From contig NZ_CP015091.1 of the NCBI RefSeq assembly GCF_001975705.1, positions 62,001 to 126,000 of the forward strand: a stretch of 64,000 nt of DNA, in the 5' to 3' direction. Numbering within the stretch: the first letter of the stretch is position 1; each line of letters opens with the position of its first letter. Below are positions 1-64,000 of the stretch, in pieces. A model generated the notes under the pieces. The model did no database searches and was not told the origin of the DNA. It worked only from the letters and a program-made list of their open reading frames with translations. A program made the translations under genes and the position numbers. This DNA comes from Salipiger abyssi. Its GTDB lineage: Bacteria > Pseudomonadota > Alphaproteobacteria > Rhodobacterales > Rhodobacteraceae.

Positions 1-1887
1 CCCGGCGCGCCCTTCGACATCATGGGCGGTTTCCGCTTCACCGGCGGCAGCTCGTCGGTGCGCTCGAGCTATCCGCTGATGCGCCAGCTCGGCGCCACCG
101 CGCGCGCCATGCTGATCGAGGCGGCGGCGCAGCAATGGGGCGTCGATGCCGCGGATCTGACCACCGAGCCCGGCAAGGTGGTGAACCCGGAGAGCGGCGA
201 GAGCCTCGGCTATGGCGAGCTGGCAGGCGCGGCGATGGACCTGCCGGTGCCGGCGGACGTGCCGCTGCGCGACCCGTCGACCTTCCGCTGGATCCGCCAG
301 CCGCTGCCGCGCTACGACGTGCATGACAAATCCACCGGCCGGGCCAATTACGCCATCGACGCGTCGGTCGAGGGCATGCTGCTGGCCGCCGTGCAGCACG
401 CGCCGCGCCTCGGGCTGGCGCCGGTATCGGTGACCAACCGGGCCGAGATCGAGGGCATGCGCGGGGTGCATTCGGTGCATCTGCTGCCGGGCGCCGTGGC
501 GGTCGTGGCCGACAAGTTCTGGCAGGCACGCAAGGCGGTCGAGGCGGCAGAGGTCGAATGGGGGCCGGGCGAGGCGAGCTGGCCGATGCCCGAGGATTTC
601 TCCTCGCAGGGCTTCCGCGACACGCTGGCAAATGCCGATGGCGAGGTGATCGAGATCGAGGCCCAGGGCGACGCCGCAGGCACGCTCGCGGGTGCCGAGA
701 CCGTGCTCGAGGCCGAGTATGACGCGCCGTTCCTGGTGCATGGCCAGCTCGAGCCGCCCTCGACCATCGCGCGGTTCAACGACGACGGCACGCTGGATCT
801 GTGGCTGCCCAATCAGGCGCCGGAGATGTTCCAGGGCGCCGCGGCGGAGATCGCCGGGGTCGCGGCAGAGAATATCCGCATTCATTCGCAGATCCTCGGC
901 GGGTTCTTCGGGCGGCATTTCCTCTACGAGACCGCCAACCCCTATCCGCAGGCGATCATGCTGGCCAAGGCGGTGGGCCGTCCGGTCAAGGTGCAGTGGA
1001 CCCGCGAGGAGGAATTCCTGCGCGACGCGGTGCGCCCCATGGGCTTTGCCCGGTTCCGGGGTGCGGTGAGCGCCGAAGGCCCCACCGCGCTCAGCGTCGA
1101 GGTGGTGGGCGAGGGCCCGACCGGGCGCTGGTACAAGGCGCCTGCCGGGCAGGATCCCTCGGCGACCGAGGGGATTTCCGGCAAGACCTATGCCATTGCC
1201 AACCGGCATATCGGCCAGATCTATGTGCCGAACCCGGCGGTGATCGGCTATTGGCGCGCCGTGGGGCATTCGATGCATGACTTCATGTATGAAAGCTTTC
1301 TCGACGAGATGGCCGCCGCCGCCGGGCTCGACCCGTTCGAGATGCGGCGCGGGCTGCTCTCGGACTCCGAGCGTCACCGCACGCTGCTGGAGACCGTGGG
1401 CACACTGTCGGGCGGCTGGAAGCCCGGCGTCTTCGAGTCTGAGGACGGCAGCCAGCGGGCACGCGGCGTCGCCATGGCCTCGCCCTTCGGCTCCGAGGTG
1501 GCGGTGATCGCCGAGGTCTCCATAGACGGCGGCGAGGTGGCGGTGCATCAGGTCTGGGTCGCCATCGACCCCGGCCAGATCGTCAACCCGGCCACCATCG
1601 AGGCGCAGGTGCAATCGGCGGTGGCGCTGGGTGTGTCGCAGACGCTGATGGAAGAGCTGGTCTATGAGAACGGCGAACCCACGGCGCGGAATTTCGACTA
1701 CTACCCGTTCCTGCGCCCCGACCAGATGCCGCAGGTGCATGTGGAGATCGTCGAGAGCGGCGCCAAGATGGGCGGCATCGGCGAGCCCGGCCTGCCGGCG
1801 GTCGGCCCGGCCATCGTCAACGCGGTGGCGGTGCTGACCGGCCAGCGCATCCGCAGCCTGCCGCTGTCGAAGCACGATTTCGGCTGA
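1..1887 (+). CDS. Molybdopterin-binding large subunit, xanthine dehydrogenase / isoquinoline 1-oxidoreductase family (5' truncated by window)
   Basis: The reading frame is open to the first base of the window, so the N-terminus lies outside; 628 codons are visible and the gene stops with TGA. The protein has features of the COG1529 family (aldehyde oxidase/xanthine dehydrogenase Mo-binding subunit, IorB/CoxL-like). These are a Gly-rich GGFFGRH stretch around visible residue 300 where the family has its GGxFG(R) molybdopterin loop, a VQWTREEEF segment, and the C-terminal GGIGEPGLPAVGPAIVNAV block. The Glu of that block is the usual catalytic base position. Such subunits hydroxylate aldehydes or N-heterocycles and partner with a [2Fe-2S] subunit, which is not in this window and is presumably upstream. 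A strong terminator follows directly, so this is the last gene of its operon. The exact substrate cannot be read from sequence. Confidence 0.85.
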   Translation, partial: PGAPFDIMGGFRFTGGSSSVRSSYPLMRQLGATARAMLIEAAAQQWGVDAADLTTEPGKVVNPESGESLGYGELAGAAMDLPVPADVPLRDPSTFRWIRQPLPRYDVHDKSTGRANYAIDASVEGMLLAAVQHAPRLGLAPVSVTNRAEIEGMRGVHSVHLLPGAVAVVADKFWQARKAVEAAEVEWGPGEASWPMPEDFSSQGFRDTLANADGEVIEIEAQGDAAGTLAGAETVLEAEYDAPFLVHGQLEPPSTIARFNDDGTLDLWLPNQAPEMFQGAAAEIAGVAAENIRIHSQILGGFFGRHFLYETANPYPQAIMLAKAVGRPVKVQWTREEEFLRDAVRPMGFARFRGAVSAEGPTALSVEVVGEGPTGRWYKAPAGQDPSATEGISGKTYAIANRHIGQIYVPNPAVIGYWRAVGHSMHDFMYESFLDEMAAAAGLDPFEMRRGLLSDSERHRTLLETVGTLSGGWKPGVFESEDGSQRARGVAMASPFGSEVAVIAEVSIDGGEVAVHQVWVAIDPGQIVNPATIEAQVQSAVALGVSQTLMEELVYENGEPTARNFDYYPFLRPDQMPQVHVEIVESGAKMGGIGEPGLPAVGPAIVNAVAVLTGQRIRSLPLSKHDFG

Positions 1888-1917
1888 TCCGACCGAGCGA
1901 TTTCCGCTCCCGAATCG

Positions 1918-1947
1918 ACGCCGGGCTCTGTTGAGCCCGGCGTTTTT
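1918..1947 (+). terminator. Rho-independent terminator after the molybdopterin subunit gene
   Basis: Perfect 11-bp stem ACGCCGGGCTC / GAGCCCGGCGT with a TGTT loop, followed by a run of T. It lies 30 bp past the stop codon at 1887. Confidence 0.9.
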
Positions 1948-2001
1948 CGTACCAAATGCCCATTTTTACGCGGGGCAGGGGTGCGGTTCTGCTGATTTTT
2001 T

Positions 2002-2034
2002 GTGCGAAAACACCCGTCCTACAGGTTTTCGCAC
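2002..2034. promoter_or_regulatory. Inverted repeat GTGCGAAAAC-N13-GTTTTCGCAC upstream of tetR
   Basis: Perfect 10-bp arms (2002-2011 and 2025-2034) separated by 13 bases, about 70 bp before the tetR start and after the upstream terminator. No T-run follows it on the + strand, so it reads as an operator or a leader hairpin and not as a terminator. Which protein would bind it is unknown. Confidence 0.5.
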
Positions 2035-2070
2035 TGTCTATGCGGGTCGGGACGCTTGACCGGATTATAA

Positions 2071-2094
2071 AAACAAACCAGCCTGTTTTTAAAT
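2071..2094. promoter_or_regulatory. Candidate TetR operator, copy 1
   Basis: AAACAAAC, six bases, then GTTTTTAAAT. The same two blocks recur at 2761-2788 in front of the ABC importer operon. This copy lies 10 bp before the tetR ATG and overlaps where a promoter or leader would be, as expected for autoregulation. The assignment to this TetR is inference. Confidence 0.55.
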
Positions 2095-2103
2095 GAGGGC
2101 GAA

Positions 2104-2727
2104 ATGACCGTATCGACACGACGCACCCAGGATCAGCGCAGCACCGAAACCCGCAGGCTTCTGCTGGCGGCGACGGTGCAGATGCTGATGGATGTGGGCT
2201 ATGCCAATACCAGCACCGCCGGCATTGCCAAGCGGGCGGGCGTGTCGCGCGGGGCGCAGACGCATCACTACCCCAGCAAGATGGCGCTGATCGTCGCCGC
2301 CACCGAAGAGATGTTCGCCAATTTCGCCGCCGGGCTGGAGGCGCTGGCCGCCGATATGCGGAGCGGGGCGCTCGACTACGATACGTTCTTCGAGGCCGTT
2401 TGGGACGAGGTGCTCAAGGGCGACTGGTTCTATTCCTCGCTGGAGATCATCGTCGCCGCGCGCGGCGATACGGAGCTGCGCGAGCAGCTCGCGCCGCTGA
2501 TCCTCGATTTGCACGAGCGGCTGGAGGCGATCTGGTCGCAGACCTTCGTTGCGGTCAGCCCGGATGCCATCACTCCGCGCGTGGCGCTGAACCTGGCGCT
2601 GAACGTATTTCGCGGCATGGCCGTGCAGGCGGTGCTGCGCCGCGACGAGGGCTATTTCCGCGAGATGCTCATGGCGCTCAAGGTCATGCTGGCAAGCCAT
2701 GTGAAGCCCGCGACAGGCACCGCCTGA
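2104..2727 (+). CDS. TetR/AcrR-family transcriptional regulator
   Basis: A 207-aa protein with an N-terminal TetR helix-turn-helix at about residues 15-60: RRLLLAATVQMLMDVGYANT, then AGIAKRAGVSRGAQTHHYPSK. The recognition-helix pattern (GVSRGAxxHHxxSK) is typical of the family, and the remaining ~145 residues form the ligand-binding helical domain. The start is ATG with a GAGGGCG ribosome-binding site. It is followed by a 5-gene HAAT importer plus a dipeptidase-like gene on the same strand. A two-part sequence motif is shared by its own leader and the importer leader, so it probably represses both itself and the importer and is relieved by the transported compound. The ligand is unknown. A possible alternative is that it also controls the molybdopterin hydroxylase upstream, but a terminator separates them. 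Confidence 0.88.
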   Translation: MTVSTRRTQDQRSTETRRLLLAATVQMLMDVGYANTSTAGIAKRAGVSRGAQTHHYPSKMALIVAATEEMFANFAAGLEALAADMRSGALDYDTFFEAVWDEVLKGDWFYSSLEIIVAARGDTELREQLAPLILDLHERLEAIWSQTFVAVSPDAITPRVALNLALNVFRGMAVQAVLRRDEGYFREMLMALKVMLASHVKPATGTA

Positions 2728-2748
2728 GCGCAATACGTACCCGGTATT

Positions 2749-2788
2749 TTGTGCACAATAAAACAAACAAGACAACCGGTTTTTAAAT
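2749..2788. promoter_or_regulatory. Importer-operon control region: TTGTGCACAA palindrome and candidate TetR operator copy 2
   Basis: TTGTGCACAA at 2749-2758 is a perfect 10-bp palindrome. It is followed at 2761-2788 by AAACAAAC, ten bases, then GTTTTTAAAT, the same blocks as at 2071-2094 with the spacer lengthened by four. The region lies about 70-100 bp before the substrate-binding protein ATG. The central AACCGGTT is itself palindromic. Confidence 0.55.
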
Positions 2789-2856
2789 CGGGCCTCGCCC
2801 CAATCACAAGCGGTGACAAGCCGCATCCAACCAGAAACGTTCAACAGGAGACAACG

Positions 2857-4035
2857 ATGAATAAGCTCACCTCTCTCATGGCCGTGGCCGCCTTTGCGGC
2901 GGCGCCGGCGCTGGCGCAGGACGCCGAATGGGAAACCCAAGGCCTCACCGACGACGCCATCACCATCGGTGTGATGGGGCCGTTTTCCGGCAACGCGTCG
3001 TCCTACAGCAAGGCGCTGATCGGGATGATGGCCTATTACGACAAGGTCAACGAAGAGGGCGGGGTGCATGGCCGCAAGCTGGTTGCCGTGCAGGAAGACA
3101 CCGCCTGCGACAGCGCCAAGGGCCTCGCCGCCGCCAAGAAATTGATCTCGCAGGACGAGGTCTTCATGCTTCAGGGCAATTCCTGCTCGGGCGTGGCGCT
3201 GGCGCTGCGGCCCACCATCGAAGAGGCGGGCCTGCCCTGGATCGTCGCCCACGCGGTGAGCGACTCGATCTCGGATCCGCTGGCGGGGAACATCTTTCAC
3301 GGCGTGCCCACCGGCAGCGCCAACGGGCGCGCCATGGCGGCCTTTGTGCTCTCCAAGCCGGGCACCGAGAATGTCGCGATCATCGAGCATTCCAACGACT
3401 GGGCGCACAGCTATTCCAACCCGGCGCGCGATTATCTGAAAGAGCAGGGGGTCGAGCCCACAGCCGAGCTGACCATGGAGCGCGGCCAGACCGATGCCAC
3501 CGCGCAGGTGCTGAAACTGCGCCAGAACAAGCCCGATTTCATCATCGCGGCGCTTTATGAGGCGGAAACCGCCATCTTCCTGCGCGATCTGAAGAAATAC
3601 GGCATGGGTGACATCCCCGTGATGGGCACCGCCGGCACCGACCTCGAGAACACGCTCAAGCGCACCGGCGATTTCGACACCGTCAAGAATTACCACGTGA
3701 TCCACTCCTATGTGGACAATCTCGACGGCGAGAAGATGAAACCCTGGGGCGAGATGATCCACAAATACTACCCCGACGAAGAGCTCTCGACCTTCTCCTT
3801 CGTCTCCATCGGGTCCGCCGAGGCGCTTGTCTCGGCCCTCGAAGCGGTGGGTCCGGATCTCACCCGTTCGAAGCTGATCGCGGCGCTGGAAGAGGTGCGC
3901 GATTTCGACACCGGCATCCTGTCGGATCCGATCACCTGGACGCCCGAGGATCACCAGGGCGTCAAGGGCTCTGCCGTGGCGGGCTTTGTCGACGGCGAAC
4001 CGACCGTCCTGAAAGCCTGGGGCCAGCCCTACTAA
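2857..4035 (+). CDS. HAAT-type (branched-chain amino acid-like) ABC transporter substrate-binding protein
   Basis: A 392-aa periplasmic binding protein. An earlier in-frame ATG at 2749 would add 36 non-signal residues. I chose 2857 because it has an AACAGGAG ribosome-binding site and begins a clean signal peptide (MNKL, a hydrophobic Ala-rich core, cleavage likely after ALA at residue 20). The mature start IGVMGPFSGNASSYSKALIGM is the family's typical type-I peripheral-binding fold opening (LivJ/UrtA/AmiC-like). It feeds the LivHMGF-type membrane complex encoded downstream. A GC hairpin with a T-run at 4053-4084 follows it, a common way of keeping the binding protein in excess over the permeases. 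The ligand is unknown; HAAT systems carry branched-chain amino acids, amides, urea and aromatic acids. Confidence 0.88.
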   Translation: MNKLTSLMAVAAFAAAPALAQDAEWETQGLTDDAITIGVMGPFSGNASSYSKALIGMMAYYDKVNEEGGVHGRKLVAVQEDTACDSAKGLAAAKKLISQDEVFMLQGNSCSGVALALRPTIEEAGLPWIVAHAVSDSISDPLAGNIFHGVPTGSANGRAMAAFVLSKPGTENVAIIEHSNDWAHSYSNPARDYLKEQGVEPTAELTMERGQTDATAQVLKLRQNKPDFIIAALYEAETAIFLRDLKKYGMGDIPVMGTAGTDLENTLKRTGDFDTVKNYHVIHSYVDNLDGEKMKPWGEMIHKYYPDEELSTFSFVSIGSAEALVSALEAVGPDLTRSKLIAALEEVRDFDTGILSDPITWTPEDHQGVKGSAVAGFVDGEPTVLKAWGQPY

Positions 4036-4052
4036 GCTTAACCTCCCCGACT

Positions 4053-4084
4053 GCCGGGCGCGGCGTGTCCGTGCCCGGCCTTTT
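4053..4084 (+). terminator. Attenuating hairpin between binding-protein and permease genes
   Basis: Stem GCCGGGC (4053-4059) / GCCCGGC (4073-4079) with a 13-base loop, followed by CTTTT. It probably acts as a partial terminator or 3'-end stabiliser inside the operon. Confidence 0.6.
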
Positions 4085-4099
4085 CCAGGAGCAATACCG

Positions 4100-4969
4100 A
4101 TGCTGATGCAGCTGACATTGGGCGGACTCGCCCAAGGGGCCATCTATGCCCTGATCGCGCTATCGCTCACGGTGGTCTACCGCTCGACCACGGTGGTGAA
4201 TTTCGGCCATGGCGATTTCGTCATGGCGGGCGCCTTCCTCTCCTACGTGCTGGTGGTGCTGGCGGGCATCGCCTTCCTTCCGGCGGCGGCGCTGGCGATG
4301 ATCGCCATGTTCGTGCTGGGCGTGCTCTTCAGCAAGGGGCTCATCCGCCCGATAAGGGGCGGGCCGCATATCGGGCTGGCGCTCATGTGCATCTCGGCGG
4401 GCTATGTGCTGCGCGGCATCGCGCGCATGGTCTGGGGCCGCGAAGTGCTGCCGATGCCGCCGGTCTTCGACATGGAGCCGATCTTTCTCGGCGATCTTGT
4501 CATCACCGGCGACGCGGTCTTCATCATCGGCACGGTGCTGGTGCTGCTCATCCTGTTCTTCGGCCTGTTGGCGCTGACCGATCTCGGCAAGATGGTGCAG
4601 GCGGTCTATCAGAGCCCGCGCGGCGCGCGGCTCATCGGCCTCAATGTCGAGCGGTTCAACGATTTCAGCTGGGGCATCGGCGCGGCGCTCGGCGCGCTTG
4701 GCGGCATCCTCGTGGCGCCGGTCTCGCTGCTGCATCCCGATCTTGGCGCCAGTTTTCTCATCAAGGGCTTTGCCGCGATGACCCTGGGCGGCTTCGGCTC
4801 GCTGGGGGGCGCGGTGCTGGGCGGCATCCTGCTGGGTCTGGCCGAGCAATATGCCGGCGCTTACCTCGACAGCGCGCTGATCGAGATCACCGCCTATGTG
4901 GTCATCGTGCTGGTGCTCTTCATCCGCCCGCAGGGGCTCTTTGGCCGCAAGGCCGTGGTGAAGGTGTAA
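4100..4969 (+). CDS. livH: HAAT ABC transporter permease, LivH-type
   Basis: A 289-aa integral membrane protein. The opening GGLAQGAIYALIALSLTVVYRSTTVVNFGHGDFVMAGAF is cut here only for description; it is the LivH signature, in which NFxxGxxxMxGA is nearly invariant. About eight hydrophobic segments follow, with the family's Gly-rich cytoplasmic loop GLNVERFNDFSWGIGAALG and GGFGSLGGAVLGGILLGLAE near the C-terminus. ATG has an AGGAG ribosome-binding site at 4087-4091; a second ATG two codons later is possible. It pairs with the LivM-type protein to form the inner-membrane channel for the preceding binding protein. The gene symbol is a family label; transport of leucine itself is not implied. 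Confidence 0.88.
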   Translation: MLMQLTLGGLAQGAIYALIALSLTVVYRSTTVVNFGHGDFVMAGAFLSYVLVVLAGIAFLPAAALAMIAMFVLGVLFSKGLIRPIRGGPHIGLALMCISAGYVLRGIARMVWGREVLPMPPVFDMEPIFLGDLVITGDAVFIIGTVLVLLILFFGLLALTDLGKMVQAVYQSPRGARLIGLNVERFNDFSWGIGAALGALGGILVAPVSLLHPDLGASFLIKGFAAMTLGGFGSLGGAVLGGILLGLAEQYAGAYLDSALIEITAYVVIVLVLFIRPQGLFGRKAVVKV

Positions 4970-4973
4970 GATC

Positions 4974-5957
4974 ATGAGCACGACCATGCCTTCCCCCCGC
5001 CAACGTCAGCTCCGCACTTGGGCTTTCTGGGCCGTGCCCGTGCTGCTGCTGTTCCTGCCGCTGGCCACCAACGCCTATACGCAGTTCATCGTGAACGGGA
5101 TGCTGATCTCGGTTCTGGTGACGCTTGGGTTCACGCTGGTGATCGGCAATCTCGGCCAGCTCGCCTTTGCCAATACCGCGTTTTTCGGGATCGGCGCCTA
5201 TGCCTCGGCGATCCTCTCGGCCAAGCTCGGCCTGCCCTGGATTGCAACGATCCCACTGGCGGGCGCGCTTGGTGCGCTGGGGGGCTTTCTCGCCTCCTCC
5301 GCGGCGCTTCGCGGCATCCGTTCCTACTATCTCGCGATCATCACCCTGGCCTTTGGCGAGCTGATGCGGTGGGCCTATCTGCACAGCAAGCCGCTCACCG
5401 GCGGCACAGACGGTCTGCCGCTGCCGCGCGAGGCGATGTTCGGCATCTCGCTCAGCGACGACACGCTGAAATTCTACATCTTCCTCGGCGTGACCGTGCT
5501 GCTGGTGAAGGCGACGCTGAACCTGATGCGCTCGCGCTTTGGCCGCGCCGTGATGGCGGTGCGCGAGAACGAGATCGCCACCGCGTCGCTGGCAATCCCG
5601 ACGGCGCGGGTGATCCTCGTCAGCTTCATCTGGTCGGGCTTTGTGGTGGGCTGCGCCGGTGCGCTCTTTGCCCGGCATGTGGGCCATGTCTTTCCCGAAA
5701 GCTTTGGCATGCTGCACCTCATCGCCTCCTTCGCGATGGTGCTGGTGGGCGGGCTCGGCTCGGTTCTGGGGGCGGTGCTGGGCGCCGTGCTGCTTACCGC
5801 GCTGCCGGAATATCTCCGCGCCTTTCCGGGCATGGAAGAGCTGTTCTTCGGGCTGATCGTCGCCGCCGTGCTGGTCACCATGCCCATGGGGCTCGCCAGC
5901 CTGCTGCGCCGTCTCTCGCCGATCTTCGTCGAACGTTACTACCGGGAGGAGTCATGA
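4974..5957 (+). CDS. livM: HAAT ABC transporter permease, LivM-type
   Basis: A 327-aa membrane protein starting 4 bp after the LivH stop. It has the LivM pattern of an N-terminal hydrophobic helix, then LVIGNLGQLAFANTAFFGIGAYASA (residues about 55-80), which is the conserved QxxFAxxxFFGIGAYxxA block. The coupling loop contains RFGRAVMAVRENEIATASL, and the last conserved segment is LVGGLGSVLGAVLGAVLLTALPEYLR. Its stop codon overlaps the start of livG (ATGA), indicating translational coupling. It forms the heterodimeric channel with LivH. Confidence 0.88.
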   Translation: MSTTMPSPRQRQLRTWAFWAVPVLLLFLPLATNAYTQFIVNGMLISVLVTLGFTLVIGNLGQLAFANTAFFGIGAYASAILSAKLGLPWIATIPLAGALGALGGFLASSAALRGIRSYYLAIITLAFGELMRWAYLHSKPLTGGTDGLPLPREAMFGISLSDDTLKFYIFLGVTVLLVKATLNLMRSRFGRAVMAVRENEIATASLAIPTARVILVSFIWSGFVVGCAGALFARHVGHVFPESFGMLHLIASFAMVLVGGLGSVLGAVLGAVLLTALPEYLRAFPGMEELFFGLIVAAVLVTMPMGLASLLRRLSPIFVERYYREES

Positions 5958-6718
5958 CCGAGCTTCTGAACGTCCAAGGGTTGAGCGTCCGCTTCTCCGG
6001 TCTGACCGCGCTGGACGACGTCTCCTTCACGCTCGAAGAGGGCGCGGTGCGCGCGGTGATCGGGCCGAACGGGGCGGGGAAATCCACTCTGTTCAACGCG
6101 ATCTCGGGCTATGTCACGCCGACCTCGGGCAGCGTGCATCTGAAGGGGCGCGAACTGACAAAGCTGACCCCGCACGAGATCGCCGAACAGGGGGTGCGCC
6201 GCACCTTCCAGAATGGCGGGCTGTTCCCGGCGCTGACGGTGCTGGAAAACGTGCTGACCGGGCTACACGCACAGACCGAGGGCTCGTTCCTCGACATCCT
6301 GCTGGGCCGCTCCAAGGCGCTGAAATCCGAGGCGGGCAACATCCACCGCGCCCGTGAGCTGCTCAAGCTCATGTCGATGGATCACATGGCCGACACCCGG
6401 GCAGGGGATCTGTCCGGCGGCCAGCAACGGATTGTCGAGATCGTCCGCACCGTGGCCTCCGACCCGCCGGTGTTGCTGCTCGACGAGCCCGCCGTGGGGC
6501 TCTCGCCTGTCGCCCGCGCCCAGATGATGGAGATCATCCACCGGCTCGCGGGGGAAAAGGGTGTCGGCATCCTGCTCATCGAACACGCGGTGGAACTGGT
6601 GATGGCCGCCGCCGACCGCATCCTCGTGATGGCGGCGGGCGCGCGCATCGCCGAAGGAACGCCAGAGGAAATCCGCGAAGACCGCGCCGTGCTGGAGGCT
6701 TACCTTGGACACTCCTGA
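5954..6718 (+). CDS. livG: HAAT ABC transporter ATPase, LivG-type
   Basis: A 254-aa ATPase whose ATG overlaps the livM stop, with a GGGAGGAG ribosome-binding site. Walker A is GPNGAGKST at residues 37-45, the ABC signature is LSGGQQRIVEI, Walker B is VLLLDEPAVGLSP and the H-loop is LLIEHAVELV. The long TFQNGGLFPALTVLENV segment after the Q-loop is characteristic of LivG. The open frame extends far upstream inside livM, but that part is an overlapping shadow and the coupled ATG is the credible start. It energises import together with LivF. Confidence 0.9.
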   Translation: MTELLNVQGLSVRFSGLTALDDVSFTLEEGAVRAVIGPNGAGKSTLFNAISGYVTPTSGSVHLKGRELTKLTPHEIAEQGVRRTFQNGGLFPALTVLENVLTGLHAQTEGSFLDILLGRSKALKSEAGNIHRARELLKLMSMDHMADTRAGDLSGGQQRIVEIVRTVASDPPVLLLDEPAVGLSPVARAQMMEIIHRLAGEKGVGILLIEHAVELVMAAADRILVMAAGARIAEGTPEEIREDRAVLEAYLGHS

Positions 6719-7424
6719 ACCGCTTCTGAAAATCCGCGACCTGCATGTGGGTTATGGCAAAAAGCCGATCCTGCGCGGTGCTACCTATGATGTGCTGCCG
6801 GGCGAATGCCTGACGCTTCTGGGGGCCAACGGGTCGGGCAAATCGACCTCGCTCAACGCCGTCTGCGGCTTTGTCAAACCGAGCTCCGGCTCGGTGCTCT
6901 TCGACGGGATCGAGACGGCGGGCCTGTCGCCGCACAAGATCTTTGCCCATGGCATCGCCCAGGTGAGCCAGGCGCGCGACCTCTTTCCCGACCTCACCGT
7001 CGAGGACAATCTGCGGCTCGGCGCCATGCGCCGGGGCGGCAAGGAGCTGAGCCAGACGCTGGGGCTGGTCTATGACCGCTTTCCGCGCCTCGCCGAGCGC
7101 CGCAAGCAGGCCACGCGCACGCTGTCGGGCGGCGAACAGCAGATGGTCGCCATCGGCCGGGCGCTGATGTCGCGGCCGCGGCTGCTGCTCCTCGACGAGC
7201 CCTCGGGCGGCCTCTCGCCGCAATTCTGCGAAGAGATCGCCCGCATCATCGACACGCTGAAGGAGGACGGGGTGACCATGCTCATGGTCGAGCAGAACCT
7301 CAACCTCGCCTTCCGCGCCGCCGACCGCTTCATCGTCCTGCGCGACGGCGAGGTGGTGGATGGCGGCGATGTCCGCGCCATGGCGGGCGATCACGACGCC
7401 ATCGTGCGCGAAATCTATCTCTGA
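6705..7424 (+). CDS. livF: HAAT ABC transporter ATPase, LivF-type (TTG start)
   Basis: A 239-aa ATPase that begins with TTG at 6705, inside the end of livG. A GGAGG ribosome-binding site at 6694-6698 is ideally spaced, and the protein then reads MDTPEPLLKIRDLHVGYG. Walker A is GANGSGKST at residues 40-48, the signature is LSGGEQQMVAIGRAL, Walker B is LLLLDEPSGGLSP and the H-loop region is MLMVEQNLNLAF; VEQN is typical of LivF. It completes a full HAAT importer of binding protein, two permeases and two ATPases. The 14-bp overlap with livG and the weak start codon suggest coupled translation. Confidence 0.88.
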   Translation: MDTPEPLLKIRDLHVGYGKKPILRGATYDVLPGECLTLLGANGSGKSTSLNAVCGFVKPSSGSVLFDGIETAGLSPHKIFAHGIAQVSQARDLFPDLTVEDNLRLGAMRRGGKELSQTLGLVYDRFPRLAERRKQATRTLSGGEQQMVAIGRALMSRPRLLLLDEPSGGLSPQFCEEIARIIDTLKEDGVTMLMVEQNLNLAFRAADRFIVLRDGEVVDGGDVRAMAGDHDAIVREIYL

Positions 7425-7439
7425 CGAAGGAAGACCCAA

Positions 7440-8408
7440 ATGACCACGCTGCATGACGACCTGATCGTCTTTGACGGGCTGATTATCTCGGACTGGGGGC
7501 GCCCGGTCTTCGAGGCCATGGCGCAGGGCGGGCTGACCGCCGCCAACTGCACCTGCTCGGTCTGGGAGAATTTCCGCGACACGATGTCGGCCATCGGCGC
7601 CTGGAACACCCAGTTCCGCGAGCATGCCGATCTGATCGTGAAGGCGAAGACCGTGGCGGATATCCGCCGCGCCAAGGCCGAGGGCAAGACCGGCATCGTG
7701 CTGGGCTTTCAGAACACCACTGCCTTCGAGGACCGGCTGGAATTCATCGAGCTTTTCAAGGAGCAGGGGGTGGGCATCGTGCAGATGACCTACAACACCC
7801 AGAACCTCGTGGGCTCGGGCTGCTATGAGAGCACCGATAGCGGGCTGTCGGATTTCGGCCATGAGGTGGTGGCCGAGATGAACCGCGTCGGCATTCTCTG
7901 CGATCTCAGCCATGTGGGGCCGAAGACCTCCGAGGACGTGATCCGGGCATCGAAAAAGCCGGTCGCCTATTCCCACTGCCTGCCCGCTGGCCTCAAGGCG
8001 CATCCGCGCAACAAGAGCGACGAGCAGCTTCGCTTCATCGCCGAGCAGGACGGCTTTGTCGGCGTGACCATGTTCCCGCCCTTCCTCGCCGCCGGCAATG
8101 GCGCGACGGTGGACGATTACGTCGCCGCCATCGACTATATCGTGAATCTCGTGGGCGAGGAGCGCGTCGGCTTCGGCACCGATTTCACCATGGGTTACGG
8201 GTCGAAATTCTTCGAATATCTCAACCGCGACAAGGGGTATGCCCGCCAGCTCACCGAGATCTGGGAGGTGGAATTCCCCGACGGGCTGGGCTCGATCGCC
8301 GATTTCCCGAACCTCACGGCGGCGATGGAACGGGTGGGCTGGTCGGAGACCAAGATCCGCCGCGTGATGGGCGAGAACTGGCTGTCGCTGCTCGACCGCG
8401 TCTGGTGA
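7440..8408 (+). CDS. M19-family (membrane dipeptidase-like) amidohydrolase with degenerate first metal site
   Basis: A 322-aa protein 15 bp after livF with a GAAGGAAG ribosome-binding site. The second half of the peptidase M19 fold is clear. GILCDLSHVG gives the conserved His158. SHCLPAGLKAHPRN gives His179 and the RN pair. GFGTDFTMG near residue 243 is the region with the usual C-terminal Asp. In the N-terminal half the canonical GHxD metal pair is replaced by DGLIISDWG (residues 12-20), and the bridging Glu region reads LGFQNTTAF, with Gln91-Asn92. This resembles a divergent bacterial subgroup of COG2355 and not classical dipeptidases. It presumably hydrolyses the compound imported by the neighbouring transporter, perhaps an amide or an N-acyl amino acid. 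It has no signal peptide, so it is cytoplasmic. Confidence 0.78.
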   Translation: MTTLHDDLIVFDGLIISDWGRPVFEAMAQGGLTAANCTCSVWENFRDTMSAIGAWNTQFREHADLIVKAKTVADIRRAKAEGKTGIVLGFQNTTAFEDRLEFIELFKEQGVGIVQMTYNTQNLVGSGCYESTDSGLSDFGHEVVAEMNRVGILCDLSHVGPKTSEDVIRASKKPVAYSHCLPAGLKAHPRNKSDEQLRFIAEQDGFVGVTMFPPFLAAGNGATVDDYVAAIDYIVNLVGEERVGFGTDFTMGYGSKFFEYLNRDKGYARQLTEIWEVEFPDGLGSIADFPNLTAAMERVGWSETKIRRVMGENWLSLLDRVW

Positions 8409-8414
8409 TCTGCT

Positions 8415-8437
8415 GCGCCGGGGGGAGACCCCGGCGC
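8415..8437. terminator. GC hairpin between convergent genes (M19-like and gntR)
   Basis: Perfect 9-bp stem GCGCCGGGG / CCCCGGCGC with a GGAGA loop just after the stop at 8408. There is no T-run, so it may stop transcription only weakly or in combination with Rho. Confidence 0.5.
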
Positions 8438-8472
8438 TCATGGCGTTTGCGGTCAGGATGTCCCGAGACGCC

Positions 8473-9198
8473 TCAGCTCAGGATCTGCATCTTGCGGGTG
8501 GCATCCGGCGACAGCACCGTCGTCACGATGCGGTTGCGGAACAGCTCCACATGGCGGGCGGCGACGCGTTCGGCGCCCTCCGTATCCTGATCGCGGATGA
8601 AGGCCACCATCTCGCGGTGATCGGCAATCGTGCGGTCGAGATGCTCCCGCAACCGCGCCTGCGTGCCGTCATGTTCGATGAAGCTCACATGACCCACGCG
8701 CATGCCCTCGATCAGCGCGCGCTCATAACCGTGATGCAGATGCCGTGAATGCGCCGCCTCGCTGATCGCCAGGTGAAAGCGGAAATTCATCTCGTTGAGC
8801 GCATCCACATCGCGGCCCGCCGCCGCCTGCTCGAAACCGCGCTCGGCGGCCTCGATCCCGCGCAGCTCCTCGTCGCTTCGGCGCAGCGCGGCCAGGGTTG
8901 TCTGGGCCCGCTGGAGCAGGTCGAGCGACTCGAAAAAATCCCGCAGATCAAAGAGGTTCATCGCCGCGACGCGCGAGCCGCGCCCGCGCACCGCCTGCAC
9001 CAGCCCCTCGGCGGTCAGGCGGATCAGCGCCTCGCGCACGGGCGTGCGCGACACCTCGTAACGGGCCGAGATCTCGAGCTCGTCCAGATCCGATCCGGGC
9101 CGCAGCTCCATGCGCAGAATCGCCTGCCGCAGCATGCGGTAGACATGTTCGGCCCCACGTTCGGAGGCCGGTTTCGACGCTGCTGGTTTTTTCGCCAT
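8473..9198 (-). CDS. GntR-family regulator, FadR/FCD subfamily
   Basis: A 241-aa protein read from ATG at 9198 (GACAGGGAC ribosome-binding site); an open frame extends further upstream but carries no plausible start context. The N-terminal winged helix (residues about 20-85) contains VYRMLRQAILRMELRPGSDLDELEISARYEVSRTPVREALIRL, described here as the standard GntR block with SRTPVREAL as the recognition helix. A C-terminal FCD helical domain follows, including the metal-binding-type motif FRFHLAISEAAHSRHLHHG. It is divergent from hyuA, and a perfect 13-bp palindrome lies between the two genes. It most likely represses the hyuAB-TRAP operon and itself, and responds to an acid or an intermediate of that pathway. 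Confidence 0.88.
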   Translation of the reverse strand: MAKKPAASKPASERGAEHVYRMLRQAILRMELRPGSDLDELEISARYEVSRTPVREALIRLTAEGLVQAVRGRGSRVAAMNLFDLRDFFESLDLLQRAQTTLAALRRSDEELRGIEAAERGFEQAAAGRDVDALNEMNFRFHLAISEAAHSRHLHHGYERALIEGMRVGHVSFIEHDGTQARLREHLDRTIADHREMVAFIRDQDTEGAERVAARHVELFRNRIVTTVLSPDATRKMQILS

Positions 9199-9287
9199 GT
9201 CCCTGTCTCCGCTGCATGATTTGCAAGCGCGCGTATACATCTGCGCATGCGCGATTTCCAAGAAATAATCCCGCCCGAAGAAAACTG

Positions 9288-9319
9288 TTGACTCACCTTC
9301 ATTATACACTGTGTATTTT
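9288..9319. promoter_or_regulatory. gntR/hyuA divergent control region with 13-bp palindromic operator
   Basis: ATACACTGTGTAT at 9304-9316 is a perfect inverted repeat centred on T9310. A perfect TATAAT lies on the minus strand at 9306-9301, overlapping the palindrome and facing gntR, so binding there would block gntR transcription. TTGACT at 9288-9293 faces hyuA. The site ends 28 bp before the hyuA ATG. The size and symmetry suit a GntR/FCD dimer. Confidence 0.65.
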
Positions 9320-9344
9320 AATGAAATACGAAGAGGATTCAAAT

Positions 9345-11402
9345 ATGGCCGAAACCTGGACGATAGGCGTGGATGTCGGAGGCACGTTCACCGATCTCTG
9401 CGCCATCGAAAGCGCCAGCGGGCGCATCGCGCTGAACAAGGTGTCGAGCACGCCCGCCAACCCGGCGGAGGCGATCATCGCGGGGCTCGACGCGCTGGCG
9501 GAGAAGGCGGGGTTCGACCTCAGGGACGTGCGCGCCATCGGCCACGGCACCACCGTTGCGACCAATGCGCTGATCCAGCGCACCGGCGCCAAGGTGGCCA
9601 TGGTGACCACCCGCAACTTCCGCGATCTGGTCGAGATCGGCCGCCAGATCCGCCCAAAGATGTATGACCTCAAGGCGGATTTCCCGCCGCCGCTCGCCCC
9701 GCGCCACTTGCGTTTCGAGGTGACCGAGCGCGTCGGCGCCGACGGCGCCGTGGTCGAGCCGCTGGACATGGCCAGCGTCGATGCGGTGATCGAAGATCTG
9801 CGCGCCGAAAAGGTCGAGGCGGTCGCCATCGCCTTCCTCTTCGCCTATCTCAACCCGTCGCATGAGCAGGCGGTGAAGGCGCGCATCATGGAAGCGTTGC
9901 CGGATGTGGCGGTCTCGGCCTCCTCGGATGTGATGCCGGAATTCCGCGAATACGAACGCTCCTCCACGACGCTGCTCAATGCCTATCTGCAACCGGCCTT
10001 CGCCGAGTACATGCGCACGCTGGAGCGTGAGGTGGCGGCGCGCTCGCCGGTCTCCAGCCTAGGCGTGAACCAGTCGAGTGGCGGGCTGATGTCGGTGGAG
10101 ACCGCGCGGGAATTCCCGATCCGTACCGCCATGTCCGGCCCGGCGGCGGGGGCGAACGGCGCGATCCATACCGCGATGCAATCGGGCATCGGCAATGTCA
10201 TCACCTTCGACGTGGGCGGCACCAGCGCGGATGTGGCGCTGATCCGCGACCGGACGATCGGGCTCGCCTTCGACCGTGATGTGGCCGAATTCCCGGTGCG
10301 CATGCCGATGGTCGATATCAATACGGTGGGCGCCGGTGGCGGTTCGCTCGCCTGGTTCGACCGCGACGGGCTGATGAAGGTCGGCCCCGCCAGCGCCGGT
10401 GCGCGGCCCGGCCCCGCCTGCTATGGGCGCGGCGGCGATCAGGCCACGGTGACCGATGCCAATGTGGTGCTCGGGCGGCTCTCGACCAGCGGGTTGCTTG
10501 GCGGCGACATGTCGCTCGATGTGGAGGCCTCGTTCCGCGTGGTGGGCAAGGTGGCCGAGCGTCTGGGCGTCGCGGTCGAGACCGCCGCGCGTGGCATTCT
10601 CGATGTGATGGCCGCCAATATGGTGCGCGCGATCCGTGCCATCTCGGTCGAGCGCGGCCACGATCCGCGCGATTTCGCGCTGATGCCCTTTGGCGGCGCC
10701 GGTCCGCTGCATGCGGAGGCCTGCGCCCGTGCGCTGGGGATCAGGCAGATCCTCGTGCCGCTGCTGCCGGGCATCCTCTGCGCCGAGGGGCTGCTGGTCG
10801 CCGGGCGCTCGGAAAGCCTCGTGCGCTCGCAGCGCATCGCGTTGACCGAGGCTGCCGGGACGATCCTGTCGCGGCTGGCCGACGAGATGCGTGCCGAAGC
10901 CGAGACCTGGTTCGAGGCAGAGGCCATTCCGGAGGCGGAGCGCAGCACCAAGCTGGTCGCTGACATGCGCTACACCAGCCAGAATTACGAACTTCAGATC
11001 CCGGTGGGCGGCAACAGCGTCACCGATCTCGATGCGCTGAAACAGGCCTTCTTCGAGGCGCATGCCCAGGCCTACGGTTTCTTCAACCCCGAGGATCCGG
11101 TGGAGATCATGGCGCTGCGGATGACTCCTCAGGGCGCGCGTCCGCAGATCGGCAGCCCGCCGCAAAGCGCGACCGCCTCGCGCGACCCGCAGCCCAAGGC
11201 CACACGCCCGGTCTGGTTTACCGGTCCGCGCGCGCTCGACACGCCGGTCTACGACCGTGCCGAACTCGCCGCCGGGGCGGAGCTGACAGGCCCCGCCGTG
11301 ATCGACCAGTTCGACTCCACACTGCTGCTGTTCCCCGGCGATCACGCACGCGTCGACGAGGCGCTCAACATTCTCATCACCCGCGGAGAGACCGACCTGT
11401 GA
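9345..11402 (+). CDS. hyuA: Hydantoinase/5-oxoprolinase family subunit A (HyuA-type)
   Basis: A 685-aa protein. I chose ATG 9345, 8 bp after AGAGG, with sequence TWTIGVDVGGTFTDL at the very start; another in-frame ATG at 9321 lacks an equally placed ribosome-binding site. N-terminal hallmarks of the HyuA/acetone carboxylase/oxoprolinase superfamily are GVDVGGTFTD (residues about 7-16) and the IGHGTTVATNALIQR block. The middle has the Hydantoinase_A core with TFDVGGTSADVALI and NTVGAGGGSLAWFD. These ATP-dependent enzymes open or hydrolyse cyclic amides (5-oxoproline, N-methylhydantoin) or carboxylate ketones. Its stop overlaps the GTG start of hyuB, as usual for the two-subunit enzymes. The substrate is not readable from sequence. 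Confidence 0.85.
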   Translation: MAETWTIGVDVGGTFTDLCAIESASGRIALNKVSSTPANPAEAIIAGLDALAEKAGFDLRDVRAIGHGTTVATNALIQRTGAKVAMVTTRNFRDLVEIGRQIRPKMYDLKADFPPPLAPRHLRFEVTERVGADGAVVEPLDMASVDAVIEDLRAEKVEAVAIAFLFAYLNPSHEQAVKARIMEALPDVAVSASSDVMPEFREYERSSTTLLNAYLQPAFAEYMRTLEREVAARSPVSSLGVNQSSGGLMSVETAREFPIRTAMSGPAAGANGAIHTAMQSGIGNVITFDVGGTSADVALIRDRTIGLAFDRDVAEFPVRMPMVDINTVGAGGGSLAWFDRDGLMKVGPASAGARPGPACYGRGGDQATVTDANVVLGRLSTSGLLGGDMSLDVEASFRVVGKVAERLGVAVETAARGILDVMAANMVRAIRAISVERGHDPRDFALMPFGGAGPLHAEACARALGIRQILVPLLPGILCAEGLLVAGRSESLVRSQRIALTEAAGTILSRLADEMRAEAETWFEAEAIPEAERSTKLVADMRYTSQNYELQIPVGGNSVTDLDALKQAFFEAHAQAYGFFNPEDPVEIMALRMTPQGARPQIGSPPQSATASRDPQPKATRPVWFTGPRALDTPVYDRAELAAGAELTGPAVIDQFDSTLLLFPGDHARVDEALNILITRGETDL

Positions 11403-13120
11403 CCCTTCACGACACCCTCACCGCCCCCGCCGCCGCGAATGACGCCGGGCCCGATCCGATCACCGTCGAGATCGTCTCCTCGGCCTTCCGCTCGGTGGTG
11501 GACGAGACCTTCATCGCGCTGATGAAAAGCGCCTATTCCACCAATATCAAGGAACGCCACGACCATTCGACCGCGATCTGCGACCGCAAGGGGCGGCTGA
11601 TCGTGCAGGCCGACCTGTCGCTGCCCATTCACCTTGCCTCGATGACCGGGCTGATGCAGGCGGTGCTGACGCGCTATGCGCCCGAGGACATACGCGAGGG
11701 CGATATCTTTGTCGCCAACGATCCGCACGCGGCGGGCGGCACGCACCTGCCCGATATCAACTATGCCGCGCCGATCTTTGTCGAGGGCCGGCTGCTGGGC
11801 TTTGTCTGCAACATCGCCCACCACGCCGATATCGGCGGCATGGTCCCCGGTTCCATGGCGGGCGGCATGTCCGAGATCTATCAGGAAGGGCTGCGCATCC
11901 CGCTGGTGCGGCTCTTCCGCGAGGGCGAGCTGCAACAGGACATTCTCGAACTGCTGCTGCTCAATGCCCGCATTCCCGAAGAGCGCCGCGGCGACCATTT
12001 CGCCCAGATCGCCGCCTGTCGTCTTGGCCTGCGCCGCGTCGGCGAGATCGCCGAGCGTTACGGTGCCGCGCTCATCGAGCAGGTCTGGGACTCGCTGCTC
12101 TCCCGCACCCATGACCGCATGCGCGCCGCCATTGCCGAGCTGCCCGACGGGGTCTATCGCTTCGAGGACGTGATGGACGATGACGGGGTGGGCACCTCGG
12201 ACATTCCGCTGAAGCTGGAAATCACCGTGAACGGCGACCGCGCGGTGTTCGATCTGCGCGGCTCGGCGCCGCAGGTGAAGGGCAATATCAACCTCACCCG
12301 CAACGCGTCGAAGGCGGCGGTGGCCTATGCGCTGCGCACGCTGCTTGATCCGGAGATCGCCAATAACGAGGGCATTCTGGAATGCTGCGAGCTGCTGACC
12401 GAGCCGGGCAGCATTGTCGACTGCATCGCGCCCGCGCCGGTGGCGCAGCGGCTCAACACCTCGCAGCGGCTGGTGGATGTGATCATCGGCGCGCTGGCGC
12501 CGGCGCTGCCCGATGCCGCCGTGGGGGCGGCCAACGGCGCCAACACCACCGCCGTCTTCTCCGGCATCGACCCGCGCAACGGCAAGCCCTATCTCTATCT
12601 CGAAACGCTGGGCGGCGGCGCCGGCGGGCGCAGCGACCGCGACGGCAAGGACGGGGTGCAGGTGCATATCACCAACACCTCCAACCTGCCCATCGAGGCC
12701 ATCGAGACCGAATATCCGCTGCGCGTGGTCAGCTACGGCTTTGTCGAGGATTCCGGCGGGGCAGGGCGCTATCGTGGCGGCGCGGGCCTGCGCCGGGTGA
12801 TCGCGCCGGTGGATCACGACTGCACTTTCAACGGCGCCGGCGAGCGGTTTTCCAACGCGCCCTGGGGCATCTTCGGCGGCGGCGAGGGGCGGCCCGGGCA
12901 GTTCCTGCTGGAAGGCGCGGGCGAGAGCCGCAAGCTTGCCAACAAACCCTCCGCCGTGCCGCTGAACCGCGATCAGGCCATTGTGGTCGAAACGCCGGGC
13001 TCCGGCGGTTACGGCCCCGCCGCCGACCGCACACCCGAGGCGGTGGCCGAGGATGCGCTTTCCGGCAAATACAGCCCCGAATTCCTCGACCGGAACTATC
13101 CCGCGCAGCGGCGCGGATAA
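11399..13120 (+). CDS. hyuB: Hydantoinase/5-oxoprolinase family subunit B (HyuB-type, GTG start)
   Basis: A 573-aa protein that starts with GTG at 11399, overlapping the hyuA stop, in a GGAGAG-rich context. It contains the Hydantoinase_B core: DPITVEIVSSAFRSVVDET near the N-terminus, the MKSAYSTNIKERHDHSTAIC block, VANDPHAAGGTHLPDIN and GYGPAADRTPEAVAEDALSGK toward the C-terminus. It partners with HyuA in a large heteromeric ATP-dependent hydrolase. The adjacent TRAP transporter probably imports the substrate. Because a sarcosine-degrading locus lies a few kilobases downstream, an N-methylhydantoinase role is worth considering, but no N-carbamoylsarcosine amidohydrolase is present here. Confidence 0.85.
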   Translation: MTLHDTLTAPAAANDAGPDPITVEIVSSAFRSVVDETFIALMKSAYSTNIKERHDHSTAICDRKGRLIVQADLSLPIHLASMTGLMQAVLTRYAPEDIREGDIFVANDPHAAGGTHLPDINYAAPIFVEGRLLGFVCNIAHHADIGGMVPGSMAGGMSEIYQEGLRIPLVRLFREGELQQDILELLLLNARIPEERRGDHFAQIAACRLGLRRVGEIAERYGAALIEQVWDSLLSRTHDRMRAAIAELPDGVYRFEDVMDDDGVGTSDIPLKLEITVNGDRAVFDLRGSAPQVKGNINLTRNASKAAVAYALRTLLDPEIANNEGILECCELLTEPGSIVDCIAPAPVAQRLNTSQRLVDVIIGALAPALPDAAVGAANGANTTAVFSGIDPRNGKPYLYLETLGGGAGGRSDRDGKDGVQVHITNTSNLPIEAIETEYPLRVVSYGFVEDSGGAGRYRGGAGLRRVIAPVDHDCTFNGAGERFSNAPWGIFGGGEGRPGQFLLEGAGESRKLANKPSAVPLNRDQAIVVETPGSGGYGPAADRTPEAVAEDALSGKYSPEFLDRNYPAQRRG

Positions 13121-13124
13121 ACCC

Positions 13125-13144
13125 GGGCCGGGGCGACCCGGCCC
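13125..13144 (+). other. GNRA-capped intercistronic hairpin between hyuB and dctP
   Basis: GGGCCGGG (13125-13132), tetraloop GCGA, CCCGGCCC (13137-13144), followed by CTCATC with no T-run. This is a very stable RNA hairpin more likely to stabilise or attenuate the transcript than to terminate it. Confidence 0.5.
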
Positions 13145-13181
13145 TCATCAAAGACAACCATAGCAACAGGGAAATCAGAAC

Positions 13182-14177
13182 ATGCTCAAGACACTGACCA
13201 CACCGCTCCTCGCCGGGGTGCTTGCCGCCGCCGCGCTGCCCGCATGGGCGCAATCGGTCACATGGGATCTGGCCAACGAATACCCGCCGAACTCGGTGCA
13301 CGCGCAATCCGCCGACACCTTCATCGAGGCGCTGCAAGAGGTCTCCGGCGGCGACATGGTGGTGACCGCGCATCACGGCGCGGCGCTGGGGTACAAATCC
13401 ATCGACCAGTACGACGCGGTGGGCGACGGCGCGCTCGATCTCGCCTCCTCCTTTGCGACGCCATGGTCGGGCATCGACCCGGTGTTCATCCTCTCCTCGA
13501 TCCCCTTCCTGGTCACCACCCCCGAGGAAGAGCGCCAGCTCTACGAGATCGCCAAACCCTATTACGAGGCGGTTCTGGCCGACGACAATCAGGTGCTGCT
13601 CTTCGCCACACCCTGGCCGCCGAGCGGGCTCTGGGGCAACAAGCCGCTCGACTCGATGGAGGCGCTCGACGGCGTGAAGCTGCGCACCTACGACGCCAAT
13701 GGCACCATCACCTTCGGCAACACCGCCGCCACCCCGGTGCAGCTGAGCTGGGCCGACACCGTTCCGCAGCTCTCCACCGGTGCCATCGACGCGGTGCTGA
13801 CCTCCGCCGATGGCGGCTCGGCCTCGCAGCTCTGGGAGCAGCAGTCGCATTTCACCGAGGTGAACTATGCGATGCCGCTGCAATTCGTGCATGTGAACCG
13901 CGATGTCTATGACGCGCTCACCGACGAGCAGAAAGCCTGGGTCACCGAGGCCGCCGCTGCCGCCGAGGATTTTGGCTGGGGGCTGCTCGAAGACCGCGTG
14001 GCGCAGAACTATGCCGAGATGGAAAGCCACGGCATGACCGTCGTGACCGGTGTCGACCCGGCCTATATCGCCGCGCTGACCGAGGCCGCCGAGCCGGCGC
14101 TTGAGGAGTGGAAAGAGAAGATGGGCGACGATGCCGACTCGATCCTCGCCGCCTTCGAGGAAATGCGCGCGGAATGA
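13182..14177 (+). CDS. dctP: TRAP transporter solute-binding protein (DctP-type)
   Basis: A 331-aa protein with a signal peptide (MLKTL, hydrophobic core, cleavage likely after AWA at residue 23). The mature part begins with VTWDLANEYPPNSVHAQ, typical of the DctP/YiaO fold. It contains GVKLRTYDANGTITFGNTAATP in the middle, the region holding the conserved Arg that salt-bridges a substrate carboxylate in this family. It is followed by dctQ with an ATGA overlap and then dctM. Most TRAP ligands are organic anions; here the ligand is presumably the HyuAB substrate or a related acid. dctP is used as a family name and does not imply C4-dicarboxylates. Confidence 0.88.
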   Translation: MLKTLTTPLLAGVLAAAALPAWAQSVTWDLANEYPPNSVHAQSADTFIEALQEVSGGDMVVTAHHGAALGYKSIDQYDAVGDGALDLASSFATPWSGIDPVFILSSIPFLVTTPEEERQLYEIAKPYYEAVLADDNQVLLFATPWPPSGLWGNKPLDSMEALDGVKLRTYDANGTITFGNTAATPVQLSWADTVPQLSTGAIDAVLTSADGGSASQLWEQQSHFTEVNYAMPLQFVHVNRDVYDALTDEQKAWVTEAAAAAEDFGWGLLEDRVAQNYAEMESHGMTVVTGVDPAYIAALTEAAEPALEEWKEKMGDDADSILAAFEEMRAE

Positions 14178-14749
14178 GCGGCGTCTCCGACACCCAAGAC
14201 ATCGCCGGCCGGACCGGGCCGGCGATGCTCTTTCAGCGCGGCGTCTTTGCCCTGTCGCAGGCCGCCGCCGTGGTGGCGGCAGCGCTGGTCGTCTTCATGG
14301 TGCTGCATATCCTGCTCGAAATCGGGCTGCGGATGATCGACCGCTCGACCTTTGTGCTCGACGAGATGGTCGGCTACGCCATCGCGGGCGCCACCTTCCT
14401 GTCGCTGGGCTATGCGTTCGAACATTCCGCGCTGGTGCGGGTCGGGCTGCTGGTCGACCGGCTCTCGGGCCGCACCCGCCGTGCGCTGGAGACGCTCTGC
14501 GGCGTCGCCACGCTGGCGGTGACCTCGCAGATCTCCTGGGTGATCGCCAAGACCGCGATGCGCAGTTTCGAGCGTGGCCGCACCTCCAGCTCGATCGCCG
14601 AGATTCCGCTCTGGATCCCCGAGGCGGTTTGTGCCGCGGGGCTCGCGATCTTCAGCCTTCAGGTCTTTGCCTGGATCCTGCGCCAGATCTTCGACCTGCC
14701 GGGGCCGGTCCCGCCGGGCAATGACGATCCGCTTCAGAACGACCTGTAG
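14174..14749 (+). CDS. dctQ: TRAP transporter small permease (DctQ-type)
   Basis: A 191-aa membrane protein. The open frame begins further upstream, but ATG 14174 overlaps the dctP stop (ATGA) and is the coupled start. There are four hydrophobic segments, at residues about 30-55, 65-85, 105-130 and 155-180. FVLDEMVGYAIAGATFLSLGYAF is the conserved DEx(V/I)xxxxxxxxxFLG-like block of DctQ proteins. It joins DctM to form the Na+-driven membrane complex. Confidence 0.85.
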   Translation: MSGVSDTQDIAGRTGPAMLFQRGVFALSQAAAVVAAALVVFMVLHILLEIGLRMIDRSTFVLDEMVGYAIAGATFLSLGYAFEHSALVRVGLLVDRLSGRTRRALETLCGVATLAVTSQISWVIAKTAMRSFERGRTSSSIAEIPLWIPEAVCAAGLAIFSLQVFAWILRQIFDLPGPVPPGNDDPLQNDL

Positions 14750-14770
14750 AGACAGGCAGAAAGGGAATTC

Positions 14771-16084
14771 ATGGACCCGCTTTTCGCCGGACTGGCGCTG
14801 ATCGCGATGCTGGTGGTGACGCTGGGCAGCGGCGTGTGGATCTTTGCCGGGCTGTTGCTCGTCTCCTTCGCCGGGCTGCATTTCCTCGTCGGCATGCCGC
14901 TCACCCGCGTCTTTTCCATCGCCGGTTCGATCACCTATCGCAGCGCCTCCACCTGGGAGCTGGCCGCCGTGCCGCTGTTCATATGGGTGGCGGAACTCAT
15001 CTTCCGCTCCACGGTCTCGGCGCGGCTGTTCAAGGGGCTCGCCCCCTTTGTCGACCGCATTCCCGGACGGCTGTTGCACACCAATGTGCTCGGCTGCACG
15101 CTTTTTGCCGCTGTCAGCGGCTCGTCGGCGGCGACCACCGCGACGGTGGGCAAGATCACCTCGAAAGAGCTGGTGACGCGGGGCTATGACGAACGCCTTG
15201 CCGTTGGCTCGCTGGCCGGCGCGGGCAGCCTCGGGCTGCTGCTGCCACCCTCGATTGCGATGATCATCTACGGCATTCTCGCCGAGGTCTCGGTCAGCCG
15301 TCTGTTCGCGGCGGGGGTGCTGCCGGGGCTGGTGGTCTCGGGGCTCTATTCCGCCTTCATCATGCTGATGGCGCTGATCCGCCCCAGCGTGGCCCCCGCC
15401 GGGCACCAGAATTTTGCGCTCCGCGATTATGCCCGCGCCGCGCTGGATCTGCTGCCGGTGGTGGCGCTGATGGGAATCGTGCTGGGCGCGATCTATTCCG
15501 GCATCGCCACGCCCTCGGAGGCGGCGGCGGTGGGCGTTCTGGCGGCTTTCGTGGTGCTGATCCTGCTGGGCGAGCTCAACTGGGAGCTGGTCCGCGCCAG
15601 TCTGCTCGGCACGGTCAAGACCAGCACCATGGTCTGCATCATCCTGATCTCTGCGTCGCTGCTCTCCACGACGCTGGGCTATCTGCACCTGCCGCAGGAG
15701 CTGGGCGCGGCCATCGGCGCGATGAACCTCGACCCGCTTGCGCTGATCATGCTGCTGGCGCTGTTCTACCTGCTGCTGGGGATCTTTGTGGACGGGGTGG
15801 CGATCATCGTCATGACCCTGCCGATGACGCTGCCGCTGGTGACGGCGGCGGGCTACGATCCGGTCTGGTTTGGCGTCTTTCTGGTGCTGATGGTCGAGAT
15901 CGGGCTGCTGACGCCGCCGGTCGGGATCAACCTCTTCGTGTTGCAGGGGCTGACCAACTGGCCGCTGGGGCGGGTGGCGCGCGCCTCGGTGCCGTTCTTC
16001 CTGCTCTTCGGTCTGGCGGTGGTCATTCTGGTGGCCTTCCCGCAGCTCGCGCTCTGGCTGCCGAACCTGCTCTACGGCGCGTGA
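14771..16084 (+). CDS. dctM: TRAP transporter large permease (DctM-type)
   Basis: A 437-aa polytopic protein with about 12 hydrophobic segments. Family landmarks are the AAVSGSSAATTATVGKIT block (residues about 115-135), where DctM has GSSxAxxAxxG, and LGLLLPPSIAMIIYG, the LLPPSxxxIxYG motif. Near the C-terminus is LLTPPVGINLFVLQGL, the second PPxGxN motif. It is the ion-coupled channel subunit for the preceding DctPQ and the last gene of the hyuAB-dctPQM operon. Confidence 0.9.
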   Translation: MDPLFAGLALIAMLVVTLGSGVWIFAGLLLVSFAGLHFLVGMPLTRVFSIAGSITYRSASTWELAAVPLFIWVAELIFRSTVSARLFKGLAPFVDRIPGRLLHTNVLGCTLFAAVSGSSAATTATVGKITSKELVTRGYDERLAVGSLAGAGSLGLLLPPSIAMIIYGILAEVSVSRLFAAGVLPGLVVSGLYSAFIMLMALIRPSVAPAGHQNFALRDYARAALDLLPVVALMGIVLGAIYSGIATPSEAAAVGVLAAFVVLILLGELNWELVRASLLGTVKTSTMVCIILISASLLSTTLGYLHLPQELGAAIGAMNLDPLALIMLLALFYLLLGIFVDGVAIIVMTLPMTLPLVTAAGYDPVWFGVFLVLMVEIGLLTPPVGINLFVLQGLTNWPLGRVARASVPFFLLFGLAVVILVAFPQLALWLPNLLYGA

Positions 16085-16088
16085 TCCG

Positions 16089-16120
16089 TCGCGCCGGGGC
16101 CATCAGAGGTCGCGGCGCGA
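16089..16120. terminator. Imperfect terminator-like hairpin after dctM
   Basis: TCGCGCC (16089-16095) pairs with GGCGCGA (16114-16120) across an 18-base loop, just past the dctM stop. No T-run is present, so it is only weak support for an operon end. Confidence 0.35.
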
Positions 16121-16178
16121 TGGAATCCGGCGGCGATGTTCGTGTATATTTGCGACACCTCGCCTGAAGGATGCCGCC

Positions 16179-17219
16179 ATGCCCGCCCCGTCCTCTCCCC
16201 CCGCAAAGCGCCTGCGCGTGGCGTTTCTGCTGGCCGACCGCTTCACGCTTTCGGCCTTTGCCAATTTCGTCGATGTACTGCGGCTGGCCGCTGACGAGGC
16301 CGATCATTCCCGCCCGATCCTCTGCGACTGGGTGGTGCTGTCGGACACGCTCGAGGCGGTGCGGTCGAGCTGCGGCGTGCGGGTGCAGCCCGACACGCGG
16401 CTGCGGCAGGCGGCGCGCTACGATTACATCGTCGTGGTCGGCGGGCTCATTGGCGACAGCGCCGCGCTGAACGGCGCCGCGCAGGGCTTTCTGCGGCGTC
16501 AGGCCGAGGCGGGCGTGCCGCTGGTGGGGCTCTGCACCGGCGTCTTCATCCTGCAACGCATGGGGCTGCTCAAGGGCTATCGCTGCTGCGTGAGCTGGTT
16601 CCACCATCAGGATTTCCTCGACCAGTTCGAGGCCGAAACGCCGATCTCCGACCAGATCTTTGTGGTCGACCGCGACCGGCTGACCTGCTCCGGCGGCCAT
16701 GGCGCGGCGCATCTCGCCGCCTTCCTCGTGCAGCGGCATGTGGGGCAGTCGGCGGCGATCAAGAGCCTCAATATCATGATGATCGACGATGCCATGGGCG
16801 GCGAAAAGGCCCAGCCCGGCCTGACGCTGGCGCGCCGCGCCAAGGACGAGCTGGTGCGCCGCGCTCTGCTGCGCATGCAGCAGAACCTGGAGGTGCCGAA
16901 GACCGTGGAGGATCTGGCGCGCGAGCTGGGGGTCGGGCGGCGCACGCTGGAGCGGCGCTTTCTCGCGGATCTGCGGCAGACGCCGCTCAAGGCCTATCTC
17001 GATCTGCGGCTGGAGCGGGCGCTGCAACGGCTGCGCACCACCGATGCCTCGGTCACCAATATTGCGCTGGCCTGCGGCTTTTGTGACGGGCCGCACCTGT
17101 CGCGGGCGATGAAGGCCGAGCGCGGCGTGACGCCGGCGGAATACCGCAAGGCACAGGGCCGGTTCGAGCCGGGAGACGATCTGCCCGCGGTCGGCGTGCT
17201 GATGCGCAGCGCGGAGTGA
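16179..17219 (+). CDS. GlxA/GbdR-type AraC-family activator, copy 1
   Basis: A 346-aa protein with two domains. Residues 10-200 form a DJ-1/PfpI-like sensor domain (FANFVDVLRLAADE, YDYIVVVGG, and the nucleophile-elbow motif VGLCTGVF with Cys119). Residues about 225-325 form a C-terminal AraC double helix-turn-helix (VEDLARELGVGRRTLERRF and IALACGFCDGPHLSRAMKAERGVTPAEYRK). This architecture matches the GlxA family, including Pseudomonas GbdR, which senses glycine betaine or dimethylglycine and activates gbc, dgc and sox genes. It stands next to and convergent with gbcBA. A second close relative lies at 26523-27569 and shares long stretches (RCCVSWFHH, ADQIFVVD-like). Its role as betaine-pathway activator is inference from family and position. 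Confidence 0.8.
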   Translation: MPAPSSPPAKRLRVAFLLADRFTLSAFANFVDVLRLAADEADHSRPILCDWVVLSDTLEAVRSSCGVRVQPDTRLRQAARYDYIVVVGGLIGDSAALNGAAQGFLRRQAEAGVPLVGLCTGVFILQRMGLLKGYRCCVSWFHHQDFLDQFEAETPISDQIFVVDRDRLTCSGGHGAAHLAAFLVQRHVGQSAAIKSLNIMMIDDAMGGEKAQPGLTLARRAKDELVRRALLRMQQNLEVPKTVEDLARELGVGRRTLERRFLADLRQTPLKAYLDLRLERALQRLRTTDASVTNIALACGFCDGPHLSRAMKAERGVTPAEYRKAQGRFEPGDDLPAVGVLMRSAE

Positions 17220-17238
17220 CCGCGCCGCGCCATGAGTC

Positions 17239-18321
17239 TCAGAGGTCGAGCGTGACCTTGCCGCGCGGGTTCGAGCAGCAGGCGAGGATATAGCCCTCTT
17301 CGATCTCTTCGTCGGTGATGCCGCCGTTATGCACCATGTGGACTTCGCCCGAGAGCTTCTTGGTTTTGCAGGTGCCGCAGACGCCGAAGGTACAGCCGGA
17401 GGCAATCGCGATCCCGGCATTGCGCGCGACGGCGAGCACGGTCTCTGTCTCGGGGCAGGATTGCGTGACGCCCGAGATGTCGAAGACGATCTCGGCCATG
17501 ACGTCGTCTTCGGGCAGATCGTCGTCCGGCAGCTCCACTTCGATGAGTTCCGGCCCGGGGGTCCCCGGCGCGTGGAAGCTCTCCTGGTGGTAATGATCCA
17601 TGTCGAAGCCGAGGCCCGCCAGTGCCTCGCGCACCGACTGCATGAAGCCCTCGGGGCCGCAGCAGAACACTTCGCGCTCCAGATAGTCGGGCGCCATCAG
17701 GCCCAGCATCAGCTGGTTGAATGTGCCCTGATAGCCCGTCCAGGGCGAATACGGGTCCGGCTCCTGTACGACCCATTTCAGGTCGAGCCCTTCGACCCGC
17801 GTGGCCATATGTTCGAGCCGGCGCTTGAAGATGATTTCCGACGGACGGCGCGCGCAGTTCACGAAGACGACGTCGCGGTGGCGGCCGAGATCGTAGATCT
17901 CGGTCGTCATCGACATCATCGGGGTGATGCCCGAGCCGGCGGAGATGAACAGGTACTTCTGCGCCGGGTACTCCGCCGAGGTGAACCGACCGGCGGGGCC
18001 GGTCGCCTTCAGCGTCATGCCCGGGCGCAGGTTGTCGATGATCCAGCGCACGCCGATGGAGGTCGACTGCGCCTTCATCGTGATTGTCAGCGATTTCGGG
18101 CGCGTCGGCGACGAGGAGATCGTGAAGGTCCGGTAGAGCGGCCCGCCGGGCACGGGCAGTTCAAGCGTAATGAACTGCCCGGCCTGAAAGACGAAGGGCC
18201 GGCCCGACGGAGCCTGAAAGCAGACCGTGACCACGTTCGGCGATTCCGGAAGAATCGAGACGCATTCCAGCACCTCTTCGTCGGTCCATGCTCCGGCGGC
18301 GGTTGCCTGGGTCTTGGCCAT
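17239..18321 (-). CDS. gbcB: Glycine betaine demethylase reductase component (GbcB-like)
   Basis: A 360-aa oxidoreductase with an FNR-like module: FAD-binding RTFTISSSP (residues about 64-72) and NAD-binding ISAGSGITPMMSM (126-138). The conserved CCGPEGFMQSV precedes the C-terminal plant-type ferredoxin domain. Its cluster ligands are Cys310, Cys315 and Cys318 (SGCTFGVCGTC) and Cys348 (LACCS). It passes electrons from NAD(P)H to the Rieske oxygenase encoded immediately upstream, 6 bp away, with its ribosome-binding site inside the gbcA 3' end. Together they demethylate glycine betaine to dimethylglycine and formaldehyde. Domain order and adjacency to gbcA fit Pseudomonas GbcB well. Confidence 0.88.
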   Translation of the reverse strand: MAKTQATAAGAWTDEEVLECVSILPESPNVVTVCFQAPSGRPFVFQAGQFITLELPVPGGPLYRTFTISSSPTRPKSLTITMKAQSTSIGVRWIIDNLRPGMTLKATGPAGRFTSAEYPAQKYLFISAGSGITPMMSMTTEIYDLGRHRDVVFVNCARRPSEIIFKRRLEHMATRVEGLDLKWVVQEPDPYSPWTGYQGTFNQLMLGLMAPDYLEREVFCCGPEGFMQSVREALAGLGFDMDHYHQESFHAPGTPGPELIEVELPDDDLPEDDVMAEIVFDISGVTQSCPETETVLAVARNAGIAIASGCTFGVCGTCKTKKLSGEVHMVHNGGITDEEIEEGYILACCSNPRGKVTLDL

Positions 18322-18327
18322 ATCGCT

Positions 18328-20607
<2,280 letters not shown>

Positions 20608-20627
20608 CGGGAGTGTGTGCGTCGGGG

Positions 20628-20846
20628 GCGGTGGGCAGATTGCCCACCCTACGATTGTGCATTGCCCCGACGCGGGACAAGGCCGCAGGGCGCCTCTCAC
20701 ACATCGCAAAGCGATGTGTTGCCGGCAGGCGTTTGCAAGCAAACGCCGAGAGGCGCGCCCGCGCCGGACCGTGGGCAGGCGCTTGCGCGGCTCGTACTGC
20801 CTTCCCGATCTTACGAACCACGTTGGGTGGGCAATCTGCCCACCGC
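20628..20846. repeat. Composite nested inverted-repeat element in the lysR-dmgdh intergenic region
   Basis: Two facing copies of a palindromic unit (core GGTGGGCAGATTGCCCACC, ending CCTACG or its near-equal) at 20628-20653 and 20821-20846 enclose a second layer of symmetry. GCGCCTCTC (20690-20698) pairs with GAGAGGCGC (20748-20756). Inside that are two perfect hairpins: ACACATCGC-AAA-GCGATGTGT at 20699-20719 and GGCGTTTGC-AA-GCAAACGCC at 20728-20747. This is the organisation of a REP/BIME-like or nonautonomous mobile element. I recall the GGTGGGC-type unit as common in Rhodobacteraceae intergenic DNA, but that recollection was not checked. No coding potential beyond shadow frames was seen here (20608-20914). 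Confidence 0.8.
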
Positions 20847-20854
20847 TCCGCACA

Positions 20855-20884
20855 ACAAAAAACTCCGGCGGAAAACCGCCGGAG
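20855..20884 (-). terminator. Rho-independent terminator of the etfBA-folD-dmgdh operon
   Basis: On the minus strand, CTCCGGCGG-TTTT-CCGCCGGAG (stem 20863-20871 / 20876-20884) is followed by TTTTTT. It lies 30 bp past the dmgdh stop, between that gene and the repeat element. Confidence 0.9.
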
Positions 20885-20914
20885 TCGCTTGAGTATATCT
20901 ATACCGATCCGGCC

Positions 20915-23476
20915 TCAGCTGCGCGGCTTGAGGTTCTCCGGGTCGTAGAGCGGCGCATAGCCCACCCCGGCGACCTCGACCGGGTAGGTCTCGTCGAAAT
21001 AGGTGACGTTCAGCGTGCGTCCGACCTGGCAGTAATCCCAGGGCAGATAGGCCAGCATGATGTTCTTGCCGACCGTCGGACCGAAGGCCTGCGAGCTGGT
21101 GTAAGAGCGGCGGCCCAGCTCGTCGACCAGCACCTCGCCGGTCTCGGGATCCATCACCGGCATGGTGTTCACCGGGTAGCGGGCAACGCCCTTGCTGTCG
21201 GTGTTGTCGGTCATCACCAGCGTGCAGAGCATCGCCGGCTGGTGTTCGCGGGCACGGTATTCCAGGTGCTTCTCCTTGCCCCGGAACTCCGCTTCCTTGA
21301 CTTTCGGACGCGCCAGATCGGCCTCGTAGAGGTTGTACTCCGTTTGCAGGTCGGCGTTTTGCAGGCGCAGGGATTTCTCCAGCCGCCGCGAGTTGGCGTA
21401 GGTCTCGACACCCACCGCCATCACGCCGGCATCACGCAGCGCATCCCAGACGGCCAGGCCGTCCTCATAGGCCATATGAAGCTCCCAGCCCTGTTCGCCG
21501 ACATAGGAGATCCGGAAGGCCGAGACTTTCTTGCCCGCGATCTCGATGGTCTTGATCGCCGCGAAGGGGAAGTTTTCCTTCTCCAGCATGTCCGGATTGG
21601 CGACCACCTTCTTGAGGTTCTCGCGGGCGTTCGGCCCCCAGATGCCGATGGTGGTGAAGTCTTCGGTCACATCCACGATGGTGACGTCGAAGCCTTTGTC
21701 CTGCGCCATCCGTTTCATGTACATCTGGTCGCGCGGGCCGGCATCGGCGCCATTCACCAGACGGCAGCGGTCTTCCATGCGGAACACGGTGAAGTCGGCG
21801 CGGACATTGCCCTCGTCATCGAGCATATGGGTGTAGATGCCCTTGCCGATATTGTTGTCGCCGCCGATTTTCGCGGCGCAGAGATACTCCATCAGCGCAA
21901 CGTGATCCGGGCCCGAGATGTCGGTCATATGGAAATGCGACAGGTTGATGATGCCGCAATCGGCGCTCATCTCAAGCTGCTCGGCGTTGGACACGCGCCA
22001 GAAATGGCGGTTGTCCCATTCGTTCTCGCGCACCGGAACCTGATCGGCGTATTTCTCCAGCAGGTGCTCGTTGGCCGCGTAGCCATGCGCCCGCTCCCAG
22101 CCGCCGAGTTCCATGAAATAGCCGCCCAGCTCGACCTCGCGCTCGTAGAAGGGCGAGCGACGGATGCCGCGCGCATTGGCGAAGGGCTCGCGCGGGTGAA
22201 CCGGCGGATTGTAGATCTTCTTGGCGGTCTCTTCGCAGCGGCCCCAGATGAAGTCTTCGGTGAGCTGGTAATCTTGGAAGCGCGAGTAGTCGATGCCGTG
22301 ATGGTCGATATGGGTGCGCCCGTCGGTCATCCAGTCGACCAGCAGCTTGGCCATGCCCGGCGCGTCCTTGACCCAGATCGCGACCGCATACCACAGGCCC
22401 CGCACCTTGCGGCTTTCCCCCATCGAGGGGCCGCCGTCGGTGGTGGTTTGCAGCAGACCGTTGAACGAGTGGCTCTCGTTGAAGCCCAGCTCGGCGAGGA
22501 TCGGGGTCAGCTCCATCGCCTTTTCGAGCGGCTCAATCACGTCTTCGAGTTCGAGGTCGCGCATGGACGGCCCAAGGCGTGCCTGGCCCTTTTCGAGAAT
22601 GTCGCGCGGATGCACCATGCGCGGCTCGTTCTCGTAGTAATAGCCCCATTCGATCTGCCCGCCCTCGGTGGTCGAGGGGTCGCCGGTGTCGCGCAGATAG
22701 GCGGAGTTGCCCTGATCGCGCAGCAGCGGACGGCCGATTTCGAGGCCGGTGCCGGCGAACTCGTCATAGGGGCCGAAGAAGGTCAGCGGGTGGTCAACCG
22801 GCATGACGGGCAGGTCTTCGCCCACCATGTCGGCGATCAGGCGGCCCCAGAGGCCGGCGCAGACGATGACGTGATCGGCCATGATGGTGCCGCGATGGGT
22901 CTTCACGCCGACAACGCGGCCATTCTCCTGGATCAGCTCCAGCGCCGGGGTGTTTGCGAAGGCGCGCAGCTTGCCGGCCTTTTCGCCGGCATCCACCAGC
23001 TTGCCCGCGACGGTCTGCGAGCGCGGCACGACGAGACCGGCATCCGGATCCCACATGGCGCCCTGGATCTGGTCTTCCTCGAGCAGCGGGAATTTCTCTT
23101 TCGCCTCGGCGGCGGAGATCATCTTGACGCGGGTGCCGAAGGCGCGGCCGGAATCGCAGCGGCGCTTGAGCTCTTCCAGGCGCCCGTCATCGCCGACGCG
23201 GGCAACTTCGATGCCGCCGATACGGCTGTAATGGCCAAGCTTTTCGTAGAAATCGACCGAGTAATTCGAGGTCCAGGTGGTCAGCTGGTCATGCGCGGTG
23301 ACATAGCAGAAATCCGACGCGTGGCCGGTGGAGCCGATATCGGTGGGGATAGCCGATTTGTCGATGCCGACGATATTGTCCCAGCCGCGCTCGATCAGGT
23401 GATGCGCGACCGATGCGCCGACGATGCCGCCGAGACCGACGATGACGACGTTTGCACGTTCAGGAAACGAAGACAT
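20915..23476 (-). CDS. Dimethylglycine/sarcosine dehydrogenase-like FAD + GcvT fusion enzyme, copy 1
   Basis: An 853-aa protein read from ATG 23476; the frame continues 23 codons upstream without support. The N-terminal DAO-type FAD domain has VVIVGLGGIVGASVAHHL (residues 10-27) and STGHASDFC with His52, the position of the covalently flavinylated His in mammalian DMGDH/SARDH. The C-terminal half (residues about 430-850) is a GcvT-like tetrahydrofolate-binding domain with an adjoining FAO_M-type linker (GYFMELGGWERAHGY, YVGEQGWELHM). Such enzymes oxidise an N-methyl group, pass electrons to ETF and transfer the carbon to THF as methylene-THF. Here it is the last gene of an operon with etfB, etfA and folD, exactly the acceptor and C1-processing partners needed. 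Dimethylglycine is the likely substrate; sarcosine is handled by soxBDAG nearby. Confidence 0.82.
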   Translation of the reverse strand: MSSFPERANVVIVGLGGIVGASVAHHLIERGWDNIVGIDKSAIPTDIGSTGHASDFCYVTAHDQLTTWTSNYSVDFYEKLGHYSRIGGIEVARVGDDGRLEELKRRCDSGRAFGTRVKMISAAEAKEKFPLLEEDQIQGAMWDPDAGLVVPRSQTVAGKLVDAGEKAGKLRAFANTPALELIQENGRVVGVKTHRGTIMADHVIVCAGLWGRLIADMVGEDLPVMPVDHPLTFFGPYDEFAGTGLEIGRPLLRDQGNSAYLRDTGDPSTTEGGQIEWGYYYENEPRMVHPRDILEKGQARLGPSMRDLELEDVIEPLEKAMELTPILAELGFNESHSFNGLLQTTTDGGPSMGESRKVRGLWYAVAIWVKDAPGMAKLLVDWMTDGRTHIDHHGIDYSRFQDYQLTEDFIWGRCEETAKKIYNPPVHPREPFANARGIRRSPFYEREVELGGYFMELGGWERAHGYAANEHLLEKYADQVPVRENEWDNRHFWRVSNAEQLEMSADCGIINLSHFHMTDISGPDHVALMEYLCAAKIGGDNNIGKGIYTHMLDDEGNVRADFTVFRMEDRCRLVNGADAGPRDQMYMKRMAQDKGFDVTIVDVTEDFTTIGIWGPNARENLKKVVANPDMLEKENFPFAAIKTIEIAGKKVSAFRISYVGEQGWELHMAYEDGLAVWDALRDAGVMAVGVETYANSRRLEKSLRLQNADLQTEYNLYEADLARPKVKEAEFRGKEKHLEYRAREHQPAMLCTLVMTDNTDSKGVARYPVNTMPVMDPETGEVLVDELGRRSYTSSQAFGPTVGKNIMLAYLPWDYCQVGRTLNVTYFDETYPVEVAGVGYAPLYDPENLKPRS

Positions 23477-23596
23477 GGGTGATTCCACTTGTTCGAGAGG
23501 TTTGCGGGCAGAGTAAGTATGAACCGGCGCGGCACTGCGGCCCAACCGGCATTCACCGCGCGAAAAACGACCGTTTCACGCGCGGCGGGGAGAAGG

Positions 23597-24481
23597 TTAC
23601 CAGAGTTGCGGCGCGGGCAGCCCGGCGCGGCGATAGGCGGCGAGCATGGTGTTGTGCATCAGGCTCATGATGGTCATCGGTCCAACGCCGCCGGGCACCG
23701 GCGTGATGGCGCGGGCCTTTTGCGCGGCGCCGGCGAAATCGACATCGCCGACGAGGCGTTTCTCGCCGTCGCGGATCACCCGGCTGGTGCCCACGTCGAT
23801 GACCGTGGCGCCCGGCTTGATCCAGTCGCCCTGGATCATCTCGGCAGAGCCCACGGCGGCCACGACGATATCGGCCTTGCCGACCTTCTCCGCCAGATCG
23901 CGGGTGCGCGAATGCGCCAGCGTCACTGTGCAGTTCTCGGCCAGCAGCAGCTGTGCCATGGGTTTGCCGACGAGGATCGAGCGGCCCACGACGATGGCGT
24001 CGAGCCCCGAAAGGTCGCCCAGCGAATCCCGCAGCAGCATCAGGCAGCCGAGCGGCGTGCAGGAGGTCAGGCCCGGCAGCCCGGAGGCGAGGTAGCCCGC
24101 GTTGACCGGGTGCAGCCCGTCGACGTCCTTGGCCGGGTCGATGGCCTCGACCACGGCAAGGCTGTCGAGATGCCGGGGCAGGGGGAGCTGCACGAGGATG
24201 CCGTCGACGCTGTCATCGGCATTGAGCTCTGCCACCAGCGCCAGCAGCGCCGCCTGCGTGGTATCCTCGGGCAGCACATGCTCGAAGCTTTCCATGCCCA
24301 GCTTGCGGGCCATGCGGCCCTTGCTGCGGACATAGACCTCGCTCGCCGGATCGCTGCCCACCAGCACCACCGCAAGGCCGGGCGCGCGCCCGGTCTCGGT
24401 GGTGAAGGCGGCGACGCTTTCGGCGATCTTGTCGCCGAGCCCGGCGGCATAGGCCTTTCCGTCGATGATATGCGCGGTCAT
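23597..24481 (-). CDS. folD: Bifunctional methylene-THF dehydrogenase / methenyl-THF cyclohydrolase, copy 1
   Basis: A 294-aa protein starting at ATG 24481 with GGGAG seven bases upstream. Diagnostic FolD motifs are [13 protein letters not shown] with catalytic Lys54, [29 protein letters not shown], the NADP-loop [15 protein letters not shown], and the C-terminal [18 protein letters not shown]. It oxidises 5,10-methylene-THF produced by the neighbouring demethylase to methenyl- and 10-formyl-THF, which PurU can then hydrolyse to formate. It sits between etfA (28 bp) and dmgdh (120 bp) in one operon. A second copy occurs at 53156-54058. A dedicated catabolic copy, separate from any housekeeping folD elsewhere in the genome, is likely but cannot be proven from this window. 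Confidence 0.92.
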
Positions 24482-24509
24482 GGGCGGTCTCCCTTCCCCG
24501 TGGCTGGCG

Positions 24510-25442
24510 TCAGAGCTGGCTTTCGAGTTGCGGCAATACGTCGAAGAGATCGCCCACCAGACCGTAATCGGCGACCTGGAAGATCGGCGCCTCTTCATCG
24601 GTGTTGATCGCGACGATGATCTTGGAGTCCTTCATCCCCGCCAGGTGCTGGATCGCGCCCGAGATGCCGCAGGCGACATAGAGATCCGGTGCCACCACCT
24701 TGCCGGTCTGGCCGACCTGGAAGTCGTTCGGCGCATAGCCCGCATCGACCGCCGCGCGCGACGCGCCGACAGCGGCGCCGAGCTTGTCGGCAACGGGGTT
24801 GAGCACCGCCTGGAACTTCTCTTCCGAGCCGAGCGCGCGCCCGCCGGAGACGATGATCTTGGCCGAGCTCAGCTCGGGACGGTCGCTGATCGAGAGGATG
24901 TTCTCGACGAAACGCGACAGCTCGGCGCCCTCGCTGCCCGCCTCGACGGTCTTGACCGGGGCGCTTGCATCGGCGGCAGCGGCAGCAAACCCGGCGGTGC
25001 GCACGGTGAGCACCTTTTTCGCCTCGCTGCTCTGCACCACCTCGATGGCGTTGCCGGCGTAGATCGGGCGCTTGAACGTGTCGGCGGAGACAACCTCGAT
25101 CACTTCCGAGATCTGCATCACGTCGAGCAGGGCGGCGACGCGCGGCAGCACGTTCTTGCCGGTGGTGGTCGCCGGCGCGAGGATGGTGTCGTAATCGCCA
25201 GCCAGCGCCACGATCAGCGCGGCGGTGGGCTCGGCCAGACGCTGCTCCAGCGCGTCGCCCTCGGCCAGCAGCACCGAACGCACGCCGGCGAGCTTGGCGG
25301 CCTCATCGGCGACGGCGGCGGCGCCCTTGCCGGCGATCAGGATATCGACATCGCCACCGATCTGGGTGGCGGCGGTCAGGGTCTTTGCGGTGGCTTCGGA
25401 AAGCGCCGCGTTGTCGTGGTCTGCAAAGAGAAGAATAGCCAT
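24510..25442 (-). CDS. etfA: Electron transfer flavoprotein alpha subunit, copy 1
   Basis: A 310-aa protein from ATG 25442, 20 bp after etfB; the longer open frame upstream is a shadow of etfB. Family motifs are the N-terminal [14 protein letters not shown], the central [20 protein letters not shown], and the C-terminal FAD-binding segment [46 protein letters not shown], noted here as the standard EtfA block at about residues 225-270. It carries FAD and relays electrons from the dimethylglycine dehydrogenase to ETF-ubiquinone oxidoreductase, which is not in the window. Operon context strongly ties it to methylamine-type oxidation. It is clearly paralogous to the gene at 52225-53154. Confidence 0.93.
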
Positions 25443-25462
25443 GGTCTTTGGTCCCCGTCCGG

Positions 25463-26212
<750 letters not shown>

Positions 26213-26522
26213 GCCAGTTCCTCTCTGTCAGAGCCCCGGGCGCGCCGGGACAGATGCGCCCGGGCTTTGCTGCCGGGCCGGTTGTGTTCGGTAGAACGGG
26301 TGCGACGTGCAATCTGCTGTGTCTGCCGTTCCGTTTTCGATGCGGGGACGCGCCCGCTTTGCTTGATTGGGCGCTGCCATGCCTCACAGACAGGCAGTCA
26401 CCCGGATTCGTGATCGGAACTATTGCGATGAAGCGCCTCGAAAAAACAGGACGATTGCGTCAACCCGGGATTATGGCTACGACACCGGATCAGAAAATTC
26501 CCCCGACCGGTGGAGCGACCCG
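26213..26522. promoter_or_regulatory. Divergent intergenic region etfB / GlxA-type regulator 2, with 14-bp shared element
   Basis: This 310-bp gap holds no convincing gene. AGAACGGGTGCGAC at 26293-26306 recurs exactly at 29514-29527, upstream of soxB and the BCCT gene. Both copies are preceded by GG(T/C) and followed closely by GTGC. The most economical reading is a GbdR-like activator site for etfB and/or the regulator gene. No canonical sigma-70 pair was identified. Confidence 0.5.
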
Positions 26523-27569
26523 ATGGAGACACGATCCGAGCTGCCAAGACCGGCCCCCCGCAACGCCGCGAGCCACGCCCTGCGTGCGCGTCCCGAGGGC
26601 GCGCGGCTGAATGTGGGCTTTATCCTGGCCAAGCGATTCACCCTCTGTGCCTTCGCGAATTTCGTGGATGTTCTGAGGCTTGCCGCCGACGAGGGCGACC
26701 GCTCGCGCCCCATCCTGTGCAACTGGACGGTGCTCTCGGACACGATGGATGCGGTCTCGTCGAGCTGCGGCATCACCGTGCAGCCCAAGGAGCGGCTGGG
26801 GGATCCGACGCGATTCGACTATATCGTCGTGGTCGGCGGGCTGATGGACGAGATGCCCGGGCTCAGCGCCGCCTATGTGCGCTTCCTGCATCAGGCGGCA
26901 GAAGCGGGCATGCCGCTGGTGGGCATCTGCACCGGCGCTTTCATGCTGCACCAGGCGGGGCTGCTCGACGGTTACCGCTGCTGTGTGAGCTGGTTCCACC
27001 ACGCCGATTTCCTCGAACAGTTCGAAGGTCTGAATCCGGTGGCCGACCAGATCTTTGTGGTCGATGGCGACCGGCTGACCTGTTCCGGCGGCGCCAGCTC
27101 GGCGCATCTGGCGGCCTATCTGGTCGACAAGCATGTGGGCCGGGCGCAGGCCAGCAAAAGCCTGCATATCATGATCATCGACGATGCCTTGCAGGCGGAG
27201 AAACCGCAGCCCGGCATCACCATGGATTTCAAGACCCGCGACCCGATCGTGCTGCGCGCGCTCTTGCTGATGCAGCAGAATATCGACACGCCGCTTTCGG
27301 TGACCGAGGTGGCGCGGCGCATCGGGCACAGCAAGCGCCAGCTCGAACGGCATTTCCGCGTGGCGCTCGACACCTCGCCGCAGGCGGCGTTTCTCAGCAT
27401 CCGCCTGTCGCTGGCGCATCACCTGCTGGAGAGCAGTGAGAAATCCATCGCGCAGGTGGCGGTGGATTGCGGCTTTTGCGATTCCTCGCATCTCAGCCGG
27501 ATGTTCCGCCGCCGCTTTGGCTGCACGCCGCTGGCACTGCGCCAGCAGCGCGACACGGCGCTCGCCTGA
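26523..27569 (+). CDS. GlxA/GbdR-type AraC-family activator, copy 2
   Basis: A 348-aa protein; I chose ATG 26523, which has GGTGGAG upstream, because the longer frame starts in non-conserved sequence. It is co-linear with copy 1. The DJ-1/PfpI-like domain has FANFVDVLRLAADEGDRSRP, YIVVVGG and VGICTGAF with Cys136, followed by GYRCCVSWFHH and the C-terminal AraC domain (VTEVARRIGHSKRQLERHF; VAVDCGFCDSSHLSRMFRRRFG). The strong match in sensor-domain motifs to the GbdR type suggests it senses glycine betaine, dimethylglycine or a related methylamine and activates flanking demethylation operons. It is divergent from etfB and convergent with the BCCT transporter. Two such regulators bracketing one pathway imply either different ligands or different target promoters. 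Confidence 0.82.
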   Translation: METRSELPRPAPRNAASHALRARPEGARLNVGFILAKRFTLCAFANFVDVLRLAADEGDRSRPILCNWTVLSDTMDAVSSSCGITVQPKERLGDPTRFDYIVVVGGLMDEMPGLSAAYVRFLHQAAEAGMPLVGICTGAFMLHQAGLLDGYRCCVSWFHHADFLEQFEGLNPVADQIFVVDGDRLTCSGGASSAHLAAYLVDKHVGRAQASKSLHIMIIDDALQAEKPQPGITMDFKTRDPIVLRALLLMQQNIDTPLSVTEVARRIGHSKRQLERHFRVALDTSPQAAFLSIRLSLAHHLLESSEKSIAQVAVDCGFCDSSHLSRMFRRRFGCTPLALRQQRDTALA

Positions 27570-27575
27570 AACGCA

Positions 27576-27607
27576 AACCGCCGCGAGGCCAAGGCCCCGC
27601 GGCGGTT
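27576..27607. terminator. Bidirectional hairpin between convergent regulator and BCCT genes
   Basis: AACCGCCGCG (27576-27585) / CGCGGCGGTT (27598-27607), with an inner GGCC-AA-GGCC stem in the loop. It is short on T tails on either side but is symmetric and lies exactly between two convergent stop codons. Confidence 0.65.
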
Positions 27608-27626
27608 GTTCAGCATGGTTCGAGAC

Positions 27627-29267
27627 TCAGCGCGGTTCGCTGGCCAGCCCGCGCCAGATCGCGACGCACATCACCAGCAGTACCACGGTGAAGGGCAGGC
27701 CCGTCGAGATCACCATGGATTGCAGCGATTTCAGCCCGCCCGCCGAGAGCAGCAGGACGATTGCGACCACGCCCTCGAACAGGCACCAGAACACCCGCTG
27801 CGGCACCGGTGCATCGACCTTGCCGCCGGAGGTGATGGTGTCGATCACCAGCGAGCCCGAATCCGACGAGGTGACGAAGAACACGATCACCAGAACGATC
27901 CCGACAAAGGAGGTGATCGCGGTCAGCGGCATCGCGTCGAGCATCGCGAAGAGCTGGAGCGGCAGCTCGGAGTCCTGCACGGCGGTATAGCCGTCGCGCA
28001 GCACCTGGCTGATCGCCGCGCCGCCAAAGACCGACATCCAGATCACGCAGACCAGCGACGGGATGAGCAGCACGCTGATGAGGAACTCGCGCACGGTGCG
28101 CCCGCGCGAGACCCGCGCGATGAACATGCCGACGAAGGGCGACCAGGAAATCCACCAGGCCCAGTAGAAGCTCGTCCAGCCCTGCATGAAGTTCACGTCC
28201 TCGCGCCCGACCGGGTTCGACAGGGCCGGCAGGTATTCGAGATAGGCCAGAAGATAATCGCCGATCCCGGTGAGCAGAAGCAGGCTCGGCCCGGCCAGCA
28301 GCACAAAGACCAGGAGCAGGAAGGCCAGGCCCATGTTGATCTCGGAGAGCAGCTTGACCCCGGCTTCCAGCCCGCGGATCACCGAGAACAGCGCAATGGC
28401 GGTGATGGCGATGATCAGCACGATCTGCGCGGTGCTGTTGATCGGCACGCCGAACAGCTTGTGCAGCCCGGAATTCGCCTGCGCCGCGCCGAGGCCCAGC
28501 GAGGTCGCCAGCCCGAACAGCGTGGCGAAGACCGCGAGGATGTCGATGACATGGCCCGGCCAGCCCCAGACGCGCTCGCCGAAGATCGGGTAAAAGGCCG
28601 AACGGATGGTGAGCGGTAGCCCCTTGTTGTAGCTGAAGAGCGCGAGGCTCAGCGCCAGGATGGCGTAGATCGCCCAGGGGTGCAGCGCCCAGTGGAAGAT
28701 CGAGGCGGCCATGCCGAGGCGCACCGCCTCGTCCGCATTGCCGCCCGCTGCACCGAGCGGCGCCCAGTCGCTGCGCAGCCCGTCCGCGCCGGTGGCGGTG
28801 CCGCCCATCGAGGAAGAGAAATGGCTCAGCGGTTCGGACACGCCGTAGAACATCAGGCCGATGCCCATGCCGGCGGCGAAGAGCATGGAGAACCAGCTCA
28901 CATAGCTGAAATCAGGGGTGGCGTCGCGCCCGCCGAGGCGGATCTTGCCATAGGGGCTGATCACCAGCACTAGGCAGAGCAGCACGAAGACGTCTGCGGC
29001 GCCGATGAAGAACCAGTCGAATCCCTTGGTGACCTCCGAGAACATCGCGCTGAACAGCGCATCCGCCTGCGCGGGCAGCGCGAGCGTGAAGATCACGAAG
29101 GCGACGACGGCAAAGGCCGAGATCGCGAAGACCGGGTTGTGCACGTCAAAGCCGAACGGCCCGACCGAGCCCTCGATATTGTCTCGGCCGATGGTGTAGT
29201 CGGTCTGGATGAGCCCGTCGGGCGGCGTTTCGGCCTCGGAGCCGTCCGTGTCGGAAATTTGCGTCAA
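27627..29267 (-). CDS. BCCT-family betaine/choline/carnitine transporter (TTG start)
   Basis: A 546-aa membrane protein with about 12 transmembrane segments. The frame is open far upstream, but no ATG fits. TTG at 29267 is preceded by AGGAGG at ideal spacing, giving MTQISDTDGSEAE as a hydrophilic tail before the first helix near residue 55. Family landmarks are GPFGFDVHNPVFAISAF early, GMGIGLMFYGVSEPLSHF, and WAWWISWSPFVGMFIARVSRGRTVREF, the substrate-binding/transport Trp segment of BCCT proteins. It should import glycine betaine or choline with Na+ or H+. It is divergent from soxBDAG, so uptake and sarcosine oxidation are probably coregulated from the shared 570-bp region. Confidence 0.88.
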   Translation of the reverse strand: MTQISDTDGSEAETPPDGLIQTDYTIGRDNIEGSVGPFGFDVHNPVFAISAFAVVAFVIFTLALPAQADALFSAMFSEVTKGFDWFFIGAADVFVLLCLVLVISPYGKIRLGGRDATPDFSYVSWFSMLFAAGMGIGLMFYGVSEPLSHFSSSMGGTATGADGLRSDWAPLGAAGGNADEAVRLGMAASIFHWALHPWAIYAILALSLALFSYNKGLPLTIRSAFYPIFGERVWGWPGHVIDILAVFATLFGLATSLGLGAAQANSGLHKLFGVPINSTAQIVLIIAITAIALFSVIRGLEAGVKLLSEINMGLAFLLLVFVLLAGPSLLLLTGIGDYLLAYLEYLPALSNPVGREDVNFMQGWTSFYWAWWISWSPFVGMFIARVSRGRTVREFLISVLLIPSLVCVIWMSVFGGAAISQVLRDGYTAVQDSELPLQLFAMLDAMPLTAITSFVGIVLVIVFFVTSSDSGSLVIDTITSGGKVDAPVPQRVFWCLFEGVVAIVLLLSAGGLKSLQSMVISTGLPFTVVLLVMCVAIWRGLASEPR

Positions 29268-29836
29268 GTGTCGTCCTCCTGTGCTGGCAATGCCTGCCGG
29301 GGTGAAGGTCCGGAATCGCCGTCCCGTCTTGACGCGGGAGCGAGCGGGATGTGGGGCGCTGGCCGGCTCTCCCGCCTGCATCGGCAGGCTGTGACCGGGA
29401 GTGCCGGGCGATTCCCACGCTCGCCTTTTGCTTTTTTGCGCTGACCTGAACCCGGACCGGAGACAGGCAAAATGTCGATCACCGGGTTATTCAGGGAAGC
29501 GTAACCACGCGGCAGAACGGGTGCGACAGGCGTGCGGTAGCATCGCGACGAAACCGCCGCCGTTCAGGCCCATCCGGCGGCGAGGGTGCTCAACCTAACC
29601 GGGTTCGCGCCAGGGGCAGGGTGCGACTCGGGCTTTGTGTTCAGGGCCGCGATTCGCTCTTTCAGGCGGCATCTTCCGGGCCGGAACGGCGCGGCGTGAG
29701 GCGCCGGGGCGCTGCGGAAAAAACGTGGCGGAATGCCGTGGCGCATATCTCCACCCAACCTGTCGCAAAGCTTCACGCATCGCGCCGCGCGGATCGCTAC
29801 GCAATTCCGAATACCTTCCCAGCCCGGGGTGCCATC
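29268..29836. promoter_or_regulatory. 569-bp divergent control region between BCCT transporter and soxB
   Basis: No supported gene. The region contains the exact 14-mer AGAACGGGTGCGAC (29514-29527) that also occurs upstream of etfB, plus a T-rich stretch near 29427-29437. Its unusual length for this compact genome suggests several regulatory sites or an extended soxB leader. I found no recognisable riboswitch. Confidence 0.45.
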
Positions 29837-31090
29837 ATGACGCGTTTCAACGCCTTCAACCTTCTCAAGAACGCCCTTTCGGGGCATAAAAACTGGACCG
29901 AGCAATGGCCCGACAGCCAGCCCAAGGCCGAGTACGATGTGATCATCGTCGGCGCCGGTGGCCACGGGCTGGGTGCGGCCTATTACCTGGCCACGCAGCA
30001 TGGCATCACCAATATCGCGGTGATCGACAAGGGCTGGCTCGGCGGCGGCAACACCGGTCGGAACACCACGATCATCCGCTCGAACTATCTCTATGACGAG
30101 AGCGCGCGGCTCTTCGACCACGCGGTCGATCTGTGGGAAGGCCTCAGCCAGGAGCTGAACTATAACGTCATGTATTCGCGCCGCGGCTGCCTGATGCTCG
30201 CGCATAACGTGCATGACGTGCAGAGCTTCAAACGCCACATCCACGCCAACCGCCTGAACGGTGTGGACAACCGCTGGCTGACGCCGGAGGAGTGCAAGGA
30301 GTACTGCCCGCCGGTCAATATCTCGCCGAACGCCCGCTACCCGGTGATGGGCGGCGCGCTTCAGGAGCGGGCCGGCACCGCGCGCCACGATGCGGTGGCC
30401 TGGGGCTATGCTCGCGGCGCGGCAATGCGCGGCGTCGACATCATCCAGAACTGCCCGGTGACGGCGATCCGCCGCAATGCCGACGGCTCTGTCGCGGGTG
30501 TCGAGACCGGCAAGGGCTTCATCAAGGCCAAGAAGGTCGCGGTCTCCGCCGCCGGCCACACCTCGGTGGTGATGGACACCGCCGGCGTGCGCCTGCCGCT
30601 GGAAAGCTATCCGCTCCAGGCGTTGGTGAGCGAGCCGGTCAAGCCGATCTTCCCCTGCGTGGTGATGTCGAACGCGGTGCACGCCTATTGCAGCCAGTCC
30701 GACAAGGGCGAGCTGGTGATCGGCTCGGGCACCGACCAGTACACCAGCTACAGCCAGCGCGGCGGCCTGCCGCTGATCGAGCACACCGTGGCGGCGATCT
30801 CCGAGGTGTTCCCGATCTTCAACCGCATGCGCATGCTGCGCAAATGGGGCGGCATCGTCGACGTCACTCCGGACCGCTCGGCGATCATCTCCAAGACCCC
30901 GGTCTCGGGGCTCTACGTCAACTGCGGCTGGGGCACCGGCGGCTTCAAGGCGACCCCGGGCGCGGCGCATACCTTTGCCTGGACCATCGCCAAGGACGAG
31001 CCGCACCCGATCAACGCGCCCTTCACCATGGAACGCTTCCGCACCGGCCGTCTGATCGACGAAGCCGCCGCGGCGGCCGTGGCCCACTGA
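29837..31090 (+). CDS. soxB: Sarcosine oxidase beta subunit
   Basis: A 417-aa FAD protein of heterotetrameric sarcosine oxidase. ATG 29837 was chosen because it starts MTRFNAFNLLKNALSGHKNW, the conserved SoxB N-terminus; the frame extends upstream without homology-like sequence. The dinucleotide fold is YDVIIVGAGGHGLGAAYYLA (residues about 33-52), followed by DKGWLGGGNTGRNTTIIRSNY, which covers the family's flavin-attachment neighbourhood. The C-terminus has DRSAIISKTPVSGLYVNCGWGTGGFKATP. The enzyme oxidises sarcosine to glycine with O2, giving H2O2 and, via SoxA, methylene-THF. It leads the soxBDAG-glyA-sdaA-purU cluster. Confidence 0.95.
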   Translation: MTRFNAFNLLKNALSGHKNWTEQWPDSQPKAEYDVIIVGAGGHGLGAAYYLATQHGITNIAVIDKGWLGGGNTGRNTTIIRSNYLYDESARLFDHAVDLWEGLSQELNYNVMYSRRGCLMLAHNVHDVQSFKRHIHANRLNGVDNRWLTPEECKEYCPPVNISPNARYPVMGGALQERAGTARHDAVAWGYARGAAMRGVDIIQNCPVTAIRRNADGSVAGVETGKGFIKAKKVAVSAAGHTSVVMDTAGVRLPLESYPLQALVSEPVKPIFPCVVMSNAVHAYCSQSDKGELVIGSGTDQYTSYSQRGGLPLIEHTVAAISEVFPIFNRMRMLRKWGGIVDVTPDRSAIISKTPVSGLYVNCGWGTGGFKATPGAAHTFAWTIAKDEPHPINAPFTMERFRTGRLIDEAAAAAVAH

Positions 31091-31106
31091 GACGAGGTTT
31101 CCAGAG

Positions 31107-31409
31107 ATGCTTCTGATCCATTGCCCCTATTGCAACGAAACCCTGCCCGAGGCCGAGTTCACCTATGCCGGCGAGGCGCATGTCGTCCGCCCCGAGCAGC
31201 CCTCGGGCCAGAGCGATGAACAGTGGGAGGAATTCCTGTTCATCCGCACCAATGTGAAGGGCCCGCATTACGAACGCTGGCGGCATTTCCACGGCTGCGG
31301 GCGCTTCTTCAATGCCGTGCGCGACACCGTGTCCGACAAGTTCCTGACCACCTATGAGGCGGACGCCCCGCGTCCCGATCTCTCCAGCCTGACGGAGCGC
31401 CAGAAATGA
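31107..31409 (+). CDS. soxD: Sarcosine oxidase delta subunit
   Basis: A 100-aa protein beginning MLLIHCPYCNETLPEAEF. Cys6 and Cys9, with later His (HFHGCG, residues 60-64) and Cys64, form the zinc site known in SoxD. The EEFLFIRTNVKGPHYERWRH segment is highly typical. The gene is 16 bp after soxB, and its stop overlaps the soxA start (ATGA). The delta subunit is structural in the heterotetrameric oxidase. Confidence 0.95.
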   Translation: MLLIHCPYCNETLPEAEFTYAGEAHVVRPEQPSGQSDEQWEEFLFIRTNVKGPHYERWRHFHGCGRFFNAVRDTVSDKFLTTYEADAPRPDLSSLTERQK

Positions 31410-34396
31410 GCCAGTACCGCGTTTCCGGCCGGGGCCGCGTCGACACTTCGCGCCCCGTGACCTTCACCTTTGACGGCAAAAGCTTCACCGGCGCGCAGGG
31501 CGACACGGTCGCCTCGGCGCTGCTGGCCAATGGCGTGCACCTGATGGGCCGGTCGTTCAAATACCACCGTCCGCGCGGCGCCGTCGCCGCTGGCAGCGAA
31601 GAGCCCAACGCGCTAATCGGCACCCGCCGCGGCCCGGGCCGGTTCGAGCCCAACACTCGCGCCACCGTGCAGGAGATCTGGAACGGTCTCGAGACCAATT
31701 CGCAGAACAAGTACCCGAGCCTCAAGTTCGACGTGGGCGCGGTGAACGATGCGGCCTACATGCTGTTCTCGGCGGGCTTCTACTACAAGACCTTCATGTG
31801 GCCGAAGAACTTCTGGCACAAGGTCTATGAGCCGTTCATCCGCGCCGCTGCCGGTCTGGGCGTGAGCCCCACCGAGGAGGATCCGGATCACTACGCCTCG
31901 CGCTATCTGCACTGCGATGTGCTGATCGTCGGCGCCGGCCCCACCGGCATCGCCGCTGCGCGTGCCGCTGCGGTGGACGGGCTCAAGGTCGTGCTGGTGG
32001 ACGAGAACGCCGAGGCCGGCGGCACGCTGCTGTCCGAGCCGCAGGCGCAGATCGACGGCCGCCCGGCATGGGACTGGCTGGCCGCCGAGCTCGAGGCTCT
32101 GAAGGCGGCGGGGGTCAAGATCATGACCCGCACCACCGCCATCGGCTACTACCACCAGAACATGATCGGCATGGTCGAGAAGCTGACCGATCACCTGCCC
32201 GAGCTGCCCGAAGACACCCCGCGCGAGCGGATGTGGCGGGTGCGTGCCCGTCAGGTCGTGCTGGCGCAGGGCGCACTGGAAAAGCCGCTGGTGTTCCACG
32301 GCAACGACCGCCCCGGTGTGATGCTGGCGGGCTCGGCGCAGACCTTCCTGAACCGCTATGGCGTTCTGGTCGGCAAGCGTCCGGTGATTGTCACCTCGCA
32401 CGATTCCGCCTGGTTCGCGGCCTTCGATCTTCAGGATGCCGGCGCGCAGGTGCAGGCCATCGTGGATCTGCGCGAAGGCGTGCATGAGGCGCTTCTGTCG
32501 GAGGCCCGCGCACGCGGCATCACCGTGAAGCTGTCGCACACCGCCACCGCCACCTCCGGCCGCCTGCGCGTTTCCTCGCTGCGGGTGAACCCGGTCAGCG
32601 GCGGCAGCGTCGGCGCGGGCGAAGAGATCCGCTGCGACGCGGTGCTGATGTCGGGCGGCTGGACGCCCTCGCTGCATCTCTTCTCGCACACCAAGGGCTC
32701 GCTCGCCTGGGACGACGACCGCACCACCTTCCTGCCGAAGGACACCCCCGAGGACTGCCTGATCGCCGGCGCGAGCCGCGGTCTCTGGGGCGTCGAGGCG
32801 GTGCTGAAGGACGGCGCCGAGAAGGGCCGGGAAGTCGCCGAACTGCTGGGCAAGACCCCGGCGCAGGTGGCCTATTCGGTGGCGGCTGACCGCACCGGCA
32901 CCGGCGTGTCGATGAAGGAACTGCCGACCGACCGCAGCCCCGGCAAGGCCAAGGCCTTTGTCGACTATCAGAACGACGTGACCGCCAAGGACCTGCGTCT
33001 CGCCGTGCGCGAGGGCATGCGCTCCATCGAGCACGTCAAGCGCTACACCACCAACGGCATGGCGACCGATCAGGGCAAGATGTCCAACATCAACGGTCTG
33101 AACATCGCCGCCGACGCGCTTGGCAAGAAGCAGCCGCAGGTGGGTCTCACCACCTTCCGGCCGCCCTACACGCCGACCTCCTTCGGGGCCTTCGCGGGCT
33201 ATCACCGGGGTGATCACTTCGAGGTCACCCGTAAGACCCAGATCGACCCTTGGGCCGAAGAGAACGGCGCGGTGTTCGAGCCGGTCAGCCAGTGGCGCCG
33301 GGCGTGGTACTTCCCGAAAACGGGCGAGGACATGGATGCCGCCGTGGCGCGCGAATGTGCCGCGACCCGCAAGTCGGTGGGCATCTTCGACGCCTCCACG
33401 CTGGGCAAGATCGAGGTGGTCGGTCCCGACGCGGTCGAGTTCATGAACCGCATGTACACCAACCCCTGGACCAAGCTGGGCGTGGGCCGCTGCCGCTACG
33501 GCCTGCTGCTGGGCGATGACGGCTATATCCGCGACGACGGCGTGATCGGTCGTCTGGGTCAGGACAAGTTCCACGTCACCACCACCACCGGCGGCGCGGC
33601 ACGGGTCATGAACATGATGGAGGATTACCTCCAGACCGAATGGCCCGATCTCAACGTCTGGCTGACCTCGACCACCGAGCAATGGTCGACCATCGCCCTG
33701 AACGGCCCCAACGCCGCCAAGCTTCTGGCGCCGCTGGTCGAGGGTGTGGAGCTGACCGAAGAGACCTTCCCGCACATGTCCTGCGTGGAATGCACCGTGG
33801 CGGGCATGCCCGCCCGGCTCTTCCGGGTGAGCTTTACCGGCGAGATCGGCTTCGAGGTCAACGTCCCGGCGCCCATGGGTCGCCAGCTCTGGGAAACCCT
33901 GTGGGAGGCGGGCCAGCAATACGGCATCACCGCCTACGGCACCGAGACGATGCACGTTCTGCGGGCCGAGAAGGGCTATATCATCGTCGGTCAGGACACT
34001 GACGGCACGGTGACGCCCTATGACGCCGGCATGGGCTGGGCCGTGGGCAAGAAGAAGCCCGATTTCGTCGGCATGCGCGGCCTCGCGCGGCCCGATCTTC
34101 AGGCCAAGGACCGCAAGCAGCTCGTCGGTCTCCTGACCGAGGACCAGAGCAAACTGGAAGAGGGTGCGCAGATCGTCTTCGATCCCAAGCAGCCGGTTCC
34201 GATGACCATGGTGGGGCATGTGACCTCGTCCTACGATACCGGCACCACCGGGCGCCCCATCGCGCTCGCGCTGGTCGAGGGCGGGCACGAGAAACTGGGC
34301 GAGACCGTCTATATCCCGATGCCCGACCGCACCATCGCCGCCAAGATCACCTCGACGATCTTCGTCGATCCCGAAAACGCCCGTCTGAAGATCTGA
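31406..34396 (+). CDS. soxA: Sarcosine oxidase alpha subunit
   Basis: A 996-aa protein of the normal length for SoxA. The N-terminal ferredoxin-like fold (RPVTFTFDGKSFTGAQGDT; residues about 10-100) lacks Fe-S cysteines, as is usual in this family. A FAD/NAD-binding oxidoreductase domain follows (DVLIVGAGPTGIAAARAAA at about residue 171, and a GWTPSLHLFSH segment). The C-terminal GcvT-like THF domain begins near residue 600 (ATRKSVGIFDASTLGKIEVVG; YGTETMHVLRAEKGYIIVGQDTDG). It holds noncovalent NAD+ and binds tetrahydrofolate to accept the methyl carbon released from sarcosine. Translation is coupled to soxD. Confidence 0.95.
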   Translation: MSQYRVSGRGRVDTSRPVTFTFDGKSFTGAQGDTVASALLANGVHLMGRSFKYHRPRGAVAAGSEEPNALIGTRRGPGRFEPNTRATVQEIWNGLETNSQNKYPSLKFDVGAVNDAAYMLFSAGFYYKTFMWPKNFWHKVYEPFIRAAAGLGVSPTEEDPDHYASRYLHCDVLIVGAGPTGIAAARAAAVDGLKVVLVDENAEAGGTLLSEPQAQIDGRPAWDWLAAELEALKAAGVKIMTRTTAIGYYHQNMIGMVEKLTDHLPELPEDTPRERMWRVRARQVVLAQGALEKPLVFHGNDRPGVMLAGSAQTFLNRYGVLVGKRPVIVTSHDSAWFAAFDLQDAGAQVQAIVDLREGVHEALLSEARARGITVKLSHTATATSGRLRVSSLRVNPVSGGSVGAGEEIRCDAVLMSGGWTPSLHLFSHTKGSLAWDDDRTTFLPKDTPEDCLIAGASRGLWGVEAVLKDGAEKGREVAELLGKTPAQVAYSVAADRTGTGVSMKELPTDRSPGKAKAFVDYQNDVTAKDLRLAVREGMRSIEHVKRYTTNGMATDQGKMSNINGLNIAADALGKKQPQVGLTTFRPPYTPTSFGAFAGYHRGDHFEVTRKTQIDPWAEENGAVFEPVSQWRRAWYFPKTGEDMDAAVARECAATRKSVGIFDASTLGKIEVVGPDAVEFMNRMYTNPWTKLGVGRCRYGLLLGDDGYIRDDGVIGRLGQDKFHVTTTTGGAARVMNMMEDYLQTEWPDLNVWLTSTTEQWSTIALNGPNAAKLLAPLVEGVELTEETFPHMSCVECTVAGMPARLFRVSFTGEIGFEVNVPAPMGRQLWETLWEAGQQYGITAYGTETMHVLRAEKGYIIVGQDTDGTVTPYDAGMGWAVGKKKPDFVGMRGLARPDLQAKDRKQLVGLLTEDQSKLEEGAQIVFDPKQPVPMTMVGHVTSSYDTGTTGRPIALALVEGGHEKLGETVYIPMPDRTIAAKITSTIFVDPENARLKI

Positions 34397-34406
34397 GGAG
34401 CCTGTC

Positions 34407-34961
34407 ATGAACGCACCTGTATCCTCCTTCACCTCCGGCGCGCTGGTCGAGACCAGCGCCGCCCGGATCAGCAAGGCCCCCGCCATCGGCCGCCTGTCGC
34501 TGCGTGCCCGTGGCGATCTGGCGCCCTTCGGTGCGGCGCTCGGGGTGGGGCTGCCGCTCTCCATCGGTCAGCGCGCCTCGGTGGACGGGACGGAGATCCT
34601 CCGGCTCGGCCCCGACGAATGGACGCTGACCACGCCGGTGCCGCGCGCGGCCCAGATCGAGGCGGCCTTTGCCGAGATCTACGAGGCACATCCTCATAGC
34701 CTGGTTGACATCTCTGGCCGTGAGGTCACTTTCGAGATCGAAGGCGCGCAGGCCGCAGAGCTGCTGACGCTGGGCTGCCCGCGCGACATCGAGACGATCC
34801 TGCCCGGCCAGGGCCGCCGCACGGTGTTCGACGGGGTGACCGTCGTGCTCTGGCGCGATGCCGAGGACCGTTTCCGCATGGATGTGTGGCAAAGCTTTGC
34901 ACCGCATGTCCTGGCGCTGCTCGACACCGGCTGCCGCGAACTCGCGGCACAGTCCCACTGA
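34407..34961 (+). CDS. soxG: Sarcosine oxidase gamma subunit
   Basis: A 184-aa protein of the SoxG/GcvT-like small-subunit family, 10 bp after soxA with a GAGGAG ribosome-binding site. Conserved segments are LRLGPDEWTL (residues about 68-77), HSLVDISGREVTFEIEGAQAAELLTLGCPRDI, and VTVVLWRDAEDRFRMDVWQSFAPHVLALL. SoxG completes the alpha-beta-gamma-delta tetramer. The gene order soxB-D-A-G is the standard order. Confidence 0.93.
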   Translation: MNAPVSSFTSGALVETSAARISKAPAIGRLSLRARGDLAPFGAALGVGLPLSIGQRASVDGTEILRLGPDEWTLTTPVPRAAQIEAAFAEIYEAHPHSLVDISGREVTFEIEGAQAAELLTLGCPRDIETILPGQGRRTVFDGVTVVLWRDAEDRFRMDVWQSFAPHVLALLDTGCRELAAQSH

Positions 34962-34982
34962 CCTTTTCTCAGGATCGCATCC

Positions 34983-36257
34983 ATGTTCGACCATCTTCCC
35001 AAGACCCGTATCGGTGATGCCGAGATCGCCTCTGCCGTGGCCGAGGAGCTCGACCGCCAGCAGAGCCAGATCGAGCTGATCGCCTCTGAAAACATCGTCT
35101 CCGCCGATGTCATGGCGGCGCAGGGCTCTGTGCTCACCAACAAATATGCCGAAGGCTACCCGGGCAAGCGCTATTACGGCGGCTGCGAATTCGTCGACAA
35201 GGTCGAGACCGTGGCCATCGAACGGCTCAAGCAGCTCTTCGGCGCGGGCTTTGCCAACGTGCAGCCGCATTCCGGCGCGCAGGCCAACCAGGCGGTGTTC
35301 CTGGCGCTGCTGCAACCGGGCGACCGCATCATGGGCCTGAACCTCGCCCATGGCGGCCACCTCACCCACGGCTCGCCGGTCACCATGTCGGGCAAGTGGT
35401 TCGACGTCGTTTCCTACGAGGTCGATGCCGACAGCCACCTGATCGACATGGAAAAGGTGCGTGAAAAGGCGCTGGAGACCAAGCCCAAGCTGATCGTCGC
35501 GGGCGCCTCGGCCTATCCGCGCAAGATCGACTTCGAAGGCTTCCGCAAGATCGCGGACGAGGTCGGCGCCTACCTGATGGTGGACATGGCCCATTATGCC
35601 GGTCTCATTGCCGGCGGGCATTACCCGAACCCGGTGCCGCATGCCCATGTGGTGACCTCGACCACCCACAAGACGCTGCGCGGCCCGCGCGGCGGGGTGA
35701 TCCTGACCAATGACGAGGCGCTGGCGAAAAAGCTGAACTCGGCTGTCTTCCCGGGCAACCAGGGCGGACCGCTGATGCATGTGATCGCAGCCAAGGCCGT
35801 GGCCTTTGGCGAGGCGCTGCAACCCTCCTTCACCGAGTACGGCGCGCAGGTCATCGAGAACGCCCGGGCGCTGGCCGATGTGCTGCAGGTGGGCGGTCTG
35901 GGCATCGTTTCGGGCGGCACCGACTGCCACATGGTGCTGGTCGACCTGCAACCCAAGGGCGTCACCGGCAAGGTCGCCGAGATCGCGCTGGAGCGCGCGG
36001 GCCTGACCTGCAACAAGAACTCGATCCCCAACGATCCGCAGAAACCCTTCGTCACCTCGGGCATCCGCCTGGGCACCTCGGCGGGCACCACGCGCGGCTT
36101 CAAGGAGGCCGAGTTCGAGCTGATCGGCAGCCTGATCCTCAAGGTCATCGACGCGCTGTCGCTGAACCCCGAGGGCGACGCAGAGGTCGAAGCCGCCGTG
36201 CGCGAGGAAGTCCGCGCGCTCTGCGACAGCTTCCCCATCTACAGCGTCGAAGGCTGA
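34983..36257 (+). CDS. glyA: Serine hydroxymethyltransferase, copy 1
   Basis: A 424-aa PLP enzyme. SHMT motifs are [12 protein letters not shown] (residues 29-40), [27 protein letters not shown], and the PLP lysine block [16 protein letters not shown] with Lys230. Glycine from sarcosine plus methylene-THF from SoxA gives serine, so the gene directly consumes both sarcosine oxidase products. It is followed 3 bp later by sdaA, which removes the serine. A tract at 35233-35581 is almost identical (three mismatches in 349 bp) to the second copy at 60225-60573, while the flanks diverge strongly; this is evidence of recent gene conversion. Confidence 0.95.
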
Positions 36258-36260
36258 GCC

Positions 36261-37673
36261 ATGTTCCTCTCGGTCTTCGATGTCTTCAAGATCGGCATCG
36301 GCCCCTCGTCGTCGCATACGATGGGGCCGATGGTGGCCGCCGCGCGGTTCCTTGAGGATCTGCGCGGTGGGGCCGAGAAGATCCCCGGTGCGGGCAATCT
36401 GCACCGGCTGGCGGCGAGCCTTCACGGCTCGCTGGCCTGGACGGGCAAGGGCCACGCCACCGACCGGGCGGTGATCCTTGGCTTTTGCGGGCTGCTGCCC
36501 GAGACGCTCGATCCCGACCGCGCCGAAGAACTCGAGGCGCAGGTGCGGGCCGAGGGCATGGTGCATCCCGAGGGGCTGGCGCCGCTGGTCTTCGACACCG
36601 AGGCGGATCTGGTCTTCGATTTCGGGCCGCCGCTGCCGGGCCATGCCAATGGGATGGTGCTGAAGGCCTATGACGAGGCCGGCAACACCTATTACCAGCA
36701 GACCTATTATTCGGTGGGCGGCGGCTTTGTCCTCACCGAGGCGGAGCTCGCGGCGCAGAAAGCCGACGACCAGCACAGCCTGCACGACGAAAAGGCCGCG
36801 CAGCGCTTTCCCTATCCGTTCGGCACCGCCGCCGAGATGCTGGAGATGGGCGAGACATCCGGCCTGAGCGTCGCGCAGATGAAGCGCGCCAACGAGCGCG
36901 TGCTGCACGGCGCCGCGCTCGACGACAAGATCGACCGTATTCTCGACACGATGGACGAATGCGTCGCGCGCGGACTGGAGCAGGAGGGCATCCTGCCCGG
37001 CGGGCTCAAGGTGCGCCGCCGCGCCAAGGCGATCCACGACCAGCTTCAGGCGGAAAAGGGCATGAATCTCGCCCAGCCGCATCAGGCCAATGACTGGATG
37101 AGCGTCTATGCCATGGCGGTGAACGAGGAGAACGCCGCCGGGGGCCGCGTGGTGACCTCGCCCACCAACGGCGCTGCGGGTGTGGTGCCGGCTGTGATCC
37201 GCTATTACCGCGACCATTGCGTCGGCGCGACGCGCCAGGGCTGCCGCGACCTGCTGCTCACCGCCTCTGCCATCGGCGGGCTGATCAAGCACAACGCCTC
37301 GATCTCGGGCGCCGAAGCCGGCTGTCAGGCCGAGGTCGGCAGCGCCGCCGCCATGGCCGCCGCCGGGCTCTGCGCGGTGCTGGGCGGATCGAACAAGCAG
37401 ATCGAGAACGCCGCCGAGATCGCGCTCGAACACCATCTGGGCATGACCTGCGACCCCGCCGCCGGGCTGGTCCAGGTGCCCTGCATCGAGCGCAACGCGC
37501 TCGGCGCGATCAAGGCCGTCTCCGCCGCCGCGCTGTCGCTGCGTGGCGATGGCGAGCATTTCATGCCGCTCGACAACTGCATCCGCGTGATGCTCCAGAC
37601 CGGGCAGGACATGAGCGAGAAATACAAGGAAACCTCGACCGGCGGGATTGCCGTCAACCTGCCGGAATGCTGA
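36261..37673 (+). CDS. sdaA: L-serine ammonia-lyase (iron-sulfur type), copy 1
   Basis: A 470-aa single-chain L-serine dehydratase. The N-terminal beta domain starts [19 protein letters not shown]. The alpha domain near the C-terminus contains [25 protein letters not shown], the [23 protein letters not shown] segment and [20 protein letters not shown], whose cysteines ligate the catalytic [4Fe-4S] cluster. It converts serine to pyruvate and ammonia, draining the sarcosine-glycine-serine flux into central metabolism. Placement directly after glyA supports this role. A paralogue lies at 61244-62632. Confidence 0.94.
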
Positions 37674-37695
37674 GTTCAAGAAAGGTCCAACAGAC

Positions 37696-38580
37696 ATGAC
37701 CAAGATCATCCTGACCGTCTCCTGCCCGGTGCGCCCGGGCATCGTGGCGGCGATCTCCGCTTATCTGGCGGAGCAGGGCTGCAACATCCACGACAGCTCG
37801 CAATTCTCCGACATCGCCAATGACCGCTTTTTCATGCGTCTCAGCTTTGTTTCGGAGCAGGGCCGCAGCCGCGAGGCGCTGCGCGACGGCTTCGCCGCCA
37901 CCGCCGCGAGCTTCGACATGGATTACGAATTCCACGACCCGTCGGAGAAGATGAAGGTCATCATCATGGTGAGCCGGTTCGGCCACTGCCTGAACGACCT
38001 GCTCTACCGCTGGCGCATCGGTGCGCTGCCGATCGACATCGTGGCGGTGATCTCGAACCATATGGATTATCAGAAAGTGGTGGTGAACCACGATCTGCCG
38101 TTCCACTGCATCAAGGTCACCAAAGCCAACAAGCCCGAGGCCGAAGCCGAGCAGATGCGCATCGTGCGCGAGACCGGCGCCGACCTGATCGTGCTGGCGC
38201 GCTACATGCAGATCCTCAGCGACGAGATGTGCAAGGAAATGTCGGGGCGGATCATCAACATCCACCACTCCTTCCTGCCGAGCTTCAAGGGTGCGAACCC
38301 CTACAAGCAGGCCTTCGAGCGCGGCGTGAAACTCATCGGCGCGACCTCGCATTACGTGACCGCCGATCTCGACGAAGGTCCGATCATCGAGCAGGACACG
38401 GTGCGCGTGACCCATGCGCAAAGCTCGGAGGATTACGTCTCGCTCGGTCGTGACGTGGAAAGCCAGGTGCTGGCCCGCGCCATCCATGCGCATATCCACC
38501 GCCGGGTGTTCCAGAGCGGTGACAAGACCGTGGTCTTCCCCGCGAGCCCCGGCGAATACGCCTCGGAGCGTATGGGCTAA
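37696..38580 (+). CDS. purU: Formyltetrahydrofolate deformylase, copy 1
   Basis: A 294-aa enzyme with ATG 37696 and an AAAGG ribosome-binding site. The N-terminal ACT-like regulatory domain covers residues about 3-80. The hydrolase domain has SRFGHCLNDLLYRW, VISNHMDYQ, FHCIKVT and the catalytic NIHHSFLP (Asn188, His190), with Asp226 in DLDEGPIIEQD. It hydrolyses 10-formyl-THF to formate and THF. Here it regenerates free THF when three methyl groups per betaine overload the folate pool. It ends the sox-glyA-sdaA-purU cluster. Formate dehydrogenase is not encoded in this window. A second copy is at 54100-54990. Confidence 0.95.
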   Translation: MTKIILTVSCPVRPGIVAAISAYLAEQGCNIHDSSQFSDIANDRFFMRLSFVSEQGRSREALRDGFAATAASFDMDYEFHDPSEKMKVIIMVSRFGHCLNDLLYRWRIGALPIDIVAVISNHMDYQKVVVNHDLPFHCIKVTKANKPEAEAEQMRIVRETGADLIVLARYMQILSDEMCKEMSGRIINIHHSFLPSFKGANPYKQAFERGVKLIGATSHYVTADLDEGPIIEQDTVRVTHAQSSEDYVSLGRDVESQVLARAIHAHIHRRVFQSGDKTVVFPASPGEYASERMG

Positions 38581-38600
38581 ACCTGCAACGATCCTAGAGT

Positions 38601-38624
38601 CCGCGCGGCGCCCATGCCGCGCGG
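38601..38624. terminator. GC hairpin between convergent purU and emrB genes
   Basis: CCGCGCGGC (38601-38609) / GCCGCGCGG (38616-38624), loop GCCCAT. It lies in the 48-bp gap between convergent stop codons and lacks a T-run. Confidence 0.55.
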
Positions 38625-38628
38625 GCCG

Positions 38629-40194
38629 TCAATGCGCCGCGCCACCGCCGCCGGGGCGCGGCGGTTTCATCGCCAGTGCAAGCGCCGCGAGCCCGGCGAA
38701 CAGCACCGTGATCAGCGTGAACACGTCGATGAAGGACATCACCGTCGCCTGTTGCGCCACGCGCCCGACAAGCTGCGCCAGAGCGCCCTTTTCGCCGTCG
38801 ATCCCCTGCGCCTGCAAATTCGCGCCCAGCATGTCGAGCTGACGCAGCGCCTCATGGTTGGACCAGCTCAGCGCCTCGCCCAGCCGCGCGCGGTGCAGCG
38901 CGCCGCGGTCGGTCAGCAGCGTGTTGATCACCGCCAGCCCCACCGCACCGCCGAGATTTCGCATCAGGTTATAGAGCCCCGAGGCGCTCTTCATCTTGTC
39001 CGGCGGCAGCGTGCCGAGCGCGAGGTTGTTGATCGGCACCATGCAGATCATCAGCGACAGGCCGCGCAGGATCTGCGGCACGAGCAGTTCCTGGAAATCC
39101 CACTCGGCGGTCATTCCGGTCAGCATCCAGGACGAGGTGGCAAAGCCCACGAAGCCGGCCAGCAGCATCACCCGCAGGTCGATCTTGGAGGAAAGAAACC
39201 CGGCCAGCGGCGCGCTGAAGAACATCGCGAGGCCGGAGACGAAGACCGTCTTGCCGATCATCAGGCTGTCGTAATCGCGGATCGAGGACAGGTAGAGCGG
39301 GTAGAGATAGGTCATCCCGTAAAGCCCGATCCCCATGACGAAGCTGAAGACCGAGCCCACGGCAAAATTCACATTGCCGAAGGCCGAGAAATCCACCACC
39401 GGGTTTTTCCGCGTGAAGGCGCGCCAGAAGGTCACCATCCCGCCGACCACCATGACGACAAAGAGCGCCGCAACGATCTCGTCCTGAAACCAGTCATTGC
39501 CCGGGCCCTCTTCGAGCACGAATTCCATCGCGCCGAGGAAGCAGGCCAGCGCGCCGAGGCCGATCCAGTCGAAACTGTCGAAGAGGCTCCAGTCCGGCTT
39601 GTCGAAATCCACCAGTGCCAGCACGCCGATGGTCACGCCGATGCCGGCGGGCACGTTGACGAGGAACAGCCAGTGCCAGCTCATGGCGTGGCTGAGATAG
39701 CCGCCGACCGTGGGGCCGACGGTGGGGGCGAGCGTGGCGACAAGGCCGATCATCGGCGAGACGACGCTGCGCTTGGAGGCGGGGAAGATGGTGAAGGCCG
39801 CGGCAAAGACCGAAGGGATCATGCCGCCGCCGAGAAAGCCCTGCACCGCGCGCCACAGGATCATCTCGTTGATCGAGCCGGAAGTGGCGCACATGAAGGA
39901 GGCGGCGGTGAATCCCGCCGCCGAGGCCGCGAAGAGATAGCGCGTCGACATCATCCGCCCGAGCAGCCCCGAAAGCGGGATCATCACCACCTCGGCGATG
40001 AGATAGGAGGTCTGCACCCAGCTGATCTCGTCGGCAGAGGCGCCGAGCCCGGCCTGGATCTCGGGCAGCGAGGCGGAGACGATCTGGATATCGAGGATCG
40101 CCATGAACATGCCAAAGACCATGACGAGAAACGCCGCGACCCGGCGCGGCGTGATCTGTGGCTCCTCGGGCTGGTCTGCGGCGGCGGCGCTCAT
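38629..40194 (-). CDS. emrB: MFS drug-efflux permease, DHA2 / EmrB-QacA type
   Basis: A 521-aa protein with about 14 transmembrane segments. The N-terminus reads VMVFGMFMAILDIQIVSASLPEIQAGLGAS, where the MAxLDxxIVxxALPxI motif of DHA2 transporters is clear. WVQTSYLIAEVVMIPLSGLLGRMMSTR is motif A-like, and LAPTVGPTVGGYLSHAMSWHWLFLVNVPAG is motif C of proton antiporters. Its ATG overlaps the stop of the adaptor gene emrA. Together with an outer-membrane factor they would extrude hydrophobic compounds. It is unrelated to the betaine pathway and represents a separate regulon. The symbol follows the family; substrates are unknown. Confidence 0.9.
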   Translation of the reverse strand: MSAAAADQPEEPQITPRRVAAFLVMVFGMFMAILDIQIVSASLPEIQAGLGASADEISWVQTSYLIAEVVMIPLSGLLGRMMSTRYLFAASAAGFTAASFMCATSGSINEMILWRAVQGFLGGGMIPSVFAAAFTIFPASKRSVVSPMIGLVATLAPTVGPTVGGYLSHAMSWHWLFLVNVPAGIGVTIGVLALVDFDKPDWSLFDSFDWIGLGALACFLGAMEFVLEEGPGNDWFQDEIVAALFVVMVVGGMVTFWRAFTRKNPVVDFSAFGNVNFAVGSVFSFVMGIGLYGMTYLYPLYLSSIRDYDSLMIGKTVFVSGLAMFFSAPLAGFLSSKIDLRVMLLAGFVGFATSSWMLTGMTAEWDFQELLVPQILRGLSLMICMVPINNLALGTLPPDKMKSASGLYNLMRNLGGAVGLAVINTLLTDRGALHRARLGEALSWSNHEALRQLDMLGANLQAQGIDGEKGALAQLVGRVAQQATVMSFIDVFTLITVLFAGLAALALAMKPPRPGGGGAAH

Positions 40195-41315
40195 TTCAGC
40201 GCCTGCGCCACATGGGTGCCGGCGGGGGCGGTGCGGCGGTCGATCTCGACCACTACCGACAGCCCGGCGCGCAGTCCCTCGGTTTCTGCCGGCAGCTCGA
40301 TGCGCACCGGCACGCGCTGCACGATCTTGGTGAAATTGCCGGTGGCGTTGTCCGCCGGCAGCAGCGAGAAGACCGAGCCGGTGGCCGGCGCGACCGAGAC
40401 GACCCGGCCCTCGATCGCGTTGCCCTCCATCGCGTCGATGCTAAGCGTCGCGGTCTCGCCCGGCACGATGCCGTCGAGCTGGGTTTCCTTGAAATTCGCC
40501 TCGACATAGAGCCCCCGGTCGGGGACGACGGCGGCCAGCCGGGCGCCGACATTGACCAGCTCGCCCGCCTCGATGGCGATATTGGCGACGATGCCGTCGA
40601 AGGGCGCGCGCAGAACCGTGTGATCGAGATCGCGTTGCGCCTGGTCGATGTCGAGCTGAAGCTCGCGACGGCTCGACTCGGTCTCGGCGCGCTCGGCCTG
40701 CAATACGGCGATCTCCGCCTTGGCCCGTTCGATGGAGGCGAGGGCGGCGGCGCGGTTGGCCCGCGCGGTTTGCAGCGCGCCGTTGGCGTCGTCGAGATCG
40801 GCCTGTGAGGCGACCTTGCGCGCGGCCAGCCCCTTGATCCGCGCCTGGGTGGTCTCGGCCGTATGCAGCCGCGCCTCGGCGCCGGAAAGCTCTGCCTCGG
40901 CCTGGGTGACGCTGGCCTTGGCGGCGGTGATCTGCGCCTCGATCCGCGCCAGCGTGCGGTCGAGCGTCGGCAGTTTGGCCTGCGCCTGTTCCAGCGCGAT
41001 GCGGTAATCGCCGTCCTCGATGGTCACCAGCACGTCGCCCTTGCTCACATGCTGGTTGGCCTGCACCGGGATCTCGGCGACATAGCCCTGAAGCTTGGAG
41101 GAAACCAGCGACAGGTCGGCCTGCACATAGGCGTCGTCGGTGCCGACCATGAACCGCCCATTGGTCCACCAGCCATAGCCCGCATAGCCCCCCGCCAGCA
41201 GCGCCAGCAGCGCGATCCCGCCCAGCACCCGCGCCCGACCGCCGCGCTTTTTCGGCGGCTCAGCCTGCGCTTGGGTTTCGGTGTTTGCAGCGTCGATGCG
41301 GTCTTGGCGGGACAT
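40191..41315 (-). CDS. emrA: HlyD-family membrane fusion protein, EmrA type
   Basis: A 374-aa periplasmic adaptor anchored by one N-terminal transmembrane helix (GIALLALLAGGYAGYGWW, residues about 32-49). It has a biotinyl-lipoyl half motif (TDDAYVQADLSLVSSKLQGYVAEIPVQANQHVSKGDVL), long coiled-coil arms (residues about 110-220) and a beta-barrel end (DHTVLRAPFDGIVANIAIEAGELVNVG). It links EmrB to an outer-membrane channel. It is first in the emrA-emrB operon, divergent from the tetR gene, with two 20-bp palindromes in between. Confidence 0.9.
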   Translation of the reverse strand: MSRQDRIDAANTETQAQAEPPKKRGGRARVLGGIALLALLAGGYAGYGWWTNGRFMVGTDDAYVQADLSLVSSKLQGYVAEIPVQANQHVSKGDVLVTIEDGDYRIALEQAQAKLPTLDRTLARIEAQITAAKASVTQAEAELSGAEARLHTAETTQARIKGLAARKVASQADLDDANGALQTARANRAAALASIERAKAEIAVLQAERAETESSRRELQLDIDQAQRDLDHTVLRAPFDGIVANIAIEAGELVNVGARLAAVVPDRGLYVEANFKETQLDGIVPGETATLSIDAMEGNAIEGRVVSVAPATGSVFSLLPADNATGNFTKIVQRVPVRIELPAETEGLRAGLSVVVEIDRRTAPAGTHVAQALK

Positions 41316-41344
41316 GGGCGGGCCTTCGGAACAAGGAGGTACGG

Positions 41345-41364
41345 ATCGAACCGGTCGGTTCGAT
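41345..41364. promoter_or_regulatory. TetR operator 1 (20-bp palindrome)
   Basis: ATCGAACCGGTCGGTTCGAT has 8-bp perfect arms. It lies 30 bp before the emrA start and is repeated with one central change at 41402-41421, a centre spacing of 57 bp. Confidence 0.85.
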
Positions 41365-41401
41365 ACCAGTTAGGAGGGTCTCCGTACAAAATCAAGGCTT
41401 C

Positions 41402-41421
41402 ATCGAACCGGTTGGTTCGAT
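41402..41421. promoter_or_regulatory. TetR operator 2 (20-bp palindrome)
   Basis: ATCGAACCGGTTGGTTCGAT, differing from operator 1 at one central base. It lies just upstream of tetR (13 bp before its ATG), so the repressor probably controls itself and the divergent efflux operon. Confidence 0.85.
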
Positions 41422-41434
41422 TATATTGTCTCCC

Positions 41435-42097
41435 ATGACACCGCAGACACTCAGCGACGGGGCAGAGGCCGACGCGCACAAGCGCCGCCACGCCGCCGGC
41501 CAGGACCCCGAAAAGCGCCGCCAGATTCTGGAGGGCGCTTGGCGTGTGTTTGTTGATCAGGGGTTCGACGCGGCCTCGATGAACAGCATCTGCAAGGCGG
41601 CGGGGGTCTCGAAGGGCACGCTCTATGTCTATTTCGAAAACAAGGCAGATCTCTTTGTTGCGCTGGTCGAAAGCAAGCGGCAGGCGCTGTTTGACGGGAT
41701 CGTCGGGCGGCTCGCCGAGGCCGGCAGTATCGAGGAGCGGTTGCTTGCCTATGCCACCGGCCTTGCCGCGCAGCTCAGCTCCGACGATGTGATCCGCGCG
41801 CAGCGCATCGTGGTGAGCGTGGTCGAGCGCATGCCGGAGCTCGGCATCCGCTTTTACGAAGCCGGCGCGCGGCAGTTCCTGAACCGGCTCGAAACCTTCC
41901 TGCGCGAAGAGACGGAGGCGGGCAACCTCGCGGTGCCCGATCCGGCGCTCGCGGCGTCGCAGTTCGTCGAGCTGTCGACGACGAACACCTGGCGCGCGCG
42001 GCTCTTCGGGCGCCGTCCGGACGCGCCGGACGACGCGGAAATCGACCGCGTCGCGCGCGAGGCGGTGCGGGTGTTCATGGCCGCCTACAAGGCCTGA
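41435..42097 (+). CDS. TetR/AcrR-family repressor of the divergent efflux operon
   Basis: A 220-aa protein. I chose ATG 41435; the longer frame would run through both palindromic operators and is not credible. The HTH domain covers residues about 26-70 (KRRQILEGAWRVFVDQGFDAASMNSICKAAGVSKGTLYVYFENK). The C-terminal domain resembles the TetR_C group seen in AcrR-like multidrug repressors. Twin operators between it and emrA make local autorepression and efflux repression very likely, with release by a toxic ligand. Confidence 0.9.
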   Translation: MTPQTLSDGAEADAHKRRHAAGQDPEKRRQILEGAWRVFVDQGFDAASMNSICKAAGVSKGTLYVYFENKADLFVALVESKRQALFDGIVGRLAEAGSIEERLLAYATGLAAQLSSDDVIRAQRIVVSVVERMPELGIRFYEAGARQFLNRLETFLREETEAGNLAVPDPALAASQFVELSTTNTWRARLFGRRPDAPDDAEIDRVAREAVRVFMAAYKA

Positions 42098-42099
42098 AA

Positions 42100-42116
42100 C
42101 AGGGGCTCAGCCCCTG
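42100..42116. terminator. Short hairpin between convergent tetR and IMPase-family genes
   Basis: CAGGGGCT-C-AGCCCCTG includes the stop codon of the minus-strand gene. The loop is too tight for the outermost form, so a 7-bp stem with a 3-base loop is more realistic. It is weak as a terminator. Confidence 0.35.
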
Positions 42117-42880
42117 ACCAGATCCAGCAGCTCCGCGTGCAGTTCCGGTGTGGCGGCGGTGACCACGCGCCCGTCGGAGTCGAAATCGAGCGGCTTGCCG
42201 TCCCAGTCCGTCATGATTCCGCCGGCGGCCTCCACCACCGCCGCAACCGGCAGGTAGTCGTAGGGTTTGAGATCGTAATCGACCACGGCGTCGATGCGCC
42301 CCTCGGCCACCAGTGCGTGCGGCTGACAGTCATAGCTCATGCGGCGCAGCTTGCCGGCACGGCAGAGCCGCCCAAAGAGCGCCGGGTCCGCCGCATGGAT
42401 CTTTTCGCCTTCGTTCACAAAGAGCGTCGCCTCGGCCAGCGCGGTGCAGCCCGAGACGGCGATCGGTGCGCCGTCCTTTTCCGCGCCCTTGCCGCGCAGG
42501 CCGGTATAGACCGTGCCGAGCGCGGGCAGGCGGATGATGCCGAGCTGCGGCAGCCCGTCCTCGACTAGTGCCAGCAGCATACCGAAGAGCGGCACGCCGG
42601 TGATGAAACTCTTGGTGCCGTCGATCGGGTCGACCACCCAGATGCGCGCGCGGTCGAGCCCCGCGGTGCCGAACTCCTCGCCAAAGATCCCGTCTTCGGG
42701 AAATTTTTCCGACAGTGCATCGCGGATGCTGAGTTCCGTGTCGCGATCCGCGCGGGTGACCGGGCTTTCGTCTTCCTTCAGGTCGGCGGGCGGCGGGCTG
42801 GCAAAGGCCCCGGCAGAGATGCGGGCCGCCGCGCCCGTGATGTCGAGCGCGGCCTGCAAGGCGGTGGTCAGATCAGTCAT
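42107..42880 (-). CDS. Inositol-monophosphatase-family phosphatase (HisN-like)
   Basis: A 257-aa Mg-dependent phosphatase. The motifs of the IMPase superfamily are DGIFGEEFG (residues about 62-70), WVVDPIDGTKSFITG (the central DPIDGT metal site) and the C-terminal DYLPVAAVVEAAGG, where the usual WD is replaced by YD. Overall it resembles HisN-type histidinol-phosphatases more than suhB. Its ATG overlaps the stop of the deoR gene (ATGA), so the two are co-transcribed. The substrate could be histidinol phosphate or another phosphomonoester. The link to DeoR and a divergent quaternary-amine importer makes a phosphorylated amino alcohol an alternative worth testing. Confidence 0.78.
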   Translation of the reverse strand: MTDLTTALQAALDITGAAARISAGAFASPPPADLKEDESPVTRADRDTELSIRDALSEKFPEDGIFGEEFGTAGLDRARIWVVDPIDGTKSFITGVPLFGMLLALVEDGLPQLGIIRLPALGTVYTGLRGKGAEKDGAPIAVSGCTALAEATLFVNEGEKIHAADPALFGRLCRAGKLRRMSYDCQPHALVAEGRIDAVVDYDLKPYDYLPVAAVVEAAGGIMTDWDGKPLDFDSDGRVVTAATPELHAELLDLVRG

Positions 42881-43689
42881 TGGGGGGCTCCGGTTGTCTG
42901 GGGGCGGGCCGAGGCCAGTTTGACCTCGATATCGAGCGCCGCAAGCGCTGCGGCGAGATCGTCCGGCGGTGGCGCGTCGGTGATCAGCAGATCGAGCAGA
43001 TGCGGATCGGCGAGCGATATCGGCGCGCGGCGGCCGAACTTGGTGCTGTCGGCGGCGAGAATACGTGTGGTGGCACGGTCCATGATGGCGCGCGAGAATT
43101 TGGCTTCCTCCAGATCGAAGATCAGAATGCCTTTCTGTGCGTCGATGGCGGCGGCGGAGAGGATGGCGAAATCGGTCTGGAAGCGTTCGACGAAATCCAG
43201 CGCGTCCACGCCGAAGATACCACCGTCATGGCCGCGCAGTTCGCCGCCCGGCATGAAGACGCGGTTGCCGTTGCGCGCCGCCAGCGCATGCGCCACGGCG
43301 ACCGAGTTGGTCACGATGAACAGATCCGAATGCCCCTGCAAGGCCTGCGCGATATAGGCGGTGGTCGAGCCGATATCGAGAAAGAGCGAGGCACCGTCGG
43401 GCACCCGCCTGGCCACATGCGCCGCGATCCGGCGTTTCGCGTCGGGCGCCTCGGACATGCGGGCGGAAAAGCTGAGCTCGGTCTTGGTCTCGGCCAGATG
43501 CACCGCGCCGTGCACCTTATGCACCAGCCCGTCATCCGACATCTTCTTAACGTTGCGCCGGATGGTCTCCTCGGTGACCCCGAGCGTCTCGGCGAGTGTC
43601 TGGATCCGGCTGTTGCCGCCGGAGAGGCGGAGAATCTCCAGAATCTCATGCCCCCGTGCGGCGGCGGTCGTATTGGTTCGGTGGTCCAT
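42877..43689 (-). CDS. DeoR-family transcriptional regulator
   Basis: A 270-aa protein from ATG 43689; the open frame upstream is a shadow of the divergent operon. The N-terminal DeoR winged helix covers residues about 12-65 (HEILEILRLSGGNSRIQTLAETLGVTEETIRRNVKKMSDDGLVHKVHGA, with the SxxTxRRxxxxL-type recognition helix). The C-terminal sensor domain of the ISOCOT fold has LFLDIGSTTAYIAQAL and the catalytic-like FxLSAAAID. DeoR regulators usually respond to phosphorylated metabolites. It is divergent from the proX-proV-proW-kinase operon and sits across a region with GTTGA/TCAAC repeats, and is its probable repressor. Confidence 0.85.
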   Translation of the reverse strand: MDHRTNTTAAARGHEILEILRLSGGNSRIQTLAETLGVTEETIRRNVKKMSDDGLVHKVHGAVHLAETKTELSFSARMSEAPDAKRRIAAHVARRVPDGASLFLDIGSTTAYIAQALQGHSDLFIVTNSVAVAHALAARNGNRVFMPGGELRGHDGGIFGVDALDFVERFQTDFAILSAAAIDAQKGILIFDLEEAKFSRAIMDRATTRILAADSTKFGRRAPISLADPHLLDLLITDAPPPDDLAAALAALDIEVKLASARPQTTGAPQ

Positions 43690-43753
43690 GCGTGTTGTTT
43701 CCTGCTGCCGCAAGCGCGTTTCGATGCGTGACACGAGAAAAAAGCCACATTTT

Positions 43754-43808
43754 TCAACATTAATACAGGAAAAAAATGGTATAAATCGAAAAAGATGTTG
43801 ATTTATGT
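43754..43808. promoter_or_regulatory. Candidate DeoR operators between deoR and proX
   Basis: TCAACAT (43754-43760) and ATGTTGA (43795-43801) form a widely spaced inverted repeat in a locally A/T-rich stretch. The second arm continues as GTTGATTTATGT (43797-43808), which is repeated exactly at 55134-55145 before the amidohydrolase-GS-ALDH-ADH operon. Confidence 0.55.
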
Positions 43809-43890
43809 CTGAAACCTGATGATTTTCGAACCATGGAAGCCGGAGCAACCGGCCCCCTGACAAGATCAGACAGACGACAGGAGAGGTACT

Positions 43891-44835
43891 ATGAACATTA
43901 TTGGAGCGATCGGGGTCGGCGCGCTGGCCCTCACAGCCGGAAGCGCCGCCTTTGCAGAGGTGGAAAGCACCGATCCGATCAAGCTGACGCTGCACGACTG
44001 GAGCGGCCAGCTTCTCACCACCACGATCATGGGCAAGGTGCTCGAGGAAGCGGGCTACAATGTCGAATACGTTCAGGCCGACTACATCGCGCAGTTCGCC
44101 GGGCTGAAGACCGGCGACCTGCATGTGGCGATGGAGATCTGGGAAACCACCGGGCGCGAGGCGATGGACGAAGCCTTTGCCACCGGCAACGTGGTCTCCT
44201 TCGGCCCCACCGGCATGGATGCCATCGAGGAATGGTGGTTCCCCGCCTACATGAAAGACATCTGCCCGGGCCTGCCCGACTGGCAGGCGCTGAACGATTG
44301 CGCGCAGGAATTCGCCACGGCAGAGACCGCGCCGTTCGGGCGTTATCTCGGCGGGCCGGTGACCTGGGGCGGCTTTGACGAAGAGCGCATCGAGTCGCTT
44401 GGCATGGATTTCGAGGTCGTGCATGCGGGCACCGATGCGGCGCTCTTTGCCGAGCTTGAATCGGCCTATCAGCGTCAGGCGCCCATCGTGCTGTGGCTCT
44501 ATTCGCCGCATTGGGCACCGGCGAAATACGAGGGCGAATTCGTCGATTTCCCCGATTACGAGCCGGCCTGCTACGAAGATCCCTCCTGGGGCATCAATCC
44601 CGACATGGCCTATGATTGCGGCAAGCCCACCGGCAATATCTGGAAGGTCGGCTGGTCCGGCGTCGCCGAGAAATGGCCCGGTGCCGCCGCCGCTATCGAG
44701 GCCTTCACGCTCGACAATGCCGCGATGGGCGAAATGGTCGGCAAGGTCGATCTCGACGGCCAGGACGTCGATGCCGTCGCGCAGGAATGGCTCGACGCCC
44801 ACAAGGACGTGTGGTCGGCCTGGATCGCGGACTGA
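43891..44835 (+). CDS. proX: Quaternary-amine ABC transporter substrate-binding protein (ProX/OpuAC-type)
   Basis: A 314-aa protein with a signal peptide cleaved near residue 22 (SAAFA-EV) and an AGGAGAGG ribosome-binding site. It has the OpuAC fold: LHDWSGQLLTTTIMGKVLEEAGYNVEYVQAD early, MEIWETTGREAM, and the hinge and closing domain KEDICP-like PAYMKDICPGLPDWQAL. Several Trp/Tyr residues (DWSG, EIWE, EEWWFP, LWLYSPHWAP) could form the aromatic cage that binds quaternary ammonium groups. It supplies the ProV/ProW-type importer downstream. Between it and proV are three stable hairpins (44845-44939). The ligand could be choline, glycine betaine or another methylated amine. Confidence 0.87.
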   Translation: MNIIGAIGVGALALTAGSAAFAEVESTDPIKLTLHDWSGQLLTTTIMGKVLEEAGYNVEYVQADYIAQFAGLKTGDLHVAMEIWETTGREAMDEAFATGNVVSFGPTGMDAIEEWWFPAYMKDICPGLPDWQALNDCAQEFATAETAPFGRYLGGPVTWGGFDEERIESLGMDFEVVHAGTDAALFAELESAYQRQAPIVLWLYSPHWAPAKYEGEFVDFPDYEPACYEDPSWGINPDMAYDCGKPTGNIWKVGWSGVAEKWPGAAAAIEAFTLDNAAMGEMVGKVDLDGQDVDAVAQEWLDAHKDVWSAWIAD

Positions 44836-44844
44836 ACTCTCCCT

Positions 44845-44939
44845 GCCGGCTTCGGCCGGCCCAACTTGCCCGCGCCGGCTCAAGGCGGCGCGGGTCTCTT
44901 GAGGCGACTGTCACTGCCCGCGTCCGGCCCGCCGGACGC
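44845..44939 (+). other. Three consecutive GC hairpins between proX and proV
   Basis: GCCGGC-TTCG-GCCGGC (44845-44860), CCCGCGCC/GGCGCGGG (44869-44894) and GCGTCCGGC-CC-GCCGGACGC (44920-44939). None has a T-run. They probably protect or attenuate the transcript so that the binding protein is made in excess. Confidence 0.6.
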
Positions 44940-44957
44940 CGCCGGGAGACCTGACAC

Positions 44958-45992
44958 ATGACACACAGTTCGATCCTGCTCGAATGCATCGACCTATGGA
45001 AGATCTACGGCCACGCGCCCGACGAGTTCCTGAAAGCCCATGGCGGGGCGCCGACAACGGCGGATTTCCAGGCCCAGCACATGGTGGGTGCGGTGCGCAA
45101 CGCCAACGTCAAGATCGCAAAGGGCGAGATCTTTGTGATCATGGGGCTTTCCGGCTCCGGCAAGTCGACGCTGGTGCGCTGCCTGTCGCGGCTGATCCAG
45201 CCCACCGGCGGGCAACTGATCTTTGACGGCGAGGAAATCCTCGGCAAATCCGACAAGCAGCTGATCGAGATCCGCCGCAAGCGCATGGGCATGGTGTTCC
45301 AGCATTTCGCGCTTCTGCCGCATCTGACCGTCCTCCAGAACGCCGCCTTTCCGCTGGAGGTGCAGGGCATCGACCGCCAGACCCGCGAACAGCGCGCCCG
45401 CGAGGTGATCGAACTCGTCGGGCTGAAGGGGCGCGAAAACCGCTATCCCGGCCAGCTTTCCGGCGGGCAGCAGCAGCGCGTCGGCATCGCGCGCTCGCTC
45501 GCGGTCGAGCCCGACCTGTGGTTCCTCGATGAGCCGTTCTCGGCGCTCGACCCGCTGATCCGCCGCGAGATGCAGGACGAGTTCATGCGGCTTCAGGCAA
45601 TGCTGAAAAAGACCATCGTCTTCATCACCCACGATTTCGACGAGGCGATCCGGCTGGCCGACCGCATTGCCGTCATGCATGACGGCGAGATCGTGCAGAT
45701 CGCCACGCCCGAAGAGCTGGTGCAGAACCCCGCCAACGATTACGTCGCCGAATTCACCCGCTATGTGCCGCGCGCCAAGGTGTTGACTTTGGGCTCGGTC
45801 ATGCGCGCGGGCGCCGCCGAGAGCGGCGTTGTCGGCGAATTGCCCGCAAACGCCCGGATCGAGACTGTCGCCGACCAGATCGAACGCGCGGACGGTGTGT
45901 TCAACCTGCGCGACTCCAATGGCGTCACCGTGGGCCATATCGGACGGCGCGAGGTCATCGACGTGCTGGTCGGCCGGAGGGGCGGGGCATGA
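44958..45992 (+). CDS. proV: Quaternary-amine ABC transporter ATPase (ProV-type)
   Basis: A 344-aa ATPase. The segment LWKIYGHAPDEFLKAHGGAPTTADF before Walker A is an insert seen in ProV/OusV proteins. Walker A is GLSGSGKST (residues 63-71), the signature is LSGGQQQRVGIARSL, Walker B is LWFLDEPFSALDP and the H-loop is FITHDFDEAIRLADR. The C-terminal ~70 residues look like a shortened CBS-like tail (VFNLRDSNGVTVGHIGRREVIDVL), possibly a regulatory remnant. The stop overlaps the start of the permease gene. Confidence 0.9.
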   Translation: MTHSSILLECIDLWKIYGHAPDEFLKAHGGAPTTADFQAQHMVGAVRNANVKIAKGEIFVIMGLSGSGKSTLVRCLSRLIQPTGGQLIFDGEEILGKSDKQLIEIRRKRMGMVFQHFALLPHLTVLQNAAFPLEVQGIDRQTREQRAREVIELVGLKGRENRYPGQLSGGQQQRVGIARSLAVEPDLWFLDEPFSALDPLIRREMQDEFMRLQAMLKKTIVFITHDFDEAIRLADRIAVMHDGEIVQIATPEELVQNPANDYVAEFTRYVPRAKVLTLGSVMRAGAAESGVVGELPANARIETVADQIERADGVFNLRDSNGVTVGHIGRREVIDVLVGRRGGA

Positions 45993-48037
45993 GCCAAGCC
46001 GAAACTGATCTTGCCGCCCCCGCCGGGCAGGCCAACGGCCTTACCGCGCTGCTGCGCAAGCCGTGGCTGTTCTGGGCGGCGCTGTTCCTCTCCACCGCGC
46101 TCATCTCGCACTACGCCTTCGATCTCTACAAGGCGCTGGATGCGCGCTGGATCATCCGCTTTCCGAGCGCCTGGCAGCCGGATTTCGAGGGCCGGATTTC
46201 TGCCTTCATGACCTGGCTGCTGGAGGATGCGCGCATCCTCGGACTGCAATTCCGCGAGATCACCCGCGGCCTCGCAGCGATGATCGAGGCGCCCTACGAT
46301 CTGGTGCTCGATCTCTTCGTGCGCGGGCTGGTCTTTGGTCAGGGCCAGCAGGCGGTGCAGATCCTGCCTCCGCTCTCCTGGGTCGCGGTGGTCTATGCGG
46401 TCGTCGCACTTGGCCACTACACCAAGAGCTGGGCGCTCGCCGCGCTGATGGGCGGCTGTTTCGGCTATCTCGCGGTGTTCGGCCAGTGGGAAAGCGCCAT
46501 GGTCACGCTGTCCTCGGTGCTGATCGCGGTGCCGCTGGCGGCGGGCGGCGGGCTGCTGCTGGGCATCCTCGCCTACCGGCTGCGCTGGGTCGACCTGATG
46601 CTGCGCCCGGTGCTCGACCTGATGCAGACCGTGCCGGTCTTTGCCTATCTGGTGCCGATCCTCTTCATGTTCGGCTTCGGCCCGGTTTCAGCGCTGGTCG
46701 CGACGATCATCTATGCCATGCCGCCGATGATCCGCGTCACCATCGTCGCCCTGCGCGGCGTGCCCGAAGAGCTGGCCGAGCTCGGGCGCATGGTCGGCTG
46801 CACCCCCGGCCAGCAGATGTGGAAGGTCATGGTCCCCTCGGCCAAGCCCACCATCATGGTTGGGGTCAATCAGGTGATCATGCTGACGCTGAACATGGTG
46901 ATCATCGCCTCGATGATCGGCGCCGGAGGGCTTGGCTATGACGTGCTGACCGCGCTGCGCCGGCTCGATATCGGCGGCGGCATCGAGGCGGGTATTGCCA
47001 TCGTCGTGCTGGCCATCGCGCTCGACCGGCTGAGCCAGGAATACGCCACCCGCACCGTCGAGCAGACCGCGCGTCAGGCGCAGGGCGGCTGGCTGCGGCG
47101 GCATCGCTGGGCGCTCTCGGCGGCGGCGGTCGCGCTGGCGACCTTCCTCGCGGGCATGGTGCTGCCCTGGATCCAGAACTACCCGGCCGCCGCCGAGATC
47201 AGCACCGGCGCCTTCTGGACGCGGGCGATGGAATATATCAACGTCACCTATTTCGACACGCTCGACGCGATCAAGACCATGATCCTGCAATGGTTCATGC
47301 TGCCGGTGCGCGGCTTCTTCACCGGCATCCCCTGGGTCTGGGGCCTCTTTGCCGCGACGCTGATCGGGCTGCGCGCCGGGGGCTGGAGACTCGCCGCGCT
47401 GGTCTTTTGCCTGGTTGGGCTGATCGTTCTGGCCGGTCTCTGGACGCCGGCGATGATGACGGTCTATCTCTGCGGTGTCTCGGTGGTGATCGCCTCCGTC
47501 ATCGGCATCCCGCTGGGGATCTGGGCCGCCGGAAGCGCCGGGTCGAACCGGGTGATCGGCGCCTTTGTCGACACGCTGCAAACCCTGCCGAGCTTTGTCT
47601 ACCTCATCCCCGTGGTCATGCTGTTCCGGGTCGGCGATTTCTCGGCGATGATCGCCATCGTCGCCTATGCGCTCGCCCCCGCCGTCCGCTACGCCGCGCA
47701 TGGCATCCGCTCCATCGACCCGCAGGTGATCGAGGCGGGCATCGTCTCGGGCTGTACGCCTGCGCAGCTCATGCGGCGGATCAAGCTGCCGATGATCGTG
47801 CCCGAGCTGCTGCTGGGGCTGAACCAGACGATCATGCTGGCGCTGTCGATGCTGGTGATCACCGCGCTGGTCGGCACCCGCGATCTGGGTCAGGATGTCT
47901 ATATCGCACTGACCAAGGCCGATACCGGGCAGGGGATCGTCGTCGGTCTCGCTGTGGCCTTTATCGCCATTACCGCCGACCGCATCCTCGCCGCCTCGGC
48001 GCGGCAGATGCGCCGCAAGCTGGGGATCGAGCAATGA
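45989..48037 (+). CDS. Fused tandem permease of the quaternary-amine ABC transporter (ProW-ProW)
   Basis: A 682-aa protein containing two complete binding-protein-dependent permease units. The first unit has its EAA loop at about residues 255-320 (ELAELGRMVGCTPGQQMWKVMVPSAKPTIMVGVNQV). The second has its EAA loop at about 575-640 (VIEAGIVSGCTPAQLMRRIKLPMIVPELLLGLNQT). The shared GCTP(A/G)QxM and NQxIMLxLxMxxI patterns show an internal duplication. A linker near residue 370 (ARQAQGGWLRRHRWAL) separates the halves. Most ProW transporters use homodimers of a single-unit protein, so this fusion supplies both halves at once. It is coupled to proV and to the kinase-like gene by stop/start overlaps. 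Confidence 0.88.
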   Translation: MSQAETDLAAPAGQANGLTALLRKPWLFWAALFLSTALISHYAFDLYKALDARWIIRFPSAWQPDFEGRISAFMTWLLEDARILGLQFREITRGLAAMIEAPYDLVLDLFVRGLVFGQGQQAVQILPPLSWVAVVYAVVALGHYTKSWALAALMGGCFGYLAVFGQWESAMVTLSSVLIAVPLAAGGGLLLGILAYRLRWVDLMLRPVLDLMQTVPVFAYLVPILFMFGFGPVSALVATIIYAMPPMIRVTIVALRGVPEELAELGRMVGCTPGQQMWKVMVPSAKPTIMVGVNQVIMLTLNMVIIASMIGAGGLGYDVLTALRRLDIGGGIEAGIAIVVLAIALDRLSQEYATRTVEQTARQAQGGWLRRHRWALSAAAVALATFLAGMVLPWIQNYPAAAEISTGAFWTRAMEYINVTYFDTLDAIKTMILQWFMLPVRGFFTGIPWVWGLFAATLIGLRAGGWRLAALVFCLVGLIVLAGLWTPAMMTVYLCGVSVVIASVIGIPLGIWAAGSAGSNRVIGAFVDTLQTLPSFVYLIPVVMLFRVGDFSAMIAIVAYALAPAVRYAAHGIRSIDPQVIEAGIVSGCTPAQLMRRIKLPMIVPELLLGLNQTIMLALSMLVITALVGTRDLGQDVYIALTKADTGQGIVVGLAVAFIAITADRILAASARQMRRKLGIEQ

Positions 48038-48915
48038 CGCTGGACGAGGCCATTCACCGCGCGCTGAGCTTGCCGATCTGGCGCGATCCGCAGAACGCCC
48101 AGGCGCTCAGCGGCGGGATCACCAATCACAATATCCGCCTGAGTGATGCCGGCCGCGATTACGTGGTGCGGGTCGGCGGGGACATCCCCGTGCATCAGGT
48201 GATGCGCTTCAACGAGCTCGCCTGTCACCGCGCCGCGCATGCGGTCGGCCTGTCACCCGCCATCGTGCATGCGGAACCGGGCATCCTCGCCATGGATTTC
48301 GTGCCGGGCCGGGCGCTGACCGAAGCGGATATCCGCGACCCCGACACGCTTGCCCGCGTCCTGCCGCTGCTCAAGCGGCTGCACCGCGAGGGGACACGGC
48401 AGCTACGCGGTCCGGTGCTGATGTTCTGGGTCTTTCATGTGGTGCGCGATTACGCCGCCACCCTGCGCGATGCGGGCTCGCCGCATGTGCCGTCGCTGCC
48501 GGAATTCCTCGAAATCGCCGAGGCGCTTGAGGCGGCGGTCGGGCCGGTGGAGGTGGTGCTGGGCCACAACGACCTACTGCCCGCCAACCTGCTCGATGCG
48601 GGCGACCGGATGTGGCTGATCGACTGGGACTACGGCGGGCTGAATTCGCCGCTCTTCGATCTCGCGGGGCTTGCCTCCAATGCCGGGCTCGACGCGGCGC
48701 AGGAGCGCGGGCTGCTCGCCGACTACTACGGCAAACCCGCCGACGATACGCTCTGGCGCGCCTATGCGGCAATGAAATGCGGCTCGCTGCTGCGCGAGAC
48801 GATGTGGAGCATGGTGTCCGAGCTCCACTCGGAAATCGACTTCGACTACGCCGCCTATACGGCGGAAAACCGGGCCCGGCTCGCCGCCGCGCTCAAAGAC
48901 TTCGAACGTTTGTGA
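48034..48915 (+). CDS. Choline/ethanolamine-kinase-like phosphotransferase
   Basis: A 293-aa protein kinase-like fold member; ATG 48034 overlaps the permease stop, and the longer frame is a shadow. The catalytic loop is GHNDLLPANLL (His178, Asp180, Asn185). The metal site is LIDWDYGGLNSPLFDLAGLASN (Asp197), both in the form found in choline/ethanolamine kinases (HNDLLxxN and IDxEYxGxNxxxFDLA). The N-terminal SGGITNHNIRL is the nucleotide-loop region. Being in the transporter operon and just ahead of the demethylase, it probably phosphorylates the imported amino alcohol, or a homologue of it. It may also trap it or direct it to lipid synthesis. Betaine itself lacks a hydroxyl group, which argues that the importer carries an alcohol amine. 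Confidence 0.78.
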   Translation: MTLDEAIHRALSLPIWRDPQNAQALSGGITNHNIRLSDAGRDYVVRVGGDIPVHQVMRFNELACHRAAHAVGLSPAIVHAEPGILAMDFVPGRALTEADIRDPDTLARVLPLLKRLHREGTRQLRGPVLMFWVFHVVRDYAATLRDAGSPHVPSLPEFLEIAEALEAAVGPVEVVLGHNDLLPANLLDAGDRMWLIDWDYGGLNSPLFDLAGLASNAGLDAAQERGLLADYYGKPADDTLWRAYAAMKCGSLLRETMWSMVSELHSEIDFDYAAYTAENRARLAAALKDFERL

Positions 48916-48922
48916 GGATCTT

Positions 48923-51373
48923 ATGACCGACTTTCCGACCAGCGCCAAAGCCGTGATCATCGGCGGCGGCATCGTGGGCTGCTCGACAGCCTACCATCTG
49001 GCCAAACTGGGCTGGACCGAGGTGGTCCTGCTCGAACGCAAGAAACTGACCTCGGGCACCACCTTTCACGCCGCCGGGCTGGTGGGGCAGCTGCGCTCGA
49101 ACGCCAATATCACCCAGCTTCTGGGCGAGTCGGTGAAGCTTTACCGCACGCTCGAAGAGGAAACCGGGCTCGGCACCGGCTGGAAGATGAATGGCGGTCT
49201 ACGGCTGGCCTGTAACGAGGAGCGTTGGACCGAGGTCAAGCGTCAGGCCACCACCGCGCGGTCCTTCGGGCTCGACATGCAGCTGCTGACGCCCTCCGAG
49301 GCCAAGGAGCTCTGGCCGCTGATGACCACCGACGACGTGGTGGGCGCGGCCTATCTGCCGACCGACGGGCAGGCCAACCCCTCCGACATCACCCAGGCGC
49401 TGGCCAAGGGCGCGCGCATGTCTGGGGCGAAGATCTACGAGGACACCAAGGTGCTGGAGATCGACCTCCAGGACGGGGTGATCAAGGGGGTGAAGACCGA
49501 GAAGGGCTATATCGCCTGCGAAAAGGTCATCGTCTGCGGCGGACAGTGGACCCGCGATTTCGCCAAGACCGTGGGGGTGAACGTGCCGCTGGTGCCGGTG
49601 GAACACCAGTACATGGTGACCGAGCGCATCGACGGCGTGACCGGCGATCTGCCCACCCTGCGCGATCCCGACCGGCTGACCTATTACAAGGAAGAGGTCG
49701 GCGGGCTGGTGATGGGCGGCTACGAGGCCAACCCGATCCCCTGGGCGATGGACGGCATCCCCAAGGGCTTTCACTACACGCTGCTGAGCTCGAATTTCGA
49801 CCATTTCGAGCAGCTCATGGAGCTGTCGCTGGGCCGCGTTCCCGCGCTCGAAAGCGCCGGGATCAAGGAGCTGGTGAACGGCCCCGAGAGCTTTACGCCC
49901 GACGGCAATTTCATCCTTGGCGAGGCGCCGGAGCTGAAGAACTTCTTCGTCGGCGCGGGCTTCAACGCTTACGGCATCGCCGCCGGCGGTGGCGCCGGCA
50001 TGGCGCTGGCGGAATGGGTGGCCAATGGCGAGCCGCCCTTCGATCTCTGGCCGGTGGATATCCGCCGTTTCGGCCGGCCGCATTTCGATACCGACTGGGT
50101 GCGCACCCGCACGCTGGAGGCCTATGCCAAGCATTACACCATGGCCTGGCCCTCCGAAGAGCACAGCTCGGGCCGGCCCTGCCGCAAGTCGCCGCTCTAC
50201 GACACGCTGAAGGCCAACGGCGCCTGTTTCGGCGAAAAGCTCGGCTGGGAACGGCCCAACTGGTACGCGGATCTGTCGGCGGGTGAGGAGGCACGGGACA
50301 TCTACACCTATGGCAAGCCCAACTGGTTCGACGCCGTGGGCCGCGAGCACAAGGCGGCGCGCGAGGCGGCGGTGCTTTACGACCAGACCTCCTTTGCCAA
50401 GTTCATCCTCAAGGGGCCGGACGCGGAAAAGGCGCTGAGCTGGATCGCCGCCAATGACGTGGCCAAACCGGTGGGCGGGCTGATCTACACCCAGATGCTG
50501 AACGACCGGGGCGGGATCGAATGCGACCTGACCTGCGTGCGCACCAGGCAGGACGAATATTACATCGTCACCGGCACCGGCTATGCGACCCATGATTTCG
50601 ACTGGATCGCCCGGAACATCCCCGCCGATTGCAACGCGCAGCTCGTGGATGTGACCTCGGCCTATGCGGTGCTGTCGCTGATGGGGCCGCGTGCCCGCGA
50701 CATCCTCTCGGCGGTCACCCGCGACGACGTGTCGAACGAGGGCTTCAAATTCGGCACTGCCAAGACCATCGGCATCGCCGGCTGCCCGGTCAACGCGCTG
50801 CGCGTCACCTATGTGGGCGAGCTGGGCTGGGAGCTGCACCTGCCGGTGGAATATGCCACCACGGTCTATGCCGCGCTGAAACAGGCGGGCGCCGCGCATG
50901 GGTTGATCGACGCGGGCTACCGCTCGATCGAGAGCCTGCGGCTGGAGAAGGGCTATCGCGCCTGGTCGGGCGAAATCGGCCCGGATTACACACCGATGGA
51001 AGCCGGGCTCGGCTGGGCCTGCAAGCTGCGCAAGAATATCCCCTTCAAGGGGCGCGAGGCGGTGCAGGCGCAGAAGGACGGCGGGGTAAGCAAGATGCTC
51101 GCCACCTTTACCACCGACGACCCCGACACGATCATCTGCGGTCGCTCGACGATCTTCCGTAATGGCGAGCGGGTCGGCTATCTCGCCTCCGCCGGGTTCG
51201 GCTACACGCTGAACCAGTGGATCGGCTACGGCTATGTCCGCTCCGACACGCCCATTGATGCCGACTATGTGCTGTCGGGCGAATACGAGCTCGAGGTCGC
51301 GACCAAGCGGGTGCCCTGCAAGGTGCATCTGGCGCCGCTCTTCGATCCCAAGATGGAACGGGTCAAATGCTGA
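48923..51373 (+). CDS. Dimethylglycine/sarcosine dehydrogenase-like FAD + GcvT fusion enzyme, copy 2
   Basis: An 816-aa protein. FAD domain: AVIIGGGIVGCSTAYHLAKLG (residues 10-30) and TSGTTFHAAGL with His49, matching the flavinylated-His motif STWHAAGL of mammalian DMGDH more closely than copy 1 does. Residues about 425-816 form the GcvT-type folate domain (YTQMLNDRGGIECDLTCVR; YVGELGWELHLPVEYA; SIESLRLEKGYRAWSGEIGPDYTP). It is followed by its own etfB, etfA, folD and purU, so the electron and C1 exits are fully provided. The sequences of copies 1 and 2 differ clearly in the FAD domain, implying a different N-methyl substrate for this copy. Confidence 0.85.
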   Translation: MTDFPTSAKAVIIGGGIVGCSTAYHLAKLGWTEVVLLERKKLTSGTTFHAAGLVGQLRSNANITQLLGESVKLYRTLEEETGLGTGWKMNGGLRLACNEERWTEVKRQATTARSFGLDMQLLTPSEAKELWPLMTTDDVVGAAYLPTDGQANPSDITQALAKGARMSGAKIYEDTKVLEIDLQDGVIKGVKTEKGYIACEKVIVCGGQWTRDFAKTVGVNVPLVPVEHQYMVTERIDGVTGDLPTLRDPDRLTYYKEEVGGLVMGGYEANPIPWAMDGIPKGFHYTLLSSNFDHFEQLMELSLGRVPALESAGIKELVNGPESFTPDGNFILGEAPELKNFFVGAGFNAYGIAAGGGAGMALAEWVANGEPPFDLWPVDIRRFGRPHFDTDWVRTRTLEAYAKHYTMAWPSEEHSSGRPCRKSPLYDTLKANGACFGEKLGWERPNWYADLSAGEEARDIYTYGKPNWFDAVGREHKAAREAAVLYDQTSFAKFILKGPDAEKALSWIAANDVAKPVGGLIYTQMLNDRGGIECDLTCVRTRQDEYYIVTGTGYATHDFDWIARNIPADCNAQLVDVTSAYAVLSLMGPRARDILSAVTRDDVSNEGFKFGTAKTIGIAGCPVNALRVTYVGELGWELHLPVEYATTVYAALKQAGAAHGLIDAGYRSIESLRLEKGYRAWSGEIGPDYTPMEAGLGWACKLRKNIPFKGREAVQAQKDGGVSKMLATFTTDDPDTIICGRSTIFRNGERVGYLASAGFGYTLNQWIGYGYVRSDTPIDADYVLSGEYELEVATKRVPCKVHLAPLFDPKMERVKC

Positions 51374-51385
51374 CCTGATCCCCTT

Positions 51386-51416
51386 GCCCCGCGCGGTGTC
51401 CGAACCGGCGCGGGGC
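51386..51416 (+). other. Intercistronic hairpin between dmgdh copy 2 and etfB
   Basis: GCCCCGCGC (51386-51394) / GCGCGGGGC (51408-51416), with GGT/ACC extending the stem inward. No T-run is present, so it is probably a processing or attenuation hairpin inside the operon. Confidence 0.5.
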
Positions 51417-51466
51417 TCCTCCCGAAATCCCTGAACTGACTGCAAGACTGCTCAAGGAGGCAGGCT

Positions 51467-52225
51467 ATGAAGGTACTCGTGCCCGTAAAACGTGTGATCG
51501 ACTACAATGTGAAGGTCCGCGTCAAGCCGGACGGCAGCGGTGTCGATCTGGCGAACGTCAAGATGTCGATGAATCCGTTCGACGAGATCGCGGTGGAAGA
51601 GGCGATCCGCCTGAAGGAGGCCGGCAAGGCCTCCGAGGTGATCGTCGTCTCCATCGGTGTGAAACAAGCGCAGGAGGTGCTGCGCACGGCGCTGGCCATG
51701 GGCGCCGACCGGGCGGTTCTGGTGACGGCTGCCGAGGATGTGCATACCGATATCGAGCCGCTGGCGGTGGCCAAGGTCCTGGCGAAGATCGTCGAGGAAG
51801 AGCAGCCCGGGCTGGTGCTCTGCGGCAAGCAGGCCATCGACAACGACCTGGGCGCCACCGGCCAGATGCTCTCGGCGCTGCTCGGCTGGTCGCAGGCGAT
51901 GTATGCCAACAAGGTGGATGTCGAGGACGGCAAGGCCGTGGTGACCCGCGAGGTCGATGGCGGGCTTCAGACCGTCCGGGTGGCCATGCCGACGGTCATC
52001 TCGACCGATCTGCGGCTGAACGAGCCGCGCTATGCTTCGCTGCCCAATATCATGAAGGCGAAGAAAAAGCCGCTCGACGAAAAGACCGCCGCCGATCTCG
52101 GCGTCGACGTGGCGCCGCGGCTGGAAATCGTCAGCACCGGCGAACCGGCGGAACGCGCCGGCGGGATCATCGTGAGCTCGGTCGACGAGCTCTTGGCGAA
52201 ACTCAAGGACGCAGGAGCTGTGTGA
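51467..52225 (+). CDS. etfB: Electron transfer flavoprotein beta subunit, copy 2
   Basis: A 252-aa protein with a very strong AAGGAGG ribosome-binding site. It starts [19 protein letters not shown] and contains [75 protein letters not shown] and [11 protein letters not shown]. It is closely similar along its length to copy 1 (25463-26212) and has the same neighbour set, so it pairs with the second demethylase. Its stop overlaps the etfA start region (TGATG). Confidence 0.93.
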
Positions 52226-53154
52226 TGTCCGTTCTTCTGATTGCCGAACTCACCGATGGGGTGCTGGCCACCGATGCGACCGCCAAGGCGGTCAGCGCCG
52301 CGCAAGGTCTGGGCGAGGTCACCGTACTGGCCGCCGGGGCCTCGGCCCGCGCGGCGGCGGAAGAGGCCGCCGGGATTGCCGGTGTGACCAAGGTCCTGGT
52401 TGCCGAAGATGCGCTTTACGGCCATCGCCTGGCAGAGCCCGTGGCGGCGCTGATCGTGTCGCTGGCGCCGGGCTACAGCCATATCGTGGCGCCGGCCACC
52501 ACCGATGCCAAGAACATCCTGCCGCGCGTCGCGGCGCTGCTGGATGTGATGGTGCTGACCGATGTGACCGCCGTCGTCGATGCCGACACGTTCGAGCGAC
52601 CGGTCTATGCGGGCAATGCCACGCAGACGGTTCGTTCCTCGGACAGCACCAAGATCATCACCTTCCGAACCGCGAATTTCGACGCGGCGGCGGGCGGTGG
52701 CGCGGCCCCGCTCGAGGATGTGGCGGCGGCGCCGGATCCGGCGCTGTCGGAATGGATCGAGGACAAGGTGGCCGAGAGCGACCGCCCGGAACTGACCTCT
52801 GCCGGCATCGTCGTGTCCGGCGGTCGTGGCGTGGGCTCCGAGGACAGCTTTACGCTGATCACCGCGCTGGCGGACAAGCTGGGCGCTGCCGTTGGTGCGT
52901 CGCGCGCGGCGGTCGACAGCGGCTTCGCGCCGAACGACTGGCAGGTCGGTCAGACCGGCAAGGTGGTGGCGCCGGATCTCTATATCGCCTGCGGCATCTC
53001 GGGCGCGATCCAGCACCTCGCGGGGATGAAGGACTCCAAGATCATCGTCGCGATCAACAAGGACGAGGAGGCGCCGATCTTCCAGGTGGCCGACTACGGC
53101 CTCGTGGCGGATCTGTTCGACGCGGTGCCCGAGCTGACAGGAAAGCTGGGCTGA
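52225..53154 (+). CDS. etfA: Electron transfer flavoprotein alpha subunit, copy 2
   Basis: A 309-aa protein. ATG 52225 is preceded by AGGAG; a GTG one codon upstream is an alternative. Typical motifs are [67 protein letters not shown] (the FAD-binding block) and [22 protein letters not shown]. It forms the ETF heterodimer with the preceding subunit and completes the electron path from the second DMGDH-like enzyme to the quinone pool. Confidence 0.93.
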
Positions 53155-53155
53155 G

Positions 53156-54058
53156 ATGACGGCCCAGCGTATCGATGGCAAGGCGCTGGCCGCGCGGTTG
53201 CAGGAGACCGTCGCGGCCCGCACCGCCGGGCTCGGGGCAACGCAGGGTCTGCGCCCCGGGCTTGCGGTGGTGCTGGTCGGCAGCGACCCCGCAAGCCAGG
53301 TCTATGTCCGTAGCAAACGCCGCCGCACGGCGGAGGCGGGCATGCAGTCCTTTGCCCACGAGCTGCCCGAAGACACGGGCGAGGCGGCGCTGCTGGAGCT
53401 CATTGCGCGCCTCAATACCGACCCCGCCGTGCACGGCGTCCTCGTGCAGCTGCCGTTGCCCGCGCATATCGACCCGATGCGGGTGCTGGCCGCCATCGAC
53501 CCCGCCAAGGATGTCGACGGCTTTCATGTGGTGAATGCCGGGCGGCTGGCGACGGGGCAGCCCGGGCTGGTGCCCTGCACACCGCTGGGCTGCATGATGC
53601 TGCTGCGCGAGCGGCACGCGGATCTTTCCGGGCTGCACGCGGTGGTGCTGGGTCGCTCCAACATCGTCGGCAAGCCCATGGCGCAGCTGCTGCTGGCGGA
53701 AAACTGTACGGTGACCGTGGTGCACAGCCGCAGCCGGGATCTTCCGATGCTCTGCCGCCAGGCGGATATCCTCGTCGCCGCCGTCGGTCGTCCCGAGCTT
53801 GTCCGGGGCGACTGGATCAGGCCCGGCGCCACGGTGATCGACGTCGGCATCAACCGGGTCGTTCGGCCGGATGGTACGGCGCGGCTCATCGGCGATGTCG
53901 CCTTTGACGAGGCGGCGGCGGTGGCCGGGGCGATCACGCCGGTGCCCGGCGGCGTCGGACCGATGACCATTGCCTGCCTGCTGGCCAATACACTGATCGC
54001 GAGTTGCCGGCAGGCCGGCCTGCCGGATCCGGATCTGACCCCGGCACCTGGCGCCTGA
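53156..54058 (+). CDS. folD: Bifunctional methylene-THF dehydrogenase / methenyl-THF cyclohydrolase, copy 2
   Basis: A 300-aa protein one base after etfA. Motifs: [13 protein letters not shown] with Lys54, [44 protein letters not shown], and [18 protein letters not shown]. Compared with copy 1, the His-Pro of DGLHP is replaced by His-Val, a small but visible divergence next to the active site. The gene oxidises methylene-THF delivered by the preceding dehydrogenase and hands 10-formyl-THF to PurU, encoded 41 bp downstream. Confidence 0.92.
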
Positions 54059-54099
54059 GCCCGCCGATCATCAGCCCATACCGAAGCAAGGACCGAAGC

Positions 54100-54990
54100 A
54101 TGAGCAAATACGCCCTTACCGTCACCTGCAAATCCACCCGCGGCATCGTCGCCGGGATCTCGGGCTTTCTTGCCGAGCAGGGGTGCCATATCACCGACAG
54201 TGCGCAGTTCGACGATGCCGAAACCGGCAATTTCTTCATGCGGATCAGCTTTTCGCCCGAAGAGGATGTCGCGGTTTCTCCGGATGGTCTGACCGAGACC
54301 TTCGGCGAGATCGCCAAGCGTTTTGGCATGACCTATCATTTCTTCTCGGAGACCGAGCGGATGAAGGTCATCGTCATGGTCTCGCGCTTTGGCCACTGCC
54401 TGAACGACCTGCTCTATCGCTGCCGCATCGGGGCGCTGCCAGTGGAGATCGTGGCGGTGATCTCGAACCACATGGACTATCAGAAGGTGGTGGTGAACCA
54501 CGACATCCCCTTCCACTGCATCAAGGTCACCAAGGAGAACAAACCGCAGGCCGAGCGCCGCATCATGGAGGTGGTCGAGGAAACCGGCGCCGAGCTGGTG
54601 GTGCTTGCGCGCTACATGCAGATCCTCAGCGACGAGATGTGCCAGAAGATGTCGGGGCGGATCATCAATATCCACCACTCCTTCCTGCCGTCTTTCAAGG
54701 GCGCGAACCCCTACAAGCAGGCGTTTGAGCGCGGCGTGAAGCTGATCGGCGCGACCTCGCATTACGTGACCGCCGATCTGGATGAAGGCCCGATCATCGA
54801 GCAGGACACGGTGCGGGTGACCCATGCGCAAAGCCCGTCCGACTATGTCTCTCTGGGCCGCGATGTGGAGGCGCAGGTGCTGGCCCGCGCAATCCACGCG
54901 CATATCCACCGCCGCGTTTTCCTGAACGGCAACAAGACGGTGGTGTTCCCGGCCTCGCCCGGTTCCTACGCCTCCGAGCGGATGGGCTAG
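54100..54990 (+). CDS. purU: Formyltetrahydrofolate deformylase, copy 2
   Basis: A 296-aa enzyme. I used ATG 54100 with a GCAAGGA ribosome-binding site; the longer frame starts inside folD. It is co-linear with copy 1: ACT domain (residues about 4-85), then VSRFGHCLNDLLYRC, FHCIKVT, ARYMQILSDEM, the catalytic NIHHSFLPSFKG and DLDEGPIIEQD. The DNA of the catalytic half is highly similar to copy 1. It recycles THF and releases formate, and it ends the proX-to-purU run of genes. Confidence 0.95.
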   Translation: MSKYALTVTCKSTRGIVAGISGFLAEQGCHITDSAQFDDAETGNFFMRISFSPEEDVAVSPDGLTETFGEIAKRFGMTYHFFSETERMKVIVMVSRFGHCLNDLLYRCRIGALPVEIVAVISNHMDYQKVVVNHDIPFHCIKVTKENKPQAERRIMEVVEETGAELVVLARYMQILSDEMCQKMSGRIINIHHSFLPSFKGANPYKQAFERGVKLIGATSHYVTADLDEGPIIEQDTVRVTHAQSPSDYVSLGRDVEAQVLARAIHAHIHRRVFLNGNKTVVFPASPGSYASERMG

Positions 54991-54993
54991 AGG

Positions 54994-55014
54994 CGGCGCC
55001 TGCGGCGCCGGGTT
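54994..55014 (+). terminator. Terminator after purU copy 2
   Basis: CGGCGCC-TGC-GGCGCCG stem-loop immediately after the stop codon, followed by GGTTT. The following bases (to about 55036, GAGTATTTGCGGAAAGATGA) look like a 3'-end tail that I recall being common after genes in roseobacters; that recollection was not checked. Confidence 0.6.
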
Positions 55015-55133
55015 TGAGTATTTGCGGAAAGATGAAGATGCAGGCGCGAGGTCCGGGTAAGTGCGCGATGTTGGATCATGTCTGCGGTGGCGTTGAGAAA
55101 CCTGTCCACATGACCGAAAATCTCGACATTTAG

Positions 55134-55169
55134 GTTGATTTATGTGGGAAATAGACTCAATATATCAAC
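55134..55169. promoter_or_regulatory. Candidate operator upstream of the amidohydrolase-GS-ALDH-ADH operon
   Basis: GTTGATTTATGT (55134-55145) is an exact 12-bp match to the element before proX (43797-43808), and the next six bases are also similar. ATCAAC at 55164-55169 forms an inverted pair with GTTGAT. The local sequence is unusually A/T-rich, as expected for a promoter. Confidence 0.55.
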
Positions 55170-55237
55170 AAAAAACAACGAATCCGCCATCGGATGCCAC
55201 ATCCGGACTGCGCGGTGCCACAGCGAGGAGTCCCATC

Positions 55238-55990
55238 GTGTTCCTGCCCCTGATCGAGGCGCGAGACGAGACCCGGCCATCGGCGAATGTGGTCGTGGTC
55301 TGTGAACATGCGTCGAACCATTTCCCCGAGGTCTTTGGCACGCTGGGTTTGGGCGAGGACGCACGGCGTGCGCATATCGCCTGGGATCCCGGCGCGCTTG
55401 GCGTGGCGCGGGCGATGGCGGCGGAGCTCAATGCCGATCTGGTGGCAGGCTCCGTGTCGCGCCTGATCTACGATTGCAACCGCCCGCCAGAGGCACCGAG
55501 CGCCTTTCCGGAACGCTCCGAGTTGTACGAGATTCCCGGCAACAGGGCGCTCTCTGAAGCCGACAGGGCCGAGCGCGCGGCGGCGGTCTATACGCCCTTC
55601 CGCAAGGCACTGGCCGCGCTCATGCAGGCGCGGGGGCAGGGGGTGCTGGTGACGGTTCACAGCTTCACGCCCGTGTATCAGGGCGTGCCGCGCGACTGCG
55701 AAATCGGCATCCTGCACGACCGCGACAGCCGGCTTGCCGACGCCTTGCTGTCGGACTGGCCCGGCGCCGCGCCCTGGCGCGCCACCCGCAACGCGCCCTA
55801 CGGCCCCGAGGATGGGGTGACGCACACGCTTGTCGAGCACGGGATTGCGCGGGACTGGCCCAATGTCATGCTGGAGATACGCAACGACCTGATCGCGAGC
55901 GAGGCCGCGCAATTGCAGGCCGGGCGCTTCCTTGCCCGGCGCATTGCCCTTGCCCTGCCCGCCATGAACGGAGGAGGCAACGATGCCTGA
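55238..55990 (+). CDS. N-formylglutamate-amidohydrolase-family zinc hydrolase
   Basis: A 250-aa protein. I prefer GTG 55238, which has GAGGAG eight bases upstream and starts just before conserved sequence; the ATG at 55142 lies within a probable operator and adds 32 unconserved residues. Family (PF05013-like) motifs: VVVCEHASNHFPE with His24, WDPGALGVA, SRLIYDCNRPPEAPS, VTVHSFTPVY, and the C-terminal MLEIRNDLI. The family hydrolyses N-formylglutamate to formate and glutamate in histidine degradation, but no other hut genes are present. It overlaps the next gene, a glutamate ligase, so it may instead hydrolyse a glutamyl or acyl amide made in this pathway. Confidence 0.75.
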   Translation: MFLPLIEARDETRPSANVVVVCEHASNHFPEVFGTLGLGEDARRAHIAWDPGALGVARAMAAELNADLVAGSVSRLIYDCNRPPEAPSAFPERSELYEIPGNRALSEADRAERAAAVYTPFRKALAALMQARGQGVLVTVHSFTPVYQGVPRDCEIGILHDRDSRLADALLSDWPGAAPWRATRNAPYGPEDGVTHTLVEHGIARDWPNVMLEIRNDLIASEAAQLQAGRFLARRIALALPAMNGGGNDA

Positions 55991-57344
55991 CGACAAACTC
56001 GAAGACCTGAGGCAGAAGGCGAGCACCGGTGAGATCGACACTGTGCTTGTCTGTCTGGTGGACATGCAGGGGCGGCTCATGGGCAAGCGCTTTCATGTGC
56101 AGAACTTTCTCGACCATGCCCATGCCGAGACCCATTGCTGCAACTACCTGCTGGCGACCGATCTCGAGATGGCCACGCCCGAGGGCTATCGCGCCACGTC
56201 CTGGGAATCCGGCTATGGCGATTACACCATGCGGCCCGATGCGAGCACGATCCGCCCGCTGCCCTGGCTTGAGGGCACGGCCATGGTGCTCTGCGACCTG
56301 GAGGATCACGAGGCGCATGCGCCAGTGGCCCACGCGCCCCGGCAGATGCTGAAGGGCCAGATCGCAAGGCTGGCGGAGAGGGGGCTCGCGCCGATGATGG
56401 CGACCGAGCTGGAATTTTTCCTCTTCGAGGGCACCGCGCGGGAGAACCGCGAGGCGGGGTTCCGCAATCTGCGCCCGCATGTGGAGCACAACCAGGATTA
56501 CGCGATCCAGCTCAGCACACGCGACGAGGTGGTGATGCGCCCGCTGCGCAACATGCTCTACGCCGCCGGGATCGAGGTGGAATGCTCCAAGGGCGAGGCG
56601 GAGACCGGGCAGGAGGAGCTGAACCTGCGCTATCAGGATGCGCTGAGCTGCGCCGATTACCACACCATCGCCAAGCACGCGGCCAAGGATATCGCCGCCG
56701 CGCAGGGGCTGACTGCCAGCTTCCTGCCGAAATGGCACGCGGACAAGGTGGGCTCGGCCAGCCATGTGCATTGCTCGCTGTTCCGCGACGGGGAGAACGC
56801 CTTTCACGATCCCGCCCGGCCGATGGGGAAATCCGCGCTGATGGATCATTTCGTGGCCGGGCTGCTGAAATACGCCCCCGATTACACCGTGTTCCTGGCG
56901 CCTTACGTCAACAGCTACAAGCGCTTCCGCAAGGGGACGTTCGCGCCGACCAAGGCGGTCTGGTCGGTCGACAACCGCACCGCCGGGTTCCGCATGTGCG
57001 GGGCGGGGACGAAGGGCGTGCGCATCGAGTGCCGGATCGGCGGCTCGGACATGAACCCCTATCTGGCGCAGGCGGCGATGCTGGCCGCCGGTCTCGCCGG
57101 GATCGAGGAAGAGCTGGCGCTGCCCGATCCGATCTCGGGCGACATCTATGCCAATGACGGCGCGGCGAACGTGCCGACCACCCTGCGCGAGGCCACCGAG
57201 ACGCTGCGCGGCTCGGCCATGCTGCGCGCGGCTTTCGGCGACGGGGTCGTCGATCATTACGCCCGCGCCGCCGAGGTCGAGCAGGAAGCGTTCGACGCGG
57301 CGGTGACGGATTGGGAAATCTCTCGTGGATTCGAAAGGTGCTGA
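55983..57344 (+). CDS. Glutamine-synthetase-like glutamate-amine ligase (GlnA/PuuA/GMAS-type)
   Basis: A 453-aa protein of the GS type-I fold. Visible active-site blocks are TELEFFLF (Glu142, Glu144), GEAETGQEELNLRYQDAL (Glu204 to Glu212), SASHVHCSLF with His261 in the ATP/ammonia region, NSYKRF, VDNRTAGFRM and RIECRIGGSDMNPYLAQAAML. The N-terminal loop QGRLMGKRF replaces the usual DGSSI loop of true glutamine synthetase, as in gamma-glutamyl-polyamine and gamma-glutamylmethylamide synthetases. It therefore probably ligates glutamate to an amine other than ammonia. It is in one operon with an amidohydrolase (upstream, overlapping), an aldehyde dehydrogenase (2 bp) and an iron alcohol dehydrogenase. 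Confidence 0.82.
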   Translation: MPDDKLEDLRQKASTGEIDTVLVCLVDMQGRLMGKRFHVQNFLDHAHAETHCCNYLLATDLEMATPEGYRATSWESGYGDYTMRPDASTIRPLPWLEGTAMVLCDLEDHEAHAPVAHAPRQMLKGQIARLAERGLAPMMATELEFFLFEGTARENREAGFRNLRPHVEHNQDYAIQLSTRDEVVMRPLRNMLYAAGIEVECSKGEAETGQEELNLRYQDALSCADYHTIAKHAAKDIAAAQGLTASFLPKWHADKVGSASHVHCSLFRDGENAFHDPARPMGKSALMDHFVAGLLKYAPDYTVFLAPYVNSYKRFRKGTFAPTKAVWSVDNRTAGFRMCGAGTKGVRIECRIGGSDMNPYLAQAAMLAAGLAGIEEELALPDPISGDIYANDGAANVPTTLREATETLRGSAMLRAAFGDGVVDHYARAAEVEQEAFDAAVTDWEISRGFERC

Positions 57345-57345
57345 C

Positions 57346-58722
57346 GTGACAGACCTGACTTGCATATCGCCCATCGACGGCAGCGTCGTGGCCACCCGCC
57401 CGACCCTCTCGCAAGCCGATGCGGAGGACGCCGCCCGGGCGGGCCGCGCCGCGCAGGCGGAGTGGGCGGCGCGCCCGATGGCGGAGCGGATCGCGCTGGT
57501 GCGCCGCGCCGTGGCCATCATCGGCGAACAGACCGACCGCATGACGCGCGAGCTGGCGCTGCAAATGGGCCGGCCGGTGCGCTATGGCGGCGAATTCGGC
57601 GGGTTCGAGGAGCGCGCGAGCTACATGTGCGACATCGCCGAGGAGGCGCTGGCGCCGCTGGTGGTCGAGGACGGCCCCGGCATCCTGCGCAAGATCGAAC
57701 GCGAGCCGCTGGGGCTCGTGCTGATCATCGCGCCGTGGAACTACCCCTATATGACGGCGATCAATGCGGTAGCGCCGGCGCTGGTCGCCGGCAACAGCGT
57801 GATGCTGAAACATTCCGAGCAGACGCTGCTGGTGGGCGAGCATCTGGCCGAGGCCTTCCACGCCGCCGGCGTGCCGGAGGCGGTGTTCCAGAACGTCTTT
57901 CTCGATCACGAAGCGACCGGCGCGCTGATCTCGGGGCGCGAGGTGGATTTCGTGAATTTCACCGGCTCCGTCGGGGGCGGGCAGGCGATGGAACGCGCCG
58001 CCGCCGGAACCTTCATAGGGGTTGCGACCGAGCTGGGCGGCAAGGATCCGGCCTATATCCGCGCCGATGCCGATCTCGACGCCGCCGTTGACGGGGTGAT
58101 GGACGGGGCGATGTTCAATTCCGGGCAGTGCTGCTGCGGGATCGAGCGGATCTATGTGCACGAAAGCCTCTACGACGCCTTTGTCGAGAAGGCGGTGGCG
58201 CTGGTACGGGGCTCGAAACTGGGCGATCCGCGCGAGGCAGAGACCACCATGGGCCCGATGGCGCATGTGCGCTTTGCAAGGGGCGTGCGCGCGCAGATCG
58301 ACGCCGCCGTCGCGGCGGGTGCGGTGGCGCATATCGACACCATGGAGGCGGATGACGGCGGCGCCTATCTGACGCCGCAGATCCTCACCGGTGTGACCCA
58401 CGAGATGGAGGTCATGCGCGAGGAAAGCTTCGGCCCGGTGGTCGGCATCATGCCGGTCAGCGACGATGACGAGGCCGTGCGGCTGATGAATGACAGCCGC
58501 TTCGGGCTCACCGCCTCGATCTGGACGACCGATGCCGAGGCGGCGGAGGCCATCGGTCGGCGGCTGCAAACCGGCACGGTTTTCATGAACCGCTGCGATT
58601 ATCTCGACCCGGCGCTGTGCTGGAGCGGCTGCAAGGATACCGGGCGCGGCGCCGGCCTGTCGCCGCTGGCCTATCAGGCGCTGACCCGTCCGAAATCCTA
58701 TCACCTGAAAAAGAAAGTCTGA
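57346..58722 (+). CDS. NAD(P)-dependent aldehyde dehydrogenase (GTG start)
   Basis: A 458-aa ALDH-superfamily enzyme. GTG 57346 comes 2 bp after the GS-like stop, with AAAGG upstream; another GTG 21 bp earlier is possible. Catalytic residues: WNYP (Asn132), TGSVGGG, Glu229 in TELGGKDP, and Cys263 in SGQCCCGIERIYV. EESFGPVVGIMPV is the C-terminal family block. It is somewhat short and lacks features specific to betaine aldehyde dehydrogenase (BetB). In the operon it would oxidise an aldehyde formed by the downstream alcohol dehydrogenase, possibly a gamma-glutamylated aminoaldehyde. Confidence 0.87.
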   Translation: MTDLTCISPIDGSVVATRPTLSQADAEDAARAGRAAQAEWAARPMAERIALVRRAVAIIGEQTDRMTRELALQMGRPVRYGGEFGGFEERASYMCDIAEEALAPLVVEDGPGILRKIEREPLGLVLIIAPWNYPYMTAINAVAPALVAGNSVMLKHSEQTLLVGEHLAEAFHAAGVPEAVFQNVFLDHEATGALISGREVDFVNFTGSVGGGQAMERAAAGTFIGVATELGGKDPAYIRADADLDAAVDGVMDGAMFNSGQCCCGIERIYVHESLYDAFVEKAVALVRGSKLGDPREAETTMGPMAHVRFARGVRAQIDAAVAAGAVAHIDTMEADDGGAYLTPQILTGVTHEMEVMREESFGPVVGIMPVSDDDEAVRLMNDSRFGLTASIWTTDAEAAEAIGRRLQTGTVFMNRCDYLDPALCWSGCKDTGRGAGLSPLAYQALTRPKSYHLKKKV

Positions 58723-58725
58723 GCC

Positions 58726-59874
58726 ATGACCCCGACTGCAAACTGGTCCTATCCCACGGCCATCCGCTTCGGTGCCGGGCGCATCAAGGAGCTGGCCGAG
58801 GCCTGCAAAGCCGCCGGCATCTCGCGCCCGCTGCTCGTCACCGACAAGGGCCTCGCGCCGCTGCCGATCACCGCGGGGGCGCTCGACGTGCTGGAGGGGG
58901 CGGGCCTTGGCCGCGCGCTCTTTTCCGAGGTCGATCCGAACCCGAACGAGAGCAACCTTGCCGAAGGCGTCCGGATGTTCCGCGAGGGCGGCCATGACGG
59001 GGTGATCGCCTTTGGCGGCGGCTCCGGGCTCGATCTGGGCAAGATGGTCGCCTTCATGGCGGGCCAGACCCGCCCGGTCTGGGATTTCGAGGATATCGGC
59101 GACTGGTGGACCCGCGCCGATGCCGATGCGATCCATCCCAATATCTGCGTACCGACCACCGCCGGCACCGGCTCGGAGGTCGGGCGTGCCTCGGTGCTGA
59201 CCAATTCCGAGACCCACGAGAAAAAGATCATCTTCCACCCCAAGGTGCTGCCCTCGGTGGTCATCGCCGATCCCGAGCTGACCGTGGGCATGCCGCAGCC
59301 GATCACCGCCGGCACCGGCATGGATGCGTTTGCCCATTGTCTGGAGGCCTATTGCTCGCCGCATTACCACCCGATGAGCCAGGGCATCGCGCTGGAGGGC
59401 ATGCGGCTGGTGAAGGAGAACCTGCCGCGCGCTTATGCGGATGGCGCCGATCTGGAGGCGCGGGCGCATATGATGTCGGCGGCGATGATGGGGGCGACGG
59501 CCTTTCAGAAGGGTCTGGGCGCGATCCATGCCATCAGCCACCCGGTGGGCGCGATTTACCACACCCATCACGGCACGACCAACGCCGCCGTCATGGCCCG
59601 CGTGCTCGATTTCAACCGTCCGGCCATCGAGGACCGGATCGCCATGGCAGCGCGCTATCTGGGCATTGACGGCGGGTTCGAGGGCTTCCGCGAGGCGGTG
59701 ACCGAGATGATCGCGGATCTGGGCATTCCCTCCAGCCTGAGTGGCCTCGGCATCGACACTCCCGATATCGACGCCATCCTGCGCGGCGCGCTCAAGGATC
59801 CCTCGACCGGTGGCAACCCGATCGAGATGACCGAGGAAAACACCCGGCCCCTGATCGAGGCCTGTTTCGACTGA
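58726..59874 (+). CDS. Iron-containing alcohol dehydrogenase
   Basis: A 382-aa group III ADH, 3 bp after the ALDH gene. Nucleotide motif [10 protein letters not shown] (residues 97-106) and TTAGTGSE (144-151). Metal ligands are Asp200 and His204 ([15 protein letters not shown]), His272 ([11 protein letters not shown]) and His282 (THHGTTNA). It should oxidise a primary alcohol to an aldehyde or reduce one in reverse. Paired with ALDH and a GS-like ligase, the sequence alcohol to aldehyde to acid on a glutamylated amino alcohol is plausible. It is the last gene before a 100-bp gap with a strong hairpin and then glyA copy 2. Confidence 0.9.
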
Positions 59875-59912
59875 CACGGGCCTGGCCCGGCTTTCCTTCC
59901 CCCGCCAGTCCC

Positions 59913-59940
59913 CCCCGGGCCCGCGACACGCGGCCCGGGG
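59913..59940 (+). other. Very strong GC hairpin upstream of glyA copy 2
   Basis: CCCCGGGC (C) CGCG-ACA-CGCG GCCCGGGG, 12 base pairs with one bulged C. It lies 35 bp before the glyA ATG and after the ADH stop, with no T-run. This may be an attenuator or a 3'-protective stem separating ADH and glyA messages. Confidence 0.5.
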
Positions 59941-59974
59941 CAGGGCCCGGCTGACCTTTTCCCAAGGAGACGAC

Positions 59975-61240
59975 ATGCTTGACCTGAGCAAGAGCGCCCC
60001 GATTTCCGACCCCGAGATCGCTGCTGCGATCGAGGCCGAGCTCGACCGCCAGCAGAACCAGATCGAACTGATCGCATCCGAGAATATCGTCTCGCGCGAC
60101 GTGCTTCTGGCACAGGGGTCTGTGCTGACCAACAAATATGCCGAAGGCTATCCGGGCAAGCGTTATTACGGCGGCTGCGAGCATGTCGACGTGGCCGAGA
60201 CGGTGGCGCTCGACCGGGTGAAAAAGCTCTTCGGCGCGGGCTTTGCCAACGTGCAGCCGCATTCCGGCGCGCAGGCCAACCAGGCGGTGTTCCTGGCGCT
60301 GCTGCAACCGGGCGACCGCATCATGGGCCTGAACCTCGCCCATGGCGGCCACCTCACCCACGGCTCGCCGGTCACCATGTCGGGCAAATGGTTCGACGTG
60401 GTCTCCTACGAGGTCGATGCCGACAGCCACCTGATCGACATGGAAAAGGTGCGTGAAAAGGCGCTGGAGACCAAGCCCAAGCTGATCGTCGCGGGCGCCT
60501 CGGCCTATCCGCGCAAGATCGACTTCGAAGGCTTCCGCAAGATCGCGGACGAGGTCGGCGCCTACCTGATGGTCGACATGGCGCATTACGCGGGGCTTGT
60601 CGCGGCGGGGGTCTATCCCGATCCGATGCCGCACGCCCATGTGGTTACCTCGACCACCCACAAGACGCTGCGCGGTCCGCGCGGCGGGATCATTCTGACC
60701 AATGACGAGGCGCTGGCGAAAAAGCTGAACTCGGCTGTCTTTCCGGGCAACCAGGGCGGCCCGCTGATGCATGTGATCGCCGCCAAGGCGGTGGCTTTCG
60801 GCGAGGCCCTGACGCCGGAATTCGGTGAGTATGCCCGTCAGGTCGTGATCAATGCGCAGGCCATGGCCGAGGAGCTGCGCGCCGGTGGTCTCGGCATCGT
60901 CTCGGGCGGCACGGACAGCCACATGGTGCTGGTCGATCTGCGGCCCAAGGGCGTGACCGGCAAGGTGGCCGAGATCGCGCTGGAGCGCGCGGGCCTCACC
61001 TGCAACAAGAACGCCATTCCCTTCGATCCGGAAAAGCCCTTTGTCACCTCGGGCATTCGTCTCGGCAGCTCTGCGGGCACCACGCGCGGCTTTGGCAACG
61101 CGGAATTCCGCAGCATCGCGCGGATGATCCTGTCGGTGATCGACGCGCTTGCCGCCCGGCCCGAGGGCGACAGCGAGATCGAGGCACAGGTGCGCGGGCA
61201 GGTGCGGTCGCTCTGCGACGCGTTCCCGATCTACCGCTGA
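59975..61240 (+). CDS. glyA: Serine hydroxymethyltransferase, copy 2
   Basis: A 421-aa SHMT with an AAGGAG ribosome-binding site. It has the same motif set as copy 1: [22 protein letters not shown] and [13 protein letters not shown] with Lys230. It converts glycine plus methylene-THF to serine for the following sdaA. The segment 60225-60573 is nearly identical at the DNA level to 35233-35581 of copy 1, while both ends of the gene are clearly diverged. This suggests conversion and not a recent whole-gene duplication. The gene completes the C1/serine outflow of module 2. Confidence 0.95.
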
Positions 61241-61243
61241 GCG

Positions 61244-62632
61244 ATGGTCGTTTCGGTCTTTGAGATCTTTAAGCACGGTATCGGCCCCTCGTCGTCGCAC
61301 ACGATGGGGCCGATGGTGGCCGCAGGGCGGTTTCTGGACGATCTGCGCGGTGGCGCGGAGCCGATCCCAGGGGCCGGCGCCCCGGCGGCGCTGCGTGTCT
61401 CGCTTCACGGCTCGCTGGCCTTCACCGGCAAGGGCCATCACAGCGACCGGGCGGTGATGCTTGGGCTGCTGGGCGCACGTCCCGAAACGCTCGATCCCGA
61501 CGCGGCGGAGGCCATGCTCGCGGCGCTGCACCGGGGCTGTCGGCTAACGCCCGACGCGCTGCCGCCGCTGGCTTTCGATCCCGCGCGGGATCTGGTCTTT
61601 GACTACGGCCCGCCGCTGCCCGGGCATGCCAACGGCATGATTTTCGAGGCCTTCGACGCGGCGGGGCGGGCCTGTCACCGCCAGACCTATTATTCGGTGG
61701 GCGGCGGGTTCGTGCAGACCGATGCGGAGCTTGCCGCGCCGCCCGCCGCCGCCTCGCAAGACCCGCTGCCCTATGCCTTCACCAGTGCCGCCGAGCTGCT
61801 GCGCCTCGGCGCACGCTCGGGCCTGAGCATCGCGCAGATGGCGCGTGCCAACGAGGAGGCGCTGCGGCGGGCGCGGATCGACGCGGAGATCGACACGATC
61901 TGGCAGGCGATGGACGCCTGCATCGACCGTGGTTTTGCGCGGGAGGGCGAACTGCCCGGCGGGCTCCGGGTGCGTCGCCGGGCGCGGGCGCTCTATCAGA
62001 GCTTGACCGAACAGCGCTTCTCCAACCGTCAGCTGCCGCATGTCGCCAATGAATGGCTCTCCGCCTACGCGATGGCGGTGAACGAGGAAAACGCCGCCGG
62101 CGGGCGGGTTGTCACGGCGCCGACCAATGGCGCGGCGGGCACCGTGCCGGCGGTGCTGCGCTACTGGGCCGATCATTGTGACGAGGCCAGCGCCGAGAAA
62201 CGCAGGATCTTTCTTTTGACAGCGGGGGCCATCGGCGGGCTGATCAAGCACAATGCCTCTATTTCCGGCGCCGAGGTCGGTTGTCAGGGCGAAGTCGGAT
62301 CCGCCTCGGCCATGGCCGCTGCCGGTCTCTGCGCTGTGCTGGGCGGCAGCAACGAGCAGATCGAGAACGCCGCCGAGATCGCGCTTGAACACCATTTGGG
62401 CATGACCTGCGATCCCGCCGCCGGGCTGGTGCAGGTGCCCTGTATCGAGCGCAACGCCATGGGCGCGATCAAGGCCGTCTCTGCCGCGGCGCTCGCGCTG
62501 CGCGCGGACGGTACGCATTTCAGGCCGCTCGACAACTGCATCCGGGTGATGCGCGACACCGGTCGGGACATGAGCGACAAGTACAAGGAAACCTCGACCG
62601 GCGGGATCGCGGTGAACCTGCCGGAATGTTGA
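61244..62632 (+). CDS. sdaA: L-serine ammonia-lyase (iron-sulfur type), copy 2
   Basis: A 462-aa enzyme starting 3 bp after glyA. It has [63 protein letters not shown], and [20 protein letters not shown] with cluster cysteines. The middle region (residues about 125-250) differs markedly from copy 1, while the C-terminal third is very similar. It yields pyruvate and ammonia from serine, as in module 1. Confidence 0.94.
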
Positions 62633-62645
62633 CGGGAGGGGCGTC

Positions 62646-63251
62646 ATGATCTGTCTGGATTTCGATGGGGTGATCGCCGACACGCTGGGTTTCTGGGACA
62701 GGTTGTGCCGTCAGGCGGCGGCTGAACAGGGCCTCGTGCTGCCGCGCGGGATGACACCTTTCGCCCGGCTCTGCCCGCTGACCTTTCTTCAGCTTGGCGC
62801 CGATCTCGGGCTCGATGCCGCCCGGTTCGACAAGCGTATGGCCGCGCTGTCTCTGGAGCAGGAGAGCGTGGCGGCGCCGTTTCCCGAAATGCCGGCGTGC
62901 CTCGAGACGCTCGCCGCGCTGGCGCCGCTTTGCGTGCTCAGCTCAAGCCGGACGGTCTTTGTCCGGTGGTTTCTGTCGCGTCACGGGCTCGACGGCCATT
63001 TTCGCGACGTGCTGGGCGGCGACCGCCACCCGGGCAAGGCGGCGGCGCTGCGAAGCATGCCGCAGGCGGTGCTGATGATCGGCGACGCCAAGAGCGATAT
63101 CGACGCGGCACGGCAGGCCGGGTTGCGCTCTGTCGGGGTGCTCTGGGGCTGGCAGGATCGAAGCATGCTGGAGGGGGCCGACTACCTGGCGGAGCGCCCG
63201 GAAGAGCTGCTGACCTTCGCCCGCGCCGCGCTGGCGGAGCCGCGCGGCTGA
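62646..63251 (+). CDS. HAD-superfamily phosphatase
   Basis: A 201-aa HAD-IA-like hydrolase, 13 bp after sdaA with a GGGAGGGG ribosome-binding site. The nucleophile motif is CLDFDGVIADT (Asp5 and Asp7), motif II is LSSSRT (Ser, residues about 98-103), motif III is the Lys in GKAAAL, and motif IV is MIGDAKSDIDAA. It resembles phosphoglycolate-phosphatase-type small-molecule phosphatases. Being last in the module-2 gene run, it may remove phosphate from a phosphorylated amino alcohol or another pathway intermediate. No substrate can be assigned. Confidence 0.82.
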   Translation: MICLDFDGVIADTLGFWDRLCRQAAAEQGLVLPRGMTPFARLCPLTFLQLGADLGLDAARFDKRMAALSLEQESVAAPFPEMPACLETLAALAPLCVLSSSRTVFVRWFLSRHGLDGHFRDVLGGDRHPGKAAALRSMPQAVLMIGDAKSDIDAARQAGLRSVGVLWGWQDRSMLEGADYLAERPEELLTFARAALAEPRG

Positions 63252-63290
63252 GCGGACATGGCCTGGCGCGCGCCTTGCCGGGGTTCTCGC

Positions 63291-64000
63291 TCAGGCCGCG
63301 CGTGCCGTCATCACCCGCAGCACGGTATCGAGAAGCTCCTGCCGGAAGAACGGCTTGGTAAGCACGGCGTCGAGTCCAATACGGCGCGCCTCTTCGGCGA
63401 CGGCATCTTTCAGGATCCCGCTATAGAGCAGAATGGGAAGCTGCGGGCGGTCCTGCCGAAGCGCCCGCGCCAGATCGACGCCGGTCATGCCGGGCATGGC
63501 GTAATCGGTGACGATCAGGTCATAGGCATCCCGACCGCGCACGCGAAAGGCGCTCAGCGCCTCGGCGGGGTCGGAAAAGCGCTCGACCTCGGCAAAGAGT
63601 TCGCGCAGCGCGAGTTCCGTGGTTTCGGCAAGTTGGTCTTCGTCATCCACCACCATGGCGCGTTCGAACCGTGCCGCGCGCGGCTGCTGCCGCGCGCCTG
63701 CCGGCGCCGCTGTGCCATCCGCGGCGCCCTCGTGTATCGGCAGGCAGATGGTGAAGCGGCTGCCCTCGCCCGGCGCGCTGCTCACCGAGAGGCTGCCGCC
63801 ATGGCTGGCGACGATCCCGTGCGCCAGCGTCAGGCCCAGACCGTGCCCGGTGCCCTTGGTGGTGAAAAACCCGTCGAAAATGCGCCGGCAGGTCGCCTCG
63901 TCCATGCCGGTGCCGGTGTCCGAGATCGACAGAGACAGGACGTCTCCGCCATCGGAATCCGGGCGGTGTTCACGCAGCAATGTAACCTCGATCCGCCCGC
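63291..64000 (-). CDS. Hybrid sensor histidine kinase / response regulator, C-terminal part (5' end beyond window)
   Basis: The frame is open to the last base of the window, with 236 codons including the stop. The visible part begins inside the HATPase_c domain: SLSISDTGTGMDEATCRRIFDGFFTTKGTGHGLGLTLAHGIV gives the G1 and G2 boxes, followed by GEGSRFTICLP. After a linker comes a receiver domain with acidic VVDDED, the phosphoacceptor Asp in LIVTDYAMPGM, the Thr/Ser region LLYSG and the Lys in LTKPF. This kinase-then-receiver order suits a soluble or PAS-containing hybrid kinase. It is convergent with the HAD gene; its input signal is unknown. Confidence 0.88.
   Translation of the reverse strand, partial: GRIEVTLLREHRPDSDGGDVLSLSISDTGTGMDEATCRRIFDGFFTTKGTGHGLGLTLAHGIVASHGGSLSVSSAPGEGSRFTICLPIHEGAADGTAAPAGARQQPRAARFERAMVVDDEDQLAETTELALRELFAEVERFSDPAEALSAFRVRGRDAYDLIVTDYAMPGMTGVDLARALRQDRPQLPILLYSGILKDAVAEEARRIGLDAVLTKPFFRQELLDTVLRVMTARAA

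Follow-up and report, generated by a model that had tools for sequence, protein, structure and literature searches.

Gene content of the locus

The window, i.e., the whole 64,000-nucleotide stretch of Salipiger abyssi DNA that was analyzed, contains four genes on the plus strand at positions 55238–59874. All four reading frames are open and intact, and each has a Pfam match, which confirms the observation of a sequence-only reading that four tightly spaced or overlapping genes lie there. The first gene (55238, or alternatively 55142, to 55990) encodes an amidohydrolase of the PF05013 family (FGase; Pfam E-value, 6.8e-39), a predicted γ-glutamylglycine amidohydrolase of the GGAH type, the closest solved chain of which is 2odf, Atu2144 (E, 1.3e-72). 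It overlaps by 8 bases with the gene for a GS-like ligase (55983–57344; Gln-synt_C, 3.2e-97), predicted to be an ethanolamine γ-glutamylase of the ETAGA type. The gene for an aldehyde dehydrogenase (ALDH, 57325–58722; Aldedh, 3.9e-118), a predicted γ-glutamylacetaldehyde-amide dehydrogenase, has a GTG start inside the end of the ligase gene, an alternative start just past the ligase stop codon being possible. It is separated by 3 bases from the gene for an iron-containing alcohol dehydrogenase (Fe-ADH, 58726–59874; Pfam, 2.3e-46), a predicted γ-glutamylethanolamide dehydrogenase.

Upstream, on the minus strand, lie genes for an inositol-monophosphatase-family phosphatase (IMPase, 42107–42880) with intact motifs, and for a DeoR/GlpR-type regulator (42877–43689, start estimated), showing 52% identity over 42979–43668 to the DeoR of a Ruegeria AD91A unit. 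They are followed on the plus strand by genes for an OpuAC-type substrate-binding protein (43891–44835), an ABC ATPase of the betaine/proline/choline family (44958–45992; above the cut-off of TIGR01186), a double permease of a choline-type ABC importer (45989–48037; TIGR03416, 376.7 bits, cut-off 363), a choline/ethanolamine-kinase-like protein (ChoK, 48034–48915; PF01633), a DMGDH/SARDH-type, FAD- and folate-dependent demethylase (DMGDHL, 48923–51373), EtfB (51467–52225), EtfA (52222–53154), FolD (53156–54058), and the formyl-THF deformylase PurU (54100–54990; the frame opens at 54004, and homology to the protein of the congener G120 begins at 54100). Behind the four genes, also on the plus strand, are those for a serine hydroxymethyltransferase, GlyA2 (59975–61240), 84% identical to GlyA1 encoded at 34983–36257, an L-serine ammonia-lyase, SdaA2 (61244–62632; above the cut-off of TIGR00720), and a HAD hydrolase (62646–63251; Pfam). 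The neighbors named in the sequence-only reading, from the importer, the ChoK-like gene and the demethylase through ETF, FolD and PurU to GlyA2 and SdaA2, are thus all present, with ETF, FolD and PurU standing between the demethylase and the four-gene module. Since PurU ends at 54990, the module is set off from it by about 150–250 bases. This gap 5' of FGase, in which one weak promoter-like match was found (0.7 expected), allows a separate promoter for the module and counts against the reading that we prefer below.

Kinship of the module and class of the ligase

As judged from the sequences, these genes make up the ethanolamine γ-glutamylation (Eto) module, which is already known, and the chemistry is not new. 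PF00120, PF00171, PF00465, and PF05013 occur together in the window, as in the C. salexigens gene set tabulated in PMC9397018 (Table 2). According to the available text of PMC10132767, the Eto pathway is described in Phaeobacter, which belongs to the same lineage, Chromohalobacter, and Agrobacterium. The locus of Phaeobacter sp. MED193 (MED193_10021–10056) has relatives in C. salexigens and A. tumefaciens C58, and its genes MED193_10026–10056 combine the same four functions with the TRAP transporter EtoVWX. In this strain, Eto proteins were increased on phosphoethanolamine in a proteomic analysis, and Phaeobacter EtoX binds ethanolamine with a Kd of 7.9 µM (PMC10132767). The earlier statement that no such pathway was described in this lineage therefore does not hold; the reaction order suggested with it, from glutamate and ethanolamine through oxidation of the alcohol and the aldehyde to glycine, matches the literature (PMC10132767; PMC9397018, Table 2).

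The window proteins were 48–58% (FGase), 58–66% (ligase), 63–72% (ALDH), and 70–75% (Fe-ADH) identical to their counterparts in six other modules, three of which have a TRAP importer. Five of six annotated plasmid records examined held the four genes in one cluster, the sixth matching only at GlyA/SdaA/PurU, with no module there. The full set was also found at five of six further ligase loci (G063, G005, G094, G127, and G010), the locus of G100 having only the ligase and Fe-ADH from the set. A chance pile-up of the four genes was rejected because the same set recurs in several genera. No plasmid record covered 80% of positions 54000–63500. EtoVWX is absent from the window, and the best match in the genome to EtoX (queried with the TRAP binding protein from Ruegeria sp. 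B32) showed 28% identity (E, 1.9e-16); no TRAP importer is dedicated to the module in this genome, and the modules of Aminobacter and S. meliloti likewise have none. An RpiR regulator beside the amidohydrolase, as in the congener G127 (RpiR–FGase–EtoX–GS–ALDH–FeADH), is missing from the window; there is instead the DeoR-type gene about 12 kb upstream, and the Litoreibacter module likewise carries a DeoR.

The description of the ligase as 'PuuA/GMAS-type' in the sequence-only reading proved only partly right, as the protein scored 215.5 bits against the γ-glutamylputrescine synthetase (PuuA) model NF045547 (cut-off, 650) and 247 bits, far below the cut-off of 470, against the type III ligase model. 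F320 of the ligase aligns with the E327-flap glutamate (GYEAP) of glutamine synthetase, the role of which is described in PMC6529630; in this residue the protein departs from the true, ammonia-using enzymes. In the ligase tree, from which L080, L002, and the copy taken from the window itself (L001) were left out as short or duplicate, the window ligase is nested among module ligases, near those of G063 (L015) and G127 (L037), which both adjoin EtoX-like genes; it belongs to the branch found with TRAP/EtoX-like genes. Structure 5dm3 in the ligase alignment, listed under the name 'L-glutamine synthetase', comes from C. salexigens. We predict that the window ligase is an ATP- and glutamate-dependent ethanolamine ligase. 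Ligases of the Eto type were found in 72 of the 120 sampled genomes of the family.

A different substrate is conceivable, namely 3-aminopropanol, methylamine or a polyamine, in which case the module would not serve ethanolamine here. The sequence cannot give the substrate, and some relatives adjoin polyamine-type ABC importers. However, the 48–75% identity of the four proteins to modules of which half carry a TRAP importer, together with the ethanolamine binding by Phaeobacter EtoX (PMC10132767), makes this explanation very unlikely. Assignment as a methylamine (GMAS) or polyamine (PuuA) ligase was rejected, as the scores fall below the cut-offs and neither amine would need an alcohol dehydrogenase.

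The kinase–demethylase unit and its linkage to the module

The ChoK motifs HxDxxxxN and DxD/E were present in 66 of the 66 relatives counted, two of the 68 kinase loci having been left out as short or weak. The structural model of ChoK has a pLDDT of 95.8, and choline/ethanolamine kinases occupied ranks 1–46 of its best 50 Foldseek matches (best E, 1.5e-18), the top one, 3dxq, being 26% identical. By its motifs and modeled fold, ChoK is a putative choline/ethanolamine kinase. DMGDHL has the DAO, FAO_M, GCV_T, and GCV_T_C domains of the DMGDH/SARDH family, and its best solved match is rat DMGDH (4p9s; E, 6.4e-154). In the tree, demethylases linked to ChoK group in a separate branch, apart from other paralogues (28 rows; SH-aLRT, 97). 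Short motifs suggest that DMGDHL resembles sarcosine dehydrogenase and that DMGDHL2, the other member of the DMGDH/SARDH-type pair, resembles DMGDH. In a survey of demethylase loci (the best 80 of 586), ChoK was found in 68, the substrate-binding protein of the importer (at least 60% identity) in 35, and IMPase in 26; the window IMPase was 44–65% identical to ten such neighbors in other kinase–demethylase units and 36% identical to that of G162. IMPase–DeoR, the choline-type ABC importer, ChoK, and the DMGDH/SARDH-type demethylase constitute a conserved unit.

A ligase, amidohydrolase or Fe-ADH gene (at least 45% identity) was found in 5 of the same 80 loci. All four module genes stand by the demethylase unit in Litoreibacter (L068), in convergent orientation; the order is demethylase–AraC–IMPase–FGase–GS, up to the contig end, in Leisingera (L080) and demethylase–IMPase–GS in Roseovarius (L108); Fe-ADH lies beside the unit in a Salipiger (L115) and, at 56% identity, beside the demethylase in Kiloniella (L141). 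No module gene reached the threshold in the remaining 75 (25 of the 80 loci are shorter than 20 kb). The complete ligases of the window, L068 and L108 occupy separate places in the ligase tree, and linkage of the unit to the Eto module seems to have arisen repeatedly. In the 1.4-Mb genome G162, ChoK, the demethylase, and EtfBA are together, and EtoX–GS–FeADH adjoins IMPase. Among the genomes compared, the whole arrangement was found in the window only. Gene identities, module kinship, the conserved unit, and the repeated linkage were all obtained by computation. In Sneathiella, aminoethylphosphonate genes adjoin the unit (2 of the 80 loci). Aminoethylphosphonate-linked demethylases (L064, G031, and G100) were considered as sisters of the kinase-linked ones, and the tree places them elsewhere; because of this separation, an argument from a phosphate/phosphonate pocket was dropped.

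Seven congeners have a demethylase with at least 73% identity, and four were examined. An Fe-ADH gene of the module kind directly follows the demethylase in G122, G132 (where it is identical to that of L115), and G137, and is lacking at this place in G120, in which the order demethylase–EtfBA–PurU–module very probably runs across an assembly gap, with FolD not in that place. No ligase was detected at E ≤ 1e-90 in G122 and G137. Fe-ADH in these two genomes would fit a direct oxidation of the free methylated amino alcohol by Fe-ADH and ALDH, comparable to the action of GbsB and betaine-aldehyde dehydrogenase on choline, with the ligase as a bystander; the window Fe-ADH scores 261 bits against the GbsB model, under the cut-off of 550. 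However, the whole overlapping four-gene set is kept in the window, and the Fe-ADHs of G122, G132, and G137 group with ligase-linked ones (support 88/85, not starred; tree without the Fe-ADH pieces of L153), so that we consider this explanation very unlikely.

We found the ligase in 23 of the 25 demethylase-bearing genomes of the family (among the matches listed) versus 49 of 95 others (p = 1.6e-4), an association that was weaker for demethylases of at least 70% identity (15/17, among the matches listed, versus 57/103; p = 0.014). The genus showed a reverse trend (3/8 carriers versus 10/12 others; p = 0.06), and 30 of 41 carriers in the class sample were without ligase. In the family and genus tests, genomes were counted as independent, ignoring shared descent. 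Within the family, the ligase occurred in 2 of 10 genomes with EutB versus 70 of 110 without (Fisher p = 0.014), and the two demethylase carriers without ligase (G004 and G028; among the matches listed) also have no EutB. Within the genus, EutB was present in 8/8 demethylase carriers versus 6/12 non-carriers, and 7 of the 14 EutB genomes also have the ligase. The frequent occurrence of the unit without the ligase (5/8 genus carriers), though all eight have EutB, counts against our preferred reading. So does EutB in the S. abyssi genome itself, since an ethanolamine route existed there already; it lies on another contig, and Eut-type metabolism in the window cluster was set aside. Conserved co-occurrence of the module with the full DMGDH–ETF–FolD–PurU set was not found elsewhere, the demethylase orthologues in the family lying at other loci than the ligase (among the matches listed). 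The proposed link to N-demethylation gains support from unit linkage and from the ligase tree, not from whole-set co-occurrence, and the sequence-only reading as a whole is partly supported.

Another possible explanation of the cluster is that the demethylase is an ordinary sarcosine/dimethylglycine dehydrogenase and that the cluster pools two glycine-making pathways before GlyA2–SdaA2. Consistent with this, the best solved matches of the demethylase are DMGDH and DMGO, its His/Tyr region is kept, sox genes with GlyA–SdaA copies are present both in the window and in Ponticoccus, the Eto module adjoins soxB, soxA, and soxG in G005 (L151), and most carriers in the class sample have no ligase. 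However, such parallel routes would leave unexplained the kinase and IMPase by the demethylase (68 and 26 of the best 80 of 586 loci), the position of IMPase in L108 and L080, where it separates the demethylase from the ligase or amidohydrolase, and the separate branch of the ChoK-linked enzymes. We regard this explanation as rather unlikely.

A putative route from methylated ethanolamines and its known relatives

We prefer the hypothesis, with a probability of about 0.6, that the module forms the second part of a longer route from N-methylated ethanolamine to glycine, serine, and pyruvate; the cluster setting suggests that ethanolamine is first made from methylated relatives. All substrates, the sequence of the steps, and co-transcription are what we infer. 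The choline-type ABC importer would take up mono- or dimethylethanolamine, and the DMGDH/SARDH-type enzyme would pass methyl groups on to folate and electrons to ETF. The ethanolamine so formed would enter the Eto module, in which the ligase may cap it with glutamate at the expense of ATP, Fe-ADH and ALDH may oxidize the capped alcohol to γ-glutamylglycine, and the PF05013 enzyme may split the latter into glutamate and glycine. GlyA2 and SdaA2 could then convert glycine and a C1 unit via serine to pyruvate, FolD and PurU removing excess C1. Ethanolamine and choline headgroups are labile nitrogen and carbon sources in the sea (PMC10132767). Bacterial use of the partly methylated bases between choline and ethanolamine was not found in the open-licence literature searched. 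The conserved importer–kinase–demethylase–phosphatase unit together with the Eto module is a candidate for direct testing, and proteins annotated only as 'FAD-dependent oxidoreductase' and 'phosphotransferase' would, if the reading is true, gain a function.

It is possible, though doubtful, that demethylation takes place on the O-phosphorylated base, with the kinase acting first and IMPase last. ChoK would O-phosphorylate imported di- or monomethylethanolamine, DMGDHL2 would demethylate the tertiary and DMGDHL the secondary amine (with ETF and folate), and the IMPase-family enzyme would remove the phosphate, leaving free ethanolamine for γ-glutamylation or, in other genomes, for EutBC. The kinase–demethylase pairing (68/80) and IMPase (26/80) in the best 80 of 586 loci point in this direction, as do the loci L108 and L080, in which IMPase lies between the demethylase and the ligase or amidohydrolase, the DeoR-type regulators, and the aminoethylphosphonate genes in Sneathiella. 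The DeoR family often senses phosphorylated ligands. A kinase for each of the two demethylases exceeds what one linear route needs, which calls for caution. In titles and the beginnings of abstracts of the open-licence papers listed, we found no description of demethylation of O-phosphorylated methylethanolamines or of a kinase–demethylase–Eto cluster. If true, such a route would amount to phosphobase methylation run backwards, and to a new way from methylated headgroups to glycine.

The closest known system, the Eto locus of Phaeobacter sp. MED193, compared here by its description in PMC10132767, shares the four functions and the order ligase–ALDH–ADH with the window copy, which differs in having neither EtoVWX nor RpiR and in its unusual setting inside an importer–kinase–demethylase–folate cluster. 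The Streptomyces GlnA4 ethanolamine route, in the available text of PMC6529630, likewise has a GS-like ligase with a nonpolar residue at the E327-flap position, an ALDH, and, as proposed there, a hydrolase of the formylglutamate-amidohydrolase family; it belongs to another phylum, and its cluster figure legend names a short-chain dehydrogenase and a glutamine amidotransferase. The Eut ethanolamine ammonia-lyase (EutBC) acts on the same substrate with a different enzyme. In comparison with mammalian DMGDH/SARDH (PMC5082570, in the part available), the window demethylase shares the domain plan, the flavin-linking His region, and the ETF and folate partners, whereas it is coupled to a choline/ethanolamine-kinase-like gene and IMPase and belongs to a bacterial branch of its own.

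Identity of the four genes and their surroundings

The genes that the sequence-only reading had placed at 55238-59874, encoding a PF05013 amidohydrolase (FGase), a GS-like ligase, an ALDH and an iron ADH (Fe-ADH), were all found intact there. FGase and GS share an 8-base overlap, ALDH overlaps GS if a GTG is the ALDH start, and 3 bases separate ALDH from Fe-ADH. Upstream on the same strand lie genes for an OpuAC-type binding protein, an ATPase of the betaine/choline family, a double permease, a choline/ethanolamine-kinase-like protein, a DMGDH-like oxidoreductase of 816 aa (48923-51373, hereafter the demethylase), EtfB, EtfA, FolD and PurU. Genes for a DeoR-type regulator and an inositol-monophosphatase-family protein (IMPase) precede the binding protein gene on the opposite strand, and GlyA2, SdaA2 and a HAD hydrolase follow downstream. 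Since the PurU-FGase gap of about 150-250 bases contains one weak promoter-like match, co-transcription across it is only putative.

By gene set, order and kinship to other modules, the four genes fit the ethanolamine gamma-glutamylation (Eto) pathway, and the chemistry proposed for them agrees with the relevant parts of the literature (PMC10132767, PMC9397018, PMC6529630). The pathway had been thought undescribed in this lineage, but it is already known there from Phaeobacter sp. MED193, whose operon encodes an RpiR regulator and a TRAP transporter, EtoVWX, in addition to ethanolamine gamma-glutamylase, gamma-glutamylethanolamide dehydrogenase, gamma-glutamylacetylaldehydeamide dehydrogenase and gamma-glutamylglycine amidohydrolase (PMC10132767). 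The operon's proteins increase in phosphoethanolamine-grown cells, EtoX binds ethanolamine with a Kd of 7.9 uM, and the authors regard the genes as close relatives of the set demonstrated for C. salexigens and A. tumefaciens C58 (PMC10132767). A review table gives PF00120, PF00465, PF00171 and PF05013 for C. salexigens (PMC9397018), and equal steps were proposed in the Streptomyces GlnA4 paper (PMC6529630).

As compared with six other modules (Paracoccus, Marinovum, Ruegeria, Sinorhizobium, Aminobacter and Litoreibacter), the window proteins showed identities of 48-58% for FGase, 58-66% for the ligase, 63-72% for ALDH and 70-75% for Fe-ADH. The four genes form a single cluster in all five annotated plasmid records (the first five genera), with a TRAP transporter as neighbour in three and an amino-acid permease in one; the remaining cluster has neither transporter kind and adjoins bhcRABCD genes for glyoxylate/glycine use. 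On Aminobacter sp. NyZ550 pMET3 (L012), a plasmid typed conjugative, the adjoining bhcRABCD is a natural outlet for glycine from the Eto module. A Ponticoccus plasmid record matched at GlyA/SdaA/PurU only, and none of the plasmid records searched with window positions 54000-63500 reached at least 80% coverage.

In the ligase tree, the window ligase lies among module ligases, close to that of the congener G127, whose module reads RpiR-FGase-EtoX-GS-ALDH-FeADH. An EtoX-like gene, defined by similarity to the TRAP binding protein of Ruegeria sp. B32, is present at five of six ligase loci inspected (genomes G063, G005, G094, G127 and G010) and absent at G100. In the alignment, F320 of the ligase occupies the position of the flap glutamate required by GS, a role taken from PMC6529630. 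Identity as PuuA or a type III ligase was rejected, the score being far below both cut-offs.

Elsewhere in the window, soxB-soxA-soxG-glyA1-sdaA1 (29621-37673) form a sarcosine cluster in parallel, which has GlyA (84%) and SdaA (69%) copies of its own. Another DMGDH-like ORF (20915-23545, minus strand) is 29% identical to the demethylase paralogue DMGDHL2 over 883 aligned positions, and a second ETF pair probably lies at 24500-26300, where sequence around 24.6 and 26.1 kb aligns at 81-85% with the EtfA/EtfB ends of contigs of the congener G120. Just downstream of the window, L041 (G000:C3:126001-145500) carries DMGDHL2, another choline-kinase-like gene beside it, a further binding protein-ATPase-permease set (42-50% to that of the window), genes for a response regulator and a DeoR protein, and a DUF1989 plus GCV_T protein, a domain pair as known from TMAO demethylase. 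This region resembles a methylated-amine catabolic island.

A conserved unit and its linkage to Eto genes

A scan of named genomes with the demethylase alignment yielded at least 586 confirmed stretches. Among the best 80 of these (55 longer than 20 kb, the other loci being cut), we found a kinase-like gene at 68, DeoR (at least 40%) at 37, the binding protein (at least 60% identity) at 35, IMPase at 26, a second demethylase paralogue at 17, EtfB at 3 and aminoethylphosphonate genes at 2. The window order, IMPase(-) DeoR(-) / SBP-ATPase-permease-kinase-demethylase, recurs, for example, in Roseovarius halotolerans (L067) and Litoreibacter (L068).

At 5 of the same best 80 loci, an Eto-kind ligase, amidohydrolase or Fe-ADH (at least 45%) lies within about 10 kb. 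In L068, Fe-ADH, ALDH, GS, FGase and DeoR are oriented toward the demethylase; Leisingera ANG59 (L080) has demethylase, an AraC-type gene, IMPase, FGase and then a GS start at the contig end; Roseovarius L108 has demethylase, IMPase and GS; and Salipiger L115 and Kiloniella L141 have an Fe-ADH (71% and a borderline 56%, respectively). Seven congeners have a demethylase of at least 73%, and among the four inspected, Fe-ADH stands directly behind it in G122, G132 and G137, not in G120. The G120 ligase and demethylase, on two contigs, are 98% identical to those of the window. Since the demethylase contig ends 229 bases past the gene in sequence like the EtfB start, and the module contig, past FGase and PurU, ends in a match to the EtfA end, the order is very probably demethylase-EtfBA-PurU-FGase-GS-ALDH-FeADH, with FolD not at that place. 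In contrast to the window, DeoR, DMGDHL2 and a second kinase come behind Fe-ADH, and GlyA2-SdaA2 are not there.

The identical Fe-ADHs of G132 and L115 form one branch with those of G122 and G137 (support 100/100), which sits among ligase-linked Fe-ADHs with modest support (88/85); a long branch leads to the L141 enzyme. The ligase tree puts window/G120, L068 and L108 at three separate positions, the window ligase falling within a 14-row set (96/96), L068 and L108 outside it, and L108 grouping with Marinovum and Ruegeria (96/95). The simple reading of these trees is that module and unit were joined separately, more than once; one early joining, followed by many losses, would be a less simple alternative.

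G162, a streamlined low-GC genome of 1.4 Mb, has kinase-demethylase-EtfBA at one place and EtoX-GS-FeADH at another, adjoining IMPase (36-38%); in its locus L176 (11295-13221), Fe-ADH lies between the EtoX-linked ligase and IMPase. Within about 21 kb, G100 combines IMPase and a 49% demethylase with aminoethylphosphonate genes and a ligase-FeADH pair. The Fe-ADH and ALDH of the SAR11 methanol gene region, interpreted as methanol oxidation (PMC3160333), may merit a second look as a candidate ethanolamine enzyme. DMGDH-like genes near aminoethylphosphonate genes (AEPT-PhnA-PhnY; L107, L125, L064, L146-L147 and L184, including Sneathiella and Sinorhizobium medicae) are possible demethylases of N-methylated aminoethylphosphonate.

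Co-occurrence of demethylase, ligase and EutB

The suggested co-occurrence of the module with DMGDH-ETF-FolD-PurU very probably holds in G120, FolD apart, and fails in the other family genomes listed, where demethylase orthologues (about 70-81% identity, among the matches listed) are located away from the ligase. Among 387 genomes of the class, 41 have the demethylase (E <= 1e-285), 51 the ligase (E <= 1e-120) and 11 both, so that 30 of the 41 carriers do without the ligase; it is found in 11/41 carriers as compared with 40/346 others (one-sided p 0.010) and, own genome excluded, in 10/40 carriers (p 0.021), kinship being ignored in both. Within the family, the ligase is present in 23/25 carriers (at least 56% identity, among the matches listed) and 49/95 others (p 1.6e-4), and for demethylases of at least 70%, among the matches listed, in 15/17 and 57/103 (p 0.014), kinship again ignored. 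The genus showed the opposite direction, with 3/8 carriers and 10/12 others (p 0.06; kinship ignored). Orthologues lying away from the ligase, the carriers without it and the opposite direction in the genus speak against a fixed coupling.

EutB, of the other ethanolamine route, is present in 8/8 genus carriers as compared with 6/12 others (kinship ignored); this fits, post hoc, ethanolamine being the unit's product, consumed by either route. Against this, the two family carriers without ligase (G004, G028) are also without EutB. Of 120 genomes sampled from the family, 72 have a ligase orthologue (E <= 1e-90) and 10 have EutB above cut-off, the ligase accompanying EutB in 2/10 as compared with 70/110 others (Fisher two-sided p 0.014; kinship ignored). 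In the genus sample of 20, EutB is present in 14, seven of them with the ligase too, and all six genomes without EutB have the ligase, so each of the 20 has one or both. A full-length EutB in the own genome (G000:C7:113697-114980) gives it two ethanolamine routes.

Proposed route and comparison with the known operon

The product side of the proposed mechanism, in which the Eto module would convert ethanolamine to glycine and GlyA2 and SdaA2 would convert glycine to pyruvate, is better founded than the input side. DMGDH/SARDH-type enzymes should require a secondary or tertiary amine, making choline an unlikely demethylase substrate and di- or monomethylethanolamine a likely one. The reaction involves amine deprotonation and transfer to folate (PMC5082570). 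The kinase-like protein is credible as a kinase, given the HxDxxxxN and following DxD/E motif in all 66 relatives counted, a predicted model with pLDDT 95.8, and a Foldseek ranking with only choline or ethanolamine kinases at ranks 1-46, an aminoglycoside-type kinase first appearing at rank 47. That kinase, demethylase and IMPase travel together and meet the ethanolamine module suggests an order in which the kinase would phosphorylate methylethanolamine, the demethylase would act on the phosphobase, and IMPase would dephosphorylate it, ethanolamine then entering the Eto module.

What is new is the repeated linkage of the known Eto pathway with a conserved importer-kinase-demethylase-phosphatase unit, by which a specific route that would turn methylated ethanolamines into glycine becomes testable. 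Unlike the Phaeobacter Eto operon, the window module is without EtoVWX (the best EtoX match in the genome is 28%) and sits in a different operon-like cluster, which is the conserved unit itself.
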